Source: Sphingomonas vulcanisoli
GTDB lineage: Bacteria > Pseudomonadota > Alphaproteobacteria > Sphingomonadales > Sphingomonadaceae
DNA: 64,000 nucleotides
Direction of reading: 5' to 3'
Assembly: GCF_011761305.1 (NCBI RefSeq)
Contig: NZ_JAAOZC010000002.1
Location: forward strand, 306,001-370,000
Shown: one piece after another, positions 1 through 64,000 of the stretch
Position numbering within the stretch: the stretch's first letter is position 1
Layout of the letters: each line of letters begins with the position of its first letter
Made by a program: the position numbers and the translations under genes
Notes under the pieces: model-generated
Seen by the model: only the letters and a program-made list of their open reading frames with translations
Database searches by the model: none
Told to the model about the DNA's origin: nothing

Positions 1-139
1 AATCGCCGGGCCCATCGAAGCCGCCGCGCCGCCCGCCGGGCGCGCGAAATTCGCCGGCTTCACGGCACCCCGGTGCGTTGCAGCCGCGATCCCCCGCGAT
101 ACGCCCGTGAAAGCGCGCCTTCCGCTCCCCTTCCGCCAC
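1..139 (-). CDS. J-domain (DnaJ-like) protein, N-terminal fragment
   Basis: The minus strand is open from a GTG at 139 to the window edge and reads VAEGERKARFHGRIAGDRGC followed by a CREAGEFRAPGG segment. From memory of sphingomonad genomes, this matches the start of small J-domain proteins that sit back-to-back with bolA. Only about 46 residues are present, so the J domain itself lies outside the window. The start is separated from the divergent bolA start by about 37 bp, so both promoters must be very close together. The family call rests on N-terminal resemblance and neighbourhood. Confidence 0.55.
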   Translation of the reverse strand, partial: MAEGERKARFHGRIAGDRGCNAPGCREAGEFRAPGGRRGGFDGPGD

Positions 140-176
140 CTCGACCTCACTCCACCAAAGGGCCTATGTAGGGATT

Positions 177-461
177 ATGACCGAGCTTGAAAGCGGGCCC
201 GTGGCCCAGGAAATCGTCCAACGGCTTCGTGCCGCCTTGTCTCCCGAGCGGCTCGCCGTGATCGACGATAGCGCCAAGCATCGCGGCCACGCCGGCCATG
301 ACGCGCGCGGCGAAAGCCACTTCACCGTCCAGATCGAGGCCGCCGCCTTTGCCGGCCAGTCGCGCGTCCAGCGGCACCGGCTGATCAACCAGGCGCTGGC
401 CCCCCTGCTCGCGGAGCGCGTCCACGCTTTGGCGATCGAGGCGCGCGCACCGGGAGAGTAG
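177..461 (+). CDS. bolA: BolA family protein
   Basis: This 94-aa protein has the BolA fold pattern. An N-terminal helix (VAQEIVQRLRAAL) is followed by a D-S-A-K-H-x-G-H loop near residues 31-39, a SHFTVQIEAAAFAG strand region and the conserved R-V-Q-R-H-R-L-I-N-QAL segment near 61-72. BolA proteins are small cytosolic partners of monothiol glutaredoxins and act in Fe-S cluster trafficking or stress morphology control. The length is normal for the family. It is divergent from the J-domain gene and 95 bp upstream of the MATE gene on the same strand. The ATG at 177 is the only sensible start. Confidence 0.9.
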   Translation: MTELESGPVAQEIVQRLRAALSPERLAVIDDSAKHRGHAGHDARGESHFTVQIEAAAFAGQSRVQRHRLINQALAPLLAERVHALAIEARAPGE

Positions 462-556
462 AGCGGCGCGCGATTTTAGTGCGAGCAGTGAAGACGGATA
501 ACAGCGCGTGGACAGGCTATCGCCGCACCGCCATAGGGGGTGCCAAGGGAGTTTTG

Positions 557-2032
557 ATGGCAACCGCATCCGCGCGACGACCAGGGGCCGGTCGCACGCC
601 CAATCTTACCGACGGGCCGATCACGCGGACGCTGTTGCTGTTCGCGCTGCCGACGCTCGGCTCGAACGTGCTGCAATCGCTGAACGGCTCGATCAATTCG
701 GTCTGGGTCGGCCGCTTCCTCGGCGAAAATGCGCTGGCGGCGACGTCCAACGCCAATCTGATCATGTTCCTGATGTTCTCCCTGGGCTTCGGCTTCGGGA
801 TCGCCGCGACCGTGTTGATCGGCCAGAGCATGGGCGCGCGCGATATCGTCGGCGCGCGGCGCGCGCTGGGCACCACCTTCGGCCTGTTCGCCATCATGTC
901 GCTGGTGATCGCCACGCTGGGGTGGGTCTCGGCGCCCGCGCTGCTGCGCGCGCTCGCCACGCCGGTGGAGGCCGCGCCCTATGCGCTCGCTTACCTGCGA
1001 ATCATCTTCCTGGCGATGCCGCCGATGTTCCTCGGTCTGCTGCTGAGCATGGCGCTGCGCGGCACGGGCGATTCGGTGACGCCGCTGCGCTTCATGATCG
1101 TCAGCGTGATCCTGGATGCCGGCCTCAATCCCTTCCTGATCCGCGGCATCGGGCCGTTTCCGCGCATGGGCATCGCCGGCGCCGCCACGGCGACACTGAT
1201 CGCCAATTACGTCGTCTTCATCGGCCAGCTGATCTACATTTATGCGAAGGATTTGCCGATCCGCCTGCGGGGGCCGGAGCTCGCCTTCATCAAGCCCGAT
1301 CTGGTGCTGCTCAGGGCGATCCTGTTCAAGGGTTTCCCGATGGGCCTCCAGATGCTGGTGATGACCTTTTCCGGCATCCTGATGATCGGCTTCGTCAATC
1401 GCGAGGGCGTTCAGGTGACCGCGGCCTATGGCGTGGCGCAGCAGCTCTGGACCTATATCCAGATGCCGGCGATGGCGATCGGCACCGCGGTTTCGACGAT
1501 GGTGGCGCAGAATATCGGCGCCAATCGCTGGGATCGCGTCGAGCGGATCACGCAATCCGGCGTGTTGACCTTGCTGGCGGTGACGAGCGCGGCGCTGGCG
1601 GTGATGCTGATCTTCGATCGCCAGGCCTTCGCTTTGTTCGTCGGCTGGGACAGCCCGATCATTCCGATCGCGCGGCATATCCAGCTGATCGCCAGCAGCA
1701 GCTTCCTGCTGTTCGGCATTTCGCTGACCCTGTTCGCGACGACGCGCGCCAATGGCGCGGTGATCGCGCCGCTGATCATCGTCGCGTTCGGCCTGGTGAT
1801 CGTGCGCGTCGGGTTGGTCTTCGTGCTCCGGCCGATGCTGGGGGCGGATGCAGTCTGGTACAGCTTCCCGTTAAGCTCCTTCGTCACGACGGTGATCGCC
1901 TGGGCGTATTATCGCTACGGCGGGTGGCGGAACGCGCATATGACGACACCGCCGACCGCCGCCGAATTGCGCGACAAAAGCGCGGTCATGATGGAGCCGG
2001 CGGGGCGCGATCATCCGACTGCGGAGGGCTGA
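557..2032 (+). CDS. MATE family multidrug/Na+ antiporter
   Basis: The 491-aa polytopic inner-membrane protein has about twelve hydrophobic segments arranged as two similar halves, typical of MATE exporters. It opens with a cytoplasmic N-terminus (LTDGPITRTLLLFALPT), then NVLQSLNGSINSVWVGRFLG, a family-typical motif in TM2. I start at the ATG at 557 because AAGGGA lies just upstream; an upstream in-frame start at 479 would add an unlikely charged leader. MATE proteins export cationic drugs or metabolites using Na+ or H+ gradients; the substrate cannot be told. The stop overlaps the GST start (TGATG at 2030-2034), suggesting co-translation. Confidence 0.9.
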   Translation: MATASARRPGAGRTPNLTDGPITRTLLLFALPTLGSNVLQSLNGSINSVWVGRFLGENALAATSNANLIMFLMFSLGFGFGIAATVLIGQSMGARDIVGARRALGTTFGLFAIMSLVIATLGWVSAPALLRALATPVEAAPYALAYLRIIFLAMPPMFLGLLLSMALRGTGDSVTPLRFMIVSVILDAGLNPFLIRGIGPFPRMGIAGAATATLIANYVVFIGQLIYIYAKDLPIRLRGPELAFIKPDLVLLRAILFKGFPMGLQMLVMTFSGILMIGFVNREGVQVTAAYGVAQQLWTYIQMPAMAIGTAVSTMVAQNIGANRWDRVERITQSGVLTLLAVTSAALAVMLIFDRQAFALFVGWDSPIIPIARHIQLIASSSFLLFGISLTLFATTRANGAVIAPLIIVAFGLVIVRVGLVFVLRPMLGADAVWYSFPLSSFVTTVIAWAYYRYGGWRNAHMTTPPTAAELRDKSAVMMEPAGRDHPTAEG

Positions 2033-2649
2033 TGGAAACGCTGATCCTGCATGAATATGCCGATAGCGGAAACTGCTACAAGATCCGGCTGACCGCAGCG
2101 CTGCTTGGGCTGACGCTCGATCGGCGGCACTATGACGTGCTGAAGGGCGAGACGCGGACGCCGGCCTTTCTGGCCACGGTCAACGCCAACGGCCGCATTC
2201 CCGTGCTGCAGATCGGGACGCGCTTCCTGCCCGAAAGCAACGCCGCCTGCGTCTGGCTGGCGGACAGGAGCGCGCTGATCCCGCACGATCGCTTTGACCA
2301 TGCCGATATGCTGCGCTGGATGTTCTGGGAGCAATACAGCCACGAGCCCAATGTGGCGACCGTGCGCTTCTGGCGGACCCTGGTGGGTGAGGCGGCGCTG
2401 AACGATGCGCAGCGCGCGCAGATCGCGGGCAAGGTGCAGGCGGGGAAGGCGGCGCTGGCGCTGATGGACGACCATTTGCGCGGGCGGCGCTGGATGGTGG
2501 GGCAGGCGGTGTCGCTCGCCGATATCACGCTCTACGCCTACACGCATGTCGCCGATCAGGGCGGCTTCCGGCTTTCCGATTATCCCGCGATCCAGGCGTG
2601 GCTGGCGCGGATCACGGCGCTGCCGGGCTACGTGCCGATCACCGCCTAG
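2032..2649 (+). CDS. Glutathione S-transferase family protein
   Basis: The 205-aa protein has an N-terminal thioredoxin-like domain (ILHEYADSGNCYKIRLTAAL, residues 4-23) with the N-x-N-G-R-I-P-V-L cis-proline loop near residue 54-62 and an ESNAACVWLA glutathione-binding helix. An all-alpha C-terminal domain contains VSLADITLYAY, the usual GST capping motif. Such enzymes conjugate or reduce substrates with glutathione in the cytosol. It overlaps the MATE stop by one base and is probably translationally coupled to it, so conjugation and export could be linked; that link is inference. Confidence 0.88.
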   Translation: METLILHEYADSGNCYKIRLTAALLGLTLDRRHYDVLKGETRTPAFLATVNANGRIPVLQIGTRFLPESNAACVWLADRSALIPHDRFDHADMLRWMFWEQYSHEPNVATVRFWRTLVGEAALNDAQRAQIAGKVQAGKAALALMDDHLRGRRWMVGQAVSLADITLYAYTHVADQGGFRLSDYPAIQAWLARITALPGYVPITA

Positions 2650-2864
2650 AAAATGCCGTGGCCGATCAGCAAACGGATCGCGCCGACCACCAGCACGACG
2701 ATGTTGAGATTGCGCCCGCCGCGGTGGCTGGACAGCGCGCCGATGCCCAGCCCGACGAAGGCGATCGGCAGGATGAACCAATACATCCACCCCAGAAAAG
2801 GGATGAAGGCGACCAGCGCCCAGAGCAGAGCGACCAGGCCGATGAGGAGCGATATCAGGTTCAT
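2646..2864 (-). CDS. Small two-to-three-helix membrane protein
   Basis: About 72 residues starting at MNLISLLIGLVALLW. Three hydrophobic stretches are visible (residues 3-20, 28-43 and 54-69), separated by GWMYW and a basic SSHRGGRN loop. I do not recognise a named family. An upstream start at 2891 would add nine polar residues; ATG 2864 gives a clean membrane-protein start. It follows the DUF1810 gene by 27 bp at the end of the formaldehyde operon and its last codons overlap the convergent GST end by 4 bp. Function unknown. Confidence 0.65.
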   Translation of the reverse strand: MNLISLLIGLVALLWALVAFIPFLGWMYWFILPIAFVGLGIGALSSHRGGRNLNIVVLVVGAIRLLIGHGIF

Positions 2865-2891
2865 GGGCGTGATATTGTGCGCCTGGGGCAA

Positions 2892-3302
2892 TCAGGCAAG
2901 CAGGCGCAGCGTATCGGGGTCACGCGCCCCTGCATAAAAGGCATCGATACAGCGTGCGAAGTCGGCGCCGCCGTCGGCCGTTTCGAACAAGGTGCAGCAA
3001 GAGCACAGCTTGATCGCGTCGATCCCGCCAAGGATCGTCGCGGCATCACGCTTGCCGGCCCAATCGAGCATCGCTGCCACGCAGTCTTGCAGGCGCGGCC
3101 CGAGGATCGGATGCGCGAGGTAATCGCGCGCCTCCGTCAGCCCGTCGATCGCATAGAAACGCGCCATGTCGCTGCGGCCGAGGCCGGCGATTTGCGGAAA
3201 GATGTACCACATCCAATGGCTGCGCTTCGCACCCGCCTCGAGTTCGGCGAGCGCGGTTGCGTAGCTGCCTGCCTGCGCTGCGACGAAGCGGTCGAGGCTC
3301 AT
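2892..3302 (-). CDS. DUF1810 domain protein
   Basis: The protein runs from MSLDRFVAAQAGSYATALAE and is 136 aa. It carries the DUF1810 signature: the aromatic SHWMWYIFPQIAGLGRS motif (about residues 28-44), then ARFYAIDGLTEARDYLAHPILGPRL and a CSCCTLF segment. The family is widespread and uncharacterised, predicted cytosolic. Its ATG overlaps the fghA stop (tcat at 3299-3302), so it is the downstream partner in the formaldehyde operon. A longer frame up to 3419 exists but only overlaps fghA. Confidence 0.85.
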   Translation of the reverse strand: MSLDRFVAAQAGSYATALAELEAGAKRSHWMWYIFPQIAGLGRSDMARFYAIDGLTEARDYLAHPILGPRLQDCVAAMLDWAGKRDAATILGGIDAIKLCSCCTLFETADGGADFARCIDAFYAGARDPDTLRLLA

Positions 3303-4135
3303 CCCAGCCGCTCGGCATGCCAGCTGAGGTGATCCGCCATGAAGGTCGAGATGAAAGAATAGCTGTGATCGTAGCCCGGCTGCATCCGCAGCGTCAGCGG
3401 GATGCCCGCTGTCTCGCACGCCGCCGCCAACAATTCGGGCTTGAGCTGGTCGGCCAGGAAGCTGTCGGCGTCGCCCTGATCGACGAGCAGGGCGGGCACC
3501 CGCGCGCCATCCTCGATCAGCGCCACCGCATCATGCTTGCGCCACGCGGCGCGATCGCGCCCGAGATAGCCGCCCAGCGCCTTCTCGCCCCATGGCACTT
3601 GGCCGGGTGCGACGATCGGCGCGAAGGCGGAGACGGCTGTGTACGTATCGGGGAACGTGAGGCCCATGGTGAGCGCACCATGGCCGCCCATCGAATGGCC
3701 CATGATCGATTGACGCGCCATATCGGCGGGAAACTGCGCCGCGATCAGCGCGGGCAGCTCCTCCGTCACGTAGCGCCACATGCGGTAATGCGCGGCAAAC
3801 GGCGGCTCGGTGGCGTCGACGTAGAAGCCCGCCCCCAATCCGAAGTCCCATGCGCCCGCCGGATCATCGGCCACGCCCACGCCGCGCGGACTCGTATCGG
3901 GCGCGACGAAGATCAGCCCGAGCTTGGCGCAGGCGCGGCGATACTCGCCCTTGTCAGTGACGTTGGCGTGCGTGCAGGTCAGGCCCGAGAGATACCACAC
4001 CACCGGCAGCTTCGCGCCCTCGGCGTGCGGCGGGACATAGACCGAGAAGGTCATGTCCGTACCCGTCGCCTCGGACGCATGGCGATAGACGCCCTGCGTG
4101 CCGCCGAACGCCTTGGCCGTGCTGACGGTCTCCAT
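3299..4135 (-). CDS. fghA: S-formylglutathione hydrolase
   Basis: This alpha/beta hydrolase hydrolyses S-formylglutathione to formate and glutathione, the second step of glutathione-dependent formaldehyde oxidation. Visible family marks are YLSGLTCTHANVTDKGE, the nucleophile elbow GHSMGGHGAL (Ser at about 148), DQGDADSFL (acid) and PGYDHSYSFI (His). The length of 278 aa is normal. I use ATG 4135 (METVSTAKAF); a GTG two codons earlier is possible. It sits 10 bp after the small ORF following class III ADH and overlaps DUF1810, so the enzymes of one pathway share an operon. Confidence 0.95.
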   Translation of the reverse strand: METVSTAKAFGGTQGVYRHASEATGTDMTFSVYVPPHAEGAKLPVVWYLSGLTCTHANVTDKGEYRRACAKLGLIFVAPDTSPRGVGVADDPAGAWDFGLGAGFYVDATEPPFAAHYRMWRYVTEELPALIAAQFPADMARQSIMGHSMGGHGALTMGLTFPDTYTAVSAFAPIVAPGQVPWGEKALGGYLGRDRAAWRKHDAVALIEDGARVPALLVDQGDADSFLADQLKPELLAAACETAGIPLTLRMQPGYDHSYSFISTFMADHLSWHAERLG

Positions 4136-4145
4136 GACCACTAAC

Positions 4146-4373
4146 TTAGCGATCCTTCCAGCCTGCGAATTTGCGTTCTGCGACTTTCTTCAAATCCTGA
4201 AGCTCATCAATGAGTTCATCGATATAAGAAGCTACTTCGGTGGCGTTGACGGATTCTGCTGTGAGGCAGATGTTCGTGCCTGTGCCCTCGAAATTATAGT
4301 AAGTATCCACAGCCACATAGACGCCGATCCATCCAGAGCCGACTTGCCCAGGAACCAGTTTGAAGTGGGCCAT
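4146..4373 (-). CDS. Hypothetical 75-aa protein inside the formaldehyde operon
   Basis: The ORF begins [20 protein letters not shown] and ends with an acidic/basic helix (YIDELIDELQDLKKVAERKF). It has no signal peptide or membrane segment, and I do not recognise a family. Its ATG overlaps the ADH stop (4-nt ATGA type) and it ends 10 bp before fghA, so it is laid out as a translationally coupled operon member. Its base composition is visibly poorer in G+C than all neighbours and it uses codons such as TAT, GAA, CTT and TCA freely, suggesting recent acquisition or relaxed selection. Confidence 0.6.
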   Translation of the reverse strand: MAHFKLVPGQVGSGWIGVYVAVDTYYNFEGTGTNICLTAESVNATEVASYIDELIDELQDLKKVAERKFAGWKDR

Positions 4374-5485
4374 CAGTAGACCACCACCGAGCGGATGCTT
4401 TCGCCGGAGTGCATGAGCTCGAAGCCCTTGTTGATCTCGTCCAGGGTGAGGACGTGGGTGATCATCGGATCGATCTCGATCTGGCCGGTCATATACCAGT
4501 CGACGATCTTGGGGACATCGGTGCGGCCCTTGGCGCCGCCGAACGCGGTGCCGCGCCAGTTGCGCCCGGTGACGAGCTGGAAGGGCCGCGTGGCGATCTC
4601 CCTGCCCGCTTCGGCGACGCCGATGATGATCGACGTGCCCCAGCCGCGGTGACAGGCCTCGAGCGCGGTGCGCATCACTTCCGTATTGCCCGTGCAGTCG
4701 AACGTATAATCGGCGCCGCCGTCGGTGAGTTCGAGCAGCCTGGCGATCGTCTCCTCGCGGCTCAGGCCTTTCGAATTGAGGAAGTCGGTCATGCCGAAGC
4801 GGCGGCCCCATTCCTCGCGGTCGGGATTGATGTCGACGCCGATGATCCGGCCAGCGCCCGCCAGTCTGGCGCCCTGCAGCACGTTGAGGCCGATGCCGCC
4901 CAGGCCGAACACGACGATGTTGTCGCCGACCTGCACCCTGGCGGTATTGACCACCGCGCCGACGCCGGTCGTCACGCCGCAGCCGATATAGCAGCTCGTC
5001 TTGAACGGCGCGTCGGTGCGGATTTTCGCCACCGCGATCTCGGGCAGCACGGTGAAGTTCGAGAAGGTCGAACAGCCCATATAATGGAAGATCGGCTGAC
5101 CCTTGTGGCTGAAGCGGGTCGTGCCGTCGGGCATCAGCCCCTTGCCCTGCGTCGCGCGGATCGCGGTGCACAGGTTGGTCTTGCCCGACAGGCAGGATTT
5201 ACACTGGCGGCACTCCGGCGTGTACAGCGGAATGACATGATCGCCGGGGACGACGCTCGTGACGCCCGTGCCGACCTCGCGCACGATGCCCGCGCCTTCA
5301 TGGCCGAGTACGCTCGGGAACAGGCCTTCGCTGTCGAGCCCATCCAGCGTATAGGCATCGGTGTGGCAAATCCCCGTCGCCATGATCTCCACCAGCACCT
5401 CGCCGGCCTTCGGGCCCTCGAGATCGAGCTCGACGATTTCCAGCGGGCGTTTGGCTTCGAAGGCGACGGCGGCGCGGGTTTTCAT
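4373..5485 (-). CDS. adhC: S-(hydroxymethyl)glutathione dehydrogenase / class III alcohol dehydrogenase
   Basis: This 370-aa zinc-dependent medium-chain dehydrogenase oxidises S-hydroxymethylglutathione with NAD+. Catalytic zinc ligands are visible as GICHTD (Cys40) and GHEGAG (His62-Glu63). The structural zinc site is C92-x2-C95-x2-C98-x7-C106. The Rossmann motif [12 protein letters not shown] lies in the middle and the protein ends with [10 protein letters not shown]. It heads a minus-strand operon with the 75-aa ORF, fghA and DUF1810. A type-A palindromic repeat lies between its start and the divergent dinB start, leaving only about 40 bp of unique DNA for its promoter. Confidence 0.96.
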
Positions 5486-5527
5486 GCTGGTCTCCGGAAC
5501 AATTGGGCTGTCCCTATCCCCCCGTCA

Positions 5528-5608
5528 CCGTTTGTGTCGAGCGAAGTCGAGACACGTTCGACCGCGCCGTTCTTGGCACGTCCCTCGACTGCGCTCGGGA
5601 CGAACGGG
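5528..5608. repeat. Type-A palindromic repeat, copy 1
   Basis: The element pairs GTGTCGAGCGAAGTCGAGAC with an inverted, diverged right arm (CCCTCGACTGCGCTCGGGAC) and is bounded by CCGTTTG and CGAACGGG. The same unit occurs at 10335-10414 and 13480-13558. Here it lies between divergent adhC and dinB and ends 6 bp before the dinB start, so it must overlap the dinB 5' region. Confidence 0.85.
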
Positions 5609-5614
5609 TAAGCG

Positions 5615-6694
5615 ATGGCTGATCCCACAGCGACCAACCCGCGCAAGATCATTCATATCGACATGGATGCCTTTTACGCATCGGTCGAGCAGCGCGATCG
5701 GCCGGAGCTTCGGGGCAAGCCGCTGGCGGTGGGCGGGACGCGCGAGCGCGGCGTGGTCGCGGCGGCGAGCTATGAGGCGCGCACGTTCGGCGTGCGATCG
5801 GCGATGGCCTCGGTCACCGCGCGGCGGCGCTGCCCGGAGCTGATTTTCGTCAAGCCGCGCTTCGATGTCTATGCGGAGGTCTCGCGCCAGATCCGTGGAA
5901 TCTTCGCCGACTATACCGAGGCGATCGAGCCGCTGTCGCTGGACGAGGCCTATCTCGACGTGACCGGCGTCGAATCGGCGCGCGATGTTGCGCAGCAAAT
6001 CCGTGCGCGGATCAGGGCGGAGACCGGGCTCACCGCCTCGGCGGGCGTCTCCTACAACAAGTTCATCGCCAAGCTCGCTTCGGACCAGAACAAGCCCGAC
6101 GGCATCTGCGTGATCCCTCCGGGCGCGGGCGCCCGCTTCGTCGCGTCGCTGCCGGTGAAGCGCTTCCACGGCGTCGGCCCGCGCACGGCGGAGCGGATGG
6201 CGGCGCTGGGGATCGAAACCGGCGCCGATCTTGCCGCGCAGAGCCTCGCCTTTCTCGAAGCGCATTTCGGCAGCTTTGCCGCCTATCTTCACGGCGCGGC
6301 GCGGGGGATCGATGACCGCCCGGTGCGCGCCAACCGCATCCGCAAATCGGTCGGCGCCGAACGCACCTTCTTCGAGGATATCAGCGAACCCGCCGCGCTG
6401 GCCGAGGCGCTGGAGCGCGTGCTCGATGCGCTGATGGAGCGGATCGAGCGATCCGAATCGAGCGGCAGGACGGTGACGCTCAAGGTGAAATATTCGGACT
6501 TCCGCCAGATTACGCGGGCGAAGAGCTTTGCTGCCCCGATCTGCGAGCGCGTGCTGATCGGGGAGGCGGGGCGGACGTTGCTCGCGGGGCTTTGCCCGGT
6601 GCCGCTGGGCGTGCGGTTGCTGGGGCTGACGCTGTCGTCGCTCGCACGGGAGGAGGAAGAGGTGGCGGTGAGCCAGCTCGGCCTCGATCTCTAA
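5615..6694 (+). CDS. dinB: DNA polymerase IV (Y-family)
   Basis: The 359-aa translesion polymerase shows the catalytic carboxylates in IIHIDMDAFYASVE (Asp16, Asp18) and SLDEAYLDV (Asp110-Glu111), the YNKFIAKLASDQNKPDG palm/fingers motif, the HhH segment HGVGPRTAERMAALGI and a little-finger domain. It ends with QLGLDL, a C-terminal peptide resembling beta-clamp-binding motifs. It acts in error-prone lesion bypass. The start immediately follows a palindromic repeat and no strong Shine-Dalgarno is visible. I do not see an alphaproteobacterial GTTC-N7-GTTC LexA box; the nearest GTTC pair is spaced by 9. Confidence 0.96.
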   Translation: MADPTATNPRKIIHIDMDAFYASVEQRDRPELRGKPLAVGGTRERGVVAAASYEARTFGVRSAMASVTARRRCPELIFVKPRFDVYAEVSRQIRGIFADYTEAIEPLSLDEAYLDVTGVESARDVAQQIRARIRAETGLTASAGVSYNKFIAKLASDQNKPDGICVIPPGAGARFVASLPVKRFHGVGPRTAERMAALGIETGADLAAQSLAFLEAHFGSFAAYLHGAARGIDDRPVRANRIRKSVGAERTFFEDISEPAALAEALERVLDALMERIERSESSGRTVTLKVKYSDFRQITRAKSFAAPICERVLIGEAGRTLLAGLCPVPLGVRLLGLTLSSLAREEEEVAVSQLGLDL

Positions 6695-6698
6695 CTTT

Positions 6699-6785
6699 CC
6701 GTTCTTGCTGAGCTTGTCGAAGCACCGTCCTTCTTTCGGGACGTCGCGAAGAAGAACAGCCCTTCGACAAGCTCAGGGCGAACGG
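6699..6785. repeat. Type-B palindromic repeat, copy 1
   Basis: The left arm CCGTTCTTGCTGAGCTTGTC and the inverted right arm (GACAAGCTCAGGGCGAACGG) flank a short AT-rich centre with GAAGAAGAACAG. It lies between convergent dinB and the DoxX-like gene. The right end encodes the last residues and the stop codon of the DoxX-like protein. Other copies: 24984, 34586, 44808 and a half copy at 43834. Confidence 0.85.
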
Positions 6786-7216
6786 TTGGGGGGCGGTGAT
6801 GCTTTGAACGGCCAATCCACCGCCCCGCCGGCGAACAGGCACCACCAGATGATCACCAGCTGAAACGGCAGCCGCGGCCCATGATAGGCCCACCCCAGCG
6901 CACCCGGCCCGCCCACCGTGAGATCATGGATCGCGTGGTTCACGTTCGCGGGGAAGACGCAGACCGCGTACAGCGCGAGCATGATGCCGGCGAAGCGCTG
7001 CATCCACGGGATCAGCGATCGGGGAATCAGCAGGCCGATCGCGCCCAAGATCTCGCAGATGCCGGTGGCGATCACGACCTGATAGGGCATCGGCACCCAA
7101 TGGGGTACGATGTTCACGAACGGCTGCGGATGCGCGACGTGGAGCACGCCCGCCGCGAAATAGATCACCGCCAGCAAAACACGCAGCGCCAGCCGCCAGC
7201 GTTCGCGGGCGATCAC
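6773..7216 (-). CDS. DoxX-like family membrane protein
   Basis: A 147-aa protein with four hydrophobic helices (residues about 9-27, 45-66, 73-90 and 112-132), including AAGVLHVAHPQPF and ATGICEILGAIGLLIP, which fit the DoxX-like/DUF4870-type four-helix fold. It is cytoplasmic-membrane and of unknown role. It starts within the last codons of the outer membrane factor gene (4-nt overlap) and closes the efflux operon. Its C-terminus NRSP and stop codon are encoded by the outer arm of a type-B repeat, so the natural end of the gene was probably altered when the repeat arrived. Confidence 0.8.
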   Translation of the reverse strand: MIARERWRLALRVLLAVIYFAAGVLHVAHPQPFVNIVPHWVPMPYQVVIATGICEILGAIGLLIPRSLIPWMQRFAGIMLALYAVCVFPANVNHAIHDLTVGGPGALGWAYHGPRLPFQLVIIWWCLFAGGAVDWPFKASPPPNRSP

Positions 7217-8742
7217 TTGGGTTTCTTCGGAACGGTATAGTCCTTCGCGGTCTCGCGTGGCGTCGCGTCGGCCAGCGGCAGATCCTCCCAGCCGCCGCCC
7301 AAAGCCTTGTAGAGCGAGGTGAGATCGCGGCGGATCATGCCGTCGCTCTGCGCCAATTGATCCTGATCCTGCAGCACCGCCTGACGTGCGTTCAACACCT
7401 CGCCGAAGTCAACCAATCCCGTGGTATAGCGCGCCTCGACCGCCTGCGCGGAACGCTGCGCATCGGCCAGCCCGGCCTTGAGCGCATCGTTGCGCTGCTG
7501 TTCGGTGCGGATGCGGATCAGCGCATCTTCGACATCCTTGAGCGCGCCCAGCACGGCCTTTTGATAAGTGCGATAGGCCTCGTCCGCCTGCGCGCGCTTA
7601 AGCGAGACCTGCGCGGTGCGGCGGCCGAAATCGAGGATCGGGAAGCTGGCCTGCGCGGCGGCGGTGACCTGCAGGCTATCGCTGGTGAACAAATTGCCGA
7701 GCGCGGTCGAGAGCAGCGAGGGCATCGCGGTGAGCTGGATCTTGGGAAACAGATCGGCGACCGCGACACCGATATCGGCCGTGGCCGCCGCCAGCTTACG
7801 CTCGGCGGCGCGGACATCCGGGCGGCGGCGGAGCAGATCGGCGGGCAGGCCGGGCGGCACCAGCGGCGGCGCGGCCAGCACCGGGCGCGGCACGGTGAGT
7901 TCCTCGATCAGCGAATCGGGCGTGCGGCCGATCAGCGTGGCCAGCCCATGCATCTGCGCCTTGCCCTCGGCCACGATCGGCCCGACCGCCGCCTGCGCGC
8001 TGGCCAATTGCGCGCGCTGACGGACGTAATCCCCCTGCGGCAGAAGCCCCGCCTTGGCGGTGTTGCTCATGATCTGAAGGGTGCGCGTCTGGCGATCGAC
8101 CTCGGCGCGGGCGATGCGTTCGCGGTCCTGCAGCGTGCGGAGCTGGAGATAATCGTCGGCGATCTCGGCGATCAGCGAGAGCTGGGCGTCGCGCGCGCTA
8201 AATTCCGCCGCCTGCTCCTGCGCGCGGGCGCTTTCCACCTGACGGCGGGCGCCACCGAACAAATCAGGCTCCCAGCTCGCATCGAAGCCGACCGAATAGG
8301 TCTTGATGCCGCCGCCGGGGATCGTGACGCCGCCGCCCGAGGTTGAACCTCTACCCGAGCCACCACCGCCGCCGAACAGCGAGCCGAGCGAAGCAATGCC
8401 CGCATTCTTGCTGAACTTCTCGTAATTGAAGCCCGCGGTGCCATCGACCGTAGGGAAGAAGCCGGCGCGCGCCTCCCGCACCTGCGCGCGCGCCTCGGCG
8501 ACGCGCGCGGCGGCGATCTTCACGTCCGGCGCCTCCTGCAGCGCGATCGCGATCAGCCGATCGAGCTCGGGATCGCGATAGCCCTCCCACCAGCCCTTGA
8601 GAGAGGGCTGGGGCTGCGCGGCCAGTTCGGACGGGGCCTCGCCGAACGCGGGCGGCGCCTGGACCTCGGGCGCGCGATAGTTGGGGCCGACGGTGCAGCC
8701 CGCCAGCAGACCGAGGCCCAAAAGGGCGATTATCCTTCTCAT
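7213..8742 (-). CDS. Outer membrane efflux factor, NodT/TolC-type lipoprotein
   Basis: About 509 aa from MRRIIALLGLGLLAGCTVGP, a lipoprotein signal with lipobox LAGC. PNYRAPEVQAPPAF is the conserved NodT start. Two outer-membrane-efflux repeats with long coiled coils follow (ARVAEARAQVREARAGFFPT; AERKLAAATADIGVAVADLFP), separated by a Gly/Ser-rich loop near residues 115-140. It would form the trimeric outer membrane channel of the EmrAB pump encoded upstream. The ATG at 8742 overlaps the emrB stop; a longer reading frame to 8799 would remove the signal peptide from the N-terminus. Confidence 0.93.
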   Translation of the reverse strand: MRRIIALLGLGLLAGCTVGPNYRAPEVQAPPAFGEAPSELAAQPQPSLKGWWEGYRDPELDRLIAIALQEAPDVKIAAARVAEARAQVREARAGFFPTVDGTAGFNYEKFSKNAGIASLGSLFGGGGGSGRGSTSGGGVTIPGGGIKTYSVGFDASWEPDLFGGARRQVESARAQEQAAEFSARDAQLSLIAEIADDYLQLRTLQDRERIARAEVDRQTRTLQIMSNTAKAGLLPQGDYVRQRAQLASAQAAVGPIVAEGKAQMHGLATLIGRTPDSLIEELTVPRPVLAAPPLVPPGLPADLLRRRPDVRAAERKLAAATADIGVAVADLFPKIQLTAMPSLLSTALGNLFTSDSLQVTAAAQASFPILDFGRRTAQVSLKRAQADEAYRTYQKAVLGALKDVEDALIRIRTEQQRNDALKAGLADAQRSAQAVEARYTTGLVDFGEVLNARQAVLQDQDQLAQSDGMIRRDLTSLYKALGGGWEDLPLADATPRETAKDYTVPKKPK

Positions 8743-10316
8743 GCGCCATGCCCCTTGCTCGTCCCTTGGCGCAGGAACAGCCCGAGCGGGACGATACACA
8801 GCACGAAGATCATGATCGCCTTATAGACATCGATATAGGCCAGCATCTGCGATTGCTGGCCGACCTGCTGGTAGAGCGTGCCCAACGCCGCATCGGCGCT
8901 GTTGGGGCCGCCGATCGTCTGGCTCAACTGATCGAGTCCCTGCACATAGTTGGGATTGAGCGGGTTCAGCGTCTCGGTGATCCGGCTCTGATGGATCTGG
9001 CCGCGCTCGATCAGCGACGATTGCGCAAGGCTGATGCCGATGCTGCCGCCGAGATTGCGCGCGACATTGAGCAAGGCCGATGCCTCGCCGGTCTTGTTGG
9101 GCGGCAGGCCGACATAAGCAGCGATCGAGATCGGGATGAACAGGAAGGGCAGCCCCGCCGCCGAAATCAGCCGCCCGAACGACGCATCGCCATAGCTCAG
9201 GGCCGTGCTCCAGCCGGTCATATAATAAAGCGCGACCGCCTGGATCAGCAGCGCGGGGATCAGCAGCAGTCTGGTATCCACCTTTCCCGCAACCATACCG
9301 ACGAGCGGCATGGCGATCAGCGTGGCGAGGCCGCCGACGGTGAGCGCCAGGCCCGCATCGGTGGCGGTATAATCGAATACCTGCTGCAGCATCTGCGGGA
9401 TCAACGTCGTCGTACCGAACAGCACGAATCCGGTGGTCAGCATGAACAGCATGGTGATCGCGAAGTTGCGGTTGCCGAGCATACGGATGTCGACGATCGG
9501 CTCCTTGTGGTTCCATTCCCAGAAGGCGAGACCGATCAGCGAGACGATCGAGATGATGCCGTTGGCGACGATGAAGGGCGAGGAGAACCAGCCGTCCCGC
9601 TCGCCCCGGTCGAGCATCAGCTCGAGACAGCCGAGCCCGAGCGCCACCAGCGCGAAGCCGATATAATCGACCCTGAGCCCGCCCTTCAGTTTCGCGCGCC
9701 GCTCCTTGGCGAAGATCTTGGGCTCGCAGAGGAAATGGTGGACCAGGAACAGCGAGGCGATGCCCACCGGCACGTTGATCAGGAAGATCCAGTGCCAGCT
9801 GATATTGTCGGTGATCAGCCCGCCCAGTGTCGGCCCAAGCACCGGCCCAACGACGACGACGATACCGTAGGCCGCAAACGCCTGCCCGCGCTTTTCGGGC
9901 GGGAAGGTATCGGCCAGGATCGATTGCTCCGAAGGCGCGAGGCCGCCCCCGCCGATGCCCTGGAAGATGCGTGCCAGGATCAGCAGCGGCAGGCTCGGCG
10001 CGAGGCCGCAGCACAGCGACGAGACCGTGAACAAAGCCACGGAGATCATATAATAACGCTTGCGCCCGATCACCTCGGACAGCCAGCCCGAGATCGGAAT
10101 GACGATCGCGTTCGAGACGAGATAGGAGGTCAGCACCCACGCCGCCTCGTCCTGGCTCGACGAAAGACCGCCCGCGATATGGGCGAGCGAGACATTGGCG
10201 ATCGAGGTATCGAGCACCTCCATGAAGGTCGCCATGCTGATGATCGCGACGATCAGCCAGGGATTATGCTTGCCCGCCGCCGATCGCTCATTGGTCCAGC
10301 CTTGGGCGGCCGCCAT
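8739..10316 (-). CDS. emrB: DHA2-family MFS drug exporter (EmrB-like)
   Basis: About 525 aa with roughly 14 membrane spans. TM1 (LIVAIISMATFMEVLDTSIA) carries the DHA2 motif D1, followed by WVLTSYLVSNAIVIPISGWL, the loop ...GRKRYYM (motif A) and GPVLGPTLGGLI (antiporter motif C). It couples proton influx to extrusion of hydrophobic toxins in a tripartite complex with the EmrA-like and NodT-like proteins encoded next to it. I prefer ATG 10316; a TTG two codons earlier is in frame. A type-A repeat separates it from emrA. Confidence 0.93.
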   Translation of the reverse strand: MAAAQGWTNERSAAGKHNPWLIVAIISMATFMEVLDTSIANVSLAHIAGGLSSSQDEAAWVLTSYLVSNAIVIPISGWLSEVIGRKRYYMISVALFTVSSLCCGLAPSLPLLILARIFQGIGGGGLAPSEQSILADTFPPEKRGQAFAAYGIVVVVGPVLGPTLGGLITDNISWHWIFLINVPVGIASLFLVHHFLCEPKIFAKERRAKLKGGLRVDYIGFALVALGLGCLELMLDRGERDGWFSSPFIVANGIISIVSLIGLAFWEWNHKEPIVDIRMLGNRNFAITMLFMLTTGFVLFGTTTLIPQMLQQVFDYTATDAGLALTVGGLATLIAMPLVGMVAGKVDTRLLLIPALLIQAVALYYMTGWSTALSYGDASFGRLISAAGLPFLFIPISIAAYVGLPPNKTGEASALLNVARNLGGSIGISLAQSSLIERGQIHQSRITETLNPLNPNYVQGLDQLSQTIGGPNSADAALGTLYQQVGQQSQMLAYIDVYKAIMIFVLCIVPLGLFLRQGTSKGHGA

Positions 10317-10334
10317 GGCCAACCGCCCCTAGGT

Positions 10335-10414
10335 CCGTTGGTCCCGGGCGAAGTCGAGGGACGTGGCGCGGGCGCTGAGCCAACGTGTCTCGACTTCGCT
10401 CGACACAAACGGGG
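10335..10414. repeat. Type-A palindromic repeat, copy 2
   Basis: An inverted copy of the 5528 element: CCGTTGGTCCCGGGCGAAGT on the left and CTCGACACAAACGGGG on the right. It sits in the 110-bp gap between emrA and emrB of what should be one operon, where it could form a long hairpin in the mRNA. Confidence 0.85.
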
Positions 10415-10426
10415 GCGGGGAATGGC

Positions 10427-11605
10427 TCACGGCCGCACCGTGACGCGCGGGACTACGGACATGCCCGGCCCGATCGCGTAACGCCGCCATTCGGCGCCAT
10501 CGAACAGGATGCGCACCGGCACGCGCTGCACCACCTTCACATAATTGCCGGTGGCATTCTGCGCGGGCAGCAATTGAAAGGCCTGGCCCGCGCCGCGCTG
10601 CACCGAATCGACATGGCCCGCGAATGTGACGCCCGGATAGGCATCGATGCGGATATCGACATGCTGGCCGCGGCGCATCAGCGCGAGCTGGGTCTCCTTG
10701 AAATTAGCGGTGACCCACATTTCATCGGGCACCACCGCCATCAATTGCTGGCCGGGCGCGACATAGCTGCCGACATCGACGCTGCGGTTGACGACCTGGC
10801 CATCGATCGGCGCGAGGATGCGGAGGTAGCCGACCGTGACATCGGCCTGTTGCACGCGCGCGACCGAGGCCGATCGCTGCGCGCGTGCCGCCTCCACCTG
10901 CTTGCGCGCGGCCAGCACGTTGGCCCGCGCCTGCGCGATCTGCTTGCGCGCGGCGGCGGCCTGCCCGGCGGTGCTTTCGGCATTGGCGCGGGCCTGATCG
11001 ATCTGGGTGGGCGCGGCGGCGAGCGGATCGAGCCGCTTGAGCGCGAGATAGCGCGCATAATCGCGCGCCGCGCGGGCGGCATCGGCCTGCGGGCCGATCG
11101 CGTTCGCCTCCGCCTGCCGCACGGCGGCCTGGTTGGAAATCACCTGCGCCTCGGCCTGCTTGATCTGAGCGTCCGCCTGCGCGACGCCCGCCACCGCCTC
11201 GGCGCGGCTGGCATCGGGCGCGCCGGGCTCGATCACGGCGAGCAGCTGGCCCTTGTGGACGTGGCGATTGTCGGAATCGGGGACGCGGGTCAGCCGCCCG
11301 TTGGTCTGGGCGGCGATGCGGACGATGTGGGCATCGATAAAAGCGTCATCGGTCGATTCGAAGCGCCGGGCGTGCAGCCACCACAGGATGCCGGCGATGA
11401 TGATGACCACCAGCACCGGAATGGCGATGAACCAGAAGATCGGTTTCTTGTAGAACGGCGGGCCGGAGTCTTCCTCCTCATCCTCGCTGTCTTTGCCTTC
11501 GGAGTCCTTGTCGCCATTCCCGGCCTTGGAAGGGTCGTCGGCATCGTCGCCGGGCTTCTTGCCGTCCTTTTCGCTCTCGTCGGAGCGATTGTCGTCTTCC
11601 GCCAT
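10427..11605 (-). CDS. emrA: HlyD-family periplasmic adaptor (EmrA-like)
   Basis: The 392-aa protein has a strongly acidic cytoplasmic N-terminus of about 47 residues rich in D/E/K/G, one membrane span (IFWFIAIPVLVVIIIAGILW), a biotinyl-lipoyl half motif (RVPDSDNRHVHKGQLLAVIEP), a long Ala-rich coiled-coil hairpin (about 115-265) and the barrel-sandwich return (LRILAPIDGQVVNRSVDVGS). It bridges the inner-membrane pump and outer membrane channel. The acidic N-terminal tail is longer than in enteric EmrA. No regulator gene is adjacent. Confidence 0.93.
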   Translation of the reverse strand: MAEDDNRSDESEKDGKKPGDDADDPSKAGNGDKDSEGKDSEDEEEDSGPPFYKKPIFWFIAIPVLVVIIIAGILWWLHARRFESTDDAFIDAHIVRIAAQTNGRLTRVPDSDNRHVHKGQLLAVIEPGAPDASRAEAVAGVAQADAQIKQAEAQVISNQAAVRQAEANAIGPQADAARAARDYARYLALKRLDPLAAAPTQIDQARANAESTAGQAAAARKQIAQARANVLAARKQVEAARAQRSASVARVQQADVTVGYLRILAPIDGQVVNRSVDVGSYVAPGQQLMAVVPDEMWVTANFKETQLALMRRGQHVDIRIDAYPGVTFAGHVDSVQRGAGQAFQLLPAQNATGNYVKVVQRVPVRILFDGAEWRRYAIGPGMSVVPRVTVRP

Positions 11606-11718
11606 GCCTCAGGCCCGAACCGAAACGGCCCGCGCGGCATCGTCTTTTGGCTGGCCCCCGGAGAACGGCATCGGATGCGAAAGTGACGAAGTCCGATAAA
11701 GTTCCACGTCTCAAAAAA

Positions 11719-12948
11719 TCATTTTAAAAGGGCGGAAATCCGCTCTGCCGCGGCGATTCCGGTGGCGTAAGCGCCGTGCGCGGTCGAGAAATCCTGTGCC
11801 GAACAAGCCTCGCCGGAGAGCAGGATGCGATCGTCGACCGGCGCGTTTAGTATTGCCCGCGCGTCGGCATGGCCGGGCAGCGCGTGGCTGTACGATCCGC
11901 GGATGCTCGGCACTTTCGCCCAGGCCGATGCGGCGAGCGGCCGCAACCCGCGCGCGAAATCGCTGCCGAACAGCGCGCCCAGTTCTTCGCGGGCGAAGCG
12001 CAGCGCGGCGCCTTCACCCTCCGCCTCCAGCATCCGCGCGGCGCCGCCGCCGAGAAACAGCTCGATCATCGGCCGGCCGAACGGGCGGAGATAATAGCTG
12101 CCGGTCGCGGCGCGGTGTGGATTGCCGAGCAGATGCTGTTCGGGCGAAATTGCTTCCGGATCGGGAAGCGCCAGGAACAATTTATCGGCAAGGCCGAGCG
12201 GCAGGTGCGCGGCGGCGTGCAGCGCGGGATCGAAGACGCCCGGCAGCCGGATCGCGCCGCTCGCCAACACATCGCTGGATGCGGTGACGATCGCGGCCCG
12301 GGCGCGGATATCGCCGCGGTCGGTCGTCAGTCGTACGCCCCGGCCATCATGCGCGATCGCTGTGACGCAGGTGCCGAGCGCCTGCGGCAGGCGGGCGGCC
12401 TGTCCGGCGATCAGTGCGCCATAGCCCTGTGGCAAGCGCCAGTTGCGCTCGCTCGCGGCATCATCATAGGCGAGATAATCGGCGATCGAGAGTTCATCGA
12501 GCTGCGCGCCGTTGATGTAGCTCGACAGCGCCTCGATATAGCCGCGCCACGGATCGCCGGCGTCCAGCGCGTCGCTCGCGCGGTCGCTGGTCGGCGGATC
12601 AATGCGCAGGCCTTCAGAGAAAGCCTCGAACGCGGCCTGCGCGGCCTGTTGCTCGCCCGCCGAAAAGCCGAGGTTGCGATATTGCGCGCGCCAGGCCGAG
12701 GGCGAACGATCGATCGCTCCGCCTAAGCCCTCGGCTACCATCACCCAGGGATTGCGCTCGGCGCTGTGCAGCCAGCCGCAGCCCATGTCGCACGGCATGC
12801 CCTCCAGATCGACCGTCCACGCCCGCCCGCCGAGCCGGGGCAGCGCGTCGATCAGCAGCACGCTACGCCCCTGATCCGCCAGCCGCCGCGCGGCCCCGAT
12901 CCCCGCCGCGCCCGCGCCGACGATCGCCACATCCACTTCGCTATCCAT
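11719..12948 (-). CDS. Flavin-containing amine oxidoreductase
   Basis: The 409-aa protein begins with a Rossmann FAD motif (VAIVGAGAAGIGAARRLADQ, residues 7-26), then the R-L-G-G-R-A-W motif typical of amine-oxidase/polyamine-oxidase flavoproteins near residue 38-44. It ends with LLSGEACSAQDFSTAHGAYATG, the C-terminal FAD-binding element. The substrate is unknown. It is probably soluble, since no signal peptide is visible. It stands upstream of the efflux operon, 113 bp before emrA on the same strand, but a functional link is not evident. Confidence 0.85.
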   Translation of the reverse strand: MDSEVDVAIVGAGAAGIGAARRLADQGRSVLLIDALPRLGGRAWTVDLEGMPCDMGCGWLHSAERNPWVMVAEGLGGAIDRSPSAWRAQYRNLGFSAGEQQAAQAAFEAFSEGLRIDPPTSDRASDALDAGDPWRGYIEALSSYINGAQLDELSIADYLAYDDAASERNWRLPQGYGALIAGQAARLPQALGTCVTAIAHDGRGVRLTTDRGDIRARAAIVTASSDVLASGAIRLPGVFDPALHAAAHLPLGLADKLFLALPDPEAISPEQHLLGNPHRAATGSYYLRPFGRPMIELFLGGGAARMLEAEGEGAALRFAREELGALFGSDFARGLRPLAASAWAKVPSIRGSYSHALPGHADARAILNAPVDDRILLSGEACSAQDFSTAHGAYATGIAAAERISALLK

Positions 12949-13078
12949 TAGGCGGAGAAGCCGGACAGGCCGGAGATGTTCCGGCTACGGATGGGTAACC
13001 AGCTTACTACAAAGCATCTTCCGGCCAGCCGCAGGACATGGTAGCGGCGCCGTCCCGATCCCGAGGAGCCAGTTCATC

Positions 13079-13459
13079 ATGCGGTGGGTCATGCGGTCCA
13101 AGATCCACAATGCGACCGTCACCGAGGCGAACCTCGCCTATGTCGGTTCGATCACGATCGACGAGGATCTGCTCGACACCTGCGGGATGTGGCCCGGCGA
13201 GAAGGTGCTGGTCGTCTCCAACACCAGCGGTGCGCGGCTGGAAACCTATACGATCGCCGGGCCGCGCGGATCGGGCGCGATGTGCGTCAACGGCGCCGCG
13301 GCGCACCTGATCGGCGCGGGCGAGCAGATCATCGTTATGGGCTTCGAACTGACCGACAAACCGATCCAGCCGACGGCGATTCTGGTGGATGGCGCGAATG
13401 GTTTCGTGCGGACGCTGACCGAGAAGCCGTCGATGAGGGTGGACACGATTTTTAGCTGA
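13079..13459 (+). CDS. panD: Aspartate 1-decarboxylase proenzyme
   Basis: The 126-aa pyruvoyl enzyme decarboxylates aspartate to beta-alanine for pantothenate synthesis. The self-cleavage site is visible as YVGSITID, with Gly23-Ser24 where the new pyruvoyl group forms. SKIHNATVTEANL precedes it and CVNGAAAHL is the conserved core. Length and start are normal. GAGGAG sits 9 bp before ATG 13079. It converges on panC-panB, which complete the pathway, with a type-A repeat between the two 3' ends. Confidence 0.95.
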   Translation: MRWVMRSKIHNATVTEANLAYVGSITIDEDLLDTCGMWPGEKVLVVSNTSGARLETYTIAGPRGSGAMCVNGAAAHLIGAGEQIIVMGFELTDKPIQPTAILVDGANGFVRTLTEKPSMRVDTIFS

Positions 13460-13479
13460 GATCCTAGCATCTCCTCCTT

Positions 13480-13558
13480 CCGTTGGTGTCGAGCGAAGTC
13501 GAGACACGTTGGCGAGGCGCTTGCGGCATGTCCCTCGACTTCGCTCGGGACGAACGGC
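13480..13558. repeat. Type-A palindromic repeat, copy 3
   Basis: Left arm CCGTTGGTGTCGAGCGAAGT and right arm CCCTCGACTTCGCTCGGGAC, ending CGAACGGC. It occupies almost the whole gap between the convergent panD and panC 3' ends, a position where the hairpin could serve as a bidirectional terminator. Confidence 0.85.
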
Positions 13559-13564
13559 GTTTTT

Positions 13565-14401
13565 TTAGCCCGCGCGCACTACGACATTATCGATCAGCCG
13601 CGTCGTGCCCAGCCGCGCCGCAAGCGAGATCACCGCATCGCGGTCCACCCGCTCCAATTCCTCCAGTGTCTCGGCATCGGCGACGCTGACATAATCGATC
13701 GTGAAGCGCGGGTTGATTTCGACCCTCTCGCGGATTGCGGCGCGCAGCATCCCGGCATCGCGTTCCCCCTCGGCGAACAGCGCCTCGCCGTAGGAAAGCG
13801 CGCGATAGAGCAAGGGCGCCTCGGCGCGCTCCTCGGCATTGAGGTAGGCATTGCGGCTCGACATGGCGAGGCCATCCGCCTCGCGCACCGTTGGCGCGAC
13901 GACCACCTCCACCGGCATATCGAGATCGCGGACCATGCGGCGCACGACGACGCACTGCTGCGCATCCTTCTGTCCGAAATAGGCGCGGGTCGGCTGGACG
14001 ATGTTGAACAATTTGGCGACCACCGTCGCTACGCCCGCGAAATGGCCGGGCCGCACCGCGCCTTCCAGCGGCTCCGTCACCGGCCCCAGCTCGATCCGGG
14101 TCTGGAAACCGTCCGGATACATGTCCGCCGGCCCCGGCGTGAACACGAGGTCCGCGCCCGCCGCCTCCAGCAGCGCCAGATCGCGCGGCAGATCTCGCGG
14201 GTAGCGGCCGAGGTCCTCATGGGCGGCGAATTGGGTGGGGTTGACGAAGATGCTCACCGCCACCGCGCCGCATTCGGCCTTGGCGCGTTCGACCAGGCTG
14301 ATGTGGCCCGCGTGCAGAAAGCCCATCGTCGGCACCAGCCCGAGCATCGGGAACCGCCCGCGCGCGGCGCGCACCGCGGCGACGGTCTTGACGACCTCCA
14401 T
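13565..14401 (-). CDS. panC: Pantoate--beta-alanine ligase
   Basis: The 278-aa ATP-dependent ligase joins pantoate and beta-alanine. Visible motifs are VPTMGFLHAGHISLVERA (HxGH nucleotide-binding motif), SIFVNPTQFAAHEDLGRYPR, the YFGQKDAQQCVVVRRMVRDL segment and LAMSSRNAYLN (signature-loop region). The gene starts with ATG 14401, which overlaps the panB stop, so panB-panC are translationally coupled. Length and motif order are normal. Confidence 0.96.
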   Translation of the reverse strand: MEVVKTVAAVRAARGRFPMLGLVPTMGFLHAGHISLVERAKAECGAVAVSIFVNPTQFAAHEDLGRYPRDLPRDLALLEAAGADLVFTPGPADMYPDGFQTRIELGPVTEPLEGAVRPGHFAGVATVVAKLFNIVQPTRAYFGQKDAQQCVVVRRMVRDLDMPVEVVVAPTVREADGLAMSSRNAYLNAEERAEAPLLYRALSYGEALFAEGERDAGMLRAAIRERVEINPRFTIDYVSVADAETLEELERVDRDAVISLAARLGTTRLIDNVVVRAG

Positions 14402-15231
14402 CAGCCCTCGCCCAGCGCGCGCTGAAGCTCCTGCGGATCGATCGCCGCATCCTGCTCAGGCTTGGGGAAAACGCCTGCGCGGACATCCTCGGCATAGCGG
14501 CCGAGCGCAGCGGCGATGACCTCGCCCAGCTCGGCATAGCGGCCCGCATGGCGCGGCACTTTGCCCTCGGTCAGCCCGAGCAGATCGTGCCACACCTGCA
14601 CCTGCCCATCGCAGCCCGCGCCCGCGCCGATGCCGATCGTCGGCACCGCCAGCCGTTCGGACACCGCCTTGGCGAGGGCGGCGGGCACCAGCTCCAGCAC
14701 GATCGCGCAGACGCCCGAGGCTTCGAGCAGCAGCGCATCCTCCAGCAACTGCTTCGCCGCCGCCGCCTGCTTGGCCTGGACGCGCAGGCCGATCTGGTGC
14801 TGGGATTGCGGGGTGAAGCCAAGGTGGCCCATCACCGGCACGCCAAGCTCCGTCAGCCGCCGGACGATCGGCGCGATCGCCGCGCCGCCCTCCAGCTTGA
14901 CGCAATGGACGCTGCCCTCGGCCAGCATCCGCCGCGATGCCGTGACGGCATCGGCCTCATTGGCATAAGTGAGGAAGGGCAGATCGCCGACCACCATCGC
15001 ATCGCCGCTGCCCCGCGTCACCGCGGCGGCATGGCGGACCATGTCGTCGAGCGTCACGGGCAGTGTCGTGCCGTGGCCGTGCATCACCATGCCCAGCGAA
15101 TCGCCGACCAGCAGCAGCGGGATGCCCGCGCGCGCCGCGATCCGCGCGGCGCTGTAATCATAAGCGGTCACCATCGGAATGCGCTCGCCCTTCTGCTTCA
15201 TGCGCAGGAGATCGGCGGGCGTGATGGGCAT
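14401..15231 (-). CDS. panB: 3-methyl-2-oxobutanoate hydroxymethyltransferase
   Basis: About 276 aa. It transfers a hydroxymethyl group from methylene-tetrahydrofolate to ketoisovalerate, giving ketopantoate. Conserved features include MVTAYDYSAARIAARAGIP, LVGDSLGMVMHGH (metal and substrate site), VKLEGG, GHLGFTPQS and TIGIGAGAGCDGQVQVWHDLLG. I choose ATG 15231 because GGAG lies 7 bp upstream; a GTG at 15261 would add ten residues. Its promoter side abuts a type-C repeat at 15295-15413. Confidence 0.95.
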   Translation of the reverse strand: MPITPADLLRMKQKGERIPMVTAYDYSAARIAARAGIPLLLVGDSLGMVMHGHGTTLPVTLDDMVRHAAAVTRGSGDAMVVGDLPFLTYANEADAVTASRRMLAEGSVHCVKLEGGAAIAPIVRRLTELGVPVMGHLGFTPQSQHQIGLRVQAKQAAAAKQLLEDALLLEASGVCAIVLELVPAALAKAVSERLAVPTIGIGAGAGCDGQVQVWHDLLGLTEGKVPRHAGRYAELGEVIAAALGRYAEDVRAGVFPKPEQDAAIDPQELQRALGEG

Positions 15232-15294
15232 AGAAGGGCTCCGGGATTGGGACGCCGCCACCTAGGACGGATCGATAGTCATGGCGATGGTCAA

Positions 15295-15413
15295 TCCTCC
15301 CCTGCAAGGGGAGGTGGCATCGCGTCAGCGATGACGGAGGGGTGTCGCCCTCTCGATAGCGGGACACCCCTCCGACGCGCTTCGCGCGCCACCTCCCCTT
15401 CCAGGGGAGGATT
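15295..15413. repeat. Type-C palindromic repeat, copy 1
   Basis: TCCTCCCCTGCAAGGGGAGG at the left and CTCCCCTTCCAGGGGAGGAT at the right enclose inner inverted arms GGAGGGGTGTCGCCC and GGGACACCCCTCC. The element lies between divergent panB and the serine hydrolase gene. It belongs to the same family as 20766, 25739 and 26661, with variants at 29778 and 31970. Confidence 0.85.
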
Positions 15414-15507
15414 TTGAATGGTGCGCAACCTCAGCCCTCCGTCCGCAACCTTGCACCGCGCGCTGCCATAGCCGAAAGACGCGGGCGTCTGAGGGCAGGA
15501 GGCAGGG

Positions 15508-16683
15508 ATGAAGCGGACCGTCTGGATCGGGCTGATCGCGGCCCTGGCGTTGACCGGCGCCGCATCGGCCAAAGAGCCGATCAAGCCCGCCGCCGTGCTC
15601 ACCTGGACGCAGGCGGAGCGCGCCGCCCGCTTCCCGCATATCGATCGCATCTTCCCGCACCAGATCGTGCCTGCCGGTGGCGCCGTCCATCCGCTGCCCA
15701 AGGGCAAGCCGCTGGCCGTGACCCTCGGCAAGGACGGCCATCCCGAGACGCTCGATGCCTTCCTCGCGGCGGACCATGCCGAGGGGCTACTGGTGCTGCA
15801 GGATGGCCGGGTGCGGATCGAACGCTACGGCCCCGATCTGTCGGCGACGGGCCATTGGCCGAGTTTCTCGATCGCCAAATCGGTCACCTCCACGCTCTAC
15901 GGTGCGGCGATCAGGGACGGCTACATCCACAGCCTCGACGACAAGGTGACCGCTTACCTGCCCGAGATGAAGGGCAGCGCTTACGACGATGTCTCGATCC
16001 GCCAATTGCTGACGATGAGCTCGGGTGTGAAGTGGGACGAGGATTATACCAACCCCAAGTCCGATGTCGCGCGGATGTACGGCACGCCCGCCGATCCCGG
16101 TTTCGATCCGATCGTCAGCTATATGCGCAAGCTGCCGCGCGAGGCGCCCGCAGGGACCAAATGGGTCTATAAGACAGGGGAGACCGATCTCGCCGGCGTG
16201 CTGCTGATCCGTGCGACGCATAAGCCGCTGGCCACCTATCTCTCCGAGAAGATCTGGGGCCCTTATGGGATGGAGGCGCCCGCGCTGTGGATGGTCAACG
16301 ATCAGAAGATGTCGCCCGGAGGCTGCTGCCTCTCGGCACGGCTGCGCGATTATGCGCGCTTCGGGCAGTTTATTCTGGAGGGCGGCAAGATCGAGGGCCG
16401 GGAGATACTCGCGCCCGGCTGGCTGGCGGCCGCGACCGCCAAGCAGATCGATAACGGCCGGCCACCCGGCGGCTATGGCTATTTCTGGTGGATCGGCGGG
16501 GACGGCACGTTCAACGGCATCGGCATCTTCGGCCAGATGCTGCACATCGATCCCAGGCGGCATCTGGTGGTGGCGGTGCTGGCGGCGTGGCCGGTCGCCT
16601 ATGATGGCGCGCATGCCGCGGACCATGCCCGGCTGGTGAAGGCGATCGAGGCGGCGATCGATGGCGAGGCGCGTCATCCGTGA
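15508..16683 (+). CDS. Exported serine hydrolase, beta-lactamase/class C-like
   Basis: The 391-aa protein has a signal peptide (MKRTVWIGLIAALALTGAAS-A, cleavage about residue 21) and the S-x-x-K nucleophile in SFSIAKSVTS (Ser121, Lys124). LLTMSSGVKWDEDY is the usual segment after the nucleophile domain, and a tyrosine-motif candidate lies at VYKTGET. The family includes penicillin-binding-protein-like esterases, amidases and D-peptidases; substrate not predictable. RBS AGGAGG precedes ATG 15508. Its 3' end overlaps the next gene by 23 bp, so it is co-transcribed with the importer, where it might process the imported compound. Confidence 0.85.
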   Translation: MKRTVWIGLIAALALTGAASAKEPIKPAAVLTWTQAERAARFPHIDRIFPHQIVPAGGAVHPLPKGKPLAVTLGKDGHPETLDAFLAADHAEGLLVLQDGRVRIERYGPDLSATGHWPSFSIAKSVTSTLYGAAIRDGYIHSLDDKVTAYLPEMKGSAYDDVSIRQLLTMSSGVKWDEDYTNPKSDVARMYGTPADPGFDPIVSYMRKLPREAPAGTKWVYKTGETDLAGVLLIRATHKPLATYLSEKIWGPYGMEAPALWMVNDQKMSPGGCCLSARLRDYARFGQFILEGGKIEGREILAPGWLAAATAKQIDNGRPPGGYGYFWWIGGDGTFNGIGIFGQMLHIDPRRHLVVAVLAAWPVAYDGAHAADHARLVKAIEAAIDGEARHP

Positions 16684-19195
16684 CCTGATCCGCTTGGCCC
16701 TTGCGGGCTTGGCGGTGCTGATCGCTTGCGCCGCGCCTGCGGCGACGCTGCGCGTGGCGATCCCGCTGGAGCCGCTGATCCTCGATCCCACCGCCGGCGC
16801 CGCGATCGCGATCGACGAGGTGACCTATCACAGCATCTTCGAAGGGCTGACAACGCTGGCGGCGGACGGCGGCGTCCATCCCTTGCTGGCGACGGGCTGG
16901 ACGGTATCAGTGGACGGCCTGCGCTACGATTTCCGCCTGCGCCCGGGCGTGCGCTTTCATGATGGCGAGCCGTTCGACGCGCACGCGGTGGTGTTCAGTC
17001 TCCTGCGCGCCATCGCGCCCGGATCGACCAACGCGCAGCGCGATGCGCTCGCCAACATCGCCGGGGTAGAGGCGCTTGGGCCGCTGGACGTTCGCGTCAC
17101 GCTCAAGACGCCCGACGCCGATTTCCTGCGCCTGCTGAGCTATGGCGACGCGGTGATCGTGCCGCCCCAGGCGCATGATCTGGCGACGTGGCCGGTCGGC
17201 ACCGGCCCGTTCCGCTTCGCCGGCTGGAGGCGCGGCAGCAGCGTCACGCTCGTCCGCAATCCGGCCTATTGGGGTGCGCCCGCATATGTCTCTGCGGTGA
17301 GCTTCCGCTTCATCGCCGATCCCAACGCCGCCTTCGCCGCGATGCGCGCGCACGATATCGATCTGTTCCTCGATTATCCCGCGCCCGAGACGCTCGGCCA
17401 GCTCCGCGCGGACCCAAGCCTTCGTATCATATCCGCCCCGTCCGAGAGCGAGGTCATCCTCGCTTTCAACCAGCGCCGCCCCGCGCTCGCCGACATCCGC
17501 GTCCGCCGCGCGATCGCCATGGCGCTGGACCGGCGCGCGATCATCGCTGGTGCGATGTACGGCTATGGTACGCCGATCGGCAGCCACTTTCCGCCGCAGA
17601 GCCCCGATTACCTCGATCTCACCGCGCTTTCCCCGCACGATCCCGCCGCAGCGCGCGCGCTGCTCGCGCAGGCCGGGCACGCCCACGATCTGGCCTTCAC
17701 GCTCGACCTGCCGCCCTCCGCCTATGCGCGGCGCAGCGGCGAGATCGTCGCGGCGGAGTTGGGGGCGATCGGGATAAACGTCACGATCCGCACGCTCGAT
17801 TGGGCGCGGTGGCTCGATCAGGTGCTCAAGCGCCACGATTTCGATCTGACGATCGTCAACCATGCCGAGCCGTTCGATTACGACATTTATAGGCGGCCAG
17901 ACTATTATTTCGGCTACAGGAGCGCGCGGTTCGATACCCTGCTCGCGAGCCTCAAGCACACCACCGATCCCGCGCAACGCCATGCGCTCTTGCAGCAGGT
18001 GCAGCGCGTGCTGGCCGAGGATGCGGCGAACGGCTTTCTTTTCCAGATGCCGCGGCTGGGGGTGGAGGATGCGCGGCTGCACGGCGCCTGGATCAACACG
18101 CCCAATCAGGCGATCGATCTTGCCCAAGCCGAGCTTGCGGGCGGGGCTGGTGAGGGGGATCGCGCCCTTTCGCCGGCCACCCGTCTGCCCGGCATCGTCC
18201 TCGCCGCCTGTCTGACGGCAGGACTGGGCTGGCTGATCTATGCGCTCGGCTGGCGCTTCGTGCTGCGTCGGCTCACTGTGCTGCTGCTGACCTTACTGGC
18301 CGCGAGCGTCCTGATCTTCGCGCTGCTCCAGATCGTGCCCGGCGATCCCGCGCTGGCGATGATGGGGCCGGACGCTTCGCCCGCGGCGGTGGCGGCGCTG
18401 CACGATCAGCTCGGGCTCGGCGGTTTCGCGACGGCGCGTTACGGGCATTGGCTCGGCGGGATGCTGCGCGGCGATTTCGGGACGAGCTATGCCTATCGCG
18501 TGCCCGTCGGGCCGATCCTCGCCGAGCGGCTGGCGCTGTCGCTGCCGCTGGCCTTGCTGGCGACCTTGCTCTCGATCCTGATCGGCGTGCCCGCGGGCGT
18601 GCTGGCGGCGCGGCAGCGCGGCAGCTGGCTGGATCGCGGGATCGGCGCGGTGGCGAAAGTCGGAATCGCGGTGCCGAGCTTCTGGCTGGCGCTGCTGCTG
18701 ATCCTGCTGTTCGCGGTGCGGCTGGGGTGCTTTGCGGCGGGAGGTTTTCCCGGCTGGGATGCGGGGATCGGCGCGGGACTGAAAGCGCTGGTGCTGCCGA
18801 TCGTGGCGCTGGGCCTGCCGCAGGCGGCGATCCTGGCGCGGGTGATGCGCGCGGCCTTGCTCGATCAACTCGGTGAGGAGCATCTCCGCGCCGCCCGCGC
18901 ACGCGGCCTGTCGCGCGATGCGGCGCTGTGGCGGCACGCTTTCCCCAACGCGCTGGGGCCGGTGCTGACCGTGCTCGGGCTGCAGATCCCGTTCCTCGTC
19001 GCGGGCGCGGCGATCATCGAGGCGATCTTCTTCCTGCCCGGGCTCGGCCGGCTGACGATCCAGGCGATCGGGCAGCGCGATCTGATCATGGTGCAGGGCG
19101 CGGCGATGCTGTTCGTGACGATCACGGTGGTCTCCAGCTTCGCGATCGATATCGCCCAGGCCGCGCGCGATCCGCGTTTGAGGGATGCGCGATGA
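16661..19195 (+). CDS. Fused family-5 substrate-binding protein and DppB-type permease
   Basis: This 844-aa protein joins two normally separate subunits of an Opp/Dpp/nickel-type ABC importer. Residues 1-28 form a signal or anchor segment. About 30-485 are a family-5 solute-binding protein (EGLTTLAADGGVHPLLATGW; GTGPFRFAGWRRGSSVTLVR; FNQRRPALADIRVRRAIAMA). After a linker with a hydrophobic helix near 510-530 comes a DppB-like permease (RRLTVLLLTLLAASVLIFAL; QIVPGDPALAMMGPDAS) with the EAA loop EEHLRAARARGLSRDAALWR near 736-755. No frameshift or stop interrupts it. The binding domain would be tethered to the permease on the periplasmic side. Ligand unknown; metallophore or peptide is plausible given the downstream Zur. 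Confidence 0.88.
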   Translation: MARRVIRDLIRLALAGLAVLIACAAPAATLRVAIPLEPLILDPTAGAAIAIDEVTYHSIFEGLTTLAADGGVHPLLATGWTVSVDGLRYDFRLRPGVRFHDGEPFDAHAVVFSLLRAIAPGSTNAQRDALANIAGVEALGPLDVRVTLKTPDADFLRLLSYGDAVIVPPQAHDLATWPVGTGPFRFAGWRRGSSVTLVRNPAYWGAPAYVSAVSFRFIADPNAAFAAMRAHDIDLFLDYPAPETLGQLRADPSLRIISAPSESEVILAFNQRRPALADIRVRRAIAMALDRRAIIAGAMYGYGTPIGSHFPPQSPDYLDLTALSPHDPAAARALLAQAGHAHDLAFTLDLPPSAYARRSGEIVAAELGAIGINVTIRTLDWARWLDQVLKRHDFDLTIVNHAEPFDYDIYRRPDYYFGYRSARFDTLLASLKHTTDPAQRHALLQQVQRVLAEDAANGFLFQMPRLGVEDARLHGAWINTPNQAIDLAQAELAGGAGEGDRALSPATRLPGIVLAACLTAGLGWLIYALGWRFVLRRLTVLLLTLLAASVLIFALLQIVPGDPALAMMGPDASPAAVAALHDQLGLGGFATARYGHWLGGMLRGDFGTSYAYRVPVGPILAERLALSLPLALLATLLSILIGVPAGVLAARQRGSWLDRGIGAVAKVGIAVPSFWLALLLILLFAVRLGCFAAGGFPGWDAGIGAGLKALVLPIVALGLPQAAILARVMRAALLDQLGEEHLRAARARGLSRDAALWRHAFPNALGPVLTVLGLQIPFLVAGAAIIEAIFFLPGLGRLTIQAIGQRDLIMVQGAAMLFVTITVVSSFAIDIAQAARDPRLRDAR

Positions 19196-19974
19196 GGACG
19201 GGCGCGGCGATCGTCGGGCTGTTGATCGCGGTGGCGCTGCTGTCGCTGGTCTGGACGCCGCACGATCCTGCCGCGATCGACGTCGCCGTGCGGCTGGCGC
19301 CCGCGTCGGCGGCGCATTGGCTGGGCACCGATCAACTTGGGCGGGATGTGGCAGCGATGCTGATGGCCGGCGCGCGGGTTTCGCTCGGCGTATCGATCGC
19401 GGCGATCGGCGGCGCGTTGCTGATCGGCATTCCGATCGGGCTGCTGGCGGCGGCGCGGGGCGGATGGACCGATGCGCTGCTGATGCGCAGCGCCGATATG
19501 CTCTTCGCCTTCCCGGCCTTGCTGATCGCCGTGCTGCTCGCGGCGACGCTCGGCCCCGGTGCGGGCAATGCCGCGCTGGCGATCGGGCTGTTCAACGTAC
19601 CAGTGTTCGCGCGGGTGACGCGCGGCGCGGCGCGATCCTTGTGGCAGCGGGACTTCATTGCAGCGGCGCGGCTGGCAGGACGAGGCCCGCTTGCCATTTC
19701 CGCCGCGCATATCCTGCCCAACATCCTCGGGACAATCGCCGTGCAGGCGACGATCCAGCTCAGCCTCGCGCTGATCGCCGAGGCGGGGCTGTCCTATGTT
19801 GGCCTCGGCGTGCAGCCGCCAGCCCCAAGCTGGGGCCGGATGCTGGAGGAGGGGCAGACCTTGCTCGGCATCGCGCCGCGCCTTGCGATCCTGCCGGGGC
19901 TGGCGATCCTGATCGCGGTGCTCGGCTTCAGTTTGCTCGGCGACGGACTGCGCGATCGGCTGGAGCGACGATGA
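19192..19974 (+). CDS. DppC-type ABC permease
   Basis: The 260-aa inner-membrane permease overlaps the fused gene by 4 bp (GATGAG). It has five to six hydrophobic helices, HWLGTDQLGRDVAAMLMAGA (typical of DppC/OppC), and an EAA-like loop RDFIAAARLAGRGPLAISAA for ATPase contact. SYVGLGVQPPAPSWGRMLEE is the conserved C-terminal signature. It would heterodimerise with the permease half of the upstream fusion. It is slightly short because the N-terminal cytoplasmic arm is reduced to a few residues (MRTGAAIVGLL). Confidence 0.92.
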   Translation: MRTGAAIVGLLIAVALLSLVWTPHDPAAIDVAVRLAPASAAHWLGTDQLGRDVAAMLMAGARVSLGVSIAAIGGALLIGIPIGLLAAARGGWTDALLMRSADMLFAFPALLIAVLLAATLGPGAGNAALAIGLFNVPVFARVTRGAARSLWQRDFIAAARLAGRGPLAISAAHILPNILGTIAVQATIQLSLALIAEAGLSYVGLGVQPPAPSWGRMLEEGQTLLGIAPRLAILPGLAILIAVLGFSLLGDGLRDRLERR

Positions 19975-21677
19975 GCCTCCTCGATCTCCGCAACCTCTCC
20001 GTCGATTACAGTGGGCGGCGTGCGCTCGACGACGTGACGCTGGCGATCCTGCCCGGCGAGATCCTTGGCATCGTCGGCGCGAGCGGATCGGGCAAATCGA
20101 CGCTGGCGCTCGCCGCGATCGGCCTGTTGCCCGACGATGCCGTGGTGAGCGGCACTGTCGCCTTCGATGGCGTGCCGATCGACACGCTTTCGGAACGGCA
20201 GCGCGATGCGCGGCGCGGCGCGGATATCGGCCTGATCTTCCAGGATCCCGCTGCCGCGCTCGATCCGCTGATGACGATCGGCGCGCAGGTCGCCGAAGCG
20301 ATCCGCGCGCATCATCGCATCAGCCGCCGCGCCGTGCTGGGCCAAGCCGCCGAGACGCTGGCGCGCTGCGGCCTCGATCCCGACGAAGCCCCGCCCGGCC
20401 GCTATCCGCACCAACTTTCGGGTGGCCAGCGGCAGCGCGCCGCCATCGCCATCGCCATCGCCGCTCGACCCCGGCTGCTGATCGCCGACGAGCCCGCCAC
20501 CGCGCTGGATGCGGTGACGCAGGCGCACATCCTCGCTTTGCTGCGCCGTCTGGTCGCCGAGGAGGGCATGGCGCTGGTGCTGATCAGCCATGATCTCGCG
20601 CTGGTCGCGGGTGTTGCCGATCGCCTCGCCGTGATGGCGGAGGGCCGCATTGTGGAGCAGGCGCCGACCGCAGCATTGCTCGCCAATCCCGCGAGCGAAT
20701 ATGCCCGCACGCTGATCGCCGCCGCCACCGCCGACATCGGACGCCACATTGATGGCGATGACGGTTCCTCCCCTGCGAGGGGAGGTGGCGCGCGCAGCGC
20801 GTCGGAGGGGTATCGCCCTATCGAAGGGGCGACACCCCTCCTTCATCCCTGCGGGCTGCGACCTCCCCTTGCAGGGAAGGACTTTGAAGGGCGATCCGTG
20901 CCGGAGACTTTGCTCGAAGCCGATCGGCTCAGCTTCGCATATCCGGGATTGGGGCCGGCGGTTTCGGACGCGAGCTTCACGATTCCGCGCGGCGCGATCG
21001 TCGCGCTGATCGGCGCGAGCGGATCGGGCAAGACCAGCCTGCTCCGCCTGATCCTCGGCCTCGCCACCCCGCGCACGGGCGAAGTGCGGATCGGCGGCCG
21101 ATCGCTGACCCACGCGAAGGGCCGCAGCCTCCGCGACCTGCGCGTCCAGGTGCAGGGCGTGTTCCAGCACCCGCGCGCGAGCTTCGATCCGCGCTGGCGG
21201 GTGCGCGATATCATCGCCGAGCCGCTTGCCCTGCGCGATCAGGCCGAACCCGGCCTCATCGAACGCGCAGTCGCCCGCGTCGGGCTTGCGCCCCACCTGC
21301 TCGATCGGCTTCCCCACCAGCTTTCCGGCGGCGAGCGCCAGCGGGTCGCCATCGCGCGCGCCATCGTGATCGAGCCGAAGCTGGTGGTGCTCGATGAGGC
21401 GACATCGGCGCTCGATCCGATCAGCCACGCCGCAATCTTCGCGCTGATCGCGCGGCTGGCCGATGAACAAGGCATCGCCTTCCTGATCGCCACGCACGAT
21501 CTGGTGATGATGCGCGGCTTCGCCGATCGGTTGATCGTGATGGAAGCGGGCCGGATCGTCGAACAGGGTGCCACCGCGCAGTTGCTCGTCGACCCCACGC
21601 ACCCCAGTCTGCGCGCGCTGATCGCCGCGACTCCGGCGCTGGCCTTCGATCTTGTGCCGGGGGCTGTCGCCTCTTAA
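19971..21677 (+). CDS. Tandem ABC ATPase (DppD-DppF fusion) with repeat-derived linker
   Basis: The 568-aa protein has two complete nucleotide-binding domains. Domain 1 (about 1-255) has Walker A GASGSGKST, Q-loop IFQDPAAALDP, signature LSGGQRQR and Walker B LLIADEP. Domain 2 (about 305-560) has GASGSGKTS, FQHPRASFDPRW, LSGGERQR and VVLDEATSALD. They correspond to OppD/DppD and OppF/DppF. The 39 or so residues between them (SSPARGGGARSASEGYRPIE and onward to PPLAGKD) are the in-frame translation of a type-C palindromic repeat, with no stop. ATG 19971 overlaps the permease stop. It energises the importer encoded upstream. Confidence 0.92.
   Translation: MSLLDLRNLSVDYSGRRALDDVTLAILPGEILGIVGASGSGKSTLALAAIGLLPDDAVVSGTVAFDGVPIDTLSERQRDARRGADIGLIFQDPAAALDPLMTIGAQVAEAIRAHHRISRRAVLGQAAETLARCGLDPDEAPPGRYPHQLSGGQRQRAAIAIAIAARPRLLIADEPATALDAVTQAHILALLRRLVAEEGMALVLISHDLALVAGVADRLAVMAEGRIVEQAPTAALLANPASEYARTLIAAATADIGRHIDGDDGSSPARGGGARSASEGYRPIEGATPLLHPCGLRPPLAGKDFEGRSVPETLLEADRLSFAYPGLGPAVSDASFTIPRGAIVALIGASGSGKTSLLRLILGLATPRTGEVRIGGRSLTHAKGRSLRDLRVQVQGVFQHPRASFDPRWRVRDIIAEPLALRDQAEPGLIERAVARVGLAPHLLDRLPHQLSGGERQRVAIARAIVIEPKLVVLDEATSALDPISHAAIFALIARLADEQGIAFLIATHDLVMMRGFADRLIVMEAGRIVEQGATAQLLVDPTHPSLRALIAATPALAFDLVPGAVAS
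20766..20881. repeat. Type-C palindromic repeat, copy 2, inside the ABC ATPase gene
   Basis: It starts TCCTCCCCTGCGAGGGGAGG, has inner arms GGAGGGGTATCGCCC and GGCGACACCCCTCC, and ends CTCCCCTTGCAGGGAAGGA. It is the same element found between genes at 15295, 25739 and 26661, but here it is wholly inside an open reading frame and is read through in frame between two ATPase domains. Confidence 0.88.
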
Positions 21678-21688
21678 CTTCACGAGCG

Positions 21689-22159
21689 ATGGCCCACATC
21701 CATGCCCTGCACGATGGCGACGCGCTCGACGGCGCGGCGGAGCGCGCGCTGATCGCGGCGGGGGAGCAATGGACGCCGATGCGCGCGCGGGTGTTCGAGG
21801 CGCTTCGCCAATCGGCCAAGCCCGCCTCGGCCTATGACATCGCCGAACTGATCTCGAAGCGCGAGGACCGCCGCGTTCCGGCCAACAGCATCTATCGCAT
21901 CCTCGATCTGTTCGTGGAGGCGAATCTGGCGCACCGGATCGAAAGCGCCAACGCCTATGTCGTCAACCGCCACCCCGCCTGCCGCCACGATTGCCTCTTC
22001 CTGATCTGCGATCAGTGCGGACAGGTGCTGCACCTCGACGACGATAAGGCGACCGAGGTGTTGCGCAATGGGGCGATCGCGTCCGGCTTCCTGCCGCGCC
22101 GCCCGATCCTCGAGATGCGCGGATTATGCGCCGATTGCGGAGCAGACGCGACGAGCTGA
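21689..22159 (+). CDS. zur: Fur-family regulator, Zur-like
   Basis: The 156-aa regulator has a winged helix (TPMRARVFEALRQSAKPASA; VPANSIYRILDLFVEANLAH) and a C-terminal metal domain with CDQC (Cys107, Cys110) and CADC (Cys147, Cys150), the structural zinc site of Fur/Zur proteins. ACRHDCLFLICDQCG resembles Zur rather than Fur or Irr. It starts 11 bp after the ABC ATPase stop, so it is likely co-transcribed with the importer. Zur represses zinc-uptake genes when zinc is replete. The Zur versus Fur assignment is moderately secure from motif pattern and context. Confidence 0.8.
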   Translation: MAHIHALHDGDALDGAAERALIAAGEQWTPMRARVFEALRQSAKPASAYDIAELISKREDRRVPANSIYRILDLFVEANLAHRIESANAYVVNRHPACRHDCLFLICDQCGQVLHLDDDKATEVLRNGAIASGFLPRRPILEMRGLCADCGADATS

Positions 22160-22173
22160 TTGCGCGCCATCGC

Positions 22174-22440
22174 TCATAACCCCGCCACCTTCCGCAGCGC
22201 CGCGTTGATCCGCGTCTGCCAGCCCGATCCCTGACCCTTGAAGTGGGCAAGGACGTCTCGATCGAGACGGATCGTGGTCGCCTCCTTGTCACCGCCGGGC
22301 GGCCGACCACGCGGACGCCTGGTAAGCGCTGCGACAGCATGGGGCGGCAGGATTTCGCTAGCGGGACGCGAGCGGCGTTCCGTCTCTTCTGTCCATTCGG
22401 GGTTCTCGTCGAACCCCTCAGGCAGCTCTACTTTACCCAT
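22174..22440 (-). CDS. brnA: BrnA family antitoxin
   Basis: The 88-aa protein has the BrnA pattern: a proline/arginine-rich RPRGRPPGGDKEATTIRLD followed by the ribbon-helix-helix segment TTIRLDRDVLAHFKGQGSGW and QTRINAALRKVAGL. BrnA neutralises BrnT and autorepresses the operon as a DNA-binding complex. Its start overlaps the brnT stop region by 8 bp. The pair sits as a minus-strand island between zur and the TonB receptor gene. Confidence 0.9.
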   Translation of the reverse strand: MGKVELPEGFDENPEWTEETERRSRPASEILPPHAVAALTRRPRGRPPGGDKEATTIRLDRDVLAHFKGQGSGWQTRINAALRKVAGL

Positions 22441-22690
22441 AGCGACGCATCTCCTTTTCGCGCGCCCGACGGAAGCTAATCAGGTGGATGCCGTCCGCCA
22501 TAACCGTGAAGACCAGGCAATGGCCCTTGCCATCGATCCGACCGCGCGCCTGATAGCGAATCTCGCCGTAATCGATCCGATTATCGATCGAGACGTGCGG
22601 CTCGCCGTCGAAGCTCTCGAAGTCGCTTAGCCATAGACCGTGCTTCTCGAAATTCGATCGATCCTTGGCCGGATCAAAGCTGATCTTCAT
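22433..22690 (-). CDS. brnT: BrnT family toxin
   Basis: The 85-aa protein begins KISFDPAKDRSNFEKHGLWL, the characteristic BrnT start (FDPxKxxxNxxKHG), and contains RIDYGEIRYQARGRIDGKGH and LISFRRAREKEMRRY. BrnT is a RelE-fold ribonuclease that inhibits translation. Toxin precedes antitoxin, the usual BrnTA order. An imperfect inverted repeat immediately upstream of the ATG is a candidate operator. The family's key basic and aromatic residues look intact, so the toxin is probably functional. Confidence 0.9.
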   Translation of the reverse strand: MKISFDPAKDRSNFEKHGLWLSDFESFDGEPHVSIDNRIDYGEIRYQARGRIDGKGHCLVFTVMADGIHLISFRRAREKEMRRYG

Positions 22691-22691
22691 A

Positions 22692-22712
22692 TATTCTGTT
22701 ACTACAAGAATA
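22692..22712. promoter_or_regulatory. Inverted repeat before brnT, candidate BrnA operator
   Basis: TATTCT (22692-22697) and AGAATA (22707-22712) are separated by 9 bp, and the inner bases TGT/ACA extend the symmetry. The site is 2 bp upstream of the brnT start on the minus strand, where an autoregulatory complex would block transcription. Binding is inferred from position only. Confidence 0.4.
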
Positions 22713-22798
22713 CATAGACATCAATATCGGATTGGCGCGAATTGTGGCGTTATTGCCGTTGGCTTCATCCGCCGTTCATGCGCACACCGACACATGCA

Positions 22799-22813
22799 TG
22801 ATACATTGTATCA
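22799..22813. promoter_or_regulatory. Perfect 15-bp palindrome before TonB receptor, candidate Zur box
   Basis: TGATACA-T-TGTATCA is a perfect 7-1-7 palindrome ending 19 bp before the receptor ATG. Its AT-rich form and odd symmetry resemble operators of the Fur/Zur family, and a Zur-like gene lies about 640 bp upstream. It stands out in GC-rich surroundings. Assignment to Zur is inference. Confidence 0.5.
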
Positions 22814-22831
22814 CGCTGGTTCGGAGCAACG

Positions 22832-24961
22832 ATGCGCGCCCTTTTAGTCTCTTCGGTTGCCGCCCTTGCCTTGATCGCCAGCGCCGCCGACGCCGCGCCC
22901 GCCGATGCCGGTGAGGCCGATCAGCCCGCCTCCCCGGAAATCGTCGTCACCGCCCGCAAGCTGGATGACGCGCGCGCCGCGATTTCGCCGGCGCTCGGCG
23001 CGACTAGCTATGGCGTCGACAATGCCACGATCCAGGCGCTGCCCGGCGGCGACAATCAGCAGTTCAACCAGATCATCCTGCAGCTGCCCGGCGTGGTGCA
23101 GGATGGCAATGGCCAGTTCCACGTCCGCGACGATCACAACAATCTGCAATATCGCATCAACGGCACGATCCTGCCCGAAGGCATCGCCGTGTTCGGCCAG
23201 ACGCTCAGCCCGCGCCTGATCGAGAGTTTCAACCTGCTCACCGGCGCCCTGCCCGCGCAATATGGCCTGCGCTCGGCAGGCATCATCGATATCACCACAA
23301 AGAGCGGCTTCAAGAATGGCGGCACCGTTTCGCTCTACGGCGGCAGCCGCGGCATGATCGAACCGAGCGTCGAATATGGCGGATCGACCGGATCGACCAA
23401 TTACTTCGTATCCGGCGACTATCGGCACAGCCACCTCGGCATCGAGAGCGTCGATGGCTCCGCCAATCCGCTGCATGACCGCACCGATCAGGGCCAGGCC
23501 TTCGCCTATCTCGATCACATCATCGATGACGATAACCGCGTCAGCTTCGTCGGCGGCTATGCCAACCAGCATTTCGAGATCCCCAATCCGCGCGGGCTGA
23601 GCGCGGCGGCGATCGGGCCGGGCTATTCGGTCGGCGGGGTCAGCGATTTCCTCAGTGATAGTCTGGATGAGCGGCAGGTCGAACAGACTGGCTTCGGCCA
23701 GCTCGCCCTTCTCCACCACAGCGACACGCTGACCGTGCAAAGCTCGCTGTTCGCGCGCTATGCGACGCTCAACTATTATCCCGATGTGCTCGGCGAATTG
23801 CTGTTCAACGGCCAGGCGCAGCGCGCGGTGAAGAAGGATCTCACCATCGGCGCGCAGGTCGATGCCTCCTACAGAGTGAGCCCGGCGCACACGATCCGCG
23901 GCGGCGTGCTGATCACCCGCGATCACGGCACCAGCAGCACCACGACCAGCGTCTTCCCGGTGGATGCCGCCGGCAATCAGACCGGCCAGCCGATCAGCGT
24001 TGCGGAAGCCGGCGGCAACACCGAGATGACGTACAGCGTCTATCTGCAGGACGAATGGAAGCTGGCGCACAGCCTGACCTTCAATTTCGGCGGCCGTTTC
24101 GATCATTATGACGGCTATCGATCGCAGCAGATGTTTTCCCCACGCGCCAATCTCGTCTGGCAGCCGGGCGCGTTCACCACGCTCCACATCGGCTATGCGC
24201 GCTATTTCTCGCCGCCGCCGTTCGAGCTGGTCGGCAGCACGACGATCGCGCGCTACGTCGGCACCAGCGGCGCGGCCGCGGGCACCGACAACACCACGCC
24301 TTTCGCCGAGAAGCAGCATTATTTCGACGCGGGCGCCGAGCAGAAGCTGGGCGACAGCGGCGTCAGCCTGGGCGTCGATGCCTATTACCGGATCAGCCGC
24401 AACCTGATCGACGAGGGCCAGTTCGGCGCGCCGATCATCCTGACGCCGTTCAATTACAAATATGGGCGGATCAAGGGCATTGAGTTCAACGTCAATTACA
24501 CCAAGGGCCCGTGGCTGGCCTATGCCAATTTCTCGGCCGCGCAAGCGAAGGGCAGGGATATCGTCTCAAGCCAGTTCAGCTTCGATCCCGCCGATCTCGC
24601 CTATATCCGCAACCATTACATCTATCTGGATCATGATCAGACCTACACGGGATCGGCAGGCGTCTCCTACCGCTTCCGCGACGGCACGCTCTCGGGGCTC
24701 AAGCTGGGCAGCGACATGCTCTACGGATCGGGCCTGCGCCGCGACGGCATTGTGCCGAACGGCGACAAGCTGCCCGGCTATGCGCAGTTCAACCTTGCGG
24801 CGAGCTACCGCATCGCGGCGGCGGGGGTGGAGGTGCGGCTCGATGTGGTGAACGTCGGCGATCACAAATATGAGATTCGGGACGGCACCGGCGTCGGCGT
24901 CGGCGCGCCGCAATATGGCGCGCGGCGCGGCGTCTTCGTGGGTGTCAGCAAGGATATCTGA
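22832..24961 (+). CDS. TonB-dependent outer membrane receptor
   Basis: The 709-aa protein has a signal peptide (MRALLVSSVAALALIASAADA), a TonB box (EIVVTA, about residues 35-40) and a plug domain (NQIILQLPGVVQDGNGQFHV; RLIESFNLLTGALPAQYGLR). A beta-barrel follows with alternating aromatic strands and a C-terminal segment PQYGARRGVFVGVSKDI. Energised by TonB-ExbBD, it would import a scarce ligand across the outer membrane. RBS GGAG lies 6-8 bp before ATG 22832, with a perfect palindrome just upstream. With zur and the importer nearby, zinc or a metal chelate is a reasonable ligand, but no zinc-binding His cluster is obvious. Confidence 0.9.
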   Translation: MRALLVSSVAALALIASAADAAPADAGEADQPASPEIVVTARKLDDARAAISPALGATSYGVDNATIQALPGGDNQQFNQIILQLPGVVQDGNGQFHVRDDHNNLQYRINGTILPEGIAVFGQTLSPRLIESFNLLTGALPAQYGLRSAGIIDITTKSGFKNGGTVSLYGGSRGMIEPSVEYGGSTGSTNYFVSGDYRHSHLGIESVDGSANPLHDRTDQGQAFAYLDHIIDDDNRVSFVGGYANQHFEIPNPRGLSAAAIGPGYSVGGVSDFLSDSLDERQVEQTGFGQLALLHHSDTLTVQSSLFARYATLNYYPDVLGELLFNGQAQRAVKKDLTIGAQVDASYRVSPAHTIRGGVLITRDHGTSSTTTSVFPVDAAGNQTGQPISVAEAGGNTEMTYSVYLQDEWKLAHSLTFNFGGRFDHYDGYRSQQMFSPRANLVWQPGAFTTLHIGYARYFSPPPFELVGSTTIARYVGTSGAAAGTDNTTPFAEKQHYFDAGAEQKLGDSGVSLGVDAYYRISRNLIDEGQFGAPIILTPFNYKYGRIKGIEFNVNYTKGPWLAYANFSAAQAKGRDIVSSQFSFDPADLAYIRNHYIYLDHDQTYTGSAGVSYRFRDGTLSGLKLGSDMLYGSGLRRDGIVPNGDKLPGYAQFNLAASYRIAAAGVEVRLDVVNVGDHKYEIRDGTGVGVGAPQYGARRGVFVGVSKDI

Positions 24962-24983
24962 TCGCGGCGGACATAACCCACCC

Positions 24984-25071
24984 CCGTTCGTGCTGAGCCT
25001 GTCGAAGCACCGTTCTGCTTCTTTTGACGTGGAAAGAAGAACAGCCCTTCGACAAGCTCAGGGCGAACGGT
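24984..25071. repeat. Type-B palindromic repeat, copy 2
   Basis: CCGTTCGTGCTGAGCCTGTC and the inverted GACAAGCTCAGGGCGAACGG enclose an AT-richer GAAGAACAG centre. It fills the gap between the convergent TonB receptor and aspartic protease genes. Confidence 0.85.
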
Positions 25072-25092
25072 GGAAGGGATGTGCCCGCATGA

Positions 25093-25656
25093 CTAATTCA
25101 GCTCCAGCCGATCGCCCTTGATGCGCACCGATCCAAGCTTGGTGAGCATATTCTGGCCGAGCAATGAGACGCCCAGCCCCTGCCGCACCACCGCCGCGCG
25201 CACATCGTGCAGCTCGCGCCCGGCGAGCTTGACGCTGGCGAGGTGGGTCCAGGCCATTGCGGTGCTGCCGCCGACGGTCTCGACCTTCTCGCCGAAGCGA
25301 TCGGCCTCGGGGGTGAGGCCCAACGTGCGGGCGTCATCCGCGCGCAGCACGGTGTAGCTGGCGCCGGTATCGACCAGGAAGCGCAAATGATGGCCGTTGA
25401 CCTCCGCGCCGATGTAGAACAGCCCATCCGAAGCGCGCGCCACCTTGCTGCGGCCGGACGCATCGCTCGCCGCCGCAGCGGCCTGATCATCGACTGTCTG
25501 GCCTGCGCCGATGCCCGCGCTCGCCATCGCCGCGCTGGGGGCCGGGGCCTGCGTCACGCTGTCGTCGGCGGAGTAATGCGAGCCCATCATTCCGGCGACG
25601 CAGCCGATCGCCAGCGTGATCGCGGGGAGGGGGGCACTGGAAAGCAAGCTACTCAT
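25093..25656 (-). CDS. Retropepsin-like clan AA aspartic protease
   Basis: The 187-aa protein has an N-terminal hydrophobic anchor (APLPAITLAIGCVAGMMG), an Ala-rich linker of about 45 residues, and a retropepsin fold with the catalytic FLVDTGASYTVL motif and flap region ETVGGSTAMAW. The C-terminal SLLGQNMLTKLGSVRI matches bacterial TIGR02281-type enzymes, which are periplasm-facing single-pass proteases of unclear substrate. It stands alone between two repeats, convergent with the TonB receptor. Confidence 0.88.
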   Translation of the reverse strand: MSSLLSSAPLPAITLAIGCVAGMMGSHYSADDSVTQAPAPSAAMASAGIGAGQTVDDQAAAAASDASGRSKVARASDGLFYIGAEVNGHHLRFLVDTGASYTVLRADDARTLGLTPEADRFGEKVETVGGSTAMAWTHLASVKLAGRELHDVRAAVVRQGLGVSLLGQNMLTKLGSVRIKGDRLELN

Positions 25657-25738
25657 AAAGCAGGCTAATGCCCGGACGTTTGCAACGATCGGTGATTCGA
25701 TTCGGCTAATGCGCTGTTAGGGTTGTTTTAGGATTTGA

Positions 25739-25857
25739 TCCTCCCCTGGAAGGGGAGGTGGCACGCGCAGCGTGACGGAGGGGTGTCGCCCTTTCGAGAG
25801 CGGGACACCCCTCCACCATGCTGCGCATGGTCCCCCTCCCCTTTCAGGGGAGGATTT
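25739..25857. repeat. Type-C palindromic repeat, copy 3
   Basis: The element starts TCCTCCCCTGGAAGGGGAGG and ends CTCCCCTTTCAGGGGAGGAT, with inner arms GGAGGGGTGTCGCCC and GGGACACCCCTCC. Its right border (AGGATTTAG) overlaps the GFA gene stop codon TAA on the minus strand. Confidence 0.85.
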
Positions 25858-26215
25858 AGGCTACCGCGCCCGCGTGATTCTTGCCGTCGAATTTGACGAT
25901 GCGCGCCTCGACGCCGTGCCGCTCGTCCAGGCAGCGCAGATTGATGCTAATGCCCTTGGGGTGCGAGCGCGGCTTGTAGAAGCTTTTGATCCCGCACTGG
26001 CTGCAGAAGATGTGCTGCGCGGCGCCGGTGCCGAAGCGGTACGTCGTCGTCTCCCGCCGCCCCTCGATCAGCCTGAAATCGTCATCGGGCACGATCAGGT
26101 GAAGGTAACCGGTCATGCTGCAGATCGAACAATCGCAATCCAAGACTTCCGGCGATTCGGGCACATCCGCCTCAAACCGCACCAGCCCACAATGGCACCC
26201 GCCTTCCACTTTCAT
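25856..26215 (-). CDS. GFA/CENP-V family zinc protein
   Basis: The 119-aa protein starts MKVEGGCHCGLVRFEADVPE and has the GFA cysteine pattern: CHC near residues 7-9, CDCSIC near 26-31 and CSQCGIKSFY near 72-81. These bind two zinc ions. The family includes glutathione-dependent formaldehyde-activating enzyme-like proteins; this member's reaction is not known. A longer frame to 26350 runs into ssrA and is unlikely. The stop codon lies at the outer edge of a type-C repeat. Confidence 0.85.
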   Translation of the reverse strand: MKVEGGCHCGLVRFEADVPESPEVLDCDCSICSMTGYLHLIVPDDDFRLIEGRRETTTYRFGTGAAQHIFCSQCGIKSFYKPRSHPKGISINLRCLDERHGVEARIVKFDGKNHAGAVA

Positions 26216-26230
26216 GGAGCACTTTCTTAA

Positions 26231-26620
26231 ATGGGGTCCCCGCAAAGTACCACTTTGTGGGGTAACTGTGTGGGGAGCTTCTGTTGCTCGGTGCTCCCCG
26301 TACCGCCGGAATCCGATTCTGTTGCCCGGTTCGGCCCGAACCGCGTTCAAGCTTTGTAATCTAAGCCGTTAGGCCGTGATTACGCAGCAATCGCGAGCGC
26401 CTCGTTATCGTTGGCACTTGTGGTTTTGAGACGTTTTACGGGTGTTCTCGTCCCGGGCAAAAACAAGGTGCCTGTTCACACGTCGATCCTAGTTCGGCCC
26501 CGTCAAAGCCTGCCTTGAAAGACAGGTTTTGGTGGAGCCGCCGGGTACCGCCCCCGGGTCCGCTGCGCCAAACACAACATGCACTTTATCACCATAGCCG
26601 GCCGAAGCCGGCGGGGAGGG
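26231..26620 (-). ncRNA. ssrA: Two-piece (permuted) tmRNA
   Basis: The minus strand encodes the tag ANDNEALAIAA plus TAA at 26415-26380, the alphaproteobacterial proteolysis tag. The coding piece begins GGGGCCGAACTAGGATCGAC at 26502, the permuted tmRNA 5' motif. The acceptor piece ends GGCGGCTCCACCA at 26530, pairing GGGGCC with GGCTCC to form the acceptor stem, and contains a T-arm-like GGGGGCGGTACCCG. About 27 nt (26503-26529) between the pieces form the excised spacer. The gene order acceptor-then-coding shows the circular permutation. An 11-bp hairpin (26238-26262) lies at the 3' end. The outer boundaries are approximate. tmRNA rescues stalled ribosomes. Confidence 0.95.
26238..26262 (-). 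terminator. Stem-loop at ssrA 3' end
   Basis: CCCCGCAAAGT and ACTTTGTGGGG form an 11-bp stem around ACC. It is either the last helix of the tmRNA coding piece or a terminator; no long U tract follows on the minus strand. Confidence 0.45.
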
Positions 26621-26660
26621 ATATAGGGGTTCGACGAGGCGGGGGGAAGGGGCCGCTTCA

Positions 26661-26780
26661 TCCTCCCCTGCAAGGGGAGGTGGCATCGCGCAGCGATGAC
26701 GGAGGGGTGTCACCCTTTCGAGAGCGGGATACCCCTCCACCAGCCTGCGGCTGGCCCCCCTCGCCTTCCAGGGGAGGATT
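26661..26780. repeat. Type-C palindromic repeat, copy 4
   Basis: It starts TCCTCCCCTGCAAGGGGAGG, has inner arms GGAGGGGTGTCACCC and GGGATACCCCTCC, and ends CCTTCCAGGGGAGGAT. It lies between mscL and ssrA, and its right edge carries the mscL stop codon. Confidence 0.85.
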
Positions 26781-27232
26781 TAGGCCGAGCGCGCTTTCAA
26801 CTCATCCCTTATCTCGCGTAGCAGGATCACCTCCGCCGTATCCGCCGCCGGGGCCGCGGTGGCCTCGGCTTTCTCCCGCTCCAGCGCCGCGGTCGCCTTG
26901 CTCACCGCGCGGACCATCAGGAAGATGACGAAGGCGACGATCAGGAAATCCATCAGCTGGGTGACGAACTGGCCATAGCCGATCAGCGGCACACCGGCCT
27001 TCTTGAGATCGGCATAGCTGGTCAGCGATCCTTTGAAATCGGCTGGGATCGGGCCGAGGCGGACGAAGTGGCTGGAGAAATCGAGCCCGCCGGTGACCTT
27101 GCCGATGATCGGCATGATGATGTCGTCGGTCAGGCTGGTGACGATCTTGCCGAACGCCGCGCCGATGATCACCGCCACCGCGAGATCGAGGACGTTGCCG
27201 CGGGCGATGAACGCCCGAAAATCCTTGAGCAT
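26780..27232 (-). CDS. mscL: Large-conductance mechanosensitive channel
   Basis: The 150-aa channel opens under membrane tension to protect against hypo-osmotic shock. It begins MLKDFRAFIARGNVLDLAVA and continues into VIIGAAFGKIVTSLTDDIIM, the diagnostic TM1 with its Gly/Ala-rich gate. TM2 is FVTQLMDFLIVAFVIFLMV, and the C-terminal charged helix ends LLREIRDELKARSA. AAGGAGG precedes ATG 27232. It is divergent from lemA. The stop codon TAA lies at the border of a type-C repeat. Length is at the long end for the family. Confidence 0.96.
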   Translation of the reverse strand: MLKDFRAFIARGNVLDLAVAVIIGAAFGKIVTSLTDDIIMPIIGKVTGGLDFSSHFVRLGPIPADFKGSLTSYADLKKAGVPLIGYGQFVTQLMDFLIVAFVIFLMVRAVSKATAALEREKAEATAAPAADTAEVILLREIRDELKARSA

Positions 27233-27349
27233 AAGCGATGCCTCCTTTTGCCCAGCTTGTTCGTTACGCCGCCGCCGATCAACCCCGATTGCGCGCGCCG
27301 TATTAGGCGAGTAAGACGGCGGGTGACGCAACCAACAGAGGCTTCCTCC

Positions 27350-27934
27350 ATGTCGTTCGCCCGTTTCCGCATCGCTTTGCTCGCTCCCCTCGCCGCGCTG
27401 TCGCTGGCCGGGTGCGGATTGAACTCGATCCCGACCGCCGAGGAGAATGCCAAGGCCAAGTGGGCCGATGTGCAGAATCAGTATCAGCGGCGCTCCGATT
27501 TGATCCCCAATCTGGTCTCGACCGTGAAGGCCGCGGGCGCGCAGGAGAAGGACATCCTCGTCGAGGTGACGCAGGCGCGCGCCGGCGCGCAGGCTGTCCA
27601 GCTTTCGGGCGATGATCTCAAGGATCCCGCCAAGGTCGCCAATTATGAGCGCGCGCAGGGCGCGGTGACGGTATCGCTGCAGAAGCTGCAGGAGGCCTAT
27701 CCCGAGCTCAAGAGCCAGGGCAATTACACGACGCTGATGAGCCAGCTCGAAGGCACCGAGAACCGGATCACCATCGCGCGCAGCGATTACAATGAAGCGG
27801 TGCAGGCCTATAATACGCGCATCCGCACCTTCCCCGACGCGATCGGCGCCAAGATCTTCTACGGCGCCAAGCCGATGCAGACCTTCCAGGCGACCACCCC
27901 GGGCTCCGAGACCGCGCCGGCGGTCAAATTCTAA
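27350..27934 (+). CDS. lemA: LemA family lipoprotein
   Basis: The 194-aa protein has a lipoprotein signal (MSFARFRIALLAPLAALSLA-GC). The LemA helical bundle follows, with WADVQNQYQRRSDLIPNLVS, VANYERAQGAVTVSLQKLQE, LEGTENRITIARSDYNEAVQ and YNTRIRTFPDAIGA, all conserved in the family. LemA proteins are envelope proteins of unclear role that commonly precede TPM-domain genes, as here. The ATG at 27350 is needed for the signal peptide. Confidence 0.95.
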   Translation: MSFARFRIALLAPLAALSLAGCGLNSIPTAEENAKAKWADVQNQYQRRSDLIPNLVSTVKAAGAQEKDILVEVTQARAGAQAVQLSGDDLKDPAKVANYERAQGAVTVSLQKLQEAYPELKSQGNYTTLMSQLEGTENRITIARSDYNEAVQAYNTRIRTFPDAIGAKIFYGAKPMQTFQATTPGSETAPAVKF

Positions 27935-27993
27935 AGCGCCTTCGTTCGGCATTTGTTCTTGACTTTTCGGCGCGTTTCTGCTAGGAAATTGTA

Positions 27994-29094
27994 ATGCTCG
28001 GCCTGCGCCTTTCGCCTGAATTTGCTGCCACGACCGGCGGTTCGGGAGGAGGGCGGCAAAGCCTTCCGCAATCCTCAACTTCCTCAATTTCGGCGCATCG
28101 GACCCCCTCTCCCAGCAGGAGAGGGAGGGGCCCGCTCGGCGCAGCCGAGTGGGAGGGTGAGGGCCGGGCGTTAAGGCAGAGGGGCGTGCCCTCACCCTTC
28201 CGCGCCTTCGGCGCTCCCTCCCTCTCCCGCTGGGAGAGGGTTTTGGGCGTGATTGCCGCTTTCTTGCTCGCGCTCATCGCAGTGCCTGCGCACGCCCAAT
28301 CCTTCCCCGCCTTCACCGGCCTCGTCACGGATGCCGCCAACATCCTTCCCGCCGATCGCAAGACCGCGCTCGAACAGAAGCTCGAGGCGTTCCAGCAGCA
28401 GACCGGGCGCCAGCTCGTCGTCGCCACCATTCCCGATCTCGCCGGCGATGACATCGCCGATTATGGCTATAAGCTCGGGCGGACGTGGGGCGTCGGCCTC
28501 AAGGGCGCGGACAATGGCGCGATCCTGATCGTCGCGCCCAAGGAGCGTCAGGTCCGCATTGAGGTCGGCACCCGGCTCGAGCCCGTGCTGACCGACGCTT
28601 TCTCCAGCGTGATCATCCAGACCAAGATCGTCCCCGCCTTCAAGGCCGGCGACATGCCGGGCGGGATCGAGGCGGGCACCGATGCGCTCATCCAGCAATT
28701 GAGCCTGCCCGACGATCAGGCCAGGGCCGAAATGGCCAAGGCGGCGGCAACGTTCGATGCCAGCCATCGCCGTTCGAAGCAGGGCGGCGGCGCGCCGCTG
28801 GGGCTGATCGTCTGGCTGGTGATCATGGGCGTTGTCGTCGCCAGCCATTTCGGGCGGCGCGCGGCCGGGCCATGGGGCGCGCGGCGCTATAGCGGCAGCG
28901 GCAGCAACTGGCCGATCTGGCTGTGGGCGGCGAGCGAGATGATGGATAACGGGCGGCGCTCCGGCGGCGGTGGTGGCGGCTTCTTCGGCGGTGGCGATTC
29001 GGGCGGCGGCTCCGATGGCAGCTGGGGCGGTGGCGGCTTCACCGGCGGAGGCGGCGGCGGCTTCGGCGGCGGCGGCGCATCGGGGAGCTGGTGA
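27994..29094 (+). CDS. TPM-domain (TPM_phosphatase) secreted/membrane protein
   Basis: The mature part starts AQSFPAFTGLVTDAANILPA and forms a TPM domain (LEQKLEAFQQQTGRQLVVAT; GADNGAILIVAPKERQVRIE). A membrane span (LGLIVWLVIMGVVVASHF) and a Gly/Ser-rich tail of about 70 residues follow. The hydrophobic signal core is GVIAAFLLALIAVPAHA. The first in-frame ATG (27994) has AGGA upstream, but between it and the signal lies a type-D repeat read in frame (APSLSRWERV), so the true start is uncertain. GTG 28186, TTG 28243 or GTG 28249 are alternatives. It follows lemA and overlaps the next TPM gene. Confidence 0.8.
   Translation: MLGLRLSPEFAATTGGSGGGRQSLPQSSTSSISAHRTPSPSRRGRGPLGAAEWEGEGRALRQRGVPSPFRAFGAPSLSRWERVLGVIAAFLLALIAVPAHAQSFPAFTGLVTDAANILPADRKTALEQKLEAFQQQTGRQLVVATIPDLAGDDIADYGYKLGRTWGVGLKGADNGAILIVAPKERQVRIEVGTRLEPVLTDAFSSVIIQTKIVPAFKAGDMPGGIEAGTDALIQQLSLPDDQARAEMAKAAATFDASHRRSKQGGGAPLGLIVWLVIMGVVVASHFGRRAAGPWGARRYSGSGSNWPIWLWAASEMMDNGRRSGGGGGGFFGGGDSGGGSDGSWGGGGFTGGGGGGFGGGGASGSW
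28103..28240. repeat. Type-D-like palindromic repeat before or within the TPM gene
   Basis: CCCCCTCTCCCAGCAGGAGA with inner GGGAGGGTGAGGG is mirrored by CCCTCACCC and CCCTCTCCCGCTGGGAGAGG. It lies between lemA and the signal-peptide core of the TPM protein and is open in that reading frame throughout. Confidence 0.8.
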
Positions 29095-29762
29095 TGCAGA
29101 TCAAGCCCAGCGATGCGGCGCATGCCGCCGCCGCGATCAAGGCCGCCGAGGCGCGCACCGATGGCGAGGTGCAGGCCTTCGTCGCGGCCGCATCGGATAG
29201 CTATGCCGAGGTGCCGCTGCATTATGCGCTGCTCGTGGCGCTGCTGCCGCTGGCGCTGTCGGCGGCGTTTCCCATCGTGCTGGAGCGGGCCGCGCGGCTG
29301 GTCCATCCCGGTTGGGAAGAGCCGTCGCAGCGGTTCCTGCTGACCGTGCTGCTGGTGGTGACGGCCCTCGTCTTCCTCGCCGGTCGCTACCTGTTCGGGC
29401 TCCAGGCGGTGCGGATGGCGCTGACGCCCGCGGCCACCAAGCATCGCCGCGTCCACCGCCGCGCGCTGATGCTGTTCCGCGCCGCGATCGAGCAGCGCAC
29501 CGCGAGCACCACCGGCGTCCTGCTCTATCTCAGCCTCGCCGAGCATCGCGCCGAGATCGTCGCCGATGCCGCGATTCATTCCAGGGTCGACGATAGCGAA
29601 TGGGGCGAGGCGATGGCCGTGCTGCTGACGCATGTGAAGGACGATCGTCCCGGCGACGGCATCGCCGCCGCGATCGAGAAGATCGGCGACGTCCTCGAAG
29701 CCCATTTACCCCGCACCGGCACCGATCCCAACGAACTCCCCGATCGCCTGATTTTGTTGTGA
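29094..29762 (+). CDS. TPM-domain membrane protein
   Basis: About 222 aa from MQIKPSDAAHAAAAIKAAEA. An N-terminal TPM-like helix (EARTDGEVQAFVAAASD) is followed by two membrane spans (ALLVALLPLALSAAFPIVL; FLLTVLLVVTALVFLAGRYL) and a C-terminal TPM half (STTGVLLYLSLAEHRAEIVA; VKDDRPGDGIAAAIEKIGD). It overlaps the upstream TPM gene by one base, and the pair plus lemA form one operon. A GTG one codon earlier is an alternative start. Role unknown; probably envelope-associated. Confidence 0.82.
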   Translation: MQIKPSDAAHAAAAIKAAEARTDGEVQAFVAAASDSYAEVPLHYALLVALLPLALSAAFPIVLERAARLVHPGWEEPSQRFLLTVLLVVTALVFLAGRYLFGLQAVRMALTPAATKHRRVHRRALMLFRAAIEQRTASTTGVLLYLSLAEHRAEIVADAAIHSRVDDSEWGEAMAVLLTHVKDDRPGDGIAAAIEKIGDVLEAHLPRTGTDPNELPDRLILL

Positions 29763-29777
29763 GCGGCCTAACCCAAA

Positions 29778-29907
29778 TCCTCCCCCGCCAGGGGGAGGTG
29801 GGGCCGAAGGCCTCGGAGGGGGAGGACGGCGGCGGGCTGTCAACGGTAACCCGATCCGCCCCCTCCGTCAGGCTGACGCCTGCCACCTCCCCCTGGCGGG
29901 GGAGGAT
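29778..29907. repeat. Type-C variant palindromic repeat
   Basis: TCCTCCCCCGCCAGGGGGAG and the matching CTCCCCCTGGCGGGGGAGGA enclose inner GGAGGGGGAGGAC and GCCCCCTCC arms. Its right border GGGGGAGGAT serves as the ribosome-binding site of the NUDIX gene that starts at 29911. Confidence 0.8.
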
Positions 29908-29910
29908 GAG

Positions 29911-30462
29911 GTGAGCGATCCCGCCGCAATCGTCTGGCAGGGCAAATATATCACCGTCCGCAAGCAGGGGACGTGGGAATATGTCGGCCGCGCGCGCAAC
30001 ATCCATGCCGCGGTGATCCTCGCGATCGATGACGGCTGCGTCCTGCTGGTCGAACAATTCCGCGTCCCCCTGAACGCGCGCTGCCTGGAGCTTCCCGCCG
30101 GGCTGGTGGGGGACGAAAGCCAGGGCGAAGCCATCGAGACTGCCGCCGCGCGCGAGCTGGAGGAGGAGACCGGCTATCGGCCGGGCCGCATCGAAACGGT
30201 CGGCCGCTTCGCCTCCTCGCCGGGGATGGTTTCGGAGACCTTCACGCTGGTCCGCGCGCATGAGCTGACCAAGGTGGGGGAGGGCGGCGGCGTCGATAAT
30301 GAGGGCATCACCGTCCACCGTGTACCGCTCGACGACGTCCCCGCTTATGTCGAAGCGCGACGCAACGAGGGCTTCATCATCGACGTGAAGCTGCTGGTGC
30401 TGCTGGGAGCGAGTCTTCTCTCTTCACCCCTCCCTTTAAGGGAGGGGCCAGGGGTGGGTTAG
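29911..30462 (+). CDS. NUDIX hydrolase
   Basis: The 183-aa protein contains a NUDIX box GDESQGEAIETAAARELEEE followed by TGY (GX5EX7REUXEEXGU). Leading strands VILAIDDGCVLLVEQFRVPL and LELPAGLVGDE resemble ADP-ribose/NDP-sugar pyrophosphatases. It is cytosolic. The GTG start has GGAGG 5 bp upstream, but that SD sequence belongs to a type-C repeat. The last dozen residues (SSPLPLREGPGVG) and the stop are encoded by a type-D repeat, so both gene ends are shaped by repeats. The core domain ends near residue 170. Confidence 0.9.
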   Translation: MSDPAAIVWQGKYITVRKQGTWEYVGRARNIHAAVILAIDDGCVLLVEQFRVPLNARCLELPAGLVGDESQGEAIETAAARELEEETGYRPGRIETVGRFASSPGMVSETFTLVRAHELTKVGEGGGVDNEGITVHRVPLDDVPAYVEARRNEGFIIDVKLLVLLGASLLSSPLPLREGPGVG

Positions 30463-30572
30463 CGGCGGACGGGGCTCGATGCCCCGTTCGGTGCTTTTGC
30501 GACGGGTGGCTAAGTTTTTTGGGCGCGCAGACGCGCGCACCCACCCCAATCCCTCCCTTGAAAGGGAGGGGT
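30425..30572. repeat. Type-D palindromic repeat, copy 1
   Basis: CCCCTCCCTTTAAGGGAGGG, then GGGGTGGGTTAG, is mirrored by CCACCCCAATCCCTCCCTTG with AAAGGGAGGGG. It covers the end of the NUDIX ORF and the gap to the convergent chorismate mutase gene. Confidence 0.82.
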
Positions 30573-30576
30573 TTGC

Positions 30577-30858
30577 CTATTCCCCCTGCACCCGCTCATG
30601 GTGGCGGATCACCTCGTCGATGATGAAGCGCAGGAAGGCTTCCGAGAAATCGGGATCGAGCTGGGCGCTTTGCGCCAGCGCCCGCAGCCGCGCGATCTGC
30701 TCGCCCTCGCGGCCGGGATCGGCGGGGGGCAGCCCGGCTTCGGCCTTGTAGACGCCGACCGCCTTGGTCACCTTGAAGCGTTCGGCGAGCAGATAGACCA
30801 AGGCCGCATCGATATTGTCGATGCTCTGGCGATATCCCTCGAGCCGCGCGTCGGCCAT
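30577..30858 (-). CDS. Chorismate mutase (AroQ class)
   Basis: The 93-aa all-helical protein (MADARLEGYRQSIDNIDAAL; LLAERFKVTKAVGVYKAEAG; DPGREGEQIARLRALAQSAQ) shows the AroQ pattern, with Arg near 10, the R-x-x-x-x-x-x-V-x-x-x-K helix and a C-terminal FLRFIIDEVIRHHE. It converts chorismate to prephenate for phenylalanine and tyrosine. It is monofunctional and of normal size. It is divergent from the polyprenyl synthase gene, with a perfect hairpin in the 99-bp gap. Confidence 0.9.
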   Translation of the reverse strand: MADARLEGYRQSIDNIDAALVYLLAERFKVTKAVGVYKAEAGLPPADPGREGEQIARLRALAQSAQLDPDFSEAFLRFIIDEVIRHHERVQGE

Positions 30859-30905
30859 GTCCCTTCTCCCTCGCTTCACCGCGCCATGCGGGCGCATCGC
30901 GGGAG

Positions 30906-30927
30906 TTGCAAGCCGCTCCGCTTGCAA
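30906..30927. other. 8-bp stem hairpin between divergent genes
   Basis: TTGCAAGC and GCTTGCAA are separated by CGCTCC. The sequence lies between the chorismate mutase start (30858) and the polyprenyl synthase start (30958), in the shared promoter region. It could be an operator or an mRNA leader hairpin; nothing identifies a regulator. Confidence 0.4.
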
Positions 30928-30957
30928 GTCGGGGTGAAGATCGCCAAATCGCGCGGC

Positions 30958-31968
30958 ATGGCGACGATCATCCCCTTCCGCCGAGACCATGCCCCGTCGC
31001 TCGATCCGATGATCAAGCTGGTCGCGGCGGACATGAACCAGGTCAACAGCGTCATCCTCGAACGGATGCAGTCGGACGTGCCGCTGATCCCCGAACTCGC
31101 CGGCCACCTCATCGCCGGGCGCGGCAAGCGGATGCGGCCGATGCTGACGCTCGCCTGCGCGCACCTGCTCGATTACGGCGGCGCGCGGCACCACAAGCTC
31201 GCCGCCTGCGTCGAATTCATTCACACCGCGACGCTGCTGCACGATGATGTCGTCGATGGCTCCAATCTCCGCCGCGGCCGCCGCACCGCCAATCTGATCT
31301 GGGGCAATGCCGCCAGCGTGCTGGTCGGCGATTTCCTGTTCAGCCGATCGTTCGAGCTGATGGTCGAGGACGGGTCGCTGCGCGTGCTCAAGATCCTCTC
31401 CGGCGCAAGCTCGATCATCGCGCAGGGCGAGGTCGATCAGCTCACCGCGCAGCGCCGGATCGAGACCGGCGAGGCGCATTATCTGCGCATCATCGATGCC
31501 AAGACCGCCGCCTTGTTCGCCGCTGCCTGCCGCATCGCCGCGGTGGTCGCCGAGCGCGACGCGAAGACCGAGGAGGCGCTGGACAGCTACGGCCGCAACC
31601 TCGGCATCGCCTTCCAGCTGGTCGACGACGCGATCGATTACGCCTCGGATGATGCAACGATGGGCAAGGACGCCGGCGACGATTTCCGCGACGGCAAGAT
31701 CACCCTGCCGGTGATCCTCGCCTATGCCCGCGGTTCGGACGCCGACCGCAAATTCTGGCGCGACGCGATCGAGATCGGCAAGAACGACGACGACCAGCTC
31801 GCCCACGCCACCCGCCTGCTCCGCGACAGCGGTGCCTTGGCGGATACGCTGGCGAGGGCCCGCCACTACGGCCAGCTCGCGATCGACGCGCTGGCGGGCA
31901 TCGGCGGCGGCACGGCCAGGGCGGCGTTGGTGGAAGCGGTGGAGTTCGCGGTAGCGCGGACTTTCTAA
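30958..31968 (+). CDS. ispB: Polyprenyl diphosphate synthase (octaprenyl-type)
   Basis: The 336-aa prenyltransferase has the first Asp-rich motif in FIHTATLLHDDVVDGS, the second in FQLVDDAIDYASD, GRGKRMRPMLTLACAH near the N-terminus, and ISGASSIIAQGEV-type helices. It elongates isoprenoid chains for the ubiquinone side chain. Chain length is not certain from sequence. ATG 30958 (MATIIPFRRDHAP) is chosen because upstream in-frame sequence overlaps the divergent gene. Its TAA is directly followed by a type-C repeat. Confidence 0.88.
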   Translation: MATIIPFRRDHAPSLDPMIKLVAADMNQVNSVILERMQSDVPLIPELAGHLIAGRGKRMRPMLTLACAHLLDYGGARHHKLAACVEFIHTATLLHDDVVDGSNLRRGRRTANLIWGNAASVLVGDFLFSRSFELMVEDGSLRVLKILSGASSIIAQGEVDQLTAQRRIETGEAHYLRIIDAKTAALFAAACRIAAVVAERDAKTEEALDSYGRNLGIAFQLVDDAIDYASDDATMGKDAGDDFRDGKITLPVILAYARGSDADRKFWRDAIEIGKNDDDQLAHATRLLRDSGALADTLARARHYGQLAIDALAGIGGGTARAALVEAVEFAVARTF

Positions 31969-31969
31969 A

Positions 31970-32095
31970 TCCTCCCCAGCTTTGGCTGGGGAGGGGGACC
32001 ATCCGCAGGATGGTGGAGGGGAACTCCGCCGTCGCGCCTTTCCCCTCCACCACGCTTCGCGCGGTCCCCCTCCCCACGAAATCGTGGGGAGGACT
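31970..32095. repeat. Type-C variant palindromic repeat
   Basis: TCCTCCCCAGCTTTGGCTGG with GGAGGGGAA inside is mirrored by TCCCCTCCACCACG and CCCCACGAAATCGTGGGGAG. It fills the gap between convergent polyprenyl synthase and thymidine kinase genes and reaches the tdk stop codon. Confidence 0.82.
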
Positions 32096-32673
32096 TAATC
32101 TCGCAACGCCGCCATGAAGTGGCGGCGGCAGAGCGCGATGTAGCGTTCGTTGCCGCCGATCTCGGTCTGCGCGCCTTCGTGGATCGCTTTGCCCGCCTCG
32201 TCGACGCGCAGGTTCATCGTCGCCTTGCGGCCGCAGCCGCAGATCGCCTTGATCTCGGTCAGCGTGTCGGCCAGCGCCAGCAGATAGCGGCTGCCTTCAA
32301 ATAACTCGGCGCGGAAATCGGTGCGCAGGCCATAGGCCAGCACCGGAATGCCGAGTTCGTCGCACACCGCCGCCAGCGCGAACACCTGCGCGCGGGTGAG
32401 GAATTGCGCCTCATCGACCAGCACGCAGGCGAGCGGCTGCGCTGCATGTTCGGCGGCGATCGCCGCGCGCAGATCGGTCGCGGCGTCAAAGGCATTGGCC
32501 TCCGCCTCCAGCCCGATCCGCGAGGTGATGACGCCGCGCGCGTAGCGATCGTCGATCGCGGCGGTCCACAGCATCGTCTGCAACCCGCGCTCGCGATAGT
32601 TGAAGCTCGCCTGCAGCAGCGTGGTCGATTTGCCCGCGTTCATCGAGGCATAATAGAAATAGAGCTTGGCCAT
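32095..32673 (-). CDS. tdk: Thymidine kinase, type II
   Basis: The 192-aa salvage kinase phosphorylates thymidine with ATP. The P-loop is ASMNAGKST (residues 9-17), Walker B/catalytic region LVDEAQFLT (Glu as base), lasso-domain zinc cysteines appear in [13 protein letters not shown] and a late ALCRRHF, and GNERYIALC is the thymidine-binding segment. Normal length. Its TAA stop sits at the outer border of a type-C repeat. Confidence 0.96.
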
Positions 32674-32684
32674 GCGCGCGGCCC

Positions 32685-34520
32685 TCAGGCGCTCTTGATA
32701 TAGCGATCGACGATCGGATCGAGCAGGTTGAGCGGCACGTTGCCGCCCTGCACCACGGCATCGTCGAACCGCCGGAGATCGAACTTCGCGCCCAGCGCGG
32801 ACTGCGCCCGCACGCGCTGCCGATTGATCTCGTTGTGCCCCATCTTATAGCCGCACGCCTGCCCCGGCATCGCGCAATAACGGGTGAGCTCGCTCACCCA
32901 TTGCGCGCGCGTCATGCCGGTGTTGGCGATCGCCCATTGCAGCGCCTGATCGAAGCTCCAGCCCTTGGCGTGGATGCCGGTATCGACGACCATCCGGCAC
33001 GCCCGGAAGCCCATCGATTGCAGATAGCCGAGCCGCCCGAGCGGATCGCCGTCATAAGCGCCAAGCTCAAAGCCCAGCTGCTCGGCATAGAGCGCCCAGC
33101 CCTCCGAATAGGCATTGAAGGCGATGTAATTGCGGATCAGCGGCATCGCATTGGCATATTCGCCCTGCCAGACGTGCCCCGGAATGCCCTCATGATAGCA
33201 AAGCGTGGGCAGCGCATAGCGCGGCCAGATGCCGGTATCTTTGAGATTGATATAATAGACGCCGGGCATCGTGCCGTCGATCGATCCCGAAGCGGCATAG
33301 CCGTTGGGCGCGCCATCCTGGATCGACGGCGGCACGCGCTTGATGACGAGATTGCCCTTGACCAGCGTGGCGAAGGCCTTGGGCATGCGGCCGCGAATGT
33401 CGGTGATGCGGCCGTTGAGGTAAGCGAGCAGCTTGGCGCGCCCGGCATCGTTGTTGGCGAAGAGCAGATCGGGGCGTTTGGAGAGCGCGGTCATCCGCTC
33501 GCCGACCGTGCCCTTGCTCAGCCCCTGCGCCTTGAGCAGCCCGTCCATCTCGCCCTGGATGGCGGCGATCTGCTGCTGGCCGAGGGTATGGACCTCGTCA
33601 GGCGTCGCGTTGGTGGTGGTTCCGGCGCGCAGCACCCAGGCATAATAGTCTGCGCCATCGCGCAGCTTGTCGACGCCGGGCGCCGAGGTCGCCTCGGCGC
33701 GCGCGGCGCGGAGCACGGCGATCTGGCGGTCGAGCGCGGGCGCGACCCTCTCCACGACCAGCGCCTGCGCTTTGGCGGCGTAGCTGTCGTTGAGCCCGGC
33801 GTCCTTGCTCAGGCGCCGCAGCGTCTTGACCACGCCCCATTCGCTGGCTGGCTCGGCGCGCCCTGCGCTGAGATTGCCGAGCACCATGTCGCAGATGAAA
33901 TCGGGCGGGATCACGCCGTGCGCGGCATCGGCGCCGATGCGGTCGGTCTCGCCCGCCAGTTGCCCGGCATAGGCCTCGACCCGCGCGAGATAGGCTTCGG
34001 CATCGATGCTGGTGGCGATGGGGTGCTTGTTGTCGAGAAAGTCGGGCGTATCGACGAACGCGCCGCCGAGCTGGCTGACGACATAAGGCGAATTGCGGAA
34101 GCCGTTACTGCCGCTCAACACCGCCATATCGCCATACGGAAATTTCCAGCCATCGACTGCAAGGCCGAACGCGGTCTGGGCGACATCCATATCGAGCGCG
34201 ACGCCGGGCGACAGGTGCGCGCGGTCCACCGCCTTTAATTCAGCGAGGCGACGGTCGGCCCAAGCCATGCGCCGCCGCTCGGCATTGATCGATCGATCGG
34301 TCAGCCTGGCGCGCAGCCCGGCGCGCGCGCCCTTGTCGATGCCGAGATAGGAGGCGTTTTCGGGATATTCGGTCAGCAATCGCTCGGCAGTCTGGCCGAG
34401 GAGATTGGTGGCGGCGGCATCGCCAGGTGCGGCCGGGGCCTGTGCGGCGAGGGGGAAAGCCGCGCCGACGCCGATCGCGGCGGCCCCAGCCATCCATTCC
34501 CGACGATTCACCGCGCGCAT
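32685..34520 (-). CDS. DUF885 family metallopeptidase-like protein, Tat-exported
   Basis: About 611 aa from [20 protein letters not shown]. The twin-arginine motif RREWM plus a hydrophobic core ending LAAQA suggests Tat export. The DUF885 core carries the gluzincin-like [14 protein letters not shown] motif and a downstream [14 protein letters not shown], matching HExxxxH...E zinc sites of carboxypeptidase-like enzymes. GGGGAG lies 7 bp before ATG 34520, favouring it over an upstream in-frame start. It is divergent from hrpB, with a type-B repeat between. Confidence 0.88.
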
Positions 34521-34585
34521 ATCGATCTCCCCAACAAGCGCGCACCTTAGCGGGCGAGAGGGGCTGCACAAGCGAGCCAACCATC

Positions 34586-34671
34586 CCGTTCGTGCTGAGC
34601 TTGTCGAAGCCCTGTCCTTTCTTAAGGCGTTGAAAGAAGGACGGCCCTTCGACAGGCTCAGGGCGAACGGT
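34586..34671. repeat. Type-B palindromic repeat, copy 3
   Basis: CCGTTCGTGCTGAGCTTGTC and the inverted GACAGGCTCAGGGCGAACGG surround a GAAAGAAGGACGG centre. It lies in the promoter region between divergent DUF885 and hrpB genes. Confidence 0.85.
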
Positions 34672-34711
34672 GTTTGAGCGCGTAAAGCTTCCCTCTAAAG
34701 CGTTCTGGCCA

Positions 34712-37201
34712 ATGCTCCCGATCGAAACCGTCCTTCCCGATCTGCTCGCGGCGCTCGATGCCGGGTCGAACGCCGTCCTCGTCGCGCCGCCGGGCGCGGG
34801 CAAGACCACGATGGTCGCGCCCGCATTGCTCGACCAGCCCTGGTGTACCGGCAAGGTGCTGCTGCTCGGGCCCCGCCGCCTCGCGGTGCGCGCTGCTGCA
34901 GAACGGATCGCGGCGCAGGCGGGCGAGCCGGTGGGTGGGCGGATTGGTTATGCAACGCGGCTCGACGCCAAACAATCGCGGGACACGCGGCTGCTGGCGA
35001 TCACGCAGGGCATCTTCGTCCAGATGATCCAGGCTGATCCCGAACTGACGGGCATTTCTGCCGTGTTGTTCGATGAGGTCCATGAGCGCAGCCTCGACAG
35101 CGATTTCGGTCTGGCGCTGGCGCTGGATGCGCAAGGAGCGCTGCGGCCTGACCTCCGCATCGTCGCAATGTCGGCGACTTTGGATGGCGAGCGTTTCTCC
35201 AGGCTGCTGGGTGGCGCGCCGGTGATCGAAAGCCAGGGGCGCACTTTTCCGATCGACACGCGCCACATCGGGCGCGGATCGGCGCGGATCGAGGATGAGA
35301 TGGCCGCCGCGATCCGCCGTGCGCTGGGGGAAACCGAGGGCGGCCTCCTCGCCTTCCTGCCCGGTGTGGCCGAGATCGAGCGGACGGCCGAGCGGCTTGA
35401 AACCCTTTCCGGCGTCCGAGTCCACAAGCTCCATGGCCGGGCCGAGCCGCCCGCGCAGCGCGCCGCGATCGCGCGTGAGCCGGATGCGAAGCGCAAGCTC
35501 GTCCTCGCCACCGCGATTGCCGAGACCAGCCTGACGATCGACGGCGTCACCGTGGTGATCGACAGCGGCCTCGCTCGCCGCGCCCGCTACGATCGCGCCG
35601 CGGGGGTGACGCGGCTGGTCACCGAGCGCGTCAGCCAGGCCGCTGCGACACAGCGCGCAGGGCGCGCCGGGCGGCAATCGCCGGGTATCGCCTATCGCCT
35701 GTGGGAAGAGGCGGCGACCGCCGGCCTACCCCGCTTCGATCCGCCCGAGATCGCCGAGGCCGATCTCTCCGGGCTGCTGCTCGCCTGCGCGCTATGGGGC
35801 GTGATCGATCCGGCGAGCCTGCGCTGGCTCGATCCGCCGACCAGCGCGGCGGTGAGCGAGGCGCGGGGACGGCTTGAGAGTTTCGGGATGCTGGATGGGG
35901 ATGGGCGGGTGACCGCGCATGGCCGCAAGGTGGCTGGCCTGCCGCTGTCGCCGCGGCTGGGGCATATGCTGGTCGCCGCGGCGGAGCGGGGGTGGGCGCG
36001 GACTGCGGCAGAGGTGGCGGTGCTGCTTTCCGAGCCCGGCGTCGGGGGTAATGATCCCGACCTCGAGAGCCGGATGCGAAGGTGGCGGAACGAGCGCGGG
36101 CAACGGGCGGATGGCGCTAGGCAATTGGCCGACCGATGGGTGCGCCTAGTCCCCCTCCCTGGAAGGGAGGGGTTAGGGGCGGGTGGATCAGAAGCGGGGC
36201 TCATCACGAGTAAGCAACCCACTCCCAATCCCTCCCTTTCAGGGAGGGGGGAAGAAATTGCGGCCTGCATCGCGCTCGCTTTCCCCGACCGGATCGCCAA
36301 GCGCCGCGGTTCCGATGGCGCTGACTGGATCTCCGCCGGCGGGCGCGGCTTTCGCCTCGATCCCACATCGTCGCTCGCCCGCGCCGAATGGCTGGCCGTG
36401 GCGGAAACGCAGGGATCGGCGGCAGGCGCCCGGATCCTCGCCGCCGCTGCGATCGATCCGGCCGAGGTGGAGGGCCTGTTCGCCGATCGCATCACCATCG
36501 AACATTCGGCGCGCTTTGATGCCGCGACCGGCGCGGTCGAGCCGCTGCGGGAGCGGCGGCTGGGCGCGATCCGGCTCGCGCGTGGGCCCGATCCTGCGCC
36601 GGATCGCGCGGCGATTGCGGCGGCGCTCGTCGCAGGTGTGCGGACGCACGGGCTCGGCCTGATCCCTTGGAGCGAGAGCGCGGCGATGCTGCGCGCCCGT
36701 GCCGCCTTCGTGCACGGAATCGATCTGTCCGACGCGGCGCTGATGGCACGGCTCGACGAATGGCTGCCGCCACTGGTCGAGGGGCGTCGCCGCTTGTCCG
36801 ATATCGATCCCGGCGCGCTGCATCAGGCGATCGAGAACCTGCTCGATTGGGATCAGCGCCGCGCGCTCGATGCCGCGGCGCCGCGCGATTTCGTCAGCCC
36901 GCTCGGCTCGCACCATGCCATCGATTATGCCGCTGAAGGTGGCCCCGCGGTCGAGCTGCGCGTGCAGGCGCTGTTCGGGCTCGCCACGCATCCGATGATT
37001 GGCCACACCCCGCTCGTCCTGCGCCTCACCTCGCCCGCCGGCCGGCCGATCCAGACGACGCGCGATCTGCCGGGCTTCTGGAAGGGTAGCTGGGCGGCGG
37101 TCGCGAAGGAGATGCGCGGCCGCTATCCCCGCCATCCCTGGCCCGACGATCCCGCCGCCGCCGCGCCGACGCTCAGGACGAAGCGGGCGTCCGGCTCCTA
37201 G
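34712..37201 (+). CDS. hrpB: ATP-dependent helicase HrpB with repeat-derived insert
   Basis: The 829-aa DExH helicase has Walker A APPGAGKTT near residue 30-38, FDEVHERSLDSD (motif II), SATLDGE (III), LATAIAETSLTIDGVTVVID (IV-V region) and RAGRAGRQSPG (VI). The HrpB C-terminal domain ends in PGFWKGSWAAVAKEMRGRYP. Between RQLADRW and ALAFPDRIAKRRG, roughly residues 480-513, the protein contains VPLPGREGLGAGGSEAGL and TPNPSLSGRG, the in-frame translation of a type-D repeat. No stop arises. ATG 34712 gives MLPIETVLPDLLAAL, a typical HrpB start. Likely an RNA helicase; role in bacteria is poorly known. Confidence 0.93.
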   Translation: MLPIETVLPDLLAALDAGSNAVLVAPPGAGKTTMVAPALLDQPWCTGKVLLLGPRRLAVRAAAERIAAQAGEPVGGRIGYATRLDAKQSRDTRLLAITQGIFVQMIQADPELTGISAVLFDEVHERSLDSDFGLALALDAQGALRPDLRIVAMSATLDGERFSRLLGGAPVIESQGRTFPIDTRHIGRGSARIEDEMAAAIRRALGETEGGLLAFLPGVAEIERTAERLETLSGVRVHKLHGRAEPPAQRAAIAREPDAKRKLVLATAIAETSLTIDGVTVVIDSGLARRARYDRAAGVTRLVTERVSQAAATQRAGRAGRQSPGIAYRLWEEAATAGLPRFDPPEIAEADLSGLLLACALWGVIDPASLRWLDPPTSAAVSEARGRLESFGMLDGDGRVTAHGRKVAGLPLSPRLGHMLVAAAERGWARTAAEVAVLLSEPGVGGNDPDLESRMRRWRNERGQRADGARQLADRWVRLVPLPGREGLGAGGSEAGLITSKQPTPNPSLSGRGEEIAACIALAFPDRIAKRRGSDGADWISAGGRGFRLDPTSSLARAEWLAVAETQGSAAGARILAAAAIDPAEVEGLFADRITIEHSARFDAATGAVEPLRERRLGAIRLARGPDPAPDRAAIAAALVAGVRTHGLGLIPWSESAAMLRARAAFVHGIDLSDAALMARLDEWLPPLVEGRRRLSDIDPGALHQAIENLLDWDQRRALDAAAPRDFVSPLGSHHAIDYAAEGGPAVELRVQALFGLATHPMIGHTPLVLRLTSPAGRPIQTTRDLPGFWKGSWAAVAKEMRGRYPRHPWPDDPAAAAPTLRTKRASGS
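36151..36250. repeat. Type-D palindromic repeat, copy 2, inside hrpB
   Basis: CCCCTCCCTGGAAGGGAGGG then GGTTAGGGGCGGGTGG is mirrored by CAACCCACTCCCAATCCCTC and CCTTTCAGGGAGGGGGG. It is the same unit as at 30425 and 37204 but is read in frame as part of HrpB. Confidence 0.85.
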
Positions 37202-37203
37202 GC

Positions 37204-37298
37204 CCCTTCCCTTCAGGGGAGGGGTTGGGGGTGGGGCCTCTCCGCTCACTTGTTGCGAGCAATTTGGTCCGACTCCCCCTCCCCTGAAGGGGAGGGGC
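37204..37298. repeat. Type-D palindromic repeat, copy 3
   Basis: CCCTTCCCTTCAGGGGAGGG with GGTTGGGGGTGGGG is mirrored by CTCCCCCTCCCCTGAAGGGG. It begins right after the hrpB stop and fills most of the gap to the complex I subunit gene. Confidence 0.8.
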
Positions 37299-37343
37299 TT
37301 GATCTCCTCTTGACGCTCACGCGCCACGCGATAGGCGGTCTTC

Positions 37344-37646
37344 ATGACCGAAGCCCGCATCCGCCAACGCATCAAAAGCAGCATGCAATCGGGGCGTGCC
37401 AACGAAGGCGCGTGGATCCTCGAGTATGAGCCTGCCGAGGCCAAGCATCCCGATCCGCTGACCGGCTGGGCGGGATCGGGCGACACGCGCGAGCAGGTGC
37501 GTCTGGGCTTCCCAACGCTGGAGGCCGCCAAGGCCTATTGCGAGCGGCATGGCCTTGCTTACCACGTCACGCTGGCGCAGGCCGGGCGGACGCTAAAGCT
37601 GCAGGCTTATGCCGACAATTTCAAAGGGCCGGACCTGACGCTCTAA
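37344..37646 (+). CDS. Complex I accessory subunit, NDUFS4/ETC_C1 family
   Basis: The 100-aa protein (ARIRQRIKSSMQSGRANEGA; WILEYEPAEAKHPDPLTGWA) has the NDUFS4 pattern: W-x-L-E-Y, D-P-L-T-G-W-x-G-S-x-D, then LGFPTLEAAKAYCERHGLAY. In mitochondria this is the 18-kDa subunit of NADH:ubiquinone oxidoreductase; alphaproteobacteria retain it, generally outside the nuo operon, as here. It binds the hydrophilic arm of complex I. The C-terminal KAYADNFKGPD-like tail is present (LQAYADNFKGPDLTL). Confidence 0.9.
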   Translation: MTEARIRQRIKSSMQSGRANEGAWILEYEPAEAKHPDPLTGWAGSGDTREQVRLGFPTLEAAKAYCERHGLAYHVTLAQAGRTLKLQAYADNFKGPDLTL

Positions 37647-37653
37647 GCGTGCG

Positions 37654-37717
37654 GTGCTCCGGCGCAGACCGGAGCGTTGCGCCCGATCGTCCAAGGCTCC
37701 GGCCTGCGCCGGAGCAC
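37654..37717. repeat. Type-E inverted repeat
   Basis: GTGCTCCGGCGCAGACCGGA (37654 on) and the inverted GCTCCGGCCTGCGCCGGAGC (37696 on), each itself palindromic, are separated by about 20 bp. The element lies between two same-strand genes and may form a strong hairpin in the transcript. It is unlike the other repeat types and seen once here. Confidence 0.7.
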
Positions 37718-37757
37718 AACGCCGCGTGATGTGTTGTCGCTCGGATAGGAGGCGGTG

Positions 37758-38375
37758 ATGCTCGAACATGTGCCGGCATGGCTGGGTGGCTTGCTGCATA
37801 ACGTGCGCGCGGGGCATGGCAAGCTTGTCGCCGCCGATCCCTCGCTCGGCGCGCTGGAGGCGACGCTCGATCTCACCAGCCCCGCCTTCGCCGATGAAGG
37901 GCGATTGCCGATCCGCTTCACCGCCGATGGCGCGGGCACCTCGCCGCCGCTGACCTGGGGCGAGGCGCCGGAAGGCACCGACTGCTTCGCGCTGATCGTA
38001 GAGGATCCCGATGCGCCCGCGCCGCGCCCGCTCGTCCACGCCGTGGTGTGGGGCATCGGCGCGCAGGAGCGGCGGCTGGAGGAAGGCGCGATCGTCCGCG
38101 ACGGCGCGGGCGGGCCGGACGGCGACGTCGGGCTCAACAGTTTTCGTAGCGAAGGCTGGCTGCCGCCCGATCCGCCGCGCGGGCATGGCCGCCACGATTA
38201 TGTCTTCCAGCTCTTCGCCCTCTCCGAACAGCCCGATCTCGGCGAAAGCCCGGGGCGCAGCGCGGTGGTCAAGGCGATGGCGGGCAAGGTGCTGGCGGTG
38301 GGCGTGCTGATCGGCAGCTATTCGCGTGAGGAGGAGGCCTCGGTAGGGCCAGCGGGCGCGCTTAATCCGGCCTGA
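37758..38375 (+). CDS. YbhB/YbcL (Raf-kinase-inhibitor-like) family protein
   Basis: The 205-aa protein has the PEBP fold signature: FTADGAGTSPPLTWGEAPEG, ALIVEDPDAPAPRPLVHAVV (the D-P-D-x-P and H-x-V ligand-site motifs), then GRHDYVFQLFALSE. Bacterial members are cytosolic or periplasmic ligand-binding proteins with unclear function. AGGAGG lies 5 bp before ATG 37758; a GTG one codon earlier is in frame. The N-terminal 45 residues (MLEHVPAWLGGLLHNVRAGH) are a family variant seen in proteobacteria. Confidence 0.9.
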   Translation: MLEHVPAWLGGLLHNVRAGHGKLVAADPSLGALEATLDLTSPAFADEGRLPIRFTADGAGTSPPLTWGEAPEGTDCFALIVEDPDAPAPRPLVHAVVWGIGAQERRLEEGAIVRDGAGGPDGDVGLNSFRSEGWLPPDPPRGHGRHDYVFQLFALSEQPDLGESPGRSAVVKAMAGKVLAVGVLIGSYSREEEASVGPAGALNPA

Positions 38376-38395
38376 TCCTCCCCGTCCGGGGAGGA
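38376..38395. repeat. Short palindrome, remnant of a type-C arm
   Basis: TCCTCCCCG-TCCGGGGAGGA is a near-perfect hairpin that directly follows the YbhB-like stop codon. It matches only the outer arm of the type-C repeat, so it may be a decayed or minimal copy. Confidence 0.6.
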
Positions 38396-38414
38396 GCTTG
38401 AAGGGACGCGGCGC

Positions 38415-39896
38415 TTGCGCCAAGCGGGGCGCGTGAAGGCGCACTCCGTTCAACCCCGCTGGGGCTTCCTGCTAGTCGCGCTTGTGATCGCCACCATCGC
38501 GTTCCGCAGCCTCTATTTCGGCGATCCGGTGATCGATGCCGATGAGCAATTCTATCTCTTCACCGGCGATAGGATGCTCAGGGGCGCGTTGCCCTATGTT
38601 GATATCTGGGACCGCAAGCCGGTGGGGCTGTTCGTGCTGTTCGCGGGTATCCGGCTGTTGGGGAGCGATGGCGTTCTCGCCTATCAGTTGGTCGCCGCTG
38701 GCTTCGTCGCCGCGACCGGTGTGGTTATCGCCACGATCGCGCGGTGGACGGCGGGGCCGTGGCCCGCGATCGCCGCCGCGATCGCTTATCCGCTGGCAAT
38801 CGGCTGGTCGGGCGGGATGGGCGGGCAATCGCCGGTCTTCTACAATCTGCCGATGGCGCTGGCGGCGCTGATCCTCGTGCGACTGATCGAGCGCCCCGCG
38901 CGGTTCGTCAGCCTCGGCATCGCCGCGATGCTGCTCACCGGCATCGCGCTGCAGATCAAATATTCGGCGGTCTACGAAGGCATCTATTTCGGTTGTACCT
39001 TGCTGTGGATCGGCTGGTGGCAGCGGATTGGCTGGTCCCGCTTGATCGGTGCGGGTTCGCTGTGGATCGCCGCCGCGTTGTTGCCGACGTTGCTGGCCTG
39101 GCTAGCCTATATAGGGCTGGGGCAGGGGCCGGCGTTCGTCTTCGCCAATTTCACCTCGATCCTGCTGCGCCATAACGAGCCAATCCCCGCGCAGCTCTAT
39201 CAGCTCGCCAAGATGCTGGCGCGGCTCTCGCCCTTCTTCATCGCGTTGGGGTTGAGCGAGAGGCTGCGGCGCAGGCCGATCGACGCGCCCGCGATTCACC
39301 GCTTCGTGCTCGGCTGGGCAGCGGCGTCGTGCGTCGGCATTCTGTTGTTCGGCAATTATTTCAACCATTACGCGCTGCCGTTGATCGTGCCCTTGTGCAT
39401 CGCCACGGCCCCCGCTTTTCGGCTGCGGCCGCGCAGGCTCGCGCTGTTTCTCGTCGCGCTGGTGCTGGTGGCTAACGGCGTCGCTTATGCGATCAACTGG
39501 CGCAATGTGCTCCATCGATCAGGCGATCGCGCTTATGCCGCGCGGCTCACTCAGGTGATCGAGGCCAATCTCCACGGTGGCTGCCTCTACGTCTATGCCG
39601 GCGAGCCGATCCTCTATTATCTCACGCAAAGCTGCCTTCTGACGCGCTGGCCCTTCCCCTACCACCTGTCCTTCGCGCGCGAGGCGACGGCGCTGGGGGT
39701 CGATCCGGCGGCGGAGGAGCGCGCGATCCTGGCGCAGCGGCCGACCGTGGTGGTCGATTCCTTCGATCCGACCGATGTGGATACCAATCGCGCCACGCAG
39801 GCAGTGCTGCATGCGGCGCTGGCGCGCGACTATCGTCTGATTGCGGCTTTCCCGCTGAAGCGTGAGACGCGGCTGGTCTACGCGCTCAAGCGCTGA
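38415..39896 (+). CDS. GT39-like integral membrane glycosyltransferase
   Basis: About 493 aa with ten or more hydrophobic helices. After a short basic N-terminus comes TM1 (GFLLVALVIATIAFRSLYFG) and a first periplasmic loop DADEQFYLFTGDRMLRGALP with the acidic pair expected in GT-C/ArnT-type enzymes, which use lipid-linked sugars. A soluble C-terminal part lies near 370-493. The start is uncertain: TTG 38415 has GAAGGGA upstream, GTG 38433 is a shorter option. It opens the envelope glycan region and converges on the GT4 gene with an 11-bp 3' overlap. Acceptor unknown. Confidence 0.78.
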   Translation: MRQAGRVKAHSVQPRWGFLLVALVIATIAFRSLYFGDPVIDADEQFYLFTGDRMLRGALPYVDIWDRKPVGLFVLFAGIRLLGSDGVLAYQLVAAGFVAATGVVIATIARWTAGPWPAIAAAIAYPLAIGWSGGMGGQSPVFYNLPMALAALILVRLIERPARFVSLGIAAMLLTGIALQIKYSAVYEGIYFGCTLLWIGWWQRIGWSRLIGAGSLWIAAALLPTLLAWLAYIGLGQGPAFVFANFTSILLRHNEPIPAQLYQLAKMLARLSPFFIALGLSERLRRRPIDAPAIHRFVLGWAAASCVGILLFGNYFNHYALPLIVPLCIATAPAFRLRPRRLALFLVALVLVANGVAYAINWRNVLHRSGDRAYAARLTQVIEANLHGGCLYVYAGEPILYYLTQSCLLTRWPFPYHLSFAREATALGVDPAAEERAILAQRPTVVVDSFDPTDVDTNRATQAVLHAALARDYRLIAAFPLKRETRLVYALKR

Positions 39897-41064
39897 CGGC
39901 GGTCTGCGCCGGTTCCGCGTCGGTGTTCCATGCCGGCTGCCACCCGGCTTGAGGGCGCCGCGCGGGCGTACCGTCGAGCAAGGCGCGATAGGCCTCCGCC
40001 GCCGATCCGACGCGATGCCGCTCGACCGCCTGCGCCAGCAGCATCGGATCGGGGGCGGGCTGCGCCAGCATCCGCGCCATCGCCTGCGCCAGTGCGGCGG
40101 GATCGGCGATCGGCACCGTCATGCCGAAGCGATCGTCGCCGAGCAGTTCATGGGTCGCGGGGGTGCAATCGGTCGCCACCACCGGTCGTCCTGCCGCCAG
40201 CGCCTGCGCGATGACGGCGGCATAACCTTCATAATGCGACGACAGCACGAACAGCCGCGCCGCATCCAAGGCAGGGCGGATCTCCGCCGCGAACCCCGGC
40301 AAGCGCACGCGATCCTGAAGCCCGAGACGGGCGACCAGCGCCTCCAGCTGCGGCCGCTCGCAGCCTTCGCCGACGATCACCAGCCGGGCATCGGGATCAT
40401 CAAGCAGCGCGAAGGCCGAAATCAGATCCTCGAACGCCTTTTGCGCAACCAAGCGCCCCGCCGCTACGATCGTGCGTCCTTCCGCCATCGTCGGCGCGGC
40501 GCTGCCGTCGGGCACGCAGGGCAGGGGGATGGCGCGCACGGTGACGTCCGGCAAGATACGCGCCGCCTCGGGCCGCTGCCGATCGGACATGGTGACCAGC
40601 GTATCGATGCCGCGCAGCAGCCGGCGCATCTTCCAGCGGAAGCCCGCTTTGCGCAGTCCGCGGCGCTGCGGTTTGCTGATCGGCGAGCTCAGCTGCGCGA
40701 CGATCTTGGGACGAATGCCGTCGGGCAGGCGGCGGATCGGCGGGATCGCATCCCAATGATAATTGCCGGGAATGAAGCAGCTGTGATGCGGCTCGGCATG
40801 CAGGAAGCGAGCGGCAGCGGCACCGAGCCGGGCGACCGATCCGCGCTGCCGGACAATGCCGCCTGGCGCCTCGACGACGCGCACCGGGGCGCCTTCGATC
40901 AACGGGCGAAGTGGGCCTTCGGCCTTGCCGCAGAAGATCGTCACCGCGCGGCCTGCCTCGCTCCACGCCCGCGCCAAGGTCAGCGCGACATGCTCGGTGC
41001 CGCCCAGCGCGAAATCCTGCAGAATGATGCAAAGCGGGCGGTGCGGCTGGGTGTTCAGGCGCAA
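39886..41064 (-). CDS. GT4 family glycosyltransferase
   Basis: About 392 aa. The Rossmann start is LCIILQDFALGGTEHVALTL and the GT-B C-domain has IVAAGRLVAQKAFEDLISAF, LVIVGEGCERPQLEALV, SSHYEGYAAVIAQALAAGRP and VVATDCTPATHELL (nucleotide-sugar site E-x7-E region). I start at TTG 41064 (RLNTQPHRP) because the same position aligns with its paralogue at 45966; the frame is open to another TTG at 41196 that would overlap the flippase gene. It adds a sugar to a lipid-linked or polysaccharide acceptor on the cytosolic side. Confidence 0.85.
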   Translation of the reverse strand: MRLNTQPHRPLCIILQDFALGGTEHVALTLARAWSEAGRAVTIFCGKAEGPLRPLIEGAPVRVVEAPGGIVRQRGSVARLGAAAARFLHAEPHHSCFIPGNYHWDAIPPIRRLPDGIRPKIVAQLSSPISKPQRRGLRKAGFRWKMRRLLRGIDTLVTMSDRQRPEAARILPDVTVRAIPLPCVPDGSAAPTMAEGRTIVAAGRLVAQKAFEDLISAFALLDDPDARLVIVGEGCERPQLEALVARLGLQDRVRLPGFAAEIRPALDAARLFVLSSHYEGYAAVIAQALAAGRPVVATDCTPATHELLGDDRFGMTVPIADPAALAQAMARMLAQPAPDPMLLAQAVERHRVGSAAEAYRALLDGTPARRPQAGWQPAWNTDAEPAQTAVSA

Positions 41065-41167
41065 GTCGAGAGCTTTCGATCGTGGATGCTTTTCGGCTTG
41101 GCCACTCTGCCGGAGAACTGTTGCGCGTTTGTTGCGGGACTTTGCAGCAGCCCCCCGCCCGATGATC

Positions 41168-42490
41168 TCAGGGTTTCGCGGCGAGCTGACGTTCAAACAG
41201 CCAGCCGAGCATCAGGGCCGCGACCACGCCTTGCAGCAGCATATGCCAGCCCGCGCCGATCAGCCCGATCCACAGCAACAGCAGCGGCAGCAGCGGATAG
41301 AGGATCAGGCTGGTGACCGTGGTCGTCACCACCAGCCACCCGGCGCGCCCGATGGCCGCGAGTCCCGACACCAGCGGCGCGCTGGCCAGCGCCAGGGCCC
41401 GCGCGGCAGCCACCGGCAGCAGCAGCGCCGCGCCGACCGCAAAGCCCTTGCCGCCGATCAGTGCCAGCAGCGGCTCGCCGACCATCGTCAGCAGGCCGAG
41501 GATCAGCACCGCGATCACCAGCGCCAGCCCGACGCTGCGCCACACCGTTCGCCGCAGCATGACGGTGTTGCCCGCCGCGGTCAGCTCCGCGAGTACCGAA
41601 TAGCTTGCTTGCCCCAGCAGCGCCGCGGGCTGCGACAGGATGTTGGCGGCGCGTTGGGCGAGTGCGAGCAGGCCGGCGGCGGTCGGCCCCAGCATCCAGC
41701 CGACGGTGAGCGGGGCGAGGTTGGGCGCAAGCTCGCGCAGGGTGATGTCGGCATTGGCGGCGAGGATGAAGCGGCCGAAACCGGGCTGGCGGTGCCGCCA
41801 CGGACCGATCAGCCGCGCGCCGGTCAGCAGCCGCCAGCTCGGCGCCGCCAGCGCCCACATCGCGACGCACTCCGCAACCAGCGACGCCAGCCACACGGCG
41901 AGGAAGGCGGTCAGCCCGCCGCCCAGCACCCAGCACAGCAGGGATCCGATCAGCCGCACCGTGGGATTGGCCAGTTGGTGCAGCCCGATCAGATCGAAGC
42001 GCCCGGCGATCTGCAATATCCCCTGCGGGGTCGCGCGCACCGTGCCGAGCACGCCGAGGCTGAACGGCAAGGCGAAGGCCTGCGCCTCGGGCGACCAGCC
42101 CAGCCGTGGTCCCACCCAGGGCACGGCCACCGCGGCGATCAGCACCGCCGCCGCGCCGCAGCAGAGCTCCACCACGGCCATGAAGCGGATGATTCGCGCC
42201 AATTCGGCTTTGTCGCCCCGCTCCCGCGCGATCGCGCCGTAACGGACGACGCCGTGAAAGCCCGAAAAGGCGATCACCACCCCCACCAGCCCCGCATAGG
42301 CGCTGACCAGCACGAGGATGCCATAGTCGCGCGGCCCAAGCCGATGGGTGGCGATGACCAGATAGACGAGGCTCATCAGCCCGGCGCCTGCCTTTCCGCC
42401 GATCAGGTGGCCGAGATTGAGCAGCACCCGGATCAGGCCGGGCTGAGCGCCCTCCTGCGGCGAATGGGGGTCGGTTTGCGGCGCAGCCAT
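41168..42490 (-). CDS. Polysaccharide/O-antigen flippase (Wzx-like)
   Basis: The 440-aa protein has about 12-14 hydrophobic segments and the MOP-superfamily layout: an N-terminal amphipathic lead (PGLIRVLLNLGHLIGGKAGA), THRLGPRDYGILVLVSAYAG as in Wzx proteins, and APNLAPLTVGWMLGPTAAGL in the middle. It would flip undecaprenyl-linked oligosaccharide to the periplasm. It precedes a GT4 gene on the same strand by about 100 bp and is divergent from the CDP-glycerol-transferase-like gene. Confidence 0.85.
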   Translation of the reverse strand: MAAPQTDPHSPQEGAQPGLIRVLLNLGHLIGGKAGAGLMSLVYLVIATHRLGPRDYGILVLVSAYAGLVGVVIAFSGFHGVVRYGAIARERGDKAELARIIRFMAVVELCCGAAAVLIAAVAVPWVGPRLGWSPEAQAFALPFSLGVLGTVRATPQGILQIAGRFDLIGLHQLANPTVRLIGSLLCWVLGGGLTAFLAVWLASLVAECVAMWALAAPSWRLLTGARLIGPWRHRQPGFGRFILAANADITLRELAPNLAPLTVGWMLGPTAAGLLALAQRAANILSQPAALLGQASYSVLAELTAAGNTVMLRRTVWRSVGLALVIAVLILGLLTMVGEPLLALIGGKGFAVGAALLLPVAAARALALASAPLVSGLAAIGRAGWLVVTTTVTSLILYPLLPLLLLWIGLIGAGWHMLLQGVVAALMLGWLFERQLAAKP

Positions 42491-42596
42491 CTTGAGCTTC
42501 TAGGCGAACGCTCCTATTTTTGCAGCCGCCGTGGAACCGTACGAAAAAATGTTCGTTCCCGCTGTGGAGTTCATCCGCCCGCGACGTCTATCAGTC

Positions 42597-43817
42597 ATGC
42601 GGGTCGGTTTCCTCTTCAATCACGATCAGGTTCACCAGGTCGCGCACGCGCTGCCGACCGCGCTCGCGGTCATCGCCGACCATCCCGAGGCTGAGGTGGT
42701 GATCGCGGCGACCAACGAACCGCTGCGCCAGGAAATCCTGCGTCTCGCCGCCCGCATGGATCGCCGCGTCGATGTGGTGCTGCTCCGGCTCCGCCGCCGT
42801 TCGACCAGGCTGTGGGCCGCATTGTTCGATAAGGTGCTGCCGATCACCAAGCTCGGCGTCTATCGCGATAATCTCGATTTCTTTCGCGGGCTCGATGCGC
42901 TCGTCGTCGCCGAAAAGACCTCGCTGCTGCTCAAGACGCGCTATGGCCTCGAGCATCTCAAGCTGATCCACACCCGCCACGGCGCCGGCGATCGCGCGAT
43001 CGGCTTCAACAAGGCCAGCGCGCGTTTCGATCATGTCCTGGTGTCCGGCAAGAAGGTCCGCGATCGGCTGATCGCCGATGCAGGACTGGAGTCGGATCAG
43101 CTCAGCACGATCGGCTATCCCAAGTTCGATCTGCTGCCCGCGCGGCGCCCAAGCCTGCCGATCCAGCGCAACGGCCGCCCGACCGTGCTCTATAATCCCC
43201 ACGTCTCGCCGCACCTTTCCTCCTGGTTCAAGCATGGCCAGGCGGTGCTCGAATGGTTCGCAGGCCATCCCGAATATAATCTGATCTTCGCGCCGCACGT
43301 GATGCTGTTCCATCGGTCGCTGGTGCTGACGATCGACAAGTTTCGCGTCGATCGCGTTGGCGTCATTCCATCTTACATCCTCAATGCGCCGAACATCCAC
43401 ATCGATCTCGGCAGCAGCGCCTGCACCGATATGACCTACACCGCCGCAGCGGACATCTATCTCGGCGATGTCTCGAGCCAGGTGTACGAATTCTTCCACA
43501 CCCCGCGGCCGTGCATCTTCCTCGACAGCCATGGCGTCGATTATCGCGGCGACGCCAGTTACAAACATTGGCGCGCCGGAGAGGTGATCGGCAGCCCGTC
43601 GGACCTTGGCGAGGCGCTCGATCGCGCGTTCGACGAACATGCCTATTACGGCCGCATCCAGCGCCAGCTTTTCGACGAGAGCTTCGCGCTCACCGCCGAA
43701 CCTTCGAGCACGCGGGCGGCGCGGGCGATCATGGGCGTTCTCAATCCCGTCGCCCCGGTCGAGCTCTTTCCGCAGCAGGTTGCTGTGCCGAACGAGGATC
43801 GGCTGGCCGTCGCCTGA
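42597..43817 (+). CDS. CDP-glycerol glycerophosphotransferase-like GT-B enzyme
   Basis: About 406 aa from MRVGFLFNHDQVHQVAHALP. It has RYGLEHLKLIHTRHGAGDRA and TIGYPKFDLLPARRP, and a C-domain with TVLYNPHVSPHLSSWFKHGQ, DLGSSACTDMTYTAAADIYL and GDVSSQVYEFFHTPRPCIFL. These mirror the TagF/CDP-glycerol transferase fold (NPH and D-x-S-S motifs). It may transfer glycerol-phosphate or a sugar to an envelope glycan. The frame is open upstream to 42531, but the conserved start fits ATG 42597. Confidence 0.78.
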   Translation: MRVGFLFNHDQVHQVAHALPTALAVIADHPEAEVVIAATNEPLRQEILRLAARMDRRVDVVLLRLRRRSTRLWAALFDKVLPITKLGVYRDNLDFFRGLDALVVAEKTSLLLKTRYGLEHLKLIHTRHGAGDRAIGFNKASARFDHVLVSGKKVRDRLIADAGLESDQLSTIGYPKFDLLPARRPSLPIQRNGRPTVLYNPHVSPHLSSWFKHGQAVLEWFAGHPEYNLIFAPHVMLFHRSLVLTIDKFRVDRVGVIPSYILNAPNIHIDLGSSACTDMTYTAAADIYLGDVSSQVYEFFHTPRPCIFLDSHGVDYRGDASYKHWRAGEVIGSPSDLGEALDRAFDEHAYYGRIQRQLFDESFALTAEPSSTRAARAIMGVLNPVAPVELFPQQVAVPNEDRLAVA

Positions 43818-43833
43818 GGCGATCGCTCGAAAG

Positions 43834-43863
43834 CCGTTCGTGCTGAGCCTGTCGGAGCACGGT
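43834..43863. repeat. Type-B half repeat
   Basis: Only the left arm CCGTTCGTGCTGAGCCTGTC plus GGAGCACGG is present; the right arm is missing. It sits 22 bp before the ATG of the next gene. Confidence 0.7.
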
Positions 43864-43885
43864 TCTTTTCTCTAAACGCAACCGC

Positions 43886-44800
43886 ATGGGTCTCCGCAAA
43901 GACATCTGGCGCCCGGCCATCCTTCGCGCGCCGCTCGCCGAAATCTTCGCGCGCGGCGGGATCGAGGGGCTGGATTTTGTCTGGTTGCCGCCAAGCCGGC
44001 CCTTTTGCTTCCTCGCCGATCCGTTCGGACTGTGGCGCGACGGCATCCTTCATGTCTTCGTCGAGACCTATGATTATCGCGTGCGGATCGGCGCGATCGA
44101 GCTGCTGCGCTACGATGCTGAGCTCACGCTGCTCGATCGCCGGCTGGTGCTGGCCGAACCCTGGCACCTCTCTTACCCCTATGTCTGGGAGGCGGACGGC
44201 GAGGTCTGGATGCTTCCGGAGGCGCACCGATCGGGCAGACTGACGCTCTATCGCGCCGATCCTTTCCCGACGCGCTGGGTGCCGGAGACGGTGATCGCCC
44301 TCGATCATGTCGCGGTCGATGCGACGCCGTTTTTCCATGAGGGCCGCTGGTGGCTGCTCTATGCCTCGGCCGACAATGAGATCGGCAAGACCGGCCTATT
44401 GTTCGCCGCCTCCGCCGATCGCCTGACCGGCCCGTGGACGCCGCACCCCGCCAATCCGGTGCGCGAGGATGTCGCCAGCACGCGGCCCGGGGGGACGCCG
44501 GTGGTGATGGATGGTGCGATCCTGTTCCCGACGCAGGATTGCACGCACACCTATGGCGGCGCGATCCGACCGCTGCGGATCGATCGGCTGAATGCGGAGA
44601 GGTTTTCGGCGGAAGCCGGCGCGCCGATCACGCCGCCCGCCGAATATACGCCTTATCTCGAGGGTCTACATACGCTCGCTGCGGTGGGCGATGTGACGCT
44701 GGTGGACGTGAAGCGCACCGAACTCTCGGCGAGGGGGCTGGGTATTGAGATTCGCCGTCATAGTAAGCGTTTGGCGTCGAAGACATGGCGACGGAGGTAG
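43886..44800 (+). CDS. GIPC-transferase N-domain-like (five-bladed propeller) protein
   Basis: The 304-aa protein has repeated propeller strands: FCFLADPFGLWRDGILHVFV, LSYPYVWEADGEVWMLPEAH, VAVDATPFFHEGRWWLLYAS and GGTPVVMDGAILFPTQDCTH. This is the pattern of the domain found at the N-terminus of plant glucosamine inositolphosphorylceramide transferase (GINT1) and in bacterial glycan clusters. No transferase domain is attached. It may bind or process a glycan. Its neighbours are glycosyltransferases, and sphingomonads carry glycosphingolipids, so a sphingolipid link is possible but unproven. Confidence 0.72.
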   Translation: MGLRKDIWRPAILRAPLAEIFARGGIEGLDFVWLPPSRPFCFLADPFGLWRDGILHVFVETYDYRVRIGAIELLRYDAELTLLDRRLVLAEPWHLSYPYVWEADGEVWMLPEAHRSGRLTLYRADPFPTRWVPETVIALDHVAVDATPFFHEGRWWLLYASADNEIGKTGLLFAASADRLTGPWTPHPANPVREDVASTRPGGTPVVMDGAILFPTQDCTHTYGGAIRPLRIDRLNAERFSAEAGAPITPPAEYTPYLEGLHTLAAVGDVTLVDVKRTELSARGLGIEIRRHSKRLASKTWRRR

Positions 44801-44807
44801 TGACTTC

Positions 44808-44890
44808 CCGTTCGTGCTGAGCTTGTCGAAGCACCGGTCTTCGACCTCCGACAAGAAAATACGGCCTTTCGACAAGCTCAGGGCGAACGG
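44808..44890. repeat. Type-B palindromic repeat, copy 4
   Basis: CCGTTCGTGCTGAGCTTGTC and the inverted GACAAGCTCAGGGCGAACGG. It lies between convergent genes and its right end encodes the C-terminal residues and stop of the minus-strand GT4 at 44878. Confidence 0.85.
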
Positions 44891-45966
44891 GGATTGAAGT
44901 TCATAGCCCGCATTCTGACGACGATCTGACGTCCTACCTGTTCAAATCGCTCCGCAGAAAACCGCTCCAGCAGGCGCTCTCGCCCGGCCCGACCCATGTC
45001 CGCAAGCCGTTCGGGCCGCGACAGCAGGCTGTGCAGCGCCGTCGCCAAAGCCGCAGGATCACGCGGCGGCACGGTTTGGCCTGTCACGCCGTCCACGATG
45101 GACCAGGGCAATTCCCCAACCGCGCTCGCCAGCACCGGTAAGCCGGCCTGCATCGCCTCATGCGCCCCGACGCACAGCCCCTCCGAGCGCGACGGCTGCA
45201 CGTAGAGATGCTGCGTCGCCAGCCAAGCGCGCGGATGATCGACATAGCCCGGCAGCGCGATGCGCACGCCTTTCCCCCCCCCCAGGGCCTCCAGTGCGGC
45301 CCGCTCGCCGCCCTCGCCGGCAACCGTTACCTCGAAGGGAACGTCGGCCGGCGGCATCAGCGCCAGCGCCTCGATCAGCTCGGCATAGCCCTTCACGGGA
45401 TGCAGCCGCCCGAGGCTGCCGACCCGCACCGGTTCGCCCGGCTGCCACGGCGCGGCCACCGGCGCGGAGGGATCGGCGCGGAAGATCGGCCAGCAGATCA
45501 GGCGATCGTCGGGCACGCCCAGCCGATCGCGGGTCAGCGCCGTTACGGATTCGGAGTCCCCGATCCACAGCCGTGACAGCGGTTGCAGGAGCCGCAGCAG
45601 ACGGCGGTTCCAGGGCTTGAGATAAGCGGCGTGCTGCCAGCTCACCACCGGCACGCCGCGCATCCGCCCGACGATCTGGCCGAACAGGGTGGCACGAGTG
45701 AGGGAGGTCCAGATATGGGTGGGTTGCAGCGCGCGCACTTGCGCGTCCAGCCAGCGCCCTGCCGCGCCATGATCCTTCTCACCGCCTTCGCGCACGATCA
45801 GTCGCGCGCCCGCCGCCTCGATCGCCGGGCCGGCGCGGCCGTCGCGGCGGGTGAGCGCGAGGACGATCACCTCCGCGCCCTCGCTCTGCAGAAAGTGCAC
45901 GATCATCGGCACGGGCAGCGCCGCGCCGCCGCCCTCGATCGAATTGATGACATAGGCGATACGCAT
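44878..45966 (-). CDS. GT4 family glycosyltransferase
   Basis: The 362-aa enzyme starts MRIAYVINSIEGGGAALPVP. Its donor-site domain shows RVGSLGRLHPVKGYAELIEA, VTVAGEGGERAALEALGG, YVQPSRSEGLCVGAHEAMQA and a DGVTGQTVPPRDPAALA segment. Its ATG overlaps the stop of the next GT4 gene (tcat at 45966), so they are coupled. The terminal residues NPRSP and the TGA come from the outer arm of a type-B repeat. Sugar and acceptor unknown. Confidence 0.88.
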   Translation of the reverse strand: MRIAYVINSIEGGGAALPVPMIVHFLQSEGAEVIVLALTRRDGRAGPAIEAAGARLIVREGGEKDHGAAGRWLDAQVRALQPTHIWTSLTRATLFGQIVGRMRGVPVVSWQHAAYLKPWNRRLLRLLQPLSRLWIGDSESVTALTRDRLGVPDDRLICWPIFRADPSAPVAAPWQPGEPVRVGSLGRLHPVKGYAELIEALALMPPADVPFEVTVAGEGGERAALEALGGGKGVRIALPGYVDHPRAWLATQHLYVQPSRSEGLCVGAHEAMQAGLPVLASAVGELPWSIVDGVTGQTVPPRDPAALATALHSLLSRPERLADMGRAGRERLLERFSAERFEQVGRQIVVRMRAMNFNPRSP

Positions 45967-47051
45967 CAGCCGAACAGCGCCAGATAGGCGTGTGCCACCG
46001 GGCCGATGCGATAGCGCTCCACCGTTGCCGCCAGCCTTGCGGGATCGGGCGCGGGCAGCGCCAGCATCTGCGCGATCGCCTTCGCCATGGCGGACGGATC
46101 GCCGATCGGCACGGTCACGCCGAAGCGCATATCGGTCAGCAGTTCGTGCGTCGCCGGAGTGCAATCGGTCGCCACCACCGGCCGCCCCGCCGCCAGCGCC
46201 TCGATCACCACCGCCGCATAGCCTTCGAAATGTGATGACAGGACGAACAGCCGCGCGCGATCGAGGCTCGGGCGAATGTCTTCGACGAAACCGGGCAGCG
46301 AAACCCGATCGCCGACGCCCAGGTCAGCCGCCAGCGTCTCCAGTTCCGCGCGATGCGGCCCTTCGCCAACGATCAGCAGATGCGCCTCACGATCATCGAG
46401 CAGCGAAAAGGCCGCGATCAGATCCTGAAACCCTTTCTCGGGCACCAGCCGGCCCGCCGCCAGGATCGTGCGCCCCTGCGCCGGCACCGGTGGCGGTACG
46501 TCATCGGCCAGAGCGGGGAGCGGGATAGTGTAGACAGGGGTGGCTGTCAGCGCCCGCGCCTTGTCGCGCGCGGTATCGGACAGGGCGACCACCGCATCGG
46601 CCTTGCCCAGAAAGTAGCGCAGTTTCCAGCGGAAGGTCAGCCGTCGGAGGCCTCGCCGCTGCGGTTTGCTGATCGCGGCGCTGACCTGCGCGACGATGCG
46701 GGGACGCACCGCTTTCGGCAGCCGCGCGATTGGCGGAATGGCGTTCCAGTGAAAGTTGCCGGGGATGAAGCAGGCGTCGTGCGGCTCGGCCTTCAGGAAA
46801 CGGGCGGCGGCGGCGCCGAGGCGGGTGACCGATCCCGGCCGCCGCCTCACATCCCCTGGCGCCACCACCACCCGCACGGCCGATCCCCCGATCAGCCCGG
46901 CAAGCGCCCCCCGCGCTTCGCCAACGAAAAGCGTTACCGCGCAGCCCTGCTCGCTCCAGGCTCTGGCGAGGCGGAGCGCGATCCGTTCGGTTCCCCCCAG
47001 CGCGAAATCCTGGAGGACGATGCAGATCGATCGCGGTTCGGTCGTACTCAG
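45966..47051 (-). CDS. GT4 family glycosyltransferase lacking a canonical start codon
   Basis: A close paralogue of the enzyme at 39886: ICIVLQDFALGGTERIALRL at the N-terminus, AISKPQRRGLRRLTFRWKLR, ILAAGRLVPEKGFQDLIAAF, LLIVGEGPHRAELETLA and VVATDCTPATHELL. No ATG, GTG or TTG occurs between the in-frame TGA of the upstream gene (47076-47078) and GTG 46877, yet that stretch encodes the conserved N-terminus. CTG 47051 (LSTTEPRS), aligned with the paralogue's start region, is the best candidate start, with GGCGGGG about 9 bp before it. Alternatives are an inactivated start, or a base error in the sequence. Confidence 0.75.
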   Translation of the reverse strand: MSTTEPRSICIVLQDFALGGTERIALRLARAWSEQGCAVTLFVGEARGALAGLIGGSAVRVVVAPGDVRRRPGSVTRLGAAAARFLKAEPHDACFIPGNFHWNAIPPIARLPKAVRPRIVAQVSAAISKPQRRGLRRLTFRWKLRYFLGKADAVVALSDTARDKARALTATPVYTIPLPALADDVPPPVPAQGRTILAAGRLVPEKGFQDLIAAFSLLDDREAHLLIVGEGPHRAELETLAADLGVGDRVSLPGFVEDIRPSLDRARLFVLSSHFEGYAAVVIEALAAGRPVVATDCTPATHELLTDMRFGVTVPIGDPSAMAKAIAQMLALPAPDPARLAATVERYRIGPVAHAYLALFG

Positions 47052-47075
47052 ACGGGTGACCCCGCCGTTAGCGGG

Positions 47076-48200
47076 TCAAAGGCTCGCCACCGTGGTGACG
47101 ATCGGCTTGGCCTGCTCCAGCCCATAGAGCGCGGTGTAGCCGATATGATCCGAAAGCATGCGGCCATTCTTGTCCGGTCCGAAAGGTACGTCGATCGCCA
47201 GCGGACGGATATGCGTAACCGCGCCATCGGCATAGACCTGCCAGTCCTTGCCATGCTTGTAGGCCTTCTCCGCCGCATCGCGGGCGTCGAAGGTGCAGGC
47301 GGCGCTGGCATCATTGAGGCAGGTGGCGAGCACCATGCGGGTGGGTCCCGTCACGCTGCGCGGCAAGGCGGCGAACATGCCTTCGAGCTGCGCCTTGCGC
47401 TCCACCGATTTGCCGATGTTGGTATCACCAGCGAAGATATAAGGCGCGGTAGGATCGAGGTTGGCGGCAAGGAATTTGCCGATCGTTGCGACCTGGCGAT
47501 CGAAGGCATAGCCGAAGCGCGCCTTGGACACGCCCGAGGCCTGCTTGGAATTCATGTGCGTGGCAATGACGGAAACCGGCTTGTCGGCACCGGGCACGAG
47601 GATGTCGGCCAGCAGCACGCCCTTGTTGGCCATGCAGTCATAGCCGGCACAGGCATAGGATGGGAAGGCATCGCGCTTGACGCGCAGGATCGGATAATCG
47701 GAAAGGATGGCGAGACCCGATCCGCGCCATTTGCCCAGCGCCTCACCCTTGATCATCCGCGCCTTGGCGGCGAAGGCGCGATCGGAATCGCTCATCGGCT
47801 CGTCATTCTTGAGATCGCGATCGGGGCCGAAGGCGATATATTTGTAGCCGGCGCGCTGGCCGATTTCCTGCTGAACCGAACCGAACGCCTCCTGAAGCAC
47901 CACGACATGCGGCTGCTGCCCGGCCGCGCGCAACGCGGCGAGCCGGGCGGCGATCCGGCGGGCGGCATCGCTGCGGCCCCAGGCGAAGGGCGCCGGCAGG
48001 CCCTCGATATTATAGGTGAGGACGGAGAGGCCCTGCGGCGCGGCGGTGGCGGCGATCGGCGCGTTCAGCGGCGCCAGCCCATCCTGCGCCTCGGCGGCAA
48101 CGCCACCGACCACGGCGGCAACGCCGACGATCCCCGCCAGCGAACGCCAGGGCAAAGCCTTGAGAAGACGTGCAAAGGTGCCGCTGAACGCAAAGCGCAT
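47076..48200 (-). CDS. Endonuclease/exonuclease/phosphatase (EEP) family phosphodiesterase
   Basis: About 374 aa from MRFAFSGTFARLLKALPWRS. An N-terminal membrane or signal segment (LAGIVGVAAVVGGVAAEAQ) precedes an EEP fold: LSVLTYNIEGLP, HVVVLQEAF (catalytic Glu), GSGLAILSDYPI, ATHMNS, YIFAGDTNIGKS and MLSDHIGY (catalytic Asp-His). The family includes neutral sphingomyelinase-like and inositol-phosphate phosphodiesterases as well as nucleases; export suggests a lipid or phosphodiester substrate. Its TGA is in the same frame as the downstream GT4. Confidence 0.82.
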   Translation of the reverse strand: MRFAFSGTFARLLKALPWRSLAGIVGVAAVVGGVAAEAQDGLAPLNAPIAATAAPQGLSVLTYNIEGLPAPFAWGRSDAARRIAARLAALRAAGQQPHVVVLQEAFGSVQQEIGQRAGYKYIAFGPDRDLKNDEPMSDSDRAFAAKARMIKGEALGKWRGSGLAILSDYPILRVKRDAFPSYACAGYDCMANKGVLLADILVPGADKPVSVIATHMNSKQASGVSKARFGYAFDRQVATIGKFLAANLDPTAPYIFAGDTNIGKSVERKAQLEGMFAALPRSVTGPTRMVLATCLNDASAACTFDARDAAEKAYKHGKDWQVYADGAVTHIRPLAIDVPFGPDKNGRMLSDHIGYTALYGLEQAKPIVTTVASL

Positions 48201-48357
48201 GACCAAACCTCTGTAGAAGGGGAGGCCGGCCCAACGCTCTAGGCTTCACCGCTTACACAGGAGATGACGTCGCGCCCGCCGCACTTCCACAGCGGGAAAG
48301 TACAAGTGTCGGCAAAAAGTTAGATTTCGGTGTTAAGGCGATGGAAACGACCGAATC

Positions 48358-49998
48358 TCAGGCCGGTTCCAGCCTTTTTTCGGCCAGCAGGCTGTGGATC
48401 TGCGCGACGACCGCCGCACCCTCGCCCACCGCGGCGGCAACGCGCTTGGTCGATCCCGCGCGCACGTCCCCGATCGCGAACACGCCCGGCACGCTGGTTT
48501 CGAGCGGGAGGGAGCCCTTGCCGGTGACGATGAAGCCCTTGTCATCGGTGTCGGCGCAGCCATCGAGCCAGGCGGAGTTGGGATCGGCGCCGATAAACAG
48601 GAACATGTGCCGCAGCGCGCAGCGATGCTCATCGCCGGTCTGGCGGCAGCGGAAGGTGGCTGCGGTGAGCCCGCCGGCGCGGTCTCCCTCCAGCGCCACC
48701 ACCTCCTTGCCGACGTGCAGTTCGACATTCGGCAGCGCCTCGATCCGATCGATCAGATAGCGCGACATGGTCTCGGCGAGCGGGCGGCGCACCACGAGGT
48801 TCAGCTTTTTCACCTGCGGCGCGAGGAACACCACCGCCTGCCCCGCCGAATTGCCGCCGCCGACCAGCGCAATCTCCTCGCCCGCGCACAGCTTCGCCTC
48901 GATCGGCGAAGCCCAGTAAGAGACGCCCGCGCCCTCGAAATCGCTCAGATTGGCGATATCCGGGCGGCGATAGCGCGCGCCCGAGGCGACGACGATCGCT
49001 CTCGCCTTCACCTCCCCGCCATCCGCCAGATCGATGCGCAGATCATCCGCCCGGCAATCGAGCTTGGCGATCTTCACCGGCACCGCGATCTCGGCACCGA
49101 ACTTGAGCGCCTGGTTGAAGGCGCGCCCCGCGAGCGCCTGGCCGGAAATGCCCGTCGGGAAGCCGAGATAATTTTCGATCCGCATCGATGCGCCGGCCTG
49201 CCCGCCCATCGCGCGCTCATCGCACACCAGCACGGACAGTCCCTCGGACGCCGCGTAGACCGAGGCCGCCAGCCCCGCCGGCCCGGCGCCGACGATCGCC
49301 ACGTCATAGACGTTCCCGGGATCGAGGTGGGGGGTCATGCCCAGGCAGGCGGCAAGCTCCGTCTCGCTCGGGTGCCGCAGCATATTGCCATCGGGACAGA
49401 CGACCAGCGGAAGCTCCTCGGGCAGCACGCCGATCCGCTCGACCAACGCCTTGCCCTCCTCATCGGACGAAGCGTCGAGCACCTGATTGGGGAAGCCGCT
49501 GCGCGTGAGGAAGTTCTGCAGGCGCAGGATGTCGGCGCCCCCTGGCGTTCCGATCAGGATCGTGCCGGCCCCGCCCTGCTCGATCAGCCCGACGCGGCGC
49601 AGGATCAACGCGCGCATCACCACCTCGCCGACTTCGGCCGATCCCACCATCAGCGCGCGCAAATGCGCGGCGTCGAACGGAATGGCGGTGCAGCCTTCCG
49701 GCCCCGCCTTGCCACCCGCAATCGACGGCCGCCCGGCAAGCTGATTGACCTCGCCCGAAAACTGGCCGGGCCCGTGCGTGGTGACGCGCGCATCGTGCGT
49801 CAGGCCATCGCGCCGCGTCACTTCGATCGCGCCGTCGATCACCAGCCAGGCGGGCACATCCTCGGCACCGATCGCAAAGAGGGTTTCGCCGGGAGAAAAA
49901 TGCCGCTCCGCCCCGCTGGCGAAGCGCCGCGCGGTGGCGATCCGGGCAGGATCGAGCACGGGAAACATCTGATGCTCGCGCGTCGAAAGATCGCTCAT
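48358..49998 (-). CDS. cNMP-binding domain fused to thioredoxin-reductase-like flavoprotein
   Basis: About 546 aa from MSDLSTREHQMFPVLDPARI. Residues about 25-140 form a cyclic-nucleotide-binding jelly roll (HFSPGETLFAIGAEDVPAWL; GPGQFSGEVNQLAGRPSI). A short thioredoxin-like segment (about 175-235) follows, then an FAD/NAD(P) domain with YDVAIVGAGPAGLAASVYAA, SGARYRRP, ALVGGGNSAGQAVVFLA and PGVFAIGDVRAGSTKRVAAA. The redox CxxC expected after GVSY is absent (GVSYWASPIEAKLC), so it cannot act as a classical thioredoxin reductase. Role probably NAD(P)H-linked and gated by a nucleotide or redox signal. Confidence 0.9.
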   Translation of the reverse strand: MSDLSTREHQMFPVLDPARIATARRFASGAERHFSPGETLFAIGAEDVPAWLVIDGAIEVTRRDGLTHDARVTTHGPGQFSGEVNQLAGRPSIAGGKAGPEGCTAIPFDAAHLRALMVGSAEVGEVVMRALILRRVGLIEQGGAGTILIGTPGGADILRLQNFLTRSGFPNQVLDASSDEEGKALVERIGVLPEELPLVVCPDGNMLRHPSETELAACLGMTPHLDPGNVYDVAIVGAGPAGLAASVYAASEGLSVLVCDERAMGGQAGASMRIENYLGFPTGISGQALAGRAFNQALKFGAEIAVPVKIAKLDCRADDLRIDLADGGEVKARAIVVASGARYRRPDIANLSDFEGAGVSYWASPIEAKLCAGEEIALVGGGNSAGQAVVFLAPQVKKLNLVVRRPLAETMSRYLIDRIEALPNVELHVGKEVVALEGDRAGGLTAATFRCRQTGDEHRCALRHMFLFIGADPNSAWLDGCADTDDKGFIVTGKGSLPLETSVPGVFAIGDVRAGSTKRVAAAVGEGAAVVAQIHSLLAEKRLEPA

Positions 49999-50189
49999 GC
50001 CCTGCTCCCCGCCAGAGCGGCAAACGTGGATCATCCCTGCGTCAGGATCAAGACATCGCCGAAAACATGGTAGACGGACTTGGCTGCCTCCATCGCGTGC
50101 GCCCACCCTTCCGACACAGATCCCTGATGGACGCGGCGCTTCACGCTGTGGTGCGTTCTCAATCCCGTAAGACAGGTGAGAAGACATTT

Positions 50190-51641
50190 ATGCCCCTAGC
50201 CGAAGGTGCCGCGAAACTGATCGAAGGGGCCGCGCGCGCCGTTTCATCGCCGGTGGTGGCGCGGATCGCCGCGTTCAACCGCTGGCGACTGCCGGCGCGG
50301 GGCTCGCCGCATCCCTTGCTCACCGGCGTCCACGAACCGATGAAAGAGGAGCTGACGCTTACCGACCTCGCTGTCGATGGCGTGATCCCGCCCGAGCTCG
50401 ATGGCCGCTACGTGCGGATCGGCCCCAATCCGGTCGCTGCGGATCCGCGCAGCTACCATTTCTTTACTGGCGACGGGATGCTCCACGGCATCCGCATCGT
50501 CGGCGGTCGGGCGCAATGGTATCGCAATCGCTGGATCCGGTCCGAAGAGGTGGCCCGCGCCCGCGGCTTTCCGCCGGCGCCCGGCCCGCGCCACATCTTC
50601 GATACCGTTAACACCAGCGTCATCGGCCATGCGGGGACCGCCTATGCGCTGGTCGAGGCGGGCAGCACCCCGGTCCGCTTCGACGAGGCGCTGGACGCGC
50701 AGCGCTATACCGATTTCGAGGGCACGCTGCCCGGCTCGTTCACCGCGCACCCGCGGCGCGATCCGGTGACCGGCGAGCTGCACGCGATCTGCTACGAGGC
50801 GACCGATCCAAACCGGATCCGCTACAATGTCGTCGACCCGGCCGGGCGGGTGCGCCGTTCGGTGGTGATCCCGGTCCGCGACGGGCCGCTCATTCACGAT
50901 TGTGCCCTGACCGAGCGCTACGTTGTGTTGCTCGATCTGCCGCTCACCCTGTCGGTACGGACGGTTTTGTCGGGCCATGGCTTTCCCTATCGCTGGAATG
51001 CCCGGCATTCGGCCCGGATCGGGCTGCTGCCCCGCGAGGGTGGCGCGGAGGATATCCGCTGGCTGACGATCGATCCGTGCTTCGTCTTCCACATCGCCAA
51101 CGGCTATGATCTGTCCGACGGGCGGCTGGTGCTCGACGTTATCGCCTATGACCGCATGTTCGACGATGAGAATACGGGCCCCGACTCGCTGCCGCGGGGC
51201 CTCGAGCGATGGACGATTGACCCGGGGGCAGGCTCCCTCTCGATCCGGACGATCGACGACGCGCCGCAGGAACTGCCGCGGATCGACGAGCGGCGGACCG
51301 GACTGCCCTACCGCTACGCTTATGCGATGGGGCTACCGGACCAGATCGACGCGACACTGGTGGGCGAAGCGCCTCTGCTCAAGCATGATCTCGCCGAAGG
51401 CAACCGGCGGGCGCACCAATTCGGCGCCGGGCGATATGCCGGCGAGTTCGTCTTCGTGCCACGCTCGGTCGACGCGGCGGAGGATGACGGCTGGCTGATC
51501 GGCCTCGTCATCGATGCCGGCGGCGCGACCACCACGCTGGAGATTATCAATGCGCGGGCGATCGAAGCGGCGCCGGTCGCCTCGATCCGGCTCCCGCACC
51601 GCGTGCCACCGGGCATCCACGGGGCTTGGCTTCCCGCCTGA
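50190..51641 (+). CDS. Carotenoid oxygenase (apocarotenoid/stilbene dioxygenase family)
   Basis: The 483-aa seven-bladed propeller enzyme carries the four iron-ligand histidines in SFTAHPRRD, PLIHDCALT, VFHIANGYD and the C-terminal GIHGAW. GRYVRIGPNPVAADPRSYHF and FFTGDGMLHGIRI are the usual N-terminal motifs. It cleaves double bonds of carotenoids, apocarotenoids or stilbenes with O2. I start at ATG 50190 (MPLAEGAAKLIEG). It is divergent from the cNMP flavoprotein and directly followed, with a 3-bp gap, by the BciA-like gene, implying an operon. Confidence 0.92.
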   Translation: MPLAEGAAKLIEGAARAVSSPVVARIAAFNRWRLPARGSPHPLLTGVHEPMKEELTLTDLAVDGVIPPELDGRYVRIGPNPVAADPRSYHFFTGDGMLHGIRIVGGRAQWYRNRWIRSEEVARARGFPPAPGPRHIFDTVNTSVIGHAGTAYALVEAGSTPVRFDEALDAQRYTDFEGTLPGSFTAHPRRDPVTGELHAICYEATDPNRIRYNVVDPAGRVRRSVVIPVRDGPLIHDCALTERYVVLLDLPLTLSVRTVLSGHGFPYRWNARHSARIGLLPREGGAEDIRWLTIDPCFVFHIANGYDLSDGRLVLDVIAYDRMFDDENTGPDSLPRGLERWTIDPGAGSLSIRTIDDAPQELPRIDERRTGLPYRYAYAMGLPDQIDATLVGEAPLLKHDLAEGNRRAHQFGAGRYAGEFVFVPRSVDAAEDDGWLIGLVIDAGGATTTLEIINARAIEAAPVASIRLPHRVPPGIHGAWLPA

Positions 51642-51644
51642 CCC

Positions 51645-52652
51645 GTGGTTCTCTTCCGACAAGGACAGGGCAAGACAACGCACGACCATCCGACCTCGAA
51701 AAAGCGCCAGCGGATCTGCGTGCTCGGCGCGACCGGCACGATCGGTCGTGCGGTGACGGCTGACCTCGTGCGGCGTGGCCACGACGTCGTGTGCTTCCAG
51801 CGGGCCGGCACGGCGGGGGCCGGGGCCACCATCAGGATAGTGGATGTCACCGATCCGCTGTCCCTGGCTCGCGAAGGTTTCGCAGGCGAACCCTTCGACG
51901 CCCTGATCTCCTGCATGGCCTCGCGCACCGGCGTGCCGGAGGATGCCTGGGCGATCGATCATCAGGCCCAGTTGAACGCGCTTGTGACGGCGAAACAGGC
52001 CGGCGTTGCGCATTTCGTATTGCTCTCCGCGATCTGCGTGCAGAAACCGCTGCTTGCCTTCCAGCACGCCAAGCTGGCCTTCGAGGCGGCGCTGATCGGA
52101 TCCGGCATGCGCTATTCGATCGTGCGGCCAACCGCCTTTTTCAAATCGCTATCCGGCCAGATCGAGCGCGTCCGCCAGGGCCGCCCCTTCCTGATCTTCG
52201 GAGATGGACGGCTGACGGCGTGCAAGCCGATCAGCGATGCCGAGCTCGCCGACTATATCGTCGGCTGTCTGGGGGACGAAAGCCGCTGGAACCGCATCCT
52301 GCCGATTGGCGGCCCGGGTGACGCGATCACGCCCCGCCAGCAGGGCGAAGCGCTGTTCGCGTTGCTGGGCCGCGCGCCGAAATTCCGATCCGTTCCCGTC
52401 GCCCTGCTGGACGGCATCATCGGTGGCCTGGGAGCGCTCGGCCGTATCGCGCCATCGTTGGCGGCCAAAGCCGAACTCGCCCGGATCGGCCGCTACTATG
52501 CCACCGAATCCATGCTGGTGTGGGATCCGCGCAGCCGCCGATACGATGCGGCGGCCACCCCATCGACCGGGACCGAGACACTCTTCGATTTTTACCGCGC
52601 CGTTCTGGCCGGCACCGCCGCTCCGGAACGCGGCGACCACGCCGTTTTTTGA
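51645..52652 (+). CDS. bciA: BciA-like divinyl (proto)chlorophyllide 8-vinyl reductase / NAD(P)H-binding protein
   Basis: The 335-aa atypical short-chain dehydrogenase has a Rossmann start (RICVLGATGTIGRAVTADLV). The segment QKPLLAFQHAKLAFEAALIG, YSIVRPTAFFKSLSGQIERV, FGDGRLTACKPISDAELADY and LPIGGPGDAITPRQQGEALF closely follows what I recall of BciA, which reduces the 8-vinyl group in bacteriochlorophyll synthesis with NADPH. GTG 51645 lies 3 bp after the carotenoid oxygenase stop; an internal start near 51720 would cut the nucleotide site. In a non-phototroph it could be a related reductase. Confidence 0.72.
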   Translation: MVLFRQGQGKTTHDHPTSKKRQRICVLGATGTIGRAVTADLVRRGHDVVCFQRAGTAGAGATIRIVDVTDPLSLAREGFAGEPFDALISCMASRTGVPEDAWAIDHQAQLNALVTAKQAGVAHFVLLSAICVQKPLLAFQHAKLAFEAALIGSGMRYSIVRPTAFFKSLSGQIERVRQGRPFLIFGDGRLTACKPISDAELADYIVGCLGDESRWNRILPIGGPGDAITPRQQGEALFALLGRAPKFRSVPVALLDGIIGGLGALGRIAPSLAAKAELARIGRYYATESMLVWDPRSRRYDAAATPSTGTETLFDFYRAVLAGTAAPERGDHAVF

Positions 52653-52675
52653 TCCTGCCACCAAAGGGACATCGC

Positions 52676-53620
52676 TTGTTCGGACAGAAAAACGTGCGGA
52701 CGATCGCCGGCGGTGTGGCGGGCCTTGCGGTTCTCGGCCTCGCCGGCCTCGCCCTCTTCCTCTACGCGCCAGACAAGCCCCGCGCTGCGCTGGAGGCCGC
52801 GTATCCGGGCACCTACCGCATTGTCGATGGCGTGCGCCTGCGCCTGCGCGATACCGGCCCGCGGGATGCGCCGGCGGTTATCCTGCTGCACGGCTTCGGC
52901 GCCAGCCTCGATACCTGGGAGCCTTGGGCAAAGGCGCTGTCGTCGCGCTTCCGGGTGATCCGCCTGGACCTGCCCGGTTTCGGCCTGACCGGCGCCGATC
53001 CGAGCGGCGATTATAGCGATTCCCGCATGATGCAGATCCTGGTCGATCTGAAGGCGCAGCTGGGGATCGAGCGCGCCAGCCTGATCGGCAATTCCATGGG
53101 CGGACGCATCGCCTGGACCTTCGCCGCATTCCATCCCGAGCGGGTGTCGCACCTGGTGCTGGTGTCGCCGGACGGGTTCGCCAGCCCGGGCTTCGCTTAT
53201 GGCCGCCCGCCGAAGATACCGCTGATGATGCAGGCGCTTCCCTATGTCGCGCCGCGTGGCATGATCCGCGCCGATCTGGCCGCCGCTTATGGCCGACCGG
53301 AGGCGCTGAGCGAGGCGACGCTGACCCGCTACCGCGACCTGCTGCTGGCGCCGGGCGTGCGGGCCGCGATCCTGGCGCGCACGGGCCAGACGATCCTGCG
53401 CGACCCCGCCCCGATCCTGGCCCGCGTCACGGCGCCGACGCTCCTGCTATGGGGCGAGAAGGATGCCATGATCCCGATCGCCAACGCCGCCGATTACCTG
53501 CGCGATTTGCCGCATGCCAAGCTGGTGCGCCTGCCCAACCTCGGCCACGTGCCCTTCGAGGAGAGCCCGGAGCGATCGCTCGTCCCTGTCGAGCGCTTTC
53601 TGTCCGGGCAGACCCCTTAG
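52676..53620 (+). CDS. Membrane-anchored alpha/beta hydrolase
   Basis: The 314-aa protein has an N-terminal anchor (IAGGVAGLAVLGLAGLALFL) and an alpha/beta hydrolase fold: oxyanion segment ILLHGFGASLDTWEPWAKAL, nucleophile elbow GNSMGGRIAW, acid in LLLWGEKDAMIPIA and His in LPNLGHVPFEESPE. TTG 52676 is used because AAAGGGA lies 6 bp upstream. It follows the BciA-like gene by 23 bp and converges on the BLUF gene. The substrate is unknown; an ester of a pigment or lipid is conceivable. It is longer than BchO and lacks evident specificity for it. Confidence 0.88.
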   Translation: MFGQKNVRTIAGGVAGLAVLGLAGLALFLYAPDKPRAALEAAYPGTYRIVDGVRLRLRDTGPRDAPAVILLHGFGASLDTWEPWAKALSSRFRVIRLDLPGFGLTGADPSGDYSDSRMMQILVDLKAQLGIERASLIGNSMGGRIAWTFAAFHPERVSHLVLVSPDGFASPGFAYGRPPKIPLMMQALPYVAPRGMIRADLAAAYGRPEALSEATLTRYRDLLLAPGVRAAILARTGQTILRDPAPILARVTAPTLLLWGEKDAMIPIANAADYLRDLPHAKLVRLPNLGHVPFEESPERSLVPVERFLSGQTP

Positions 53621-53637
53621 CCGCGTCCGGCAATCGC

Positions 53638-54708
53638 TTATGCGTCGGGATCGCGCGTCCCGCTCGCCCGCTGTTCGACGAGCCGGGCCAGGCGGATGGT
53701 CGTGCCCGCCGCGGTCCGTCGCGCATGATCCGCCCCGACCGAAAGCGCCGTCGCCGCGGCTTCGGCAAAGAGTCGTCCACCGACGGACACGACGATCACC
53801 TCGTTCGGCAAAGCATGACGCGCCTTTTCCACGGTCTCGCGCAGCAGCGCCAGGGCATGCTGGCGCGGCAGGGCATCGGAAAGGGCGATGTCGACGGCAT
53901 CGGGCCGTTGCGAGCGGAGCTGCCGCGTCAGCGCCTCGTCGCTCTCGGGGGACACCATGTCGACGTCCCAACCCGCATTGATGAACATATCGCCCAGCAA
54001 GGTGGAGCCGAGTATGTGCGGTTCGCCCGGCGCGGTCGCGAGGAGCACGCTATAGCGGCTCTTGCGGATGCTGTCGGGGCTCGGCTGCGAATGGACGGTG
54101 TGGCCGGCCAGCTGCAACATGCTGAGCGCGATCGTCAGATCGAGCTCGGTGCAATCGTCCGCCAGCCATGTGTCGCCCAGCAGCCGCGCGGTCGGCTCCA
54201 GCAAATGCTGCACCAGCGCATCGCCGACCCAGCCGTCGGCGACCAGATCCGCGATCAGCGCGTTCAGCCGGCTATCGTCCCCCGCCAGCGCGAACCGCGC
54301 CATGGCGGGGACATGGTCTGTAAGAGCGATGGCGTTGCCGGGACGGGACGGCGCGGCCTTCGCCTGGCCGCCGCTGCGATCGTACAGCCGCAAATCCCAT
54401 TCGGAGAACAAGCGCGCCGGAATAATGTGCTGGCTCAACACCTCGATTGCGCCATGCCGCCGGTCCTGTTGGATCGACGACCAGATCTGGTCCACGGCTT
54501 CGGGCGGCCCCTCGAGCGTCTGGAGGAAGCGGCCGCCGTCATGGAGCAACATGCCGGTGATGCCGACGCTGCGGTTCCGCGCGCGGGAGGCTGCGACGAG
54601 CTGTTGAAGCTCGGACACCGACGGCGGTCTGACAGCTTCACTCCGATAGGTGATGCTGGCGACCCATTTATCCGAACCGGCGCCGCTGCGCTCCGCCTGA
54701 ACCGGCAT
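53638..54708 (-). CDS. AppA-like photoreceptor: BLUF domain plus B12-binding-like (SCHIC) domain
   Basis: The 356-aa protein has a BLUF domain (about 15-110) with the flavin-site residues at Tyr21, Asn45, Gln63 and Trp104. These are the same numbers as in Rhodobacter AppA, which supports ATG 54708. Motifs: VASITYRSEA, RNRSVGITGMLLHDGGRFLQ, FSEWDLRL. A helical module (WVGDALVQHLLEPTARLLGD) and a cobalamin-type Rossmann domain with ATAPGEPHILGSTLLGDMFI follow, like the SCHIC/haem- or B12-sensing part of AppA. The Cys-rich C-terminus of AppA is missing. Likely a blue-light and redox sensor that antagonises a repressor; partner not in the window. Confidence 0.88.
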   Translation of the reverse strand: MPVQAERSGAGSDKWVASITYRSEAVRPPSVSELQQLVAASRARNRSVGITGMLLHDGGRFLQTLEGPPEAVDQIWSSIQQDRRHGAIEVLSQHIIPARLFSEWDLRLYDRSGGQAKAAPSRPGNAIALTDHVPAMARFALAGDDSRLNALIADLVADGWVGDALVQHLLEPTARLLGDTWLADDCTELDLTIALSMLQLAGHTVHSQPSPDSIRKSRYSVLLATAPGEPHILGSTLLGDMFINAGWDVDMVSPESDEALTRQLRSQRPDAVDIALSDALPRQHALALLRETVEKARHALPNEVIVVSVGGRLFAEAAATALSVGADHARRTAAGTTIRLARLVEQRASGTRDPDA

Positions 54709-55011
54709 AGCCTCCCTCCCGTCCGAGCCGTACCTGATCCCTGTCCGCTTAGGGGCGCTCGATTCCGCAAGGCCGGACCTAATCAAGATCGATCATGGCG
54801 CATGGGCCGTCAAGCAGAGAACCTAGTCGGGTCGTCGGATCAGTGCGGAGATGCCTTTGTCCAAGCAGGAAGGATTGGCGCCAGATGTAACCTTTCGGCC
54901 GCGCGCTAGCGCGAAGCGGCGCTCGCTCCGCGTGCCATGCTGGCAGTCCGACGCATGGCCACTGGCCTTTCGACGCTGACGGGAGCAGTGTGATGGCAAA
55001 GGAGAGTGATG
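54709..55011. other. Intergenic region upstream of AppA-like gene
   Basis: About 300 bp between the divergent photoreceptor and small exported protein genes. I see GGGAGGGAGG before ATG 54708 and AAGGAG before 55012. No PpsR-type TGT-N12-ACA site, repeat element or RNA gene could be recognised. Confidence 0.5.
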
Positions 55012-55233
55012 ATGTCGAAAGCCATGGTCATGACGATTGCGATGATCGTGATGGTTCCTGCGCCGGTCCTGGCGGCCGGTTGTCTGAAAGGCGCTGCCGT
55101 CGGCGGCGTCGCTGGCCATTTCGTCGGGAAGGGGCATGCGGTGGCCGGTGCCGCGATCGGATGTGCGGTCGGCCATCATCGCGCCAAGGTCGCGGCAAGG
55201 CAGCAGCCTGCTCCGCCTCCGCCAAGGAAGTAG
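55012..55233 (+). CDS. Small exported glycine-zipper-like protein
   Basis: About 73 aa. The start MSKAMVMTIAMIVMVPAPVL-AAG is a clear signal peptide. The mature part has CLKGAAVGGVAGHFVGKGHA and VAGAAIGCAVGHHRAKV, alternating Gly/Ala with small residues as in glycine-zipper proteins, two cysteines, and a proline-rich end. AAGGAG sits 8 bp before the third ATG of three consecutive starts (GTG 55006, ATG 55009, ATG 55012). It may be periplasmic or outer-membrane-associated. I do not recognise a named family. Confidence 0.65.
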   Translation: MSKAMVMTIAMIVMVPAPVLAAGCLKGAAVGGVAGHFVGKGHAVAGAAIGCAVGHHRAKVAARQQPAPPPPRK

Positions 55234-55323
55234 AACCGACCCGCACTCGGCGGCGAACGGACGCCCTGCCCGGCCAGGTTTCGCAAGGCTAAGACGGTTA
55301 GAGAATATTGGCGGAAAGCGGCG

Positions 55324-57819
55324 CTAGGCCGCGCGGAGCCCCTGCGCTGGTGAAGCGCGCAATATCGGGATGTTCGCCGTGACGCCGATCGTAAGGGTCG
55401 CGCCGACAGCAGCGGCGAGCGTTAGTCCCACCGTGCCGATGTCGGGGCTCCAGGGCAGGTTCAGCACCCGGGTGACCACATACCAGCCAGCACCCCCGCC
55501 GACCGCCGATGCGACGGCGGCGAGCAGAACCGACAGCAAGAGATATTCAAGGGCCTGCCCGGCCAACAGTTGTGAGCGACTGCCGCCCAGAAGCTTGAGG
55601 ATGACGACATCGTAGCGGCGTGCCTGGCCCGAGGCGGTCACAGCGCCGATGAGAACGACAATGCCCGCCAGGACCGTCACCGCTGCGGCAGCGCGGATCG
55701 CAAGCGCGATGCGCTGGAGCATGTCACCGAGCTGGCCGATAATGTCGCCGGTCCTGATCAGCGTAACCGATGGCAGCACCGAAGCGACCGCACCCGCGAT
55801 CGCTCCGTCGCGATCCGACGGGGCGTACACCGTTGCCAACAATCCGTGCGGCGCTTCCTGGATATAGCCAGGGGAGAAGACTAACGCGAAGTTGAGCCCC
55901 AGACCACCCCAATCGACCTTACGCAGGGCCGAGATCCGCGCCGGCACATCCACCCCCAGCACGGCGACCGTTATGGTGTCGCCGACGCGCAGGCCGAGCA
56001 TCTGCGCAGCGCGATCCTCCATCGAGACCAACGGCGGGCCATCGTAATTGGGCGGCCACCAATGCCCTGCGACGAGGGTGTTGCGCGGGGGTAATGTCGC
56101 GGACCAGGTGATCGTGCGATCACCCTTCAATATCCAGGCGCCCTCAGGCAGCGTCTTCATGTCGGCGACACGCTGGCCCTTGAGCGCGACAATCGATCCC
56201 CGCAGCGATGGCACCGCTTCGATCTTGGCCCGGGAAGCGACGCTGCGAATGGCCGCCTGGAATGCTGTGGCATCCTCGGGCTGAAGATCGATCGCGAAGA
56301 AACGCGGTGCCTTGGCAGGCGCAGCGTTGGTAAGCTCGGCTGCGAGGCTGGTATCGATCACCGCCAGCGCCACGAACAGGGAAAAGCCAAGCCCCAGCGC
56401 CACCACCAGCCGATCGGTCTGTGCGCCGGGGCGGTGCAGGTTGGCGAGCGCGAGACGAAGCAACGGCCGGCGAGGATGGGGCAACCGGGCGATCAGCCAG
56501 CGCAGGCCCAGACCCAGAAACCAGAGCGCGACGACCAGCGCGAAGGTCGCGCCGACGAAGCCCAGCGCAATGCGCCGATCGCTGGCCGTGAGGACGGTAA
56601 GCGCAACGAGCAGCCCCAAAACCGCCGCCATGCCCGCCAGTACCGCGACGCTCGGCCTTCGCATCGGCAAGACGGCGTCGCGCAGCAATGTCGCTGCCGG
56701 CACGGAGCGCGCTCTTGCCAGCGCGGGCAGCGCAAAGAGCAAGGCGACGAGGAGGCTCAGGCCCGCGGCGACGAGCAGCGGCTCCGGGTAGAGCGCCAAA
56801 TGTGGCCTCACGGGTAGCGCATCGCCCGCGACGGCGGTGACAATCGCCGGGACAGCCGCGCCAACACCGAGGCCGACCACGATGGCGAGGGCGGCCACGA
56901 GGCCCAACTGGATCAGGAAAAGTCCTGCGATCATGCCGCTCTCGGCGCCCAGGACTTTGAGCGTCGCGACCATATGGGTCTTGCGATCGAGATAGGCGCT
57001 GACCCCGCTGCCGACGCCAACGCCCGCGATGGCCAGCGCCGCCAGGCCGACGAGCAGCAGGAACTGCCCCAGCTGCTCAATGCCGCGCTTGAGATTGTCG
57101 GCAGCTTGATCGGGCGTCCGGGCGCGCCAGCCGGCGCTCGGAAAGCGATCGATGAGGCGCTTGCCGATCGCGCCGGCATTGGATCGCGCCGGGAGAAGCA
57201 GGTGAATGCGGCTCTCGTAGAGGCTGCCGGGCTGGATCACCTGCGTCGCATCGAGGCCCGTCAAATCGGTAATCACCGTCGGCCCGAAACTGAATCCCGC
57301 TCCGAGCTTGTCGGGCTCTTCGGCAATGAGTCCAACGACCCGCAGGGTGGCGGCACCGATCCGCACCGCGTCGCCAACGTGCAAATGCAGCCGATCAGCC
57401 AAGGCCGGAGCGATCGCCACATCCAGCCCATGCGGGCGCGGTTTCAACGCGCCGGGCTGGAGCAAAAAGCGCCCGACCATCGGCCATGCGTCATCGACGG
57501 CGCGCAGATTGACCAGTGCCGGCGCACCGCCCGACCGCGGCTGAGCCATCGTGTTGGTGGAAACCGTTTCCGAGATCGGGCCATACGCCGCGAAGGCTGC
57601 GTCCTCCTCTACGGTCGCCCGGCGCTGCGAGACGCGCATCTCGAGATCGCCGCCCAGCGTCTGCCGGCTCTGATCATCGAGTGCGCCAAGGATCGAGGCC
57701 GACAGGCTACCGATCCCTGCGAGCGCAGCAGTCCCAAGAAACAGGCAGAGCAGAAGCAACCAGAGGCCGCGGCCACCGGCGCGAAGGTCGCGGATGGCGA
57801 GCCGCCAGGCATTGCTCAT
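55324..57819 (-). CDS. ybbP: FtsX-like ABC transporter permease (YbbP-type)
   Basis: The 831-aa protein follows the ten-helix layout of YbbP/lipoprotein-export-like permeases: TM1 ([20 protein letters not shown]), a large periplasmic MacB-like domain, an FtsX bundle ([37 protein letters not shown]), a second large domain, and a C-terminal FtsX bundle ([20 protein letters not shown]). It does not resemble classical importers and probably performs mechanotransmission or extraction in the envelope with YbbA. Its ATG overlaps the ATPase stop by 4 bp. Confidence 0.92.
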
Positions 57820-58490
57820 GCGGGGATGCTGTCGCTTACGATATTCCCGTCGGCGAGCTCGATGATGCGGTCGCAGCGGGCGGCCAACACGCGATCATGG
57901 GTGATCACGAAGAGCGTCGCTGCCGTCTCGCCATGGCGGGCAAAGAGCAGATCCATGATCTCCCGCCCGGTCGCTCCGTCGAGATTGCCGGTCGGCTCGT
58001 CGGCGAACAGCAAGGTCGGGCGCGATACCAACGCCCGCGCGATCGCGACTCGCTGCTGCTCGCCCCCGGAGAGTTGGCTGGGATAATGCGTGAGCCGATG
58101 ACCAAGCCCGACTGCCATCAGCTCGGCCCGCGCGCGCACAAAGGCGTCAGTCTGGCCCGCCAACTCCAAAGGAACGGCAACATTTTCCAGTGCGGTCATG
58201 GTCGGCAGCAGGTGGAAGGCCTGGAGAATGATGCCGATCCGACCGCGCCGGGCAATCGCCAATTGATTTTCATTGAGCCGATCGAAGTCTAAGCCAGCAA
58301 CGCGCACACTGCCGCTGGTCGGGCGCTCCATGCCCGCGAGGATCGCCATCAGCGAAGACTTACCCGAACCCGACGGTCCAAGAAGGGCCACGCTTTCGCC
58401 GGCCTGAACACTGAGATCGATACCTTTGAGGATTTCCGTCCGCGCCGGTGGCTTGCCCAGCGCGAGGGTAAGATTGCGCGCCTCGATCAC
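57816..58490 (-). CDS. ybbA: ABC transporter ATP-binding protein (YbbA-type)
   Basis: About 224 aa with Walker [15 protein letters not shown]-loop [20 protein letters not shown], signature [16 protein letters not shown], Walker [14 protein letters not shown] and H-loop VITHDR, the MacB/LolD-type subfamily. It drives the YbbP permease encoded just downstream. The start is uncertain: GTG 58490 gives [11 protein letters not shown]; in-frame GTG 58532 and TTG 58562 would overlap the divergent esterase gene. The ybbA-ybbP pair divergent from a TesA-like gene matches the enterobacterial arrangement. Confidence 0.9.
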
Positions 58491-58510
58491 GATGGTATCG
58501 GATGGGGGCG

Positions 58511-59176
58511 ATGAGGATGCGGGTGATGCCACGGCAGACGGGATATGGAGTGCTCCGCGCAATTGTCCATGCCGGCCTCGCAGCCATCGCGCTCAACGCA
58601 GCTCCCGTTGGAGCGGCGGGCCCATTGATTTGGGCATTCGGCGATAGTCTAACCGCCGGTTATGGGCTGCCGCCGGCTGACGGGTTTCCCGTCAGGCTGG
58701 AGCAAGCCCTCCGGAAGAGCGGTATCGCCGCCACCGTGCGCAATGGCGGCATCGCGGGCGATACCGTCGCGCAGGGACGCGCGAGACTGGCCTGGGGGCT
58801 GCGAGGGCTTGGTAAAAAGCCTGATCTCGTGATCGTCGAATTGGGCGCGAACGATATGCTGCGGGGGCTCCCGCCTGCCGCCGCCGACAAGAACCTTGAT
58901 CTGATCCTCGCGGAGCTGAAGCGCCGCCAGATCCGCGTGCTCGTCGTGGGCATGAAGGCCGCCCCCAATCTCGGTGAAGAGTATCGGCGTGGCTTCGAGA
59001 GCATTTTTCCCCGCCTCGCCAGGAAATATCGCGACCCGCTCTACCCCTTCTTTCTCGACGGGGTCGCTGCTGACCCGAGGCTGATCCAGGCCGATGGTCG
59101 ACATCCCAATGCCCGGGGTGTCGATATTGTCGTGGCGCGCATCTTGCCGGCTGTGCAGGCGGCGTTGCGAACGTAG
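58511..59176 (+). CDS. tesA: TesA-like GDSL arylesterase/lysophospholipase
   Basis: The 221-aa exported SGNH hydrolase has a signal region (VLRAIVHAGLAAIALNAAPV) and blocks IWAFGDSLTAGYGLP (I, nucleophile Ser), NGGIAGDTVAQG (II, Gly), VIVELGANDMLRGLP (III, Asn) and DGRHPNARGVDIVV (V, Asp and His). It hydrolyses thioesters, aryl esters or lysophospholipids in the periplasm. Several starts are possible (GTG 58502, ATG 58511, ATG 58517, ATG 58526); none has an ideal ribosome-binding site. Divergent from ybbA. Confidence 0.9.
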   Translation: MRMRVMPRQTGYGVLRAIVHAGLAAIALNAAPVGAAGPLIWAFGDSLTAGYGLPPADGFPVRLEQALRKSGIAATVRNGGIAGDTVAQGRARLAWGLRGLGKKPDLVIVELGANDMLRGLPPAAADKNLDLILAELKRRQIRVLVVGMKAAPNLGEEYRRGFESIFPRLARKYRDPLYPFFLDGVAADPRLIQADGRHPNARGVDIVVARILPAVQAALRT

Positions 59177-59234
59177 CCCCGTTGGATCTCTGCCAGGGGA
59201 TGTGCTGGCACGTCCCGGTCCCTACATAGGGAAG

Positions 59235-59333
59235 ATGACCAAGCTTATCGTCTGGCACGATGGCGCCTGCCCGCTCTGCCGCCGCGAGATCGCGCTGATG
59301 CGGCGTCTCGTCCTTCGGTGGGATGCTGCGTGA
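59235..59333 (+). pseudogene. Truncated DCC/DUF393 thiol-disulfide oxidoreductase
   Basis: A 32-aa ORF, MTKLIVWHDGACPLCRREIA then LMRRL, is the N-terminal signature of DCC1-like proteins (YDGxCPLCxxEI), which normally run to about 120-140 aa. After RRL the frame reads VLRWDAA and stops. The next gene starts inside its stop codon (GTGA at 59330-59333), so the missing C-terminal part is not downstream. It looks like a deletion remnant, although the CPLC motif is intact and a mini-protein cannot be ruled out. Confidence 0.7.
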
Positions 59334-59824
59334 GGCCGCGCCCCGATCCCGCTGGGCCGGGCCAGGAGAGCGTCTGGTCGTTTCCACGCCCCGCCATCGC
59401 CGAACGGAGCGCCGCGCACATCGTGATCGAGCATCGCGGGATCGTGATCGCCGACACGCGCTCGAGCATCCGCACGCTCGAGACCAGCCATCCGCCAAGC
59501 TATTACATCCCGCCCACCGACATTGCGCCCGGAGCGCTGCGGCGGGCGCCCGGCCGTTCGTTTTGCGAATGGAAAGGCGTCGCAGCCTATTGGGACGTCG
59601 TGGTCGGCGACGTCGTCCTGCCGCGCGTCGGCTGGAGCTACGCGGAGCCTACGCAGGGTTTCGCCGCCTTGCGCGATCATGTTGCCTTTTATGCCGGGCC
59701 GTTCGATCGGTGCAGTGTCGATGGCGAAACCGTCGTGCCGCAGCCCGGCGATTTCTACGGCGGCTGGATTACCAGCGCGCTGGCCGGCCCATTCAAGGGC
59801 GTACCCGAAAGCAGTGGCTGGTGA
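59330..59824 (+). CDS. DUF427 domain protein
   Basis: About 164 aa starting RPRPDPAGPGQESVWSFPRP (GTG at 59330), the typical DUF427 N-terminus. The conserved core includes HIVIEHRGIVIADTRSSIRT, SHPPSYYIPPTDI, SFCEWKGVAAYWDVVVGD and FYAGPFDRCSVDGETV, ending PGDFYGGWITS. Family function is unknown. Its start overlaps the stop of the DCC fragment and its stop overlaps the UbiB-like gene's GTG, so the three are one transcription unit. Confidence 0.9.
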   Translation: MRPRPDPAGPGQESVWSFPRPAIAERSAAHIVIEHRGIVIADTRSSIRTLETSHPPSYYIPPTDIAPGALRRAPGRSFCEWKGVAAYWDVVVGDVVLPRVGWSYAEPTQGFAALRDHVAFYAGPFDRCSVDGETVVPQPGDFYGGWITSALAGPFKGVPESSGW

Positions 59825-61194
59825 GCGACGACCCTCCCGGCGCCCGCGCCGATCCAAAGGGCCTTGCCGTGCCGAGCGGACGGCTCTCGCGCTTCGGCCA
59901 TTTCGGGAGACTGGCGGGCGGCGTCGCCGGCGGAATGCTGGTGGAAGGCGCGCGACGGCTGGCTGAGGGTGAGCGTCCGCGGCTACGTGACATGCTGCTG
60001 ACGCCCGGTAATGTCGGTCGGCTCGCGGATCGGCTGTCGCATCTGCGCGGCGCGGCAATGAAGCTCGGCCAGATGATCTCGATGGATGCCGGTGACATGC
60101 TGCCCCCGGAATTGACCGAGATCATGGCGCGGCTGCGCCAGAATGCGCATCGCATGCCGCCGCAGCAGTTGCAGCAGGTTCTGGCGGCGCAGTGGGGCAA
60201 GGAATGGCGCACGCGGTTCGCCCATTTCGATGCGACACCGATCGCCGCTGCCTCGATCGGCCAGGTCCATCGTGCGCGAACACGTGACGGCCGCGATCTT
60301 GCGATCAAGGTGCAATATCCCGGGGTGCGCGACAGCATCGATTCCGATGTCGACAATGTCGCGACGCTGTTGCGCGTTTCCGGACTGTTGCCGCGCGAAC
60401 TCGACATCGCGCCGTTGCTGGCGGCTGCCAAAGAGCAGCTTCGCGAGGAAACCGATTATCTCCGCGAAGGTGAGCAGATGGCGCTGTTCGGCAGCCTGCT
60501 GGCAAACGCGCCTGACTATGTCGTGCCGATATGCGATCAGGAATTTACGACAGGGCAGGTCCTCGCGATGAGTTTCGTGGAGGGGCGGCCGATCGAAAGC
60601 CTGATCGATGCGCCACAGGAAACCCGCGACGCCGCGATGCGGTCACTGATCGCACTGGTGCTGCGCGAGCTGTTCGAGTTCGGCATGATGCAGACCGATC
60701 CCAATTTCGCCAACTATCGCTACCAGCCGGAGACCGGTCGGCTGGTTTTGCTGGACTTCGGCGCGTCCCGTCCGGTCGCGGCGTCAACGTCACAAGGATA
60801 TCGCGAGCTGCTGTCTGCTACCATCGCGGGCGACCGTGACAATGCGCGGGCCGCAGCACTGGCGGCAGGATTCGTAGGTGCCGGTGCAATCGCGCATCAC
60901 CGCCCGCGCATCGATCGCATGATCGATGTGGTGATCGGCGAGATGAACAAGCCCGGCCCGTTCGACTTCGGCGATCGCGGGTTTGTTGAGGTGCTGCGCG
61001 ACCAGGGCACGAATATTGCCACCGACCAGGCCGCCTGGCACATCCCGCCGGCGGACCTCCTGTTCGTTCAGCGCAAGATTAGCGGCACCGCGCTGCTCGC
61101 GGCGCGGTTAAGGGCGCGGATCGATGTGCGGTCCATGGTCGAACCGTATCTTCCAGCCGACCAAACCGGCTCTGACGGCGACCTAGGCCGTTGA
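59821..61194 (+). CDS. ABC1/UbiB (ADCK) family atypical kinase
   Basis: The 457-aa protein shows the ADCK hallmarks: AMKLGQMISMDAGDMLPPEL (KxGQ at 81-84), the Ala-rich loop TPIAAASIGQVHRARTRDG, ATP Lys in LAIKVQYPGVR (about 163), and the catalytic segment QTDPNFANYRYQPETGRLVL with LDFGASRP. These proteins support ubiquinone or isoprenoid lipid metabolism through ATPase activity. No C-terminal membrane helix is obvious, unlike UbiB itself. GTG 59821 overlaps the DUF427 stop. Confidence 0.9.
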   Translation: MSDDPPGARADPKGLAVPSGRLSRFGHFGRLAGGVAGGMLVEGARRLAEGERPRLRDMLLTPGNVGRLADRLSHLRGAAMKLGQMISMDAGDMLPPELTEIMARLRQNAHRMPPQQLQQVLAAQWGKEWRTRFAHFDATPIAAASIGQVHRARTRDGRDLAIKVQYPGVRDSIDSDVDNVATLLRVSGLLPRELDIAPLLAAAKEQLREETDYLREGEQMALFGSLLANAPDYVVPICDQEFTTGQVLAMSFVEGRPIESLIDAPQETRDAAMRSLIALVLRELFEFGMMQTDPNFANYRYQPETGRLVLLDFGASRPVAASTSQGYRELLSATIAGDRDNARAAALAAGFVGAGAIAHHRPRIDRMIDVVIGEMNKPGPFDFGDRGFVEVLRDQGTNIATDQAAWHIPPADLLFVQRKISGTALLAARLRARIDVRSMVEPYLPADQTGSDGDLGR

Positions 61195-61617
61195 AACTGC
61201 CGAGAATGGCAATGGTGGACTCACTTGGGCGCGGACCAAGGATCCGCTGATTAAGAGCGCGGCCAGAGGTCTTTGCAAGTCTTTGCAAATCCTCGCATTT
61301 TATCCATAACCGCCTGATTCAGTGGCATTTCTGGGTCTCATGCCTTTTCACGCTGTTAAGTATCAGAGCATTCTATTTCAGGCGTCTGATACCCGTATGG
61401 GACCCACAGGGTAGACATGCATTTGAGTGAGACTGTAATTTCTTGAAAATGTCGCGCGGCACTTGGTGCGACGCTGGACGGCGGAGTTCGGTCTAAACGA
61501 CCCGCCGGTCATCACCGTTCATAACGAGCGGTGTGCGGGATGTCAGGCAAAATGCCATGTGTCGATGCTATCGACATAGCGATTGGATATGTCGATTTTT
61601 TCGATAAACATCGACAT
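61195..61617. other. Intergenic, AT-richer region with nested inverted repeats
   Basis: No convincing gene. The DNA is less GC-rich than the rest. It holds a direct repeat of TCTTTGCAA near 61270-61288, a nested inverted repeat at 61332-61406, and the tandem palindromes before fic at 61560-61618. It marks the left edge of a possible acquired islet. Confidence 0.55.
61332..61406. other. Nested inverted repeats upstream of fic
   Basis: The outer arms TGGGTCTCAT (61332-61341) and ATGGGACCCA (61397-61406) match with one mismatch. The inner arms GTATCAGA (61360-61367) and TCTGATAC (61385-61392) are perfect. The structure could be a recombination site, terminator or regulatory hairpin. Confidence 0.45.
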
Positions 61618-61618
61618 A
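61560..61618. promoter_or_regulatory. Tandem TGTCGAT palindromes over the fic start
   Basis: TGTCGAT-GCT-ATCGACA (61560-61576) is a perfect 7-3-7 palindrome. TATGTCGAT (61588-61596) and ATCGACATA (61610-61618) form a second with 9-bp arms whose last base is the A of the fic ATG. Four half sites in 59 bp suggest cooperative binding by a repressor, possibly the Fic protein itself. Confidence 0.6.
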
Positions 61619-62709
61619 TGAACTTCGACCCAGCTACGCCGCATAATCAGTTGCCGCTACTGCCGCCCAAGGATACGCTTGAGACAGCGGCGGTGCTGAA
61701 GGCGTGCATCGGTGCGCGCGCTGCGTTAGCCGACCTGAAGGCCATCGGCCACATCATCCCGAACCAATCGATCCTGATCAATTCAATCCCGCTGCTGGAA
61801 GCGCAGGCCAGTTCGGAAATCGAGAACATCGTCACGACGGGTGACCGCCTCTTTCAATTTGCAAACACGCCCTCGGGAACGAGCATGGACGCAGCCACGA
61901 AAGAGACGCTGCGGTATCGCACGGCCCTTGCCAATGGCTTTGCGAGCCTAAGTGAGCGGCCACTAACGACACGAACGGCTGTCGAGATATGCAGCGCGAT
62001 CAAGGGCGTCGATATGGATATCCGGGTTACGCCGGGGACCACATTGGCGAACGATCGCACCGGGGAAATCATCTTCACGCCGCCGACAGGGGAGCGGCTG
62101 CTCCGGGACTTGCTCGCCAACTGGGAACGCTACGTCCACGACCACGGGGAGGTTGACCCGTTAATCGCGCTTGCCGTGCAGCATTATCAGTTCGAGGCCA
62201 TCCACCCGTTCACCGATGGCAATGGGCGGACGGGACGAGTGTTGAACCTGCTCTTCCTCGTGCAGCACGGCCTGCTCGACATTCCGGTCCTGTATCTGAG
62301 CCGGGCGATTATCCGGGCGAAGAATGACTATTACCGGCTGCTGCTCGATGTAACGACAAAAGGCGAATGGGAGCCTTGGCTGCTTTTCGTGATTGAGGCC
62401 GTTCGGGACACCGCAGACTGGACGGGCCGCAAGGTCAGAGCAATCCGCGCGCTTCTCGACGAAACGGCACAGGCAATGCGGGACAAAGCCCCCCGCATAT
62501 ACAGCAGGGAATTGGCCGAACTGATATTCTCGCAGCCTTATTGCCGCATCGGTAACGTGGTCGGTGCCGGATTGGCCAAGCGTCAAGCCGCCTCAACATA
62601 TCTCAAGACGCTCGCATCAATCGGACTGCTCGAAGAACGAAAGGCTGGGCGGGAAGCCCTGTTCGTCAATCCGGCGTTGCTGACGCTCCTGATGGGTGAC
62701 GACGGCTAA
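61618..62709 (+). CDS. Fic family protein with internal inhibitory helix
   Basis: About 363 aa from MNFDPATPHNQLPLLPPKD. The Fic active site HPFTDGNGRTGR is at about residues 196-207. The inhibitory motif [S/T]xxxE[G/N] appears as SSEIEN near 65-70, so this is a class II Fic protein with the blocking helix before the Fic core. A flap strand (GEIIFTPPTG) precedes the loop. The C-terminus (SRELAELIFSQPYCRIGNVV; YLKTLASIGLLEERKAGREA) looks like a winged helix, suggesting DNA binding and autoregulation. It would AMPylate target proteins. The frame continues upstream to 61531, but that part overlaps the operator-like repeats. Confidence 0.9.
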   Translation: MNFDPATPHNQLPLLPPKDTLETAAVLKACIGARAALADLKAIGHIIPNQSILINSIPLLEAQASSEIENIVTTGDRLFQFANTPSGTSMDAATKETLRYRTALANGFASLSERPLTTRTAVEICSAIKGVDMDIRVTPGTTLANDRTGEIIFTPPTGERLLRDLLANWERYVHDHGEVDPLIALAVQHYQFEAIHPFTDGNGRTGRVLNLLFLVQHGLLDIPVLYLSRAIIRAKNDYYRLLLDVTTKGEWEPWLLFVIEAVRDTADWTGRKVRAIRALLDETAQAMRDKAPRIYSRELAELIFSQPYCRIGNVVGAGLAKRQAASTYLKTLASIGLLEERKAGREALFVNPALLTLLMGDDG

Positions 62710-62735
62710 GCGTCGGCACCCATTGGACGGGGCGT

Positions 62736-62755
62736 TAGTCACGATATCGTGACTA
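62736..62755. promoter_or_regulatory. Perfect 20-bp palindrome
   Basis: TAGTCACGAT followed by ATCGTGACTA, with no mismatch or spacer, starting 27 bp after the fic stop. A perfect palindrome of this length is unusual by chance in a window this size. It looks like an operator for a dimeric regulator, but no adjacent regulator gene is intact. Confidence 0.5.
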
Positions 62756-62769
62756 GATGGTCGGCAAAA

Positions 62770-62783
62770 TAACGAACTCGTTA
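62770..62783. promoter_or_regulatory. Short 6-2-6 palindrome
   Basis: TAACGA-AC-TCGTTA lies 14 bp after the 20-bp palindrome. Together they suggest a compact control region left from a gene that is no longer present, or a site acting on a distant promoter. Confidence 0.35.
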
Positions 62784-63078
62784 CCAACGGGAAGGTGGGC
62801 AGCGAAACCAAGTTTTTGCCGTTCATGTGTGCAGGCCGAAGCAGCCCGATCCAAATCGTGCGGAGACGAGCTCGACTCAGTCTGACAGCAGCGCCAAAGC
62901 CGATAGAAACCGCAGGGTTTCAGAAATCCGATGCGTCTGAATTTTATCGAGAACTTTTCGCACTGGTCGAAATCCGAACAATCGGGATTGGGATAGGTTC
63001 GATGGTCCGGCTCGGTGAGCTGCCGACTGTTCAAGATAGACCGCCACGATCGCCGACAAGCAGCCCGCTCCAACGAGC

Positions 63079-63843
63079 TCAAAGCGTAGCGACAATATCG
63101 ACGCGACGGCGGGACGGCTCGACGAGACCATCGATGTCGGGATCAATCACAGGCTTGGCACCGCCGTGCCATTCGACACTGATGATGGACTTGTCGAAAC
63201 CCATGCGGGCCAATGACTCTGCGATCTTTTCTGCGCGTTCTTTGGCAATGTCGGCATGTTCGGCGAAATCCATGCCCGAGATCGCCACGGAGTCGGTCGC
63301 GGCCCAGCCGACCACCTTGATCGCCCTGGGCTTGGCCGCACGCAGCCAAGCTACCGCAGCATCGAACAGATAGTCGTCATATTGGTAGACGAGAAACGAC
63401 TGGTCAAAATCATAGAAGACACGAAACGTACGGGCCGCAAAGGGGCCGGGGATTGGCGCCCGCGCCGCCGAAAGCGGGGAGACGTTGCGCCTGGGCAGCA
63501 CGAATTTGCGGCCGGGAAACCCCTCCGCCTCCAGCATGTGGCGCGGGCAATCGGCCGGCAAGATCGAGGTGCGCACCGGATCGAGCACCACGCCTCCACA
63601 AGCGTCTTCCGTCGTTCGCGATGCGACGACGCCCTCGACAAGCACGGCATGGTTCCAGTCGGGCTTGGACGGCGCCTTGCTAACATCATAGCGGTTGCCC
63701 GTCTCATGCGCATCGGCGAGCCAGCAGCCCGACTTCTTGCCCGCATCTGTGTCCCGGTAAATCGGGCAGGTCACGAACCGCAGCTCTTCCGCCTGTGCCG
63801 CGCTGACGCCCATCGCGGCGGCGATCAAAAGCACGACCTTCAC
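63079..63843 (-). CDS. Exported protein with OmpA-like C-terminal domain
   Basis: The 254-aa protein has a signal peptide (KVVLLIAAAMGVSAAQA). An N-terminal region of about 120 residues with cysteine pairs (TCPIYRDTDAGKKSGCWL; LPADCPRHML) follows. An OmpA-type domain ends it: TFRVFYDFDQSFLVYQYDDY, KPRAIKVVGWAATDS, HADIAKERAEKIAESLARMG and EPSRRRVDIVATL. OmpA domains bind peptidoglycan; the family is OmpA-like rather than classical, since the domain is degenerate at the N-x-x-L-S-x-x-R-A position. The GTG start overlaps the upstream peroxidase stop. Confidence 0.78.
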   Translation of the reverse strand: MKVVLLIAAAMGVSAAQAEELRFVTCPIYRDTDAGKKSGCWLADAHETGNRYDVSKAPSKPDWNHAVLVEGVVASRTTEDACGGVVLDPVRTSILPADCPRHMLEAEGFPGRKFVLPRRNVSPLSAARAPIPGPFAARTFRVFYDFDQSFLVYQYDDYLFDAAVAWLRAAKPRAIKVVGWAATDSVAISGMDFAEHADIAKERAEKIAESLARMGFDKSIISVEWHGGAKPVIDPDIDGLVEPSRRRVDIVATL

Positions 63844-64000
63844 AGCGACCTCATCAGATTGACGAGATCCTGCTTCTCCTGCTCGGTATAACCGATGTGA
63901 TAGCGGCGGTCGTAATAATCGACGAGGCCGCGAAGATCCTTGGCCGATCCATTGGCGAAATAGGGCGCGCGCGCCGCGAGCCCGCGCAGCGATTGCAGCG
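63840..64000 (-). CDS. Di-haem cytochrome c peroxidase family protein, C-terminal fragment
   Basis: The minus strand is open from the window edge and reads LQSLRGLAARAPYFANGSAK, then DLRGLVDYYDRRYHIGYTEQ and EKQDLVNLMRSL before TGA. This is the usual C-terminus of MauG/CcpA-type di-haem proteins (APYFHNGS, DFYxxRF, LTxxEKxDLVxFL). Only 53 residues are in the window and the CxxCH motifs are outside. It is translationally coupled (4-nt overlap) to the OmpA-like gene. Confidence 0.75.
   Translation of the reverse strand, partial: LQSLRGLAARAPYFANGSAKDLRGLVDYYDRRYHIGYTEQEKQDLVNLMRSL

Follow-up and report, generated by a model that had tools for sequence, protein, structure and literature searches.

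The tandem ABC ATPase gene at 19971-21677 of the window (the whole stretch of 64,000 nucleotides of Sphingomonas vulcanisoli DNA that was analysed) carries a 116-bp palindromic repeat between its two nucleotide-binding domains, and the question raised by this locus is whether the repeat created the fusion or landed in a linker that already existed. In many Opp/Dpp systems each of the two ATPases is a protein of its own. An earlier note on this DNA had left both options standing; our analysis very probably identifies the repeat as a copy of a dispersed, hairpin-forming, REP/MITE-like sphingomonad repeat that was inserted into the pre-existing linker between the nucleotide-binding domains of a fused Opp/Nik-type ATPase. 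The features of the window on which the analysis was based are as follows.

16661-19195, plus strand: a single ORF of 844 aa for the substrate-binding protein and the first permease, upstream of the ATPase (ORF list, Pfam).
18928-19974, plus strand: ORF with the second permease, BPD_transp_1 in residues 167-348 (ORF list, Pfam).
19971-21677, plus strand: tandem (fused) ABC ATPase CDS, 568 aa, Opp/Dpp/Nik type (ORF list, Pfam, NCBIfam, orthologues).
19971-20732, plus strand: first nucleotide-binding domain, residues 1-254, motifs present (Pfam, motif check).
20766-20881, plus strand: type-C palindromic repeat, residues 266-304 (the last one partly), read as SSPARGGGARSASEGYRPIEGATPLLHPCGLRPPLAGK.
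20898-20900, plus strand: in-frame GTG with GAAGGG six bases upstream, a candidate internal start of a separate second ATPase (sequence).
20904-21674, plus strand: second nucleotide-binding domain, motifs present (Pfam, motif check).
15295-15411, minus strand: intergenic copy of the repeat (blastn and ORF list).
25739-25854, plus strand: intergenic copy of the repeat (blastn and ORF list).
26661-26778, minus strand: intergenic copy of the repeat, after the tmRNA (blastn and ORF list).

ORF 19971-21677 runs through the 116 bp of the element without a stop codon. Pfam placed an ABC_tran stretch on either side of the repeat in the 568-aa protein, and Walker A, Q-loop, signature, Walker B and H-loop were complete in both halves, which bears out the claims of the earlier note that the palindrome is read in frame and that two complete nucleotide-binding domains flank it. 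The open frame alone is unremarkable, because the copy in the ABC gene is open in four of six frames, and in 72 of the 85 copies one or more frames have an upstream start codon and no stop within the element. Whole-protein NCBIfam scores were above the NikD and NikE cut-offs and below the DppD/DppF-type cut-offs among the matches listed; since each score sums two domains, NikD/NikE and DppD/DppF are both only candidate names for the ATPase. A Fur-family regulator is located directly after the transporter (21689-22159), and this neighbour, together with NikD/NikE-like ATPases, might indicate that the transporter takes up a metal or metallophore and not peptides. A long ORF with a permease-like end precedes the ATPase in two other species as well, with 843 aa in Sphingomonas aracearum (L078) and 1033 codons from stop to stop in Novosphingobium nitrogenifigens (L043).

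Copies of the repeat at 15295-15411, 25739-25854 and 26661-26778 were 79-87% identical to 20766-20881 by blastn, and all three were confirmed as intergenic, as had been stated. A covariance model built from 33 copies was run against the genome (3.27 Mb, 17 contigs) and located the element at at least 85 distinct places, counted from the best 150 strand-matches; an earlier blast search of the genome gave 79 strand-matches from the best 40 candidates. Over the 85 copies the termini were sharp (A followed by TCCTCCCC at one end, GGGGAGGA followed by T at the other) and formed terminal inverted repeats, a MITE feature; the outer bases of the 20766-20881 copy were T and C, unlike this consensus. 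No clear target-site duplication was found over the 85 copies, the largest excess being 10 observed against 5.15 expected (2-mers, one offset). The element was present in 11 plasmid records, all from Sphingomonas or Sphingobium, and in 27 of 119 sampled family genomes (E <= 1e-12, strict filters). Folded as single-stranded RNA, the segment 20760-20890 reached -92 kcal/mol (z -8.7 against 200 shuffles), and the element formed one long compound hairpin. In an Rfam scan of 14000-33000, no match at the element attained the gathering score of its family; weak miRNA-like matches below the cut-off were taken as chance.

Further palindromes were seen alongside this family. A related one at 31966-32097, absent from the list in the earlier note, consists of two 58-nt arms with 78% complementarity, and 47 nt of it match the copy at 25739 at 83%. 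A second dispersed family (CTGAGC..GTCGAAG) is present in the window at 6698-6787, 24983-25072, 34585-34672 and 44807-44892, and its type also occurs in frame in linkers of methylmalonyl-CoA mutase (MCM) of relatives. In two copies near contig ends (L005 and L011, on contigs C2 and C12 of G000) one terminus of the repeat was swapped for a sequence that the two seem to share, which may be an insertion sequence with the palindrome as its target.

The origin of the fusion was addressed with orthologues. At 1e-85 the ATPase was found in three of 397 family genomes (G000, G006 and G319; best three candidates per genome), and fused forms are also present in S. aracearum (51%) and N. nitrogenifigens (44%). 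In G006, a 300-contig assembly of the same genus, the same fused gene was read in one frame with two ABC_tran stretches (Pfam) and a repeat-free linker, ARDTVPAAGKTEEREP; its first and second halves are 74% and 72% identical to those of the window ATPase. Between the halves G006 reads ...AAAARDTVPAAGKTEEREPLLEVEHLSFAYP... where the window reads ...AATADIGRHIDGDDG-(repeat)-DFEGRSVPETLLEADRLSFAYP..., and the parsed linkers measure 16 and 60 residues, respectively. The covariance model gave no copy in the ATPase loci of G006 and G319, with L001 as positive control at 116 bits. By alignment and model search of the loci, none of 20 other fused orthologues, from within and outside the Alphaproteobacteria, carried the repeat; in one of them (L073) a different, repeat-free sequence makes the linker long. 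That the repeat joined two formerly separate genes, similar to dppD and dppF, could be argued from the separate ATPases of many Opp/Dpp systems and from the position of the element exactly between both domains, but the repeat-free fused ORFs of G006 and of all 20 aligned orthologues speak against it, as does a regex test in which 62 of 80 related loci gave a single tandem ORF (it left 18 undecided), and we regard this origin as extremely unlikely. The alignment of orthologues proposed in the earlier note thus did not support its first option and favoured the second, landing in an existing linker. The close empty site comes from one genome only (G006), so the edges of the insertion are not fixed; as 116 is not a multiple of 3, one has to postulate either a net insert of another length or small indels that came later.

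The open frame might be only a remnant in a gene that has been decaying since the insertion, and this explanation was weighed using substitution rates. It would fit the expectation that repeat insertion in genes is usually harmful, and the pairwise dN/dS, at about 0.37, is not particularly low. The ABC motifs are, however, complete in both halves, and dN/dS between the window and G006 was nearly equal before and after the repeat (0.377 and 0.360), like the repeat-free pair G006/S. aracearum (0.314 and 0.416); for the window against S. aracearum it was 0.361 and 0.406. Decay since the insertion is therefore considered very unlikely. In these comparisons the half after the repeat gave no sign of relaxed constraint, although pairwise dN/dS cannot date constraint relative to the insertion.

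The search for other in-frame copies suggested in the earlier note was performed on ORFs that extend 60 codons or more to either side of the element, which covers copies away from gene ends. At 15 of the 85 copies, 17 such ORFs run through the element. Pfam was applied to 15 of the 17: domains were present on both sides of the repeat in two (the ATPase and MCM), only downstream in three (histidine kinase, cytochrome b561 and DUF455) and nowhere in ten; in the three, the repeat probably lies upstream of the true start. Another 51 copies, taken from the best 50 loci of G002, G006, G033 and G071, yielded nine read-through ORFs, one of which, the MCM of G002, had coding-type base composition on both sides and was the sole one of the nine to be scanned with Pfam. 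A LysR gene under a plasmid copy was rejected as an in-frame case, as the copy only overlaps the 3' end of the gene. As bacterial genomes are mostly coding, insertions in genes have presumably been strongly removed. The second interdomain case recovered by this search is given here.

G000, contig C5, 87633-87750: in-frame copy of the repeat in MCM, between the mutase barrel and the B12 domain (L152).

The repeat in the barrel/B12 linker was in frame and free of stops in G000, G002 and G006, all of the same genus, and the linker was short and repeat-free in G001, G004 and G005 (e.g. EGAKGKANLLGLAVE); the search for it in G003 gave no match. Between G000 and G002 the two MCM flanks were under strong constraint (dN 0.034 against dS 0.396, and dN 0.090 against dS 0.663), and the repeat part was much less constrained than the flanks (dN 0.173 against dS 0.262).

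The MCM case also bears on whether the ATPase gene gives one protein of about 60 kDa or two. The hairpin, very stable at -92 kcal/mol, might stall or end translation, or the mRNA might be cut there, and the second half could be separately started at GTG 20898 with its upstream GAAGGG. Two products of this kind appear unlikely to us, since the linker is stop-free, no terminator (or promoter) was found in 19900-21800, and the MCM repeat was kept in frame without stops in three genomes of one genus, as expected if it is read through. The AlphaFold2 model of the ATPase (mean pLDDT 86.5) placed two domains with confidence, and its confidence was low at residues 262-278 and 303-328. The insert was not disordered over its whole length in this model, which counts against our reading: blocks 281-290 and 291-300 had mean pLDDT of 77 and 88, with a strand at 291-297, and the strand that truly opens the second domain lies within the low-confidence residues 303-328. 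We think that the strand inside the insert is an artefact and judged the model unreliable for the linker, because MAFFT set the repeat-encoded TPLLHPCGL against PLLEVxGL of the orthologues.

Across the family, the MCM linker region was matched in 217 of 249 genomes, with an unbroken match across the insert position in at least 38 rows, a number to be read with the fact that other inserts could split the match. The best 30 matches were all read, and types were assigned from searches and by eye; 28 of these 30 linkers contained an in-frame palindromic repeat of one of four or five sequence types. Fourteen had the CCTCCCC palindrome, of the same family as 20766-20881, with a model match at the linker in all 14. 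The CTGAGCNTGTCGAAG inverted repeat, of which the window also has dispersed copies (e.g. 24983-25072), was present in seven (six by pattern, L221 by eye with mismatches), and L219 contained parts of both types. L210 and L217 had a CCCCAC/TCCCCTTC type, which may be a distant form of the CCTCCCC type because both gave weak model matches (27 and 28 bits). The TCCCCGCGCAGGCGGGGA type of L212, L218 and L220, a putative dispersed repeat, was found at those three loci alone among 260, and the GCGAAGTCGAG type of L214 resembles, by eye, the window repeats at 10334 and 13479. L223 and L226 had no clear repeat (hairpin z 0.4 and 1.0); hairpin z of the other parsed linkers of the set ranged from -2.9 to -12.1 (mononucleotide shuffles). 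A 31st linker, L252, among the 38 unbroken rows, was of the CTGAGC type.

On a quick MCM tree made without the linker (41 rows, 12 of 38 inner branches weakly supported, sampling that favours filled linkers), the insert state needed 20 changes and the distinction of empty and filled linkers needed four. G058 and G133, a close pair in one genus, had different insert types. Outside the family, a search of other alphaproteobacteria matched 31 of 385 genomes at the threshold used, and no insert was present in the seven linkers read. The CCTCCCC inserts of different genera may go back to one old insertion with later replacement or to many insertions. A broader reading would be that the domain linkers of certain sphingomonad proteins, most of all MCM, repeatedly receive unrelated palindromes by in-frame insertion and exchange, and that these are perhaps retained for a benefit of the RNA hairpin or of the Pro/Gly-rich peptide, such as a translational pause between folding domains, and are not merely tolerated; we hold it to be rather doubtful.

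For the ATPase, we propose that the insertion into the linker kept the frame and that the protein tolerates the approximately 40 extra residues because the linker between the domains would be flexible. Selection would have purged nearly all other genic insertions, so that the survivors are located between genes or between domains, and the MCM linkers may reflect the same process, repeated with several repeat types.

Tandem ATPases of the Opp family, such as the GsiA and YejF types, contain two ABC ATPases per chain, and the ATPase of the window resembles these types (names from the NCBIfam matches) in this respect; it differs from its fused relatives by the repeat in the linker, which all 20 aligned relatives lack. 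Both S. alaskensis and E. litoralis belong to the sphingomonads. GTAG/CGTC-tagged REPs inside ORFs of many species, including these two ('E. lithoralis' there), were described in 2013 in the part of PMC3733652 used here, where tolerance of REPs by flexible linkers or loops was already suggested; a different lineage from Rickettsia, as put forward in the earlier note, is thus not new in itself. The same source gives CGTC REPs a CGTC head, a stem of 8-9 bp, a loop of 4-5 nt and a CCA tail. The inner hairpin CGTCAGCCCTGCGGGCTGCCA of our element has, by eye and in the consensus, a CGTC head and a CCA-like tail, but its stem of about 5 bp and loop of 3 nt (by eye) differ, and the compound palindrome of 116 bp that contains it has CCTCCCC as its outer arms. 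The word 'methylmalonyl' is absent from the main text of PMC3733652, and no earlier account of the ABC or MCM case was found in open-licence literature, covered mostly by titles and abstract openings. Enterobacterial RU-1, RU-2 and RU-3 elements have intragenic copies (PMC2759123, as excerpted) and are similar as short inverted repeats joined in frame to genes; the present element belongs to another lineage and has no clear target-site duplication.

A further comparison is with the Rickettsia palindromic elements, reviewed with other in-frame MITEs in PMC10969869: dispersed palindromes of about 150 bp that are in frame in genes which probably still function (extracts of PMC10969869 and PMC3733652). 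The likeness drawn in the earlier note is fair in the sense that the present element works like them, being a dispersed palindrome of many copies (at least 85, with the hairpin energy and z given above) that lies in frame in two apparently intact genes, and the MCM case backs it. It does not extend to frequency or product: unlike the Rickettsia elements as presented in those extracts of PMC10969869, the present element is seldom in frame between domains (2 of 85 copies), and its ABC copy (SSPARGGGARSASEG...) and MCM copy (PPLQGEGDQPHAGGG...), being read in different frames, do not encode a common peptide. In-frame palindromic repeats are thus a known phenomenon from the Rickettsia elements and, as far as excerpted, the intragenic REPs of PMC3733652, to which the ABC and MCM genes add further cases. 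The ATPase is a clear example of the incorporation of a palindromic repeat into a multidomain protein, one for which a relative has an empty site, and the evidence indicates that the repeat did not make the fusion itself. Within one bacterial family, the MCM linker has received a natural series of in-frame insertions at a single site, which makes it testable how much weight linker sequence carries and whether such insertions are neutral or selected, and its repeated filling by several repeat types is the part worth following.
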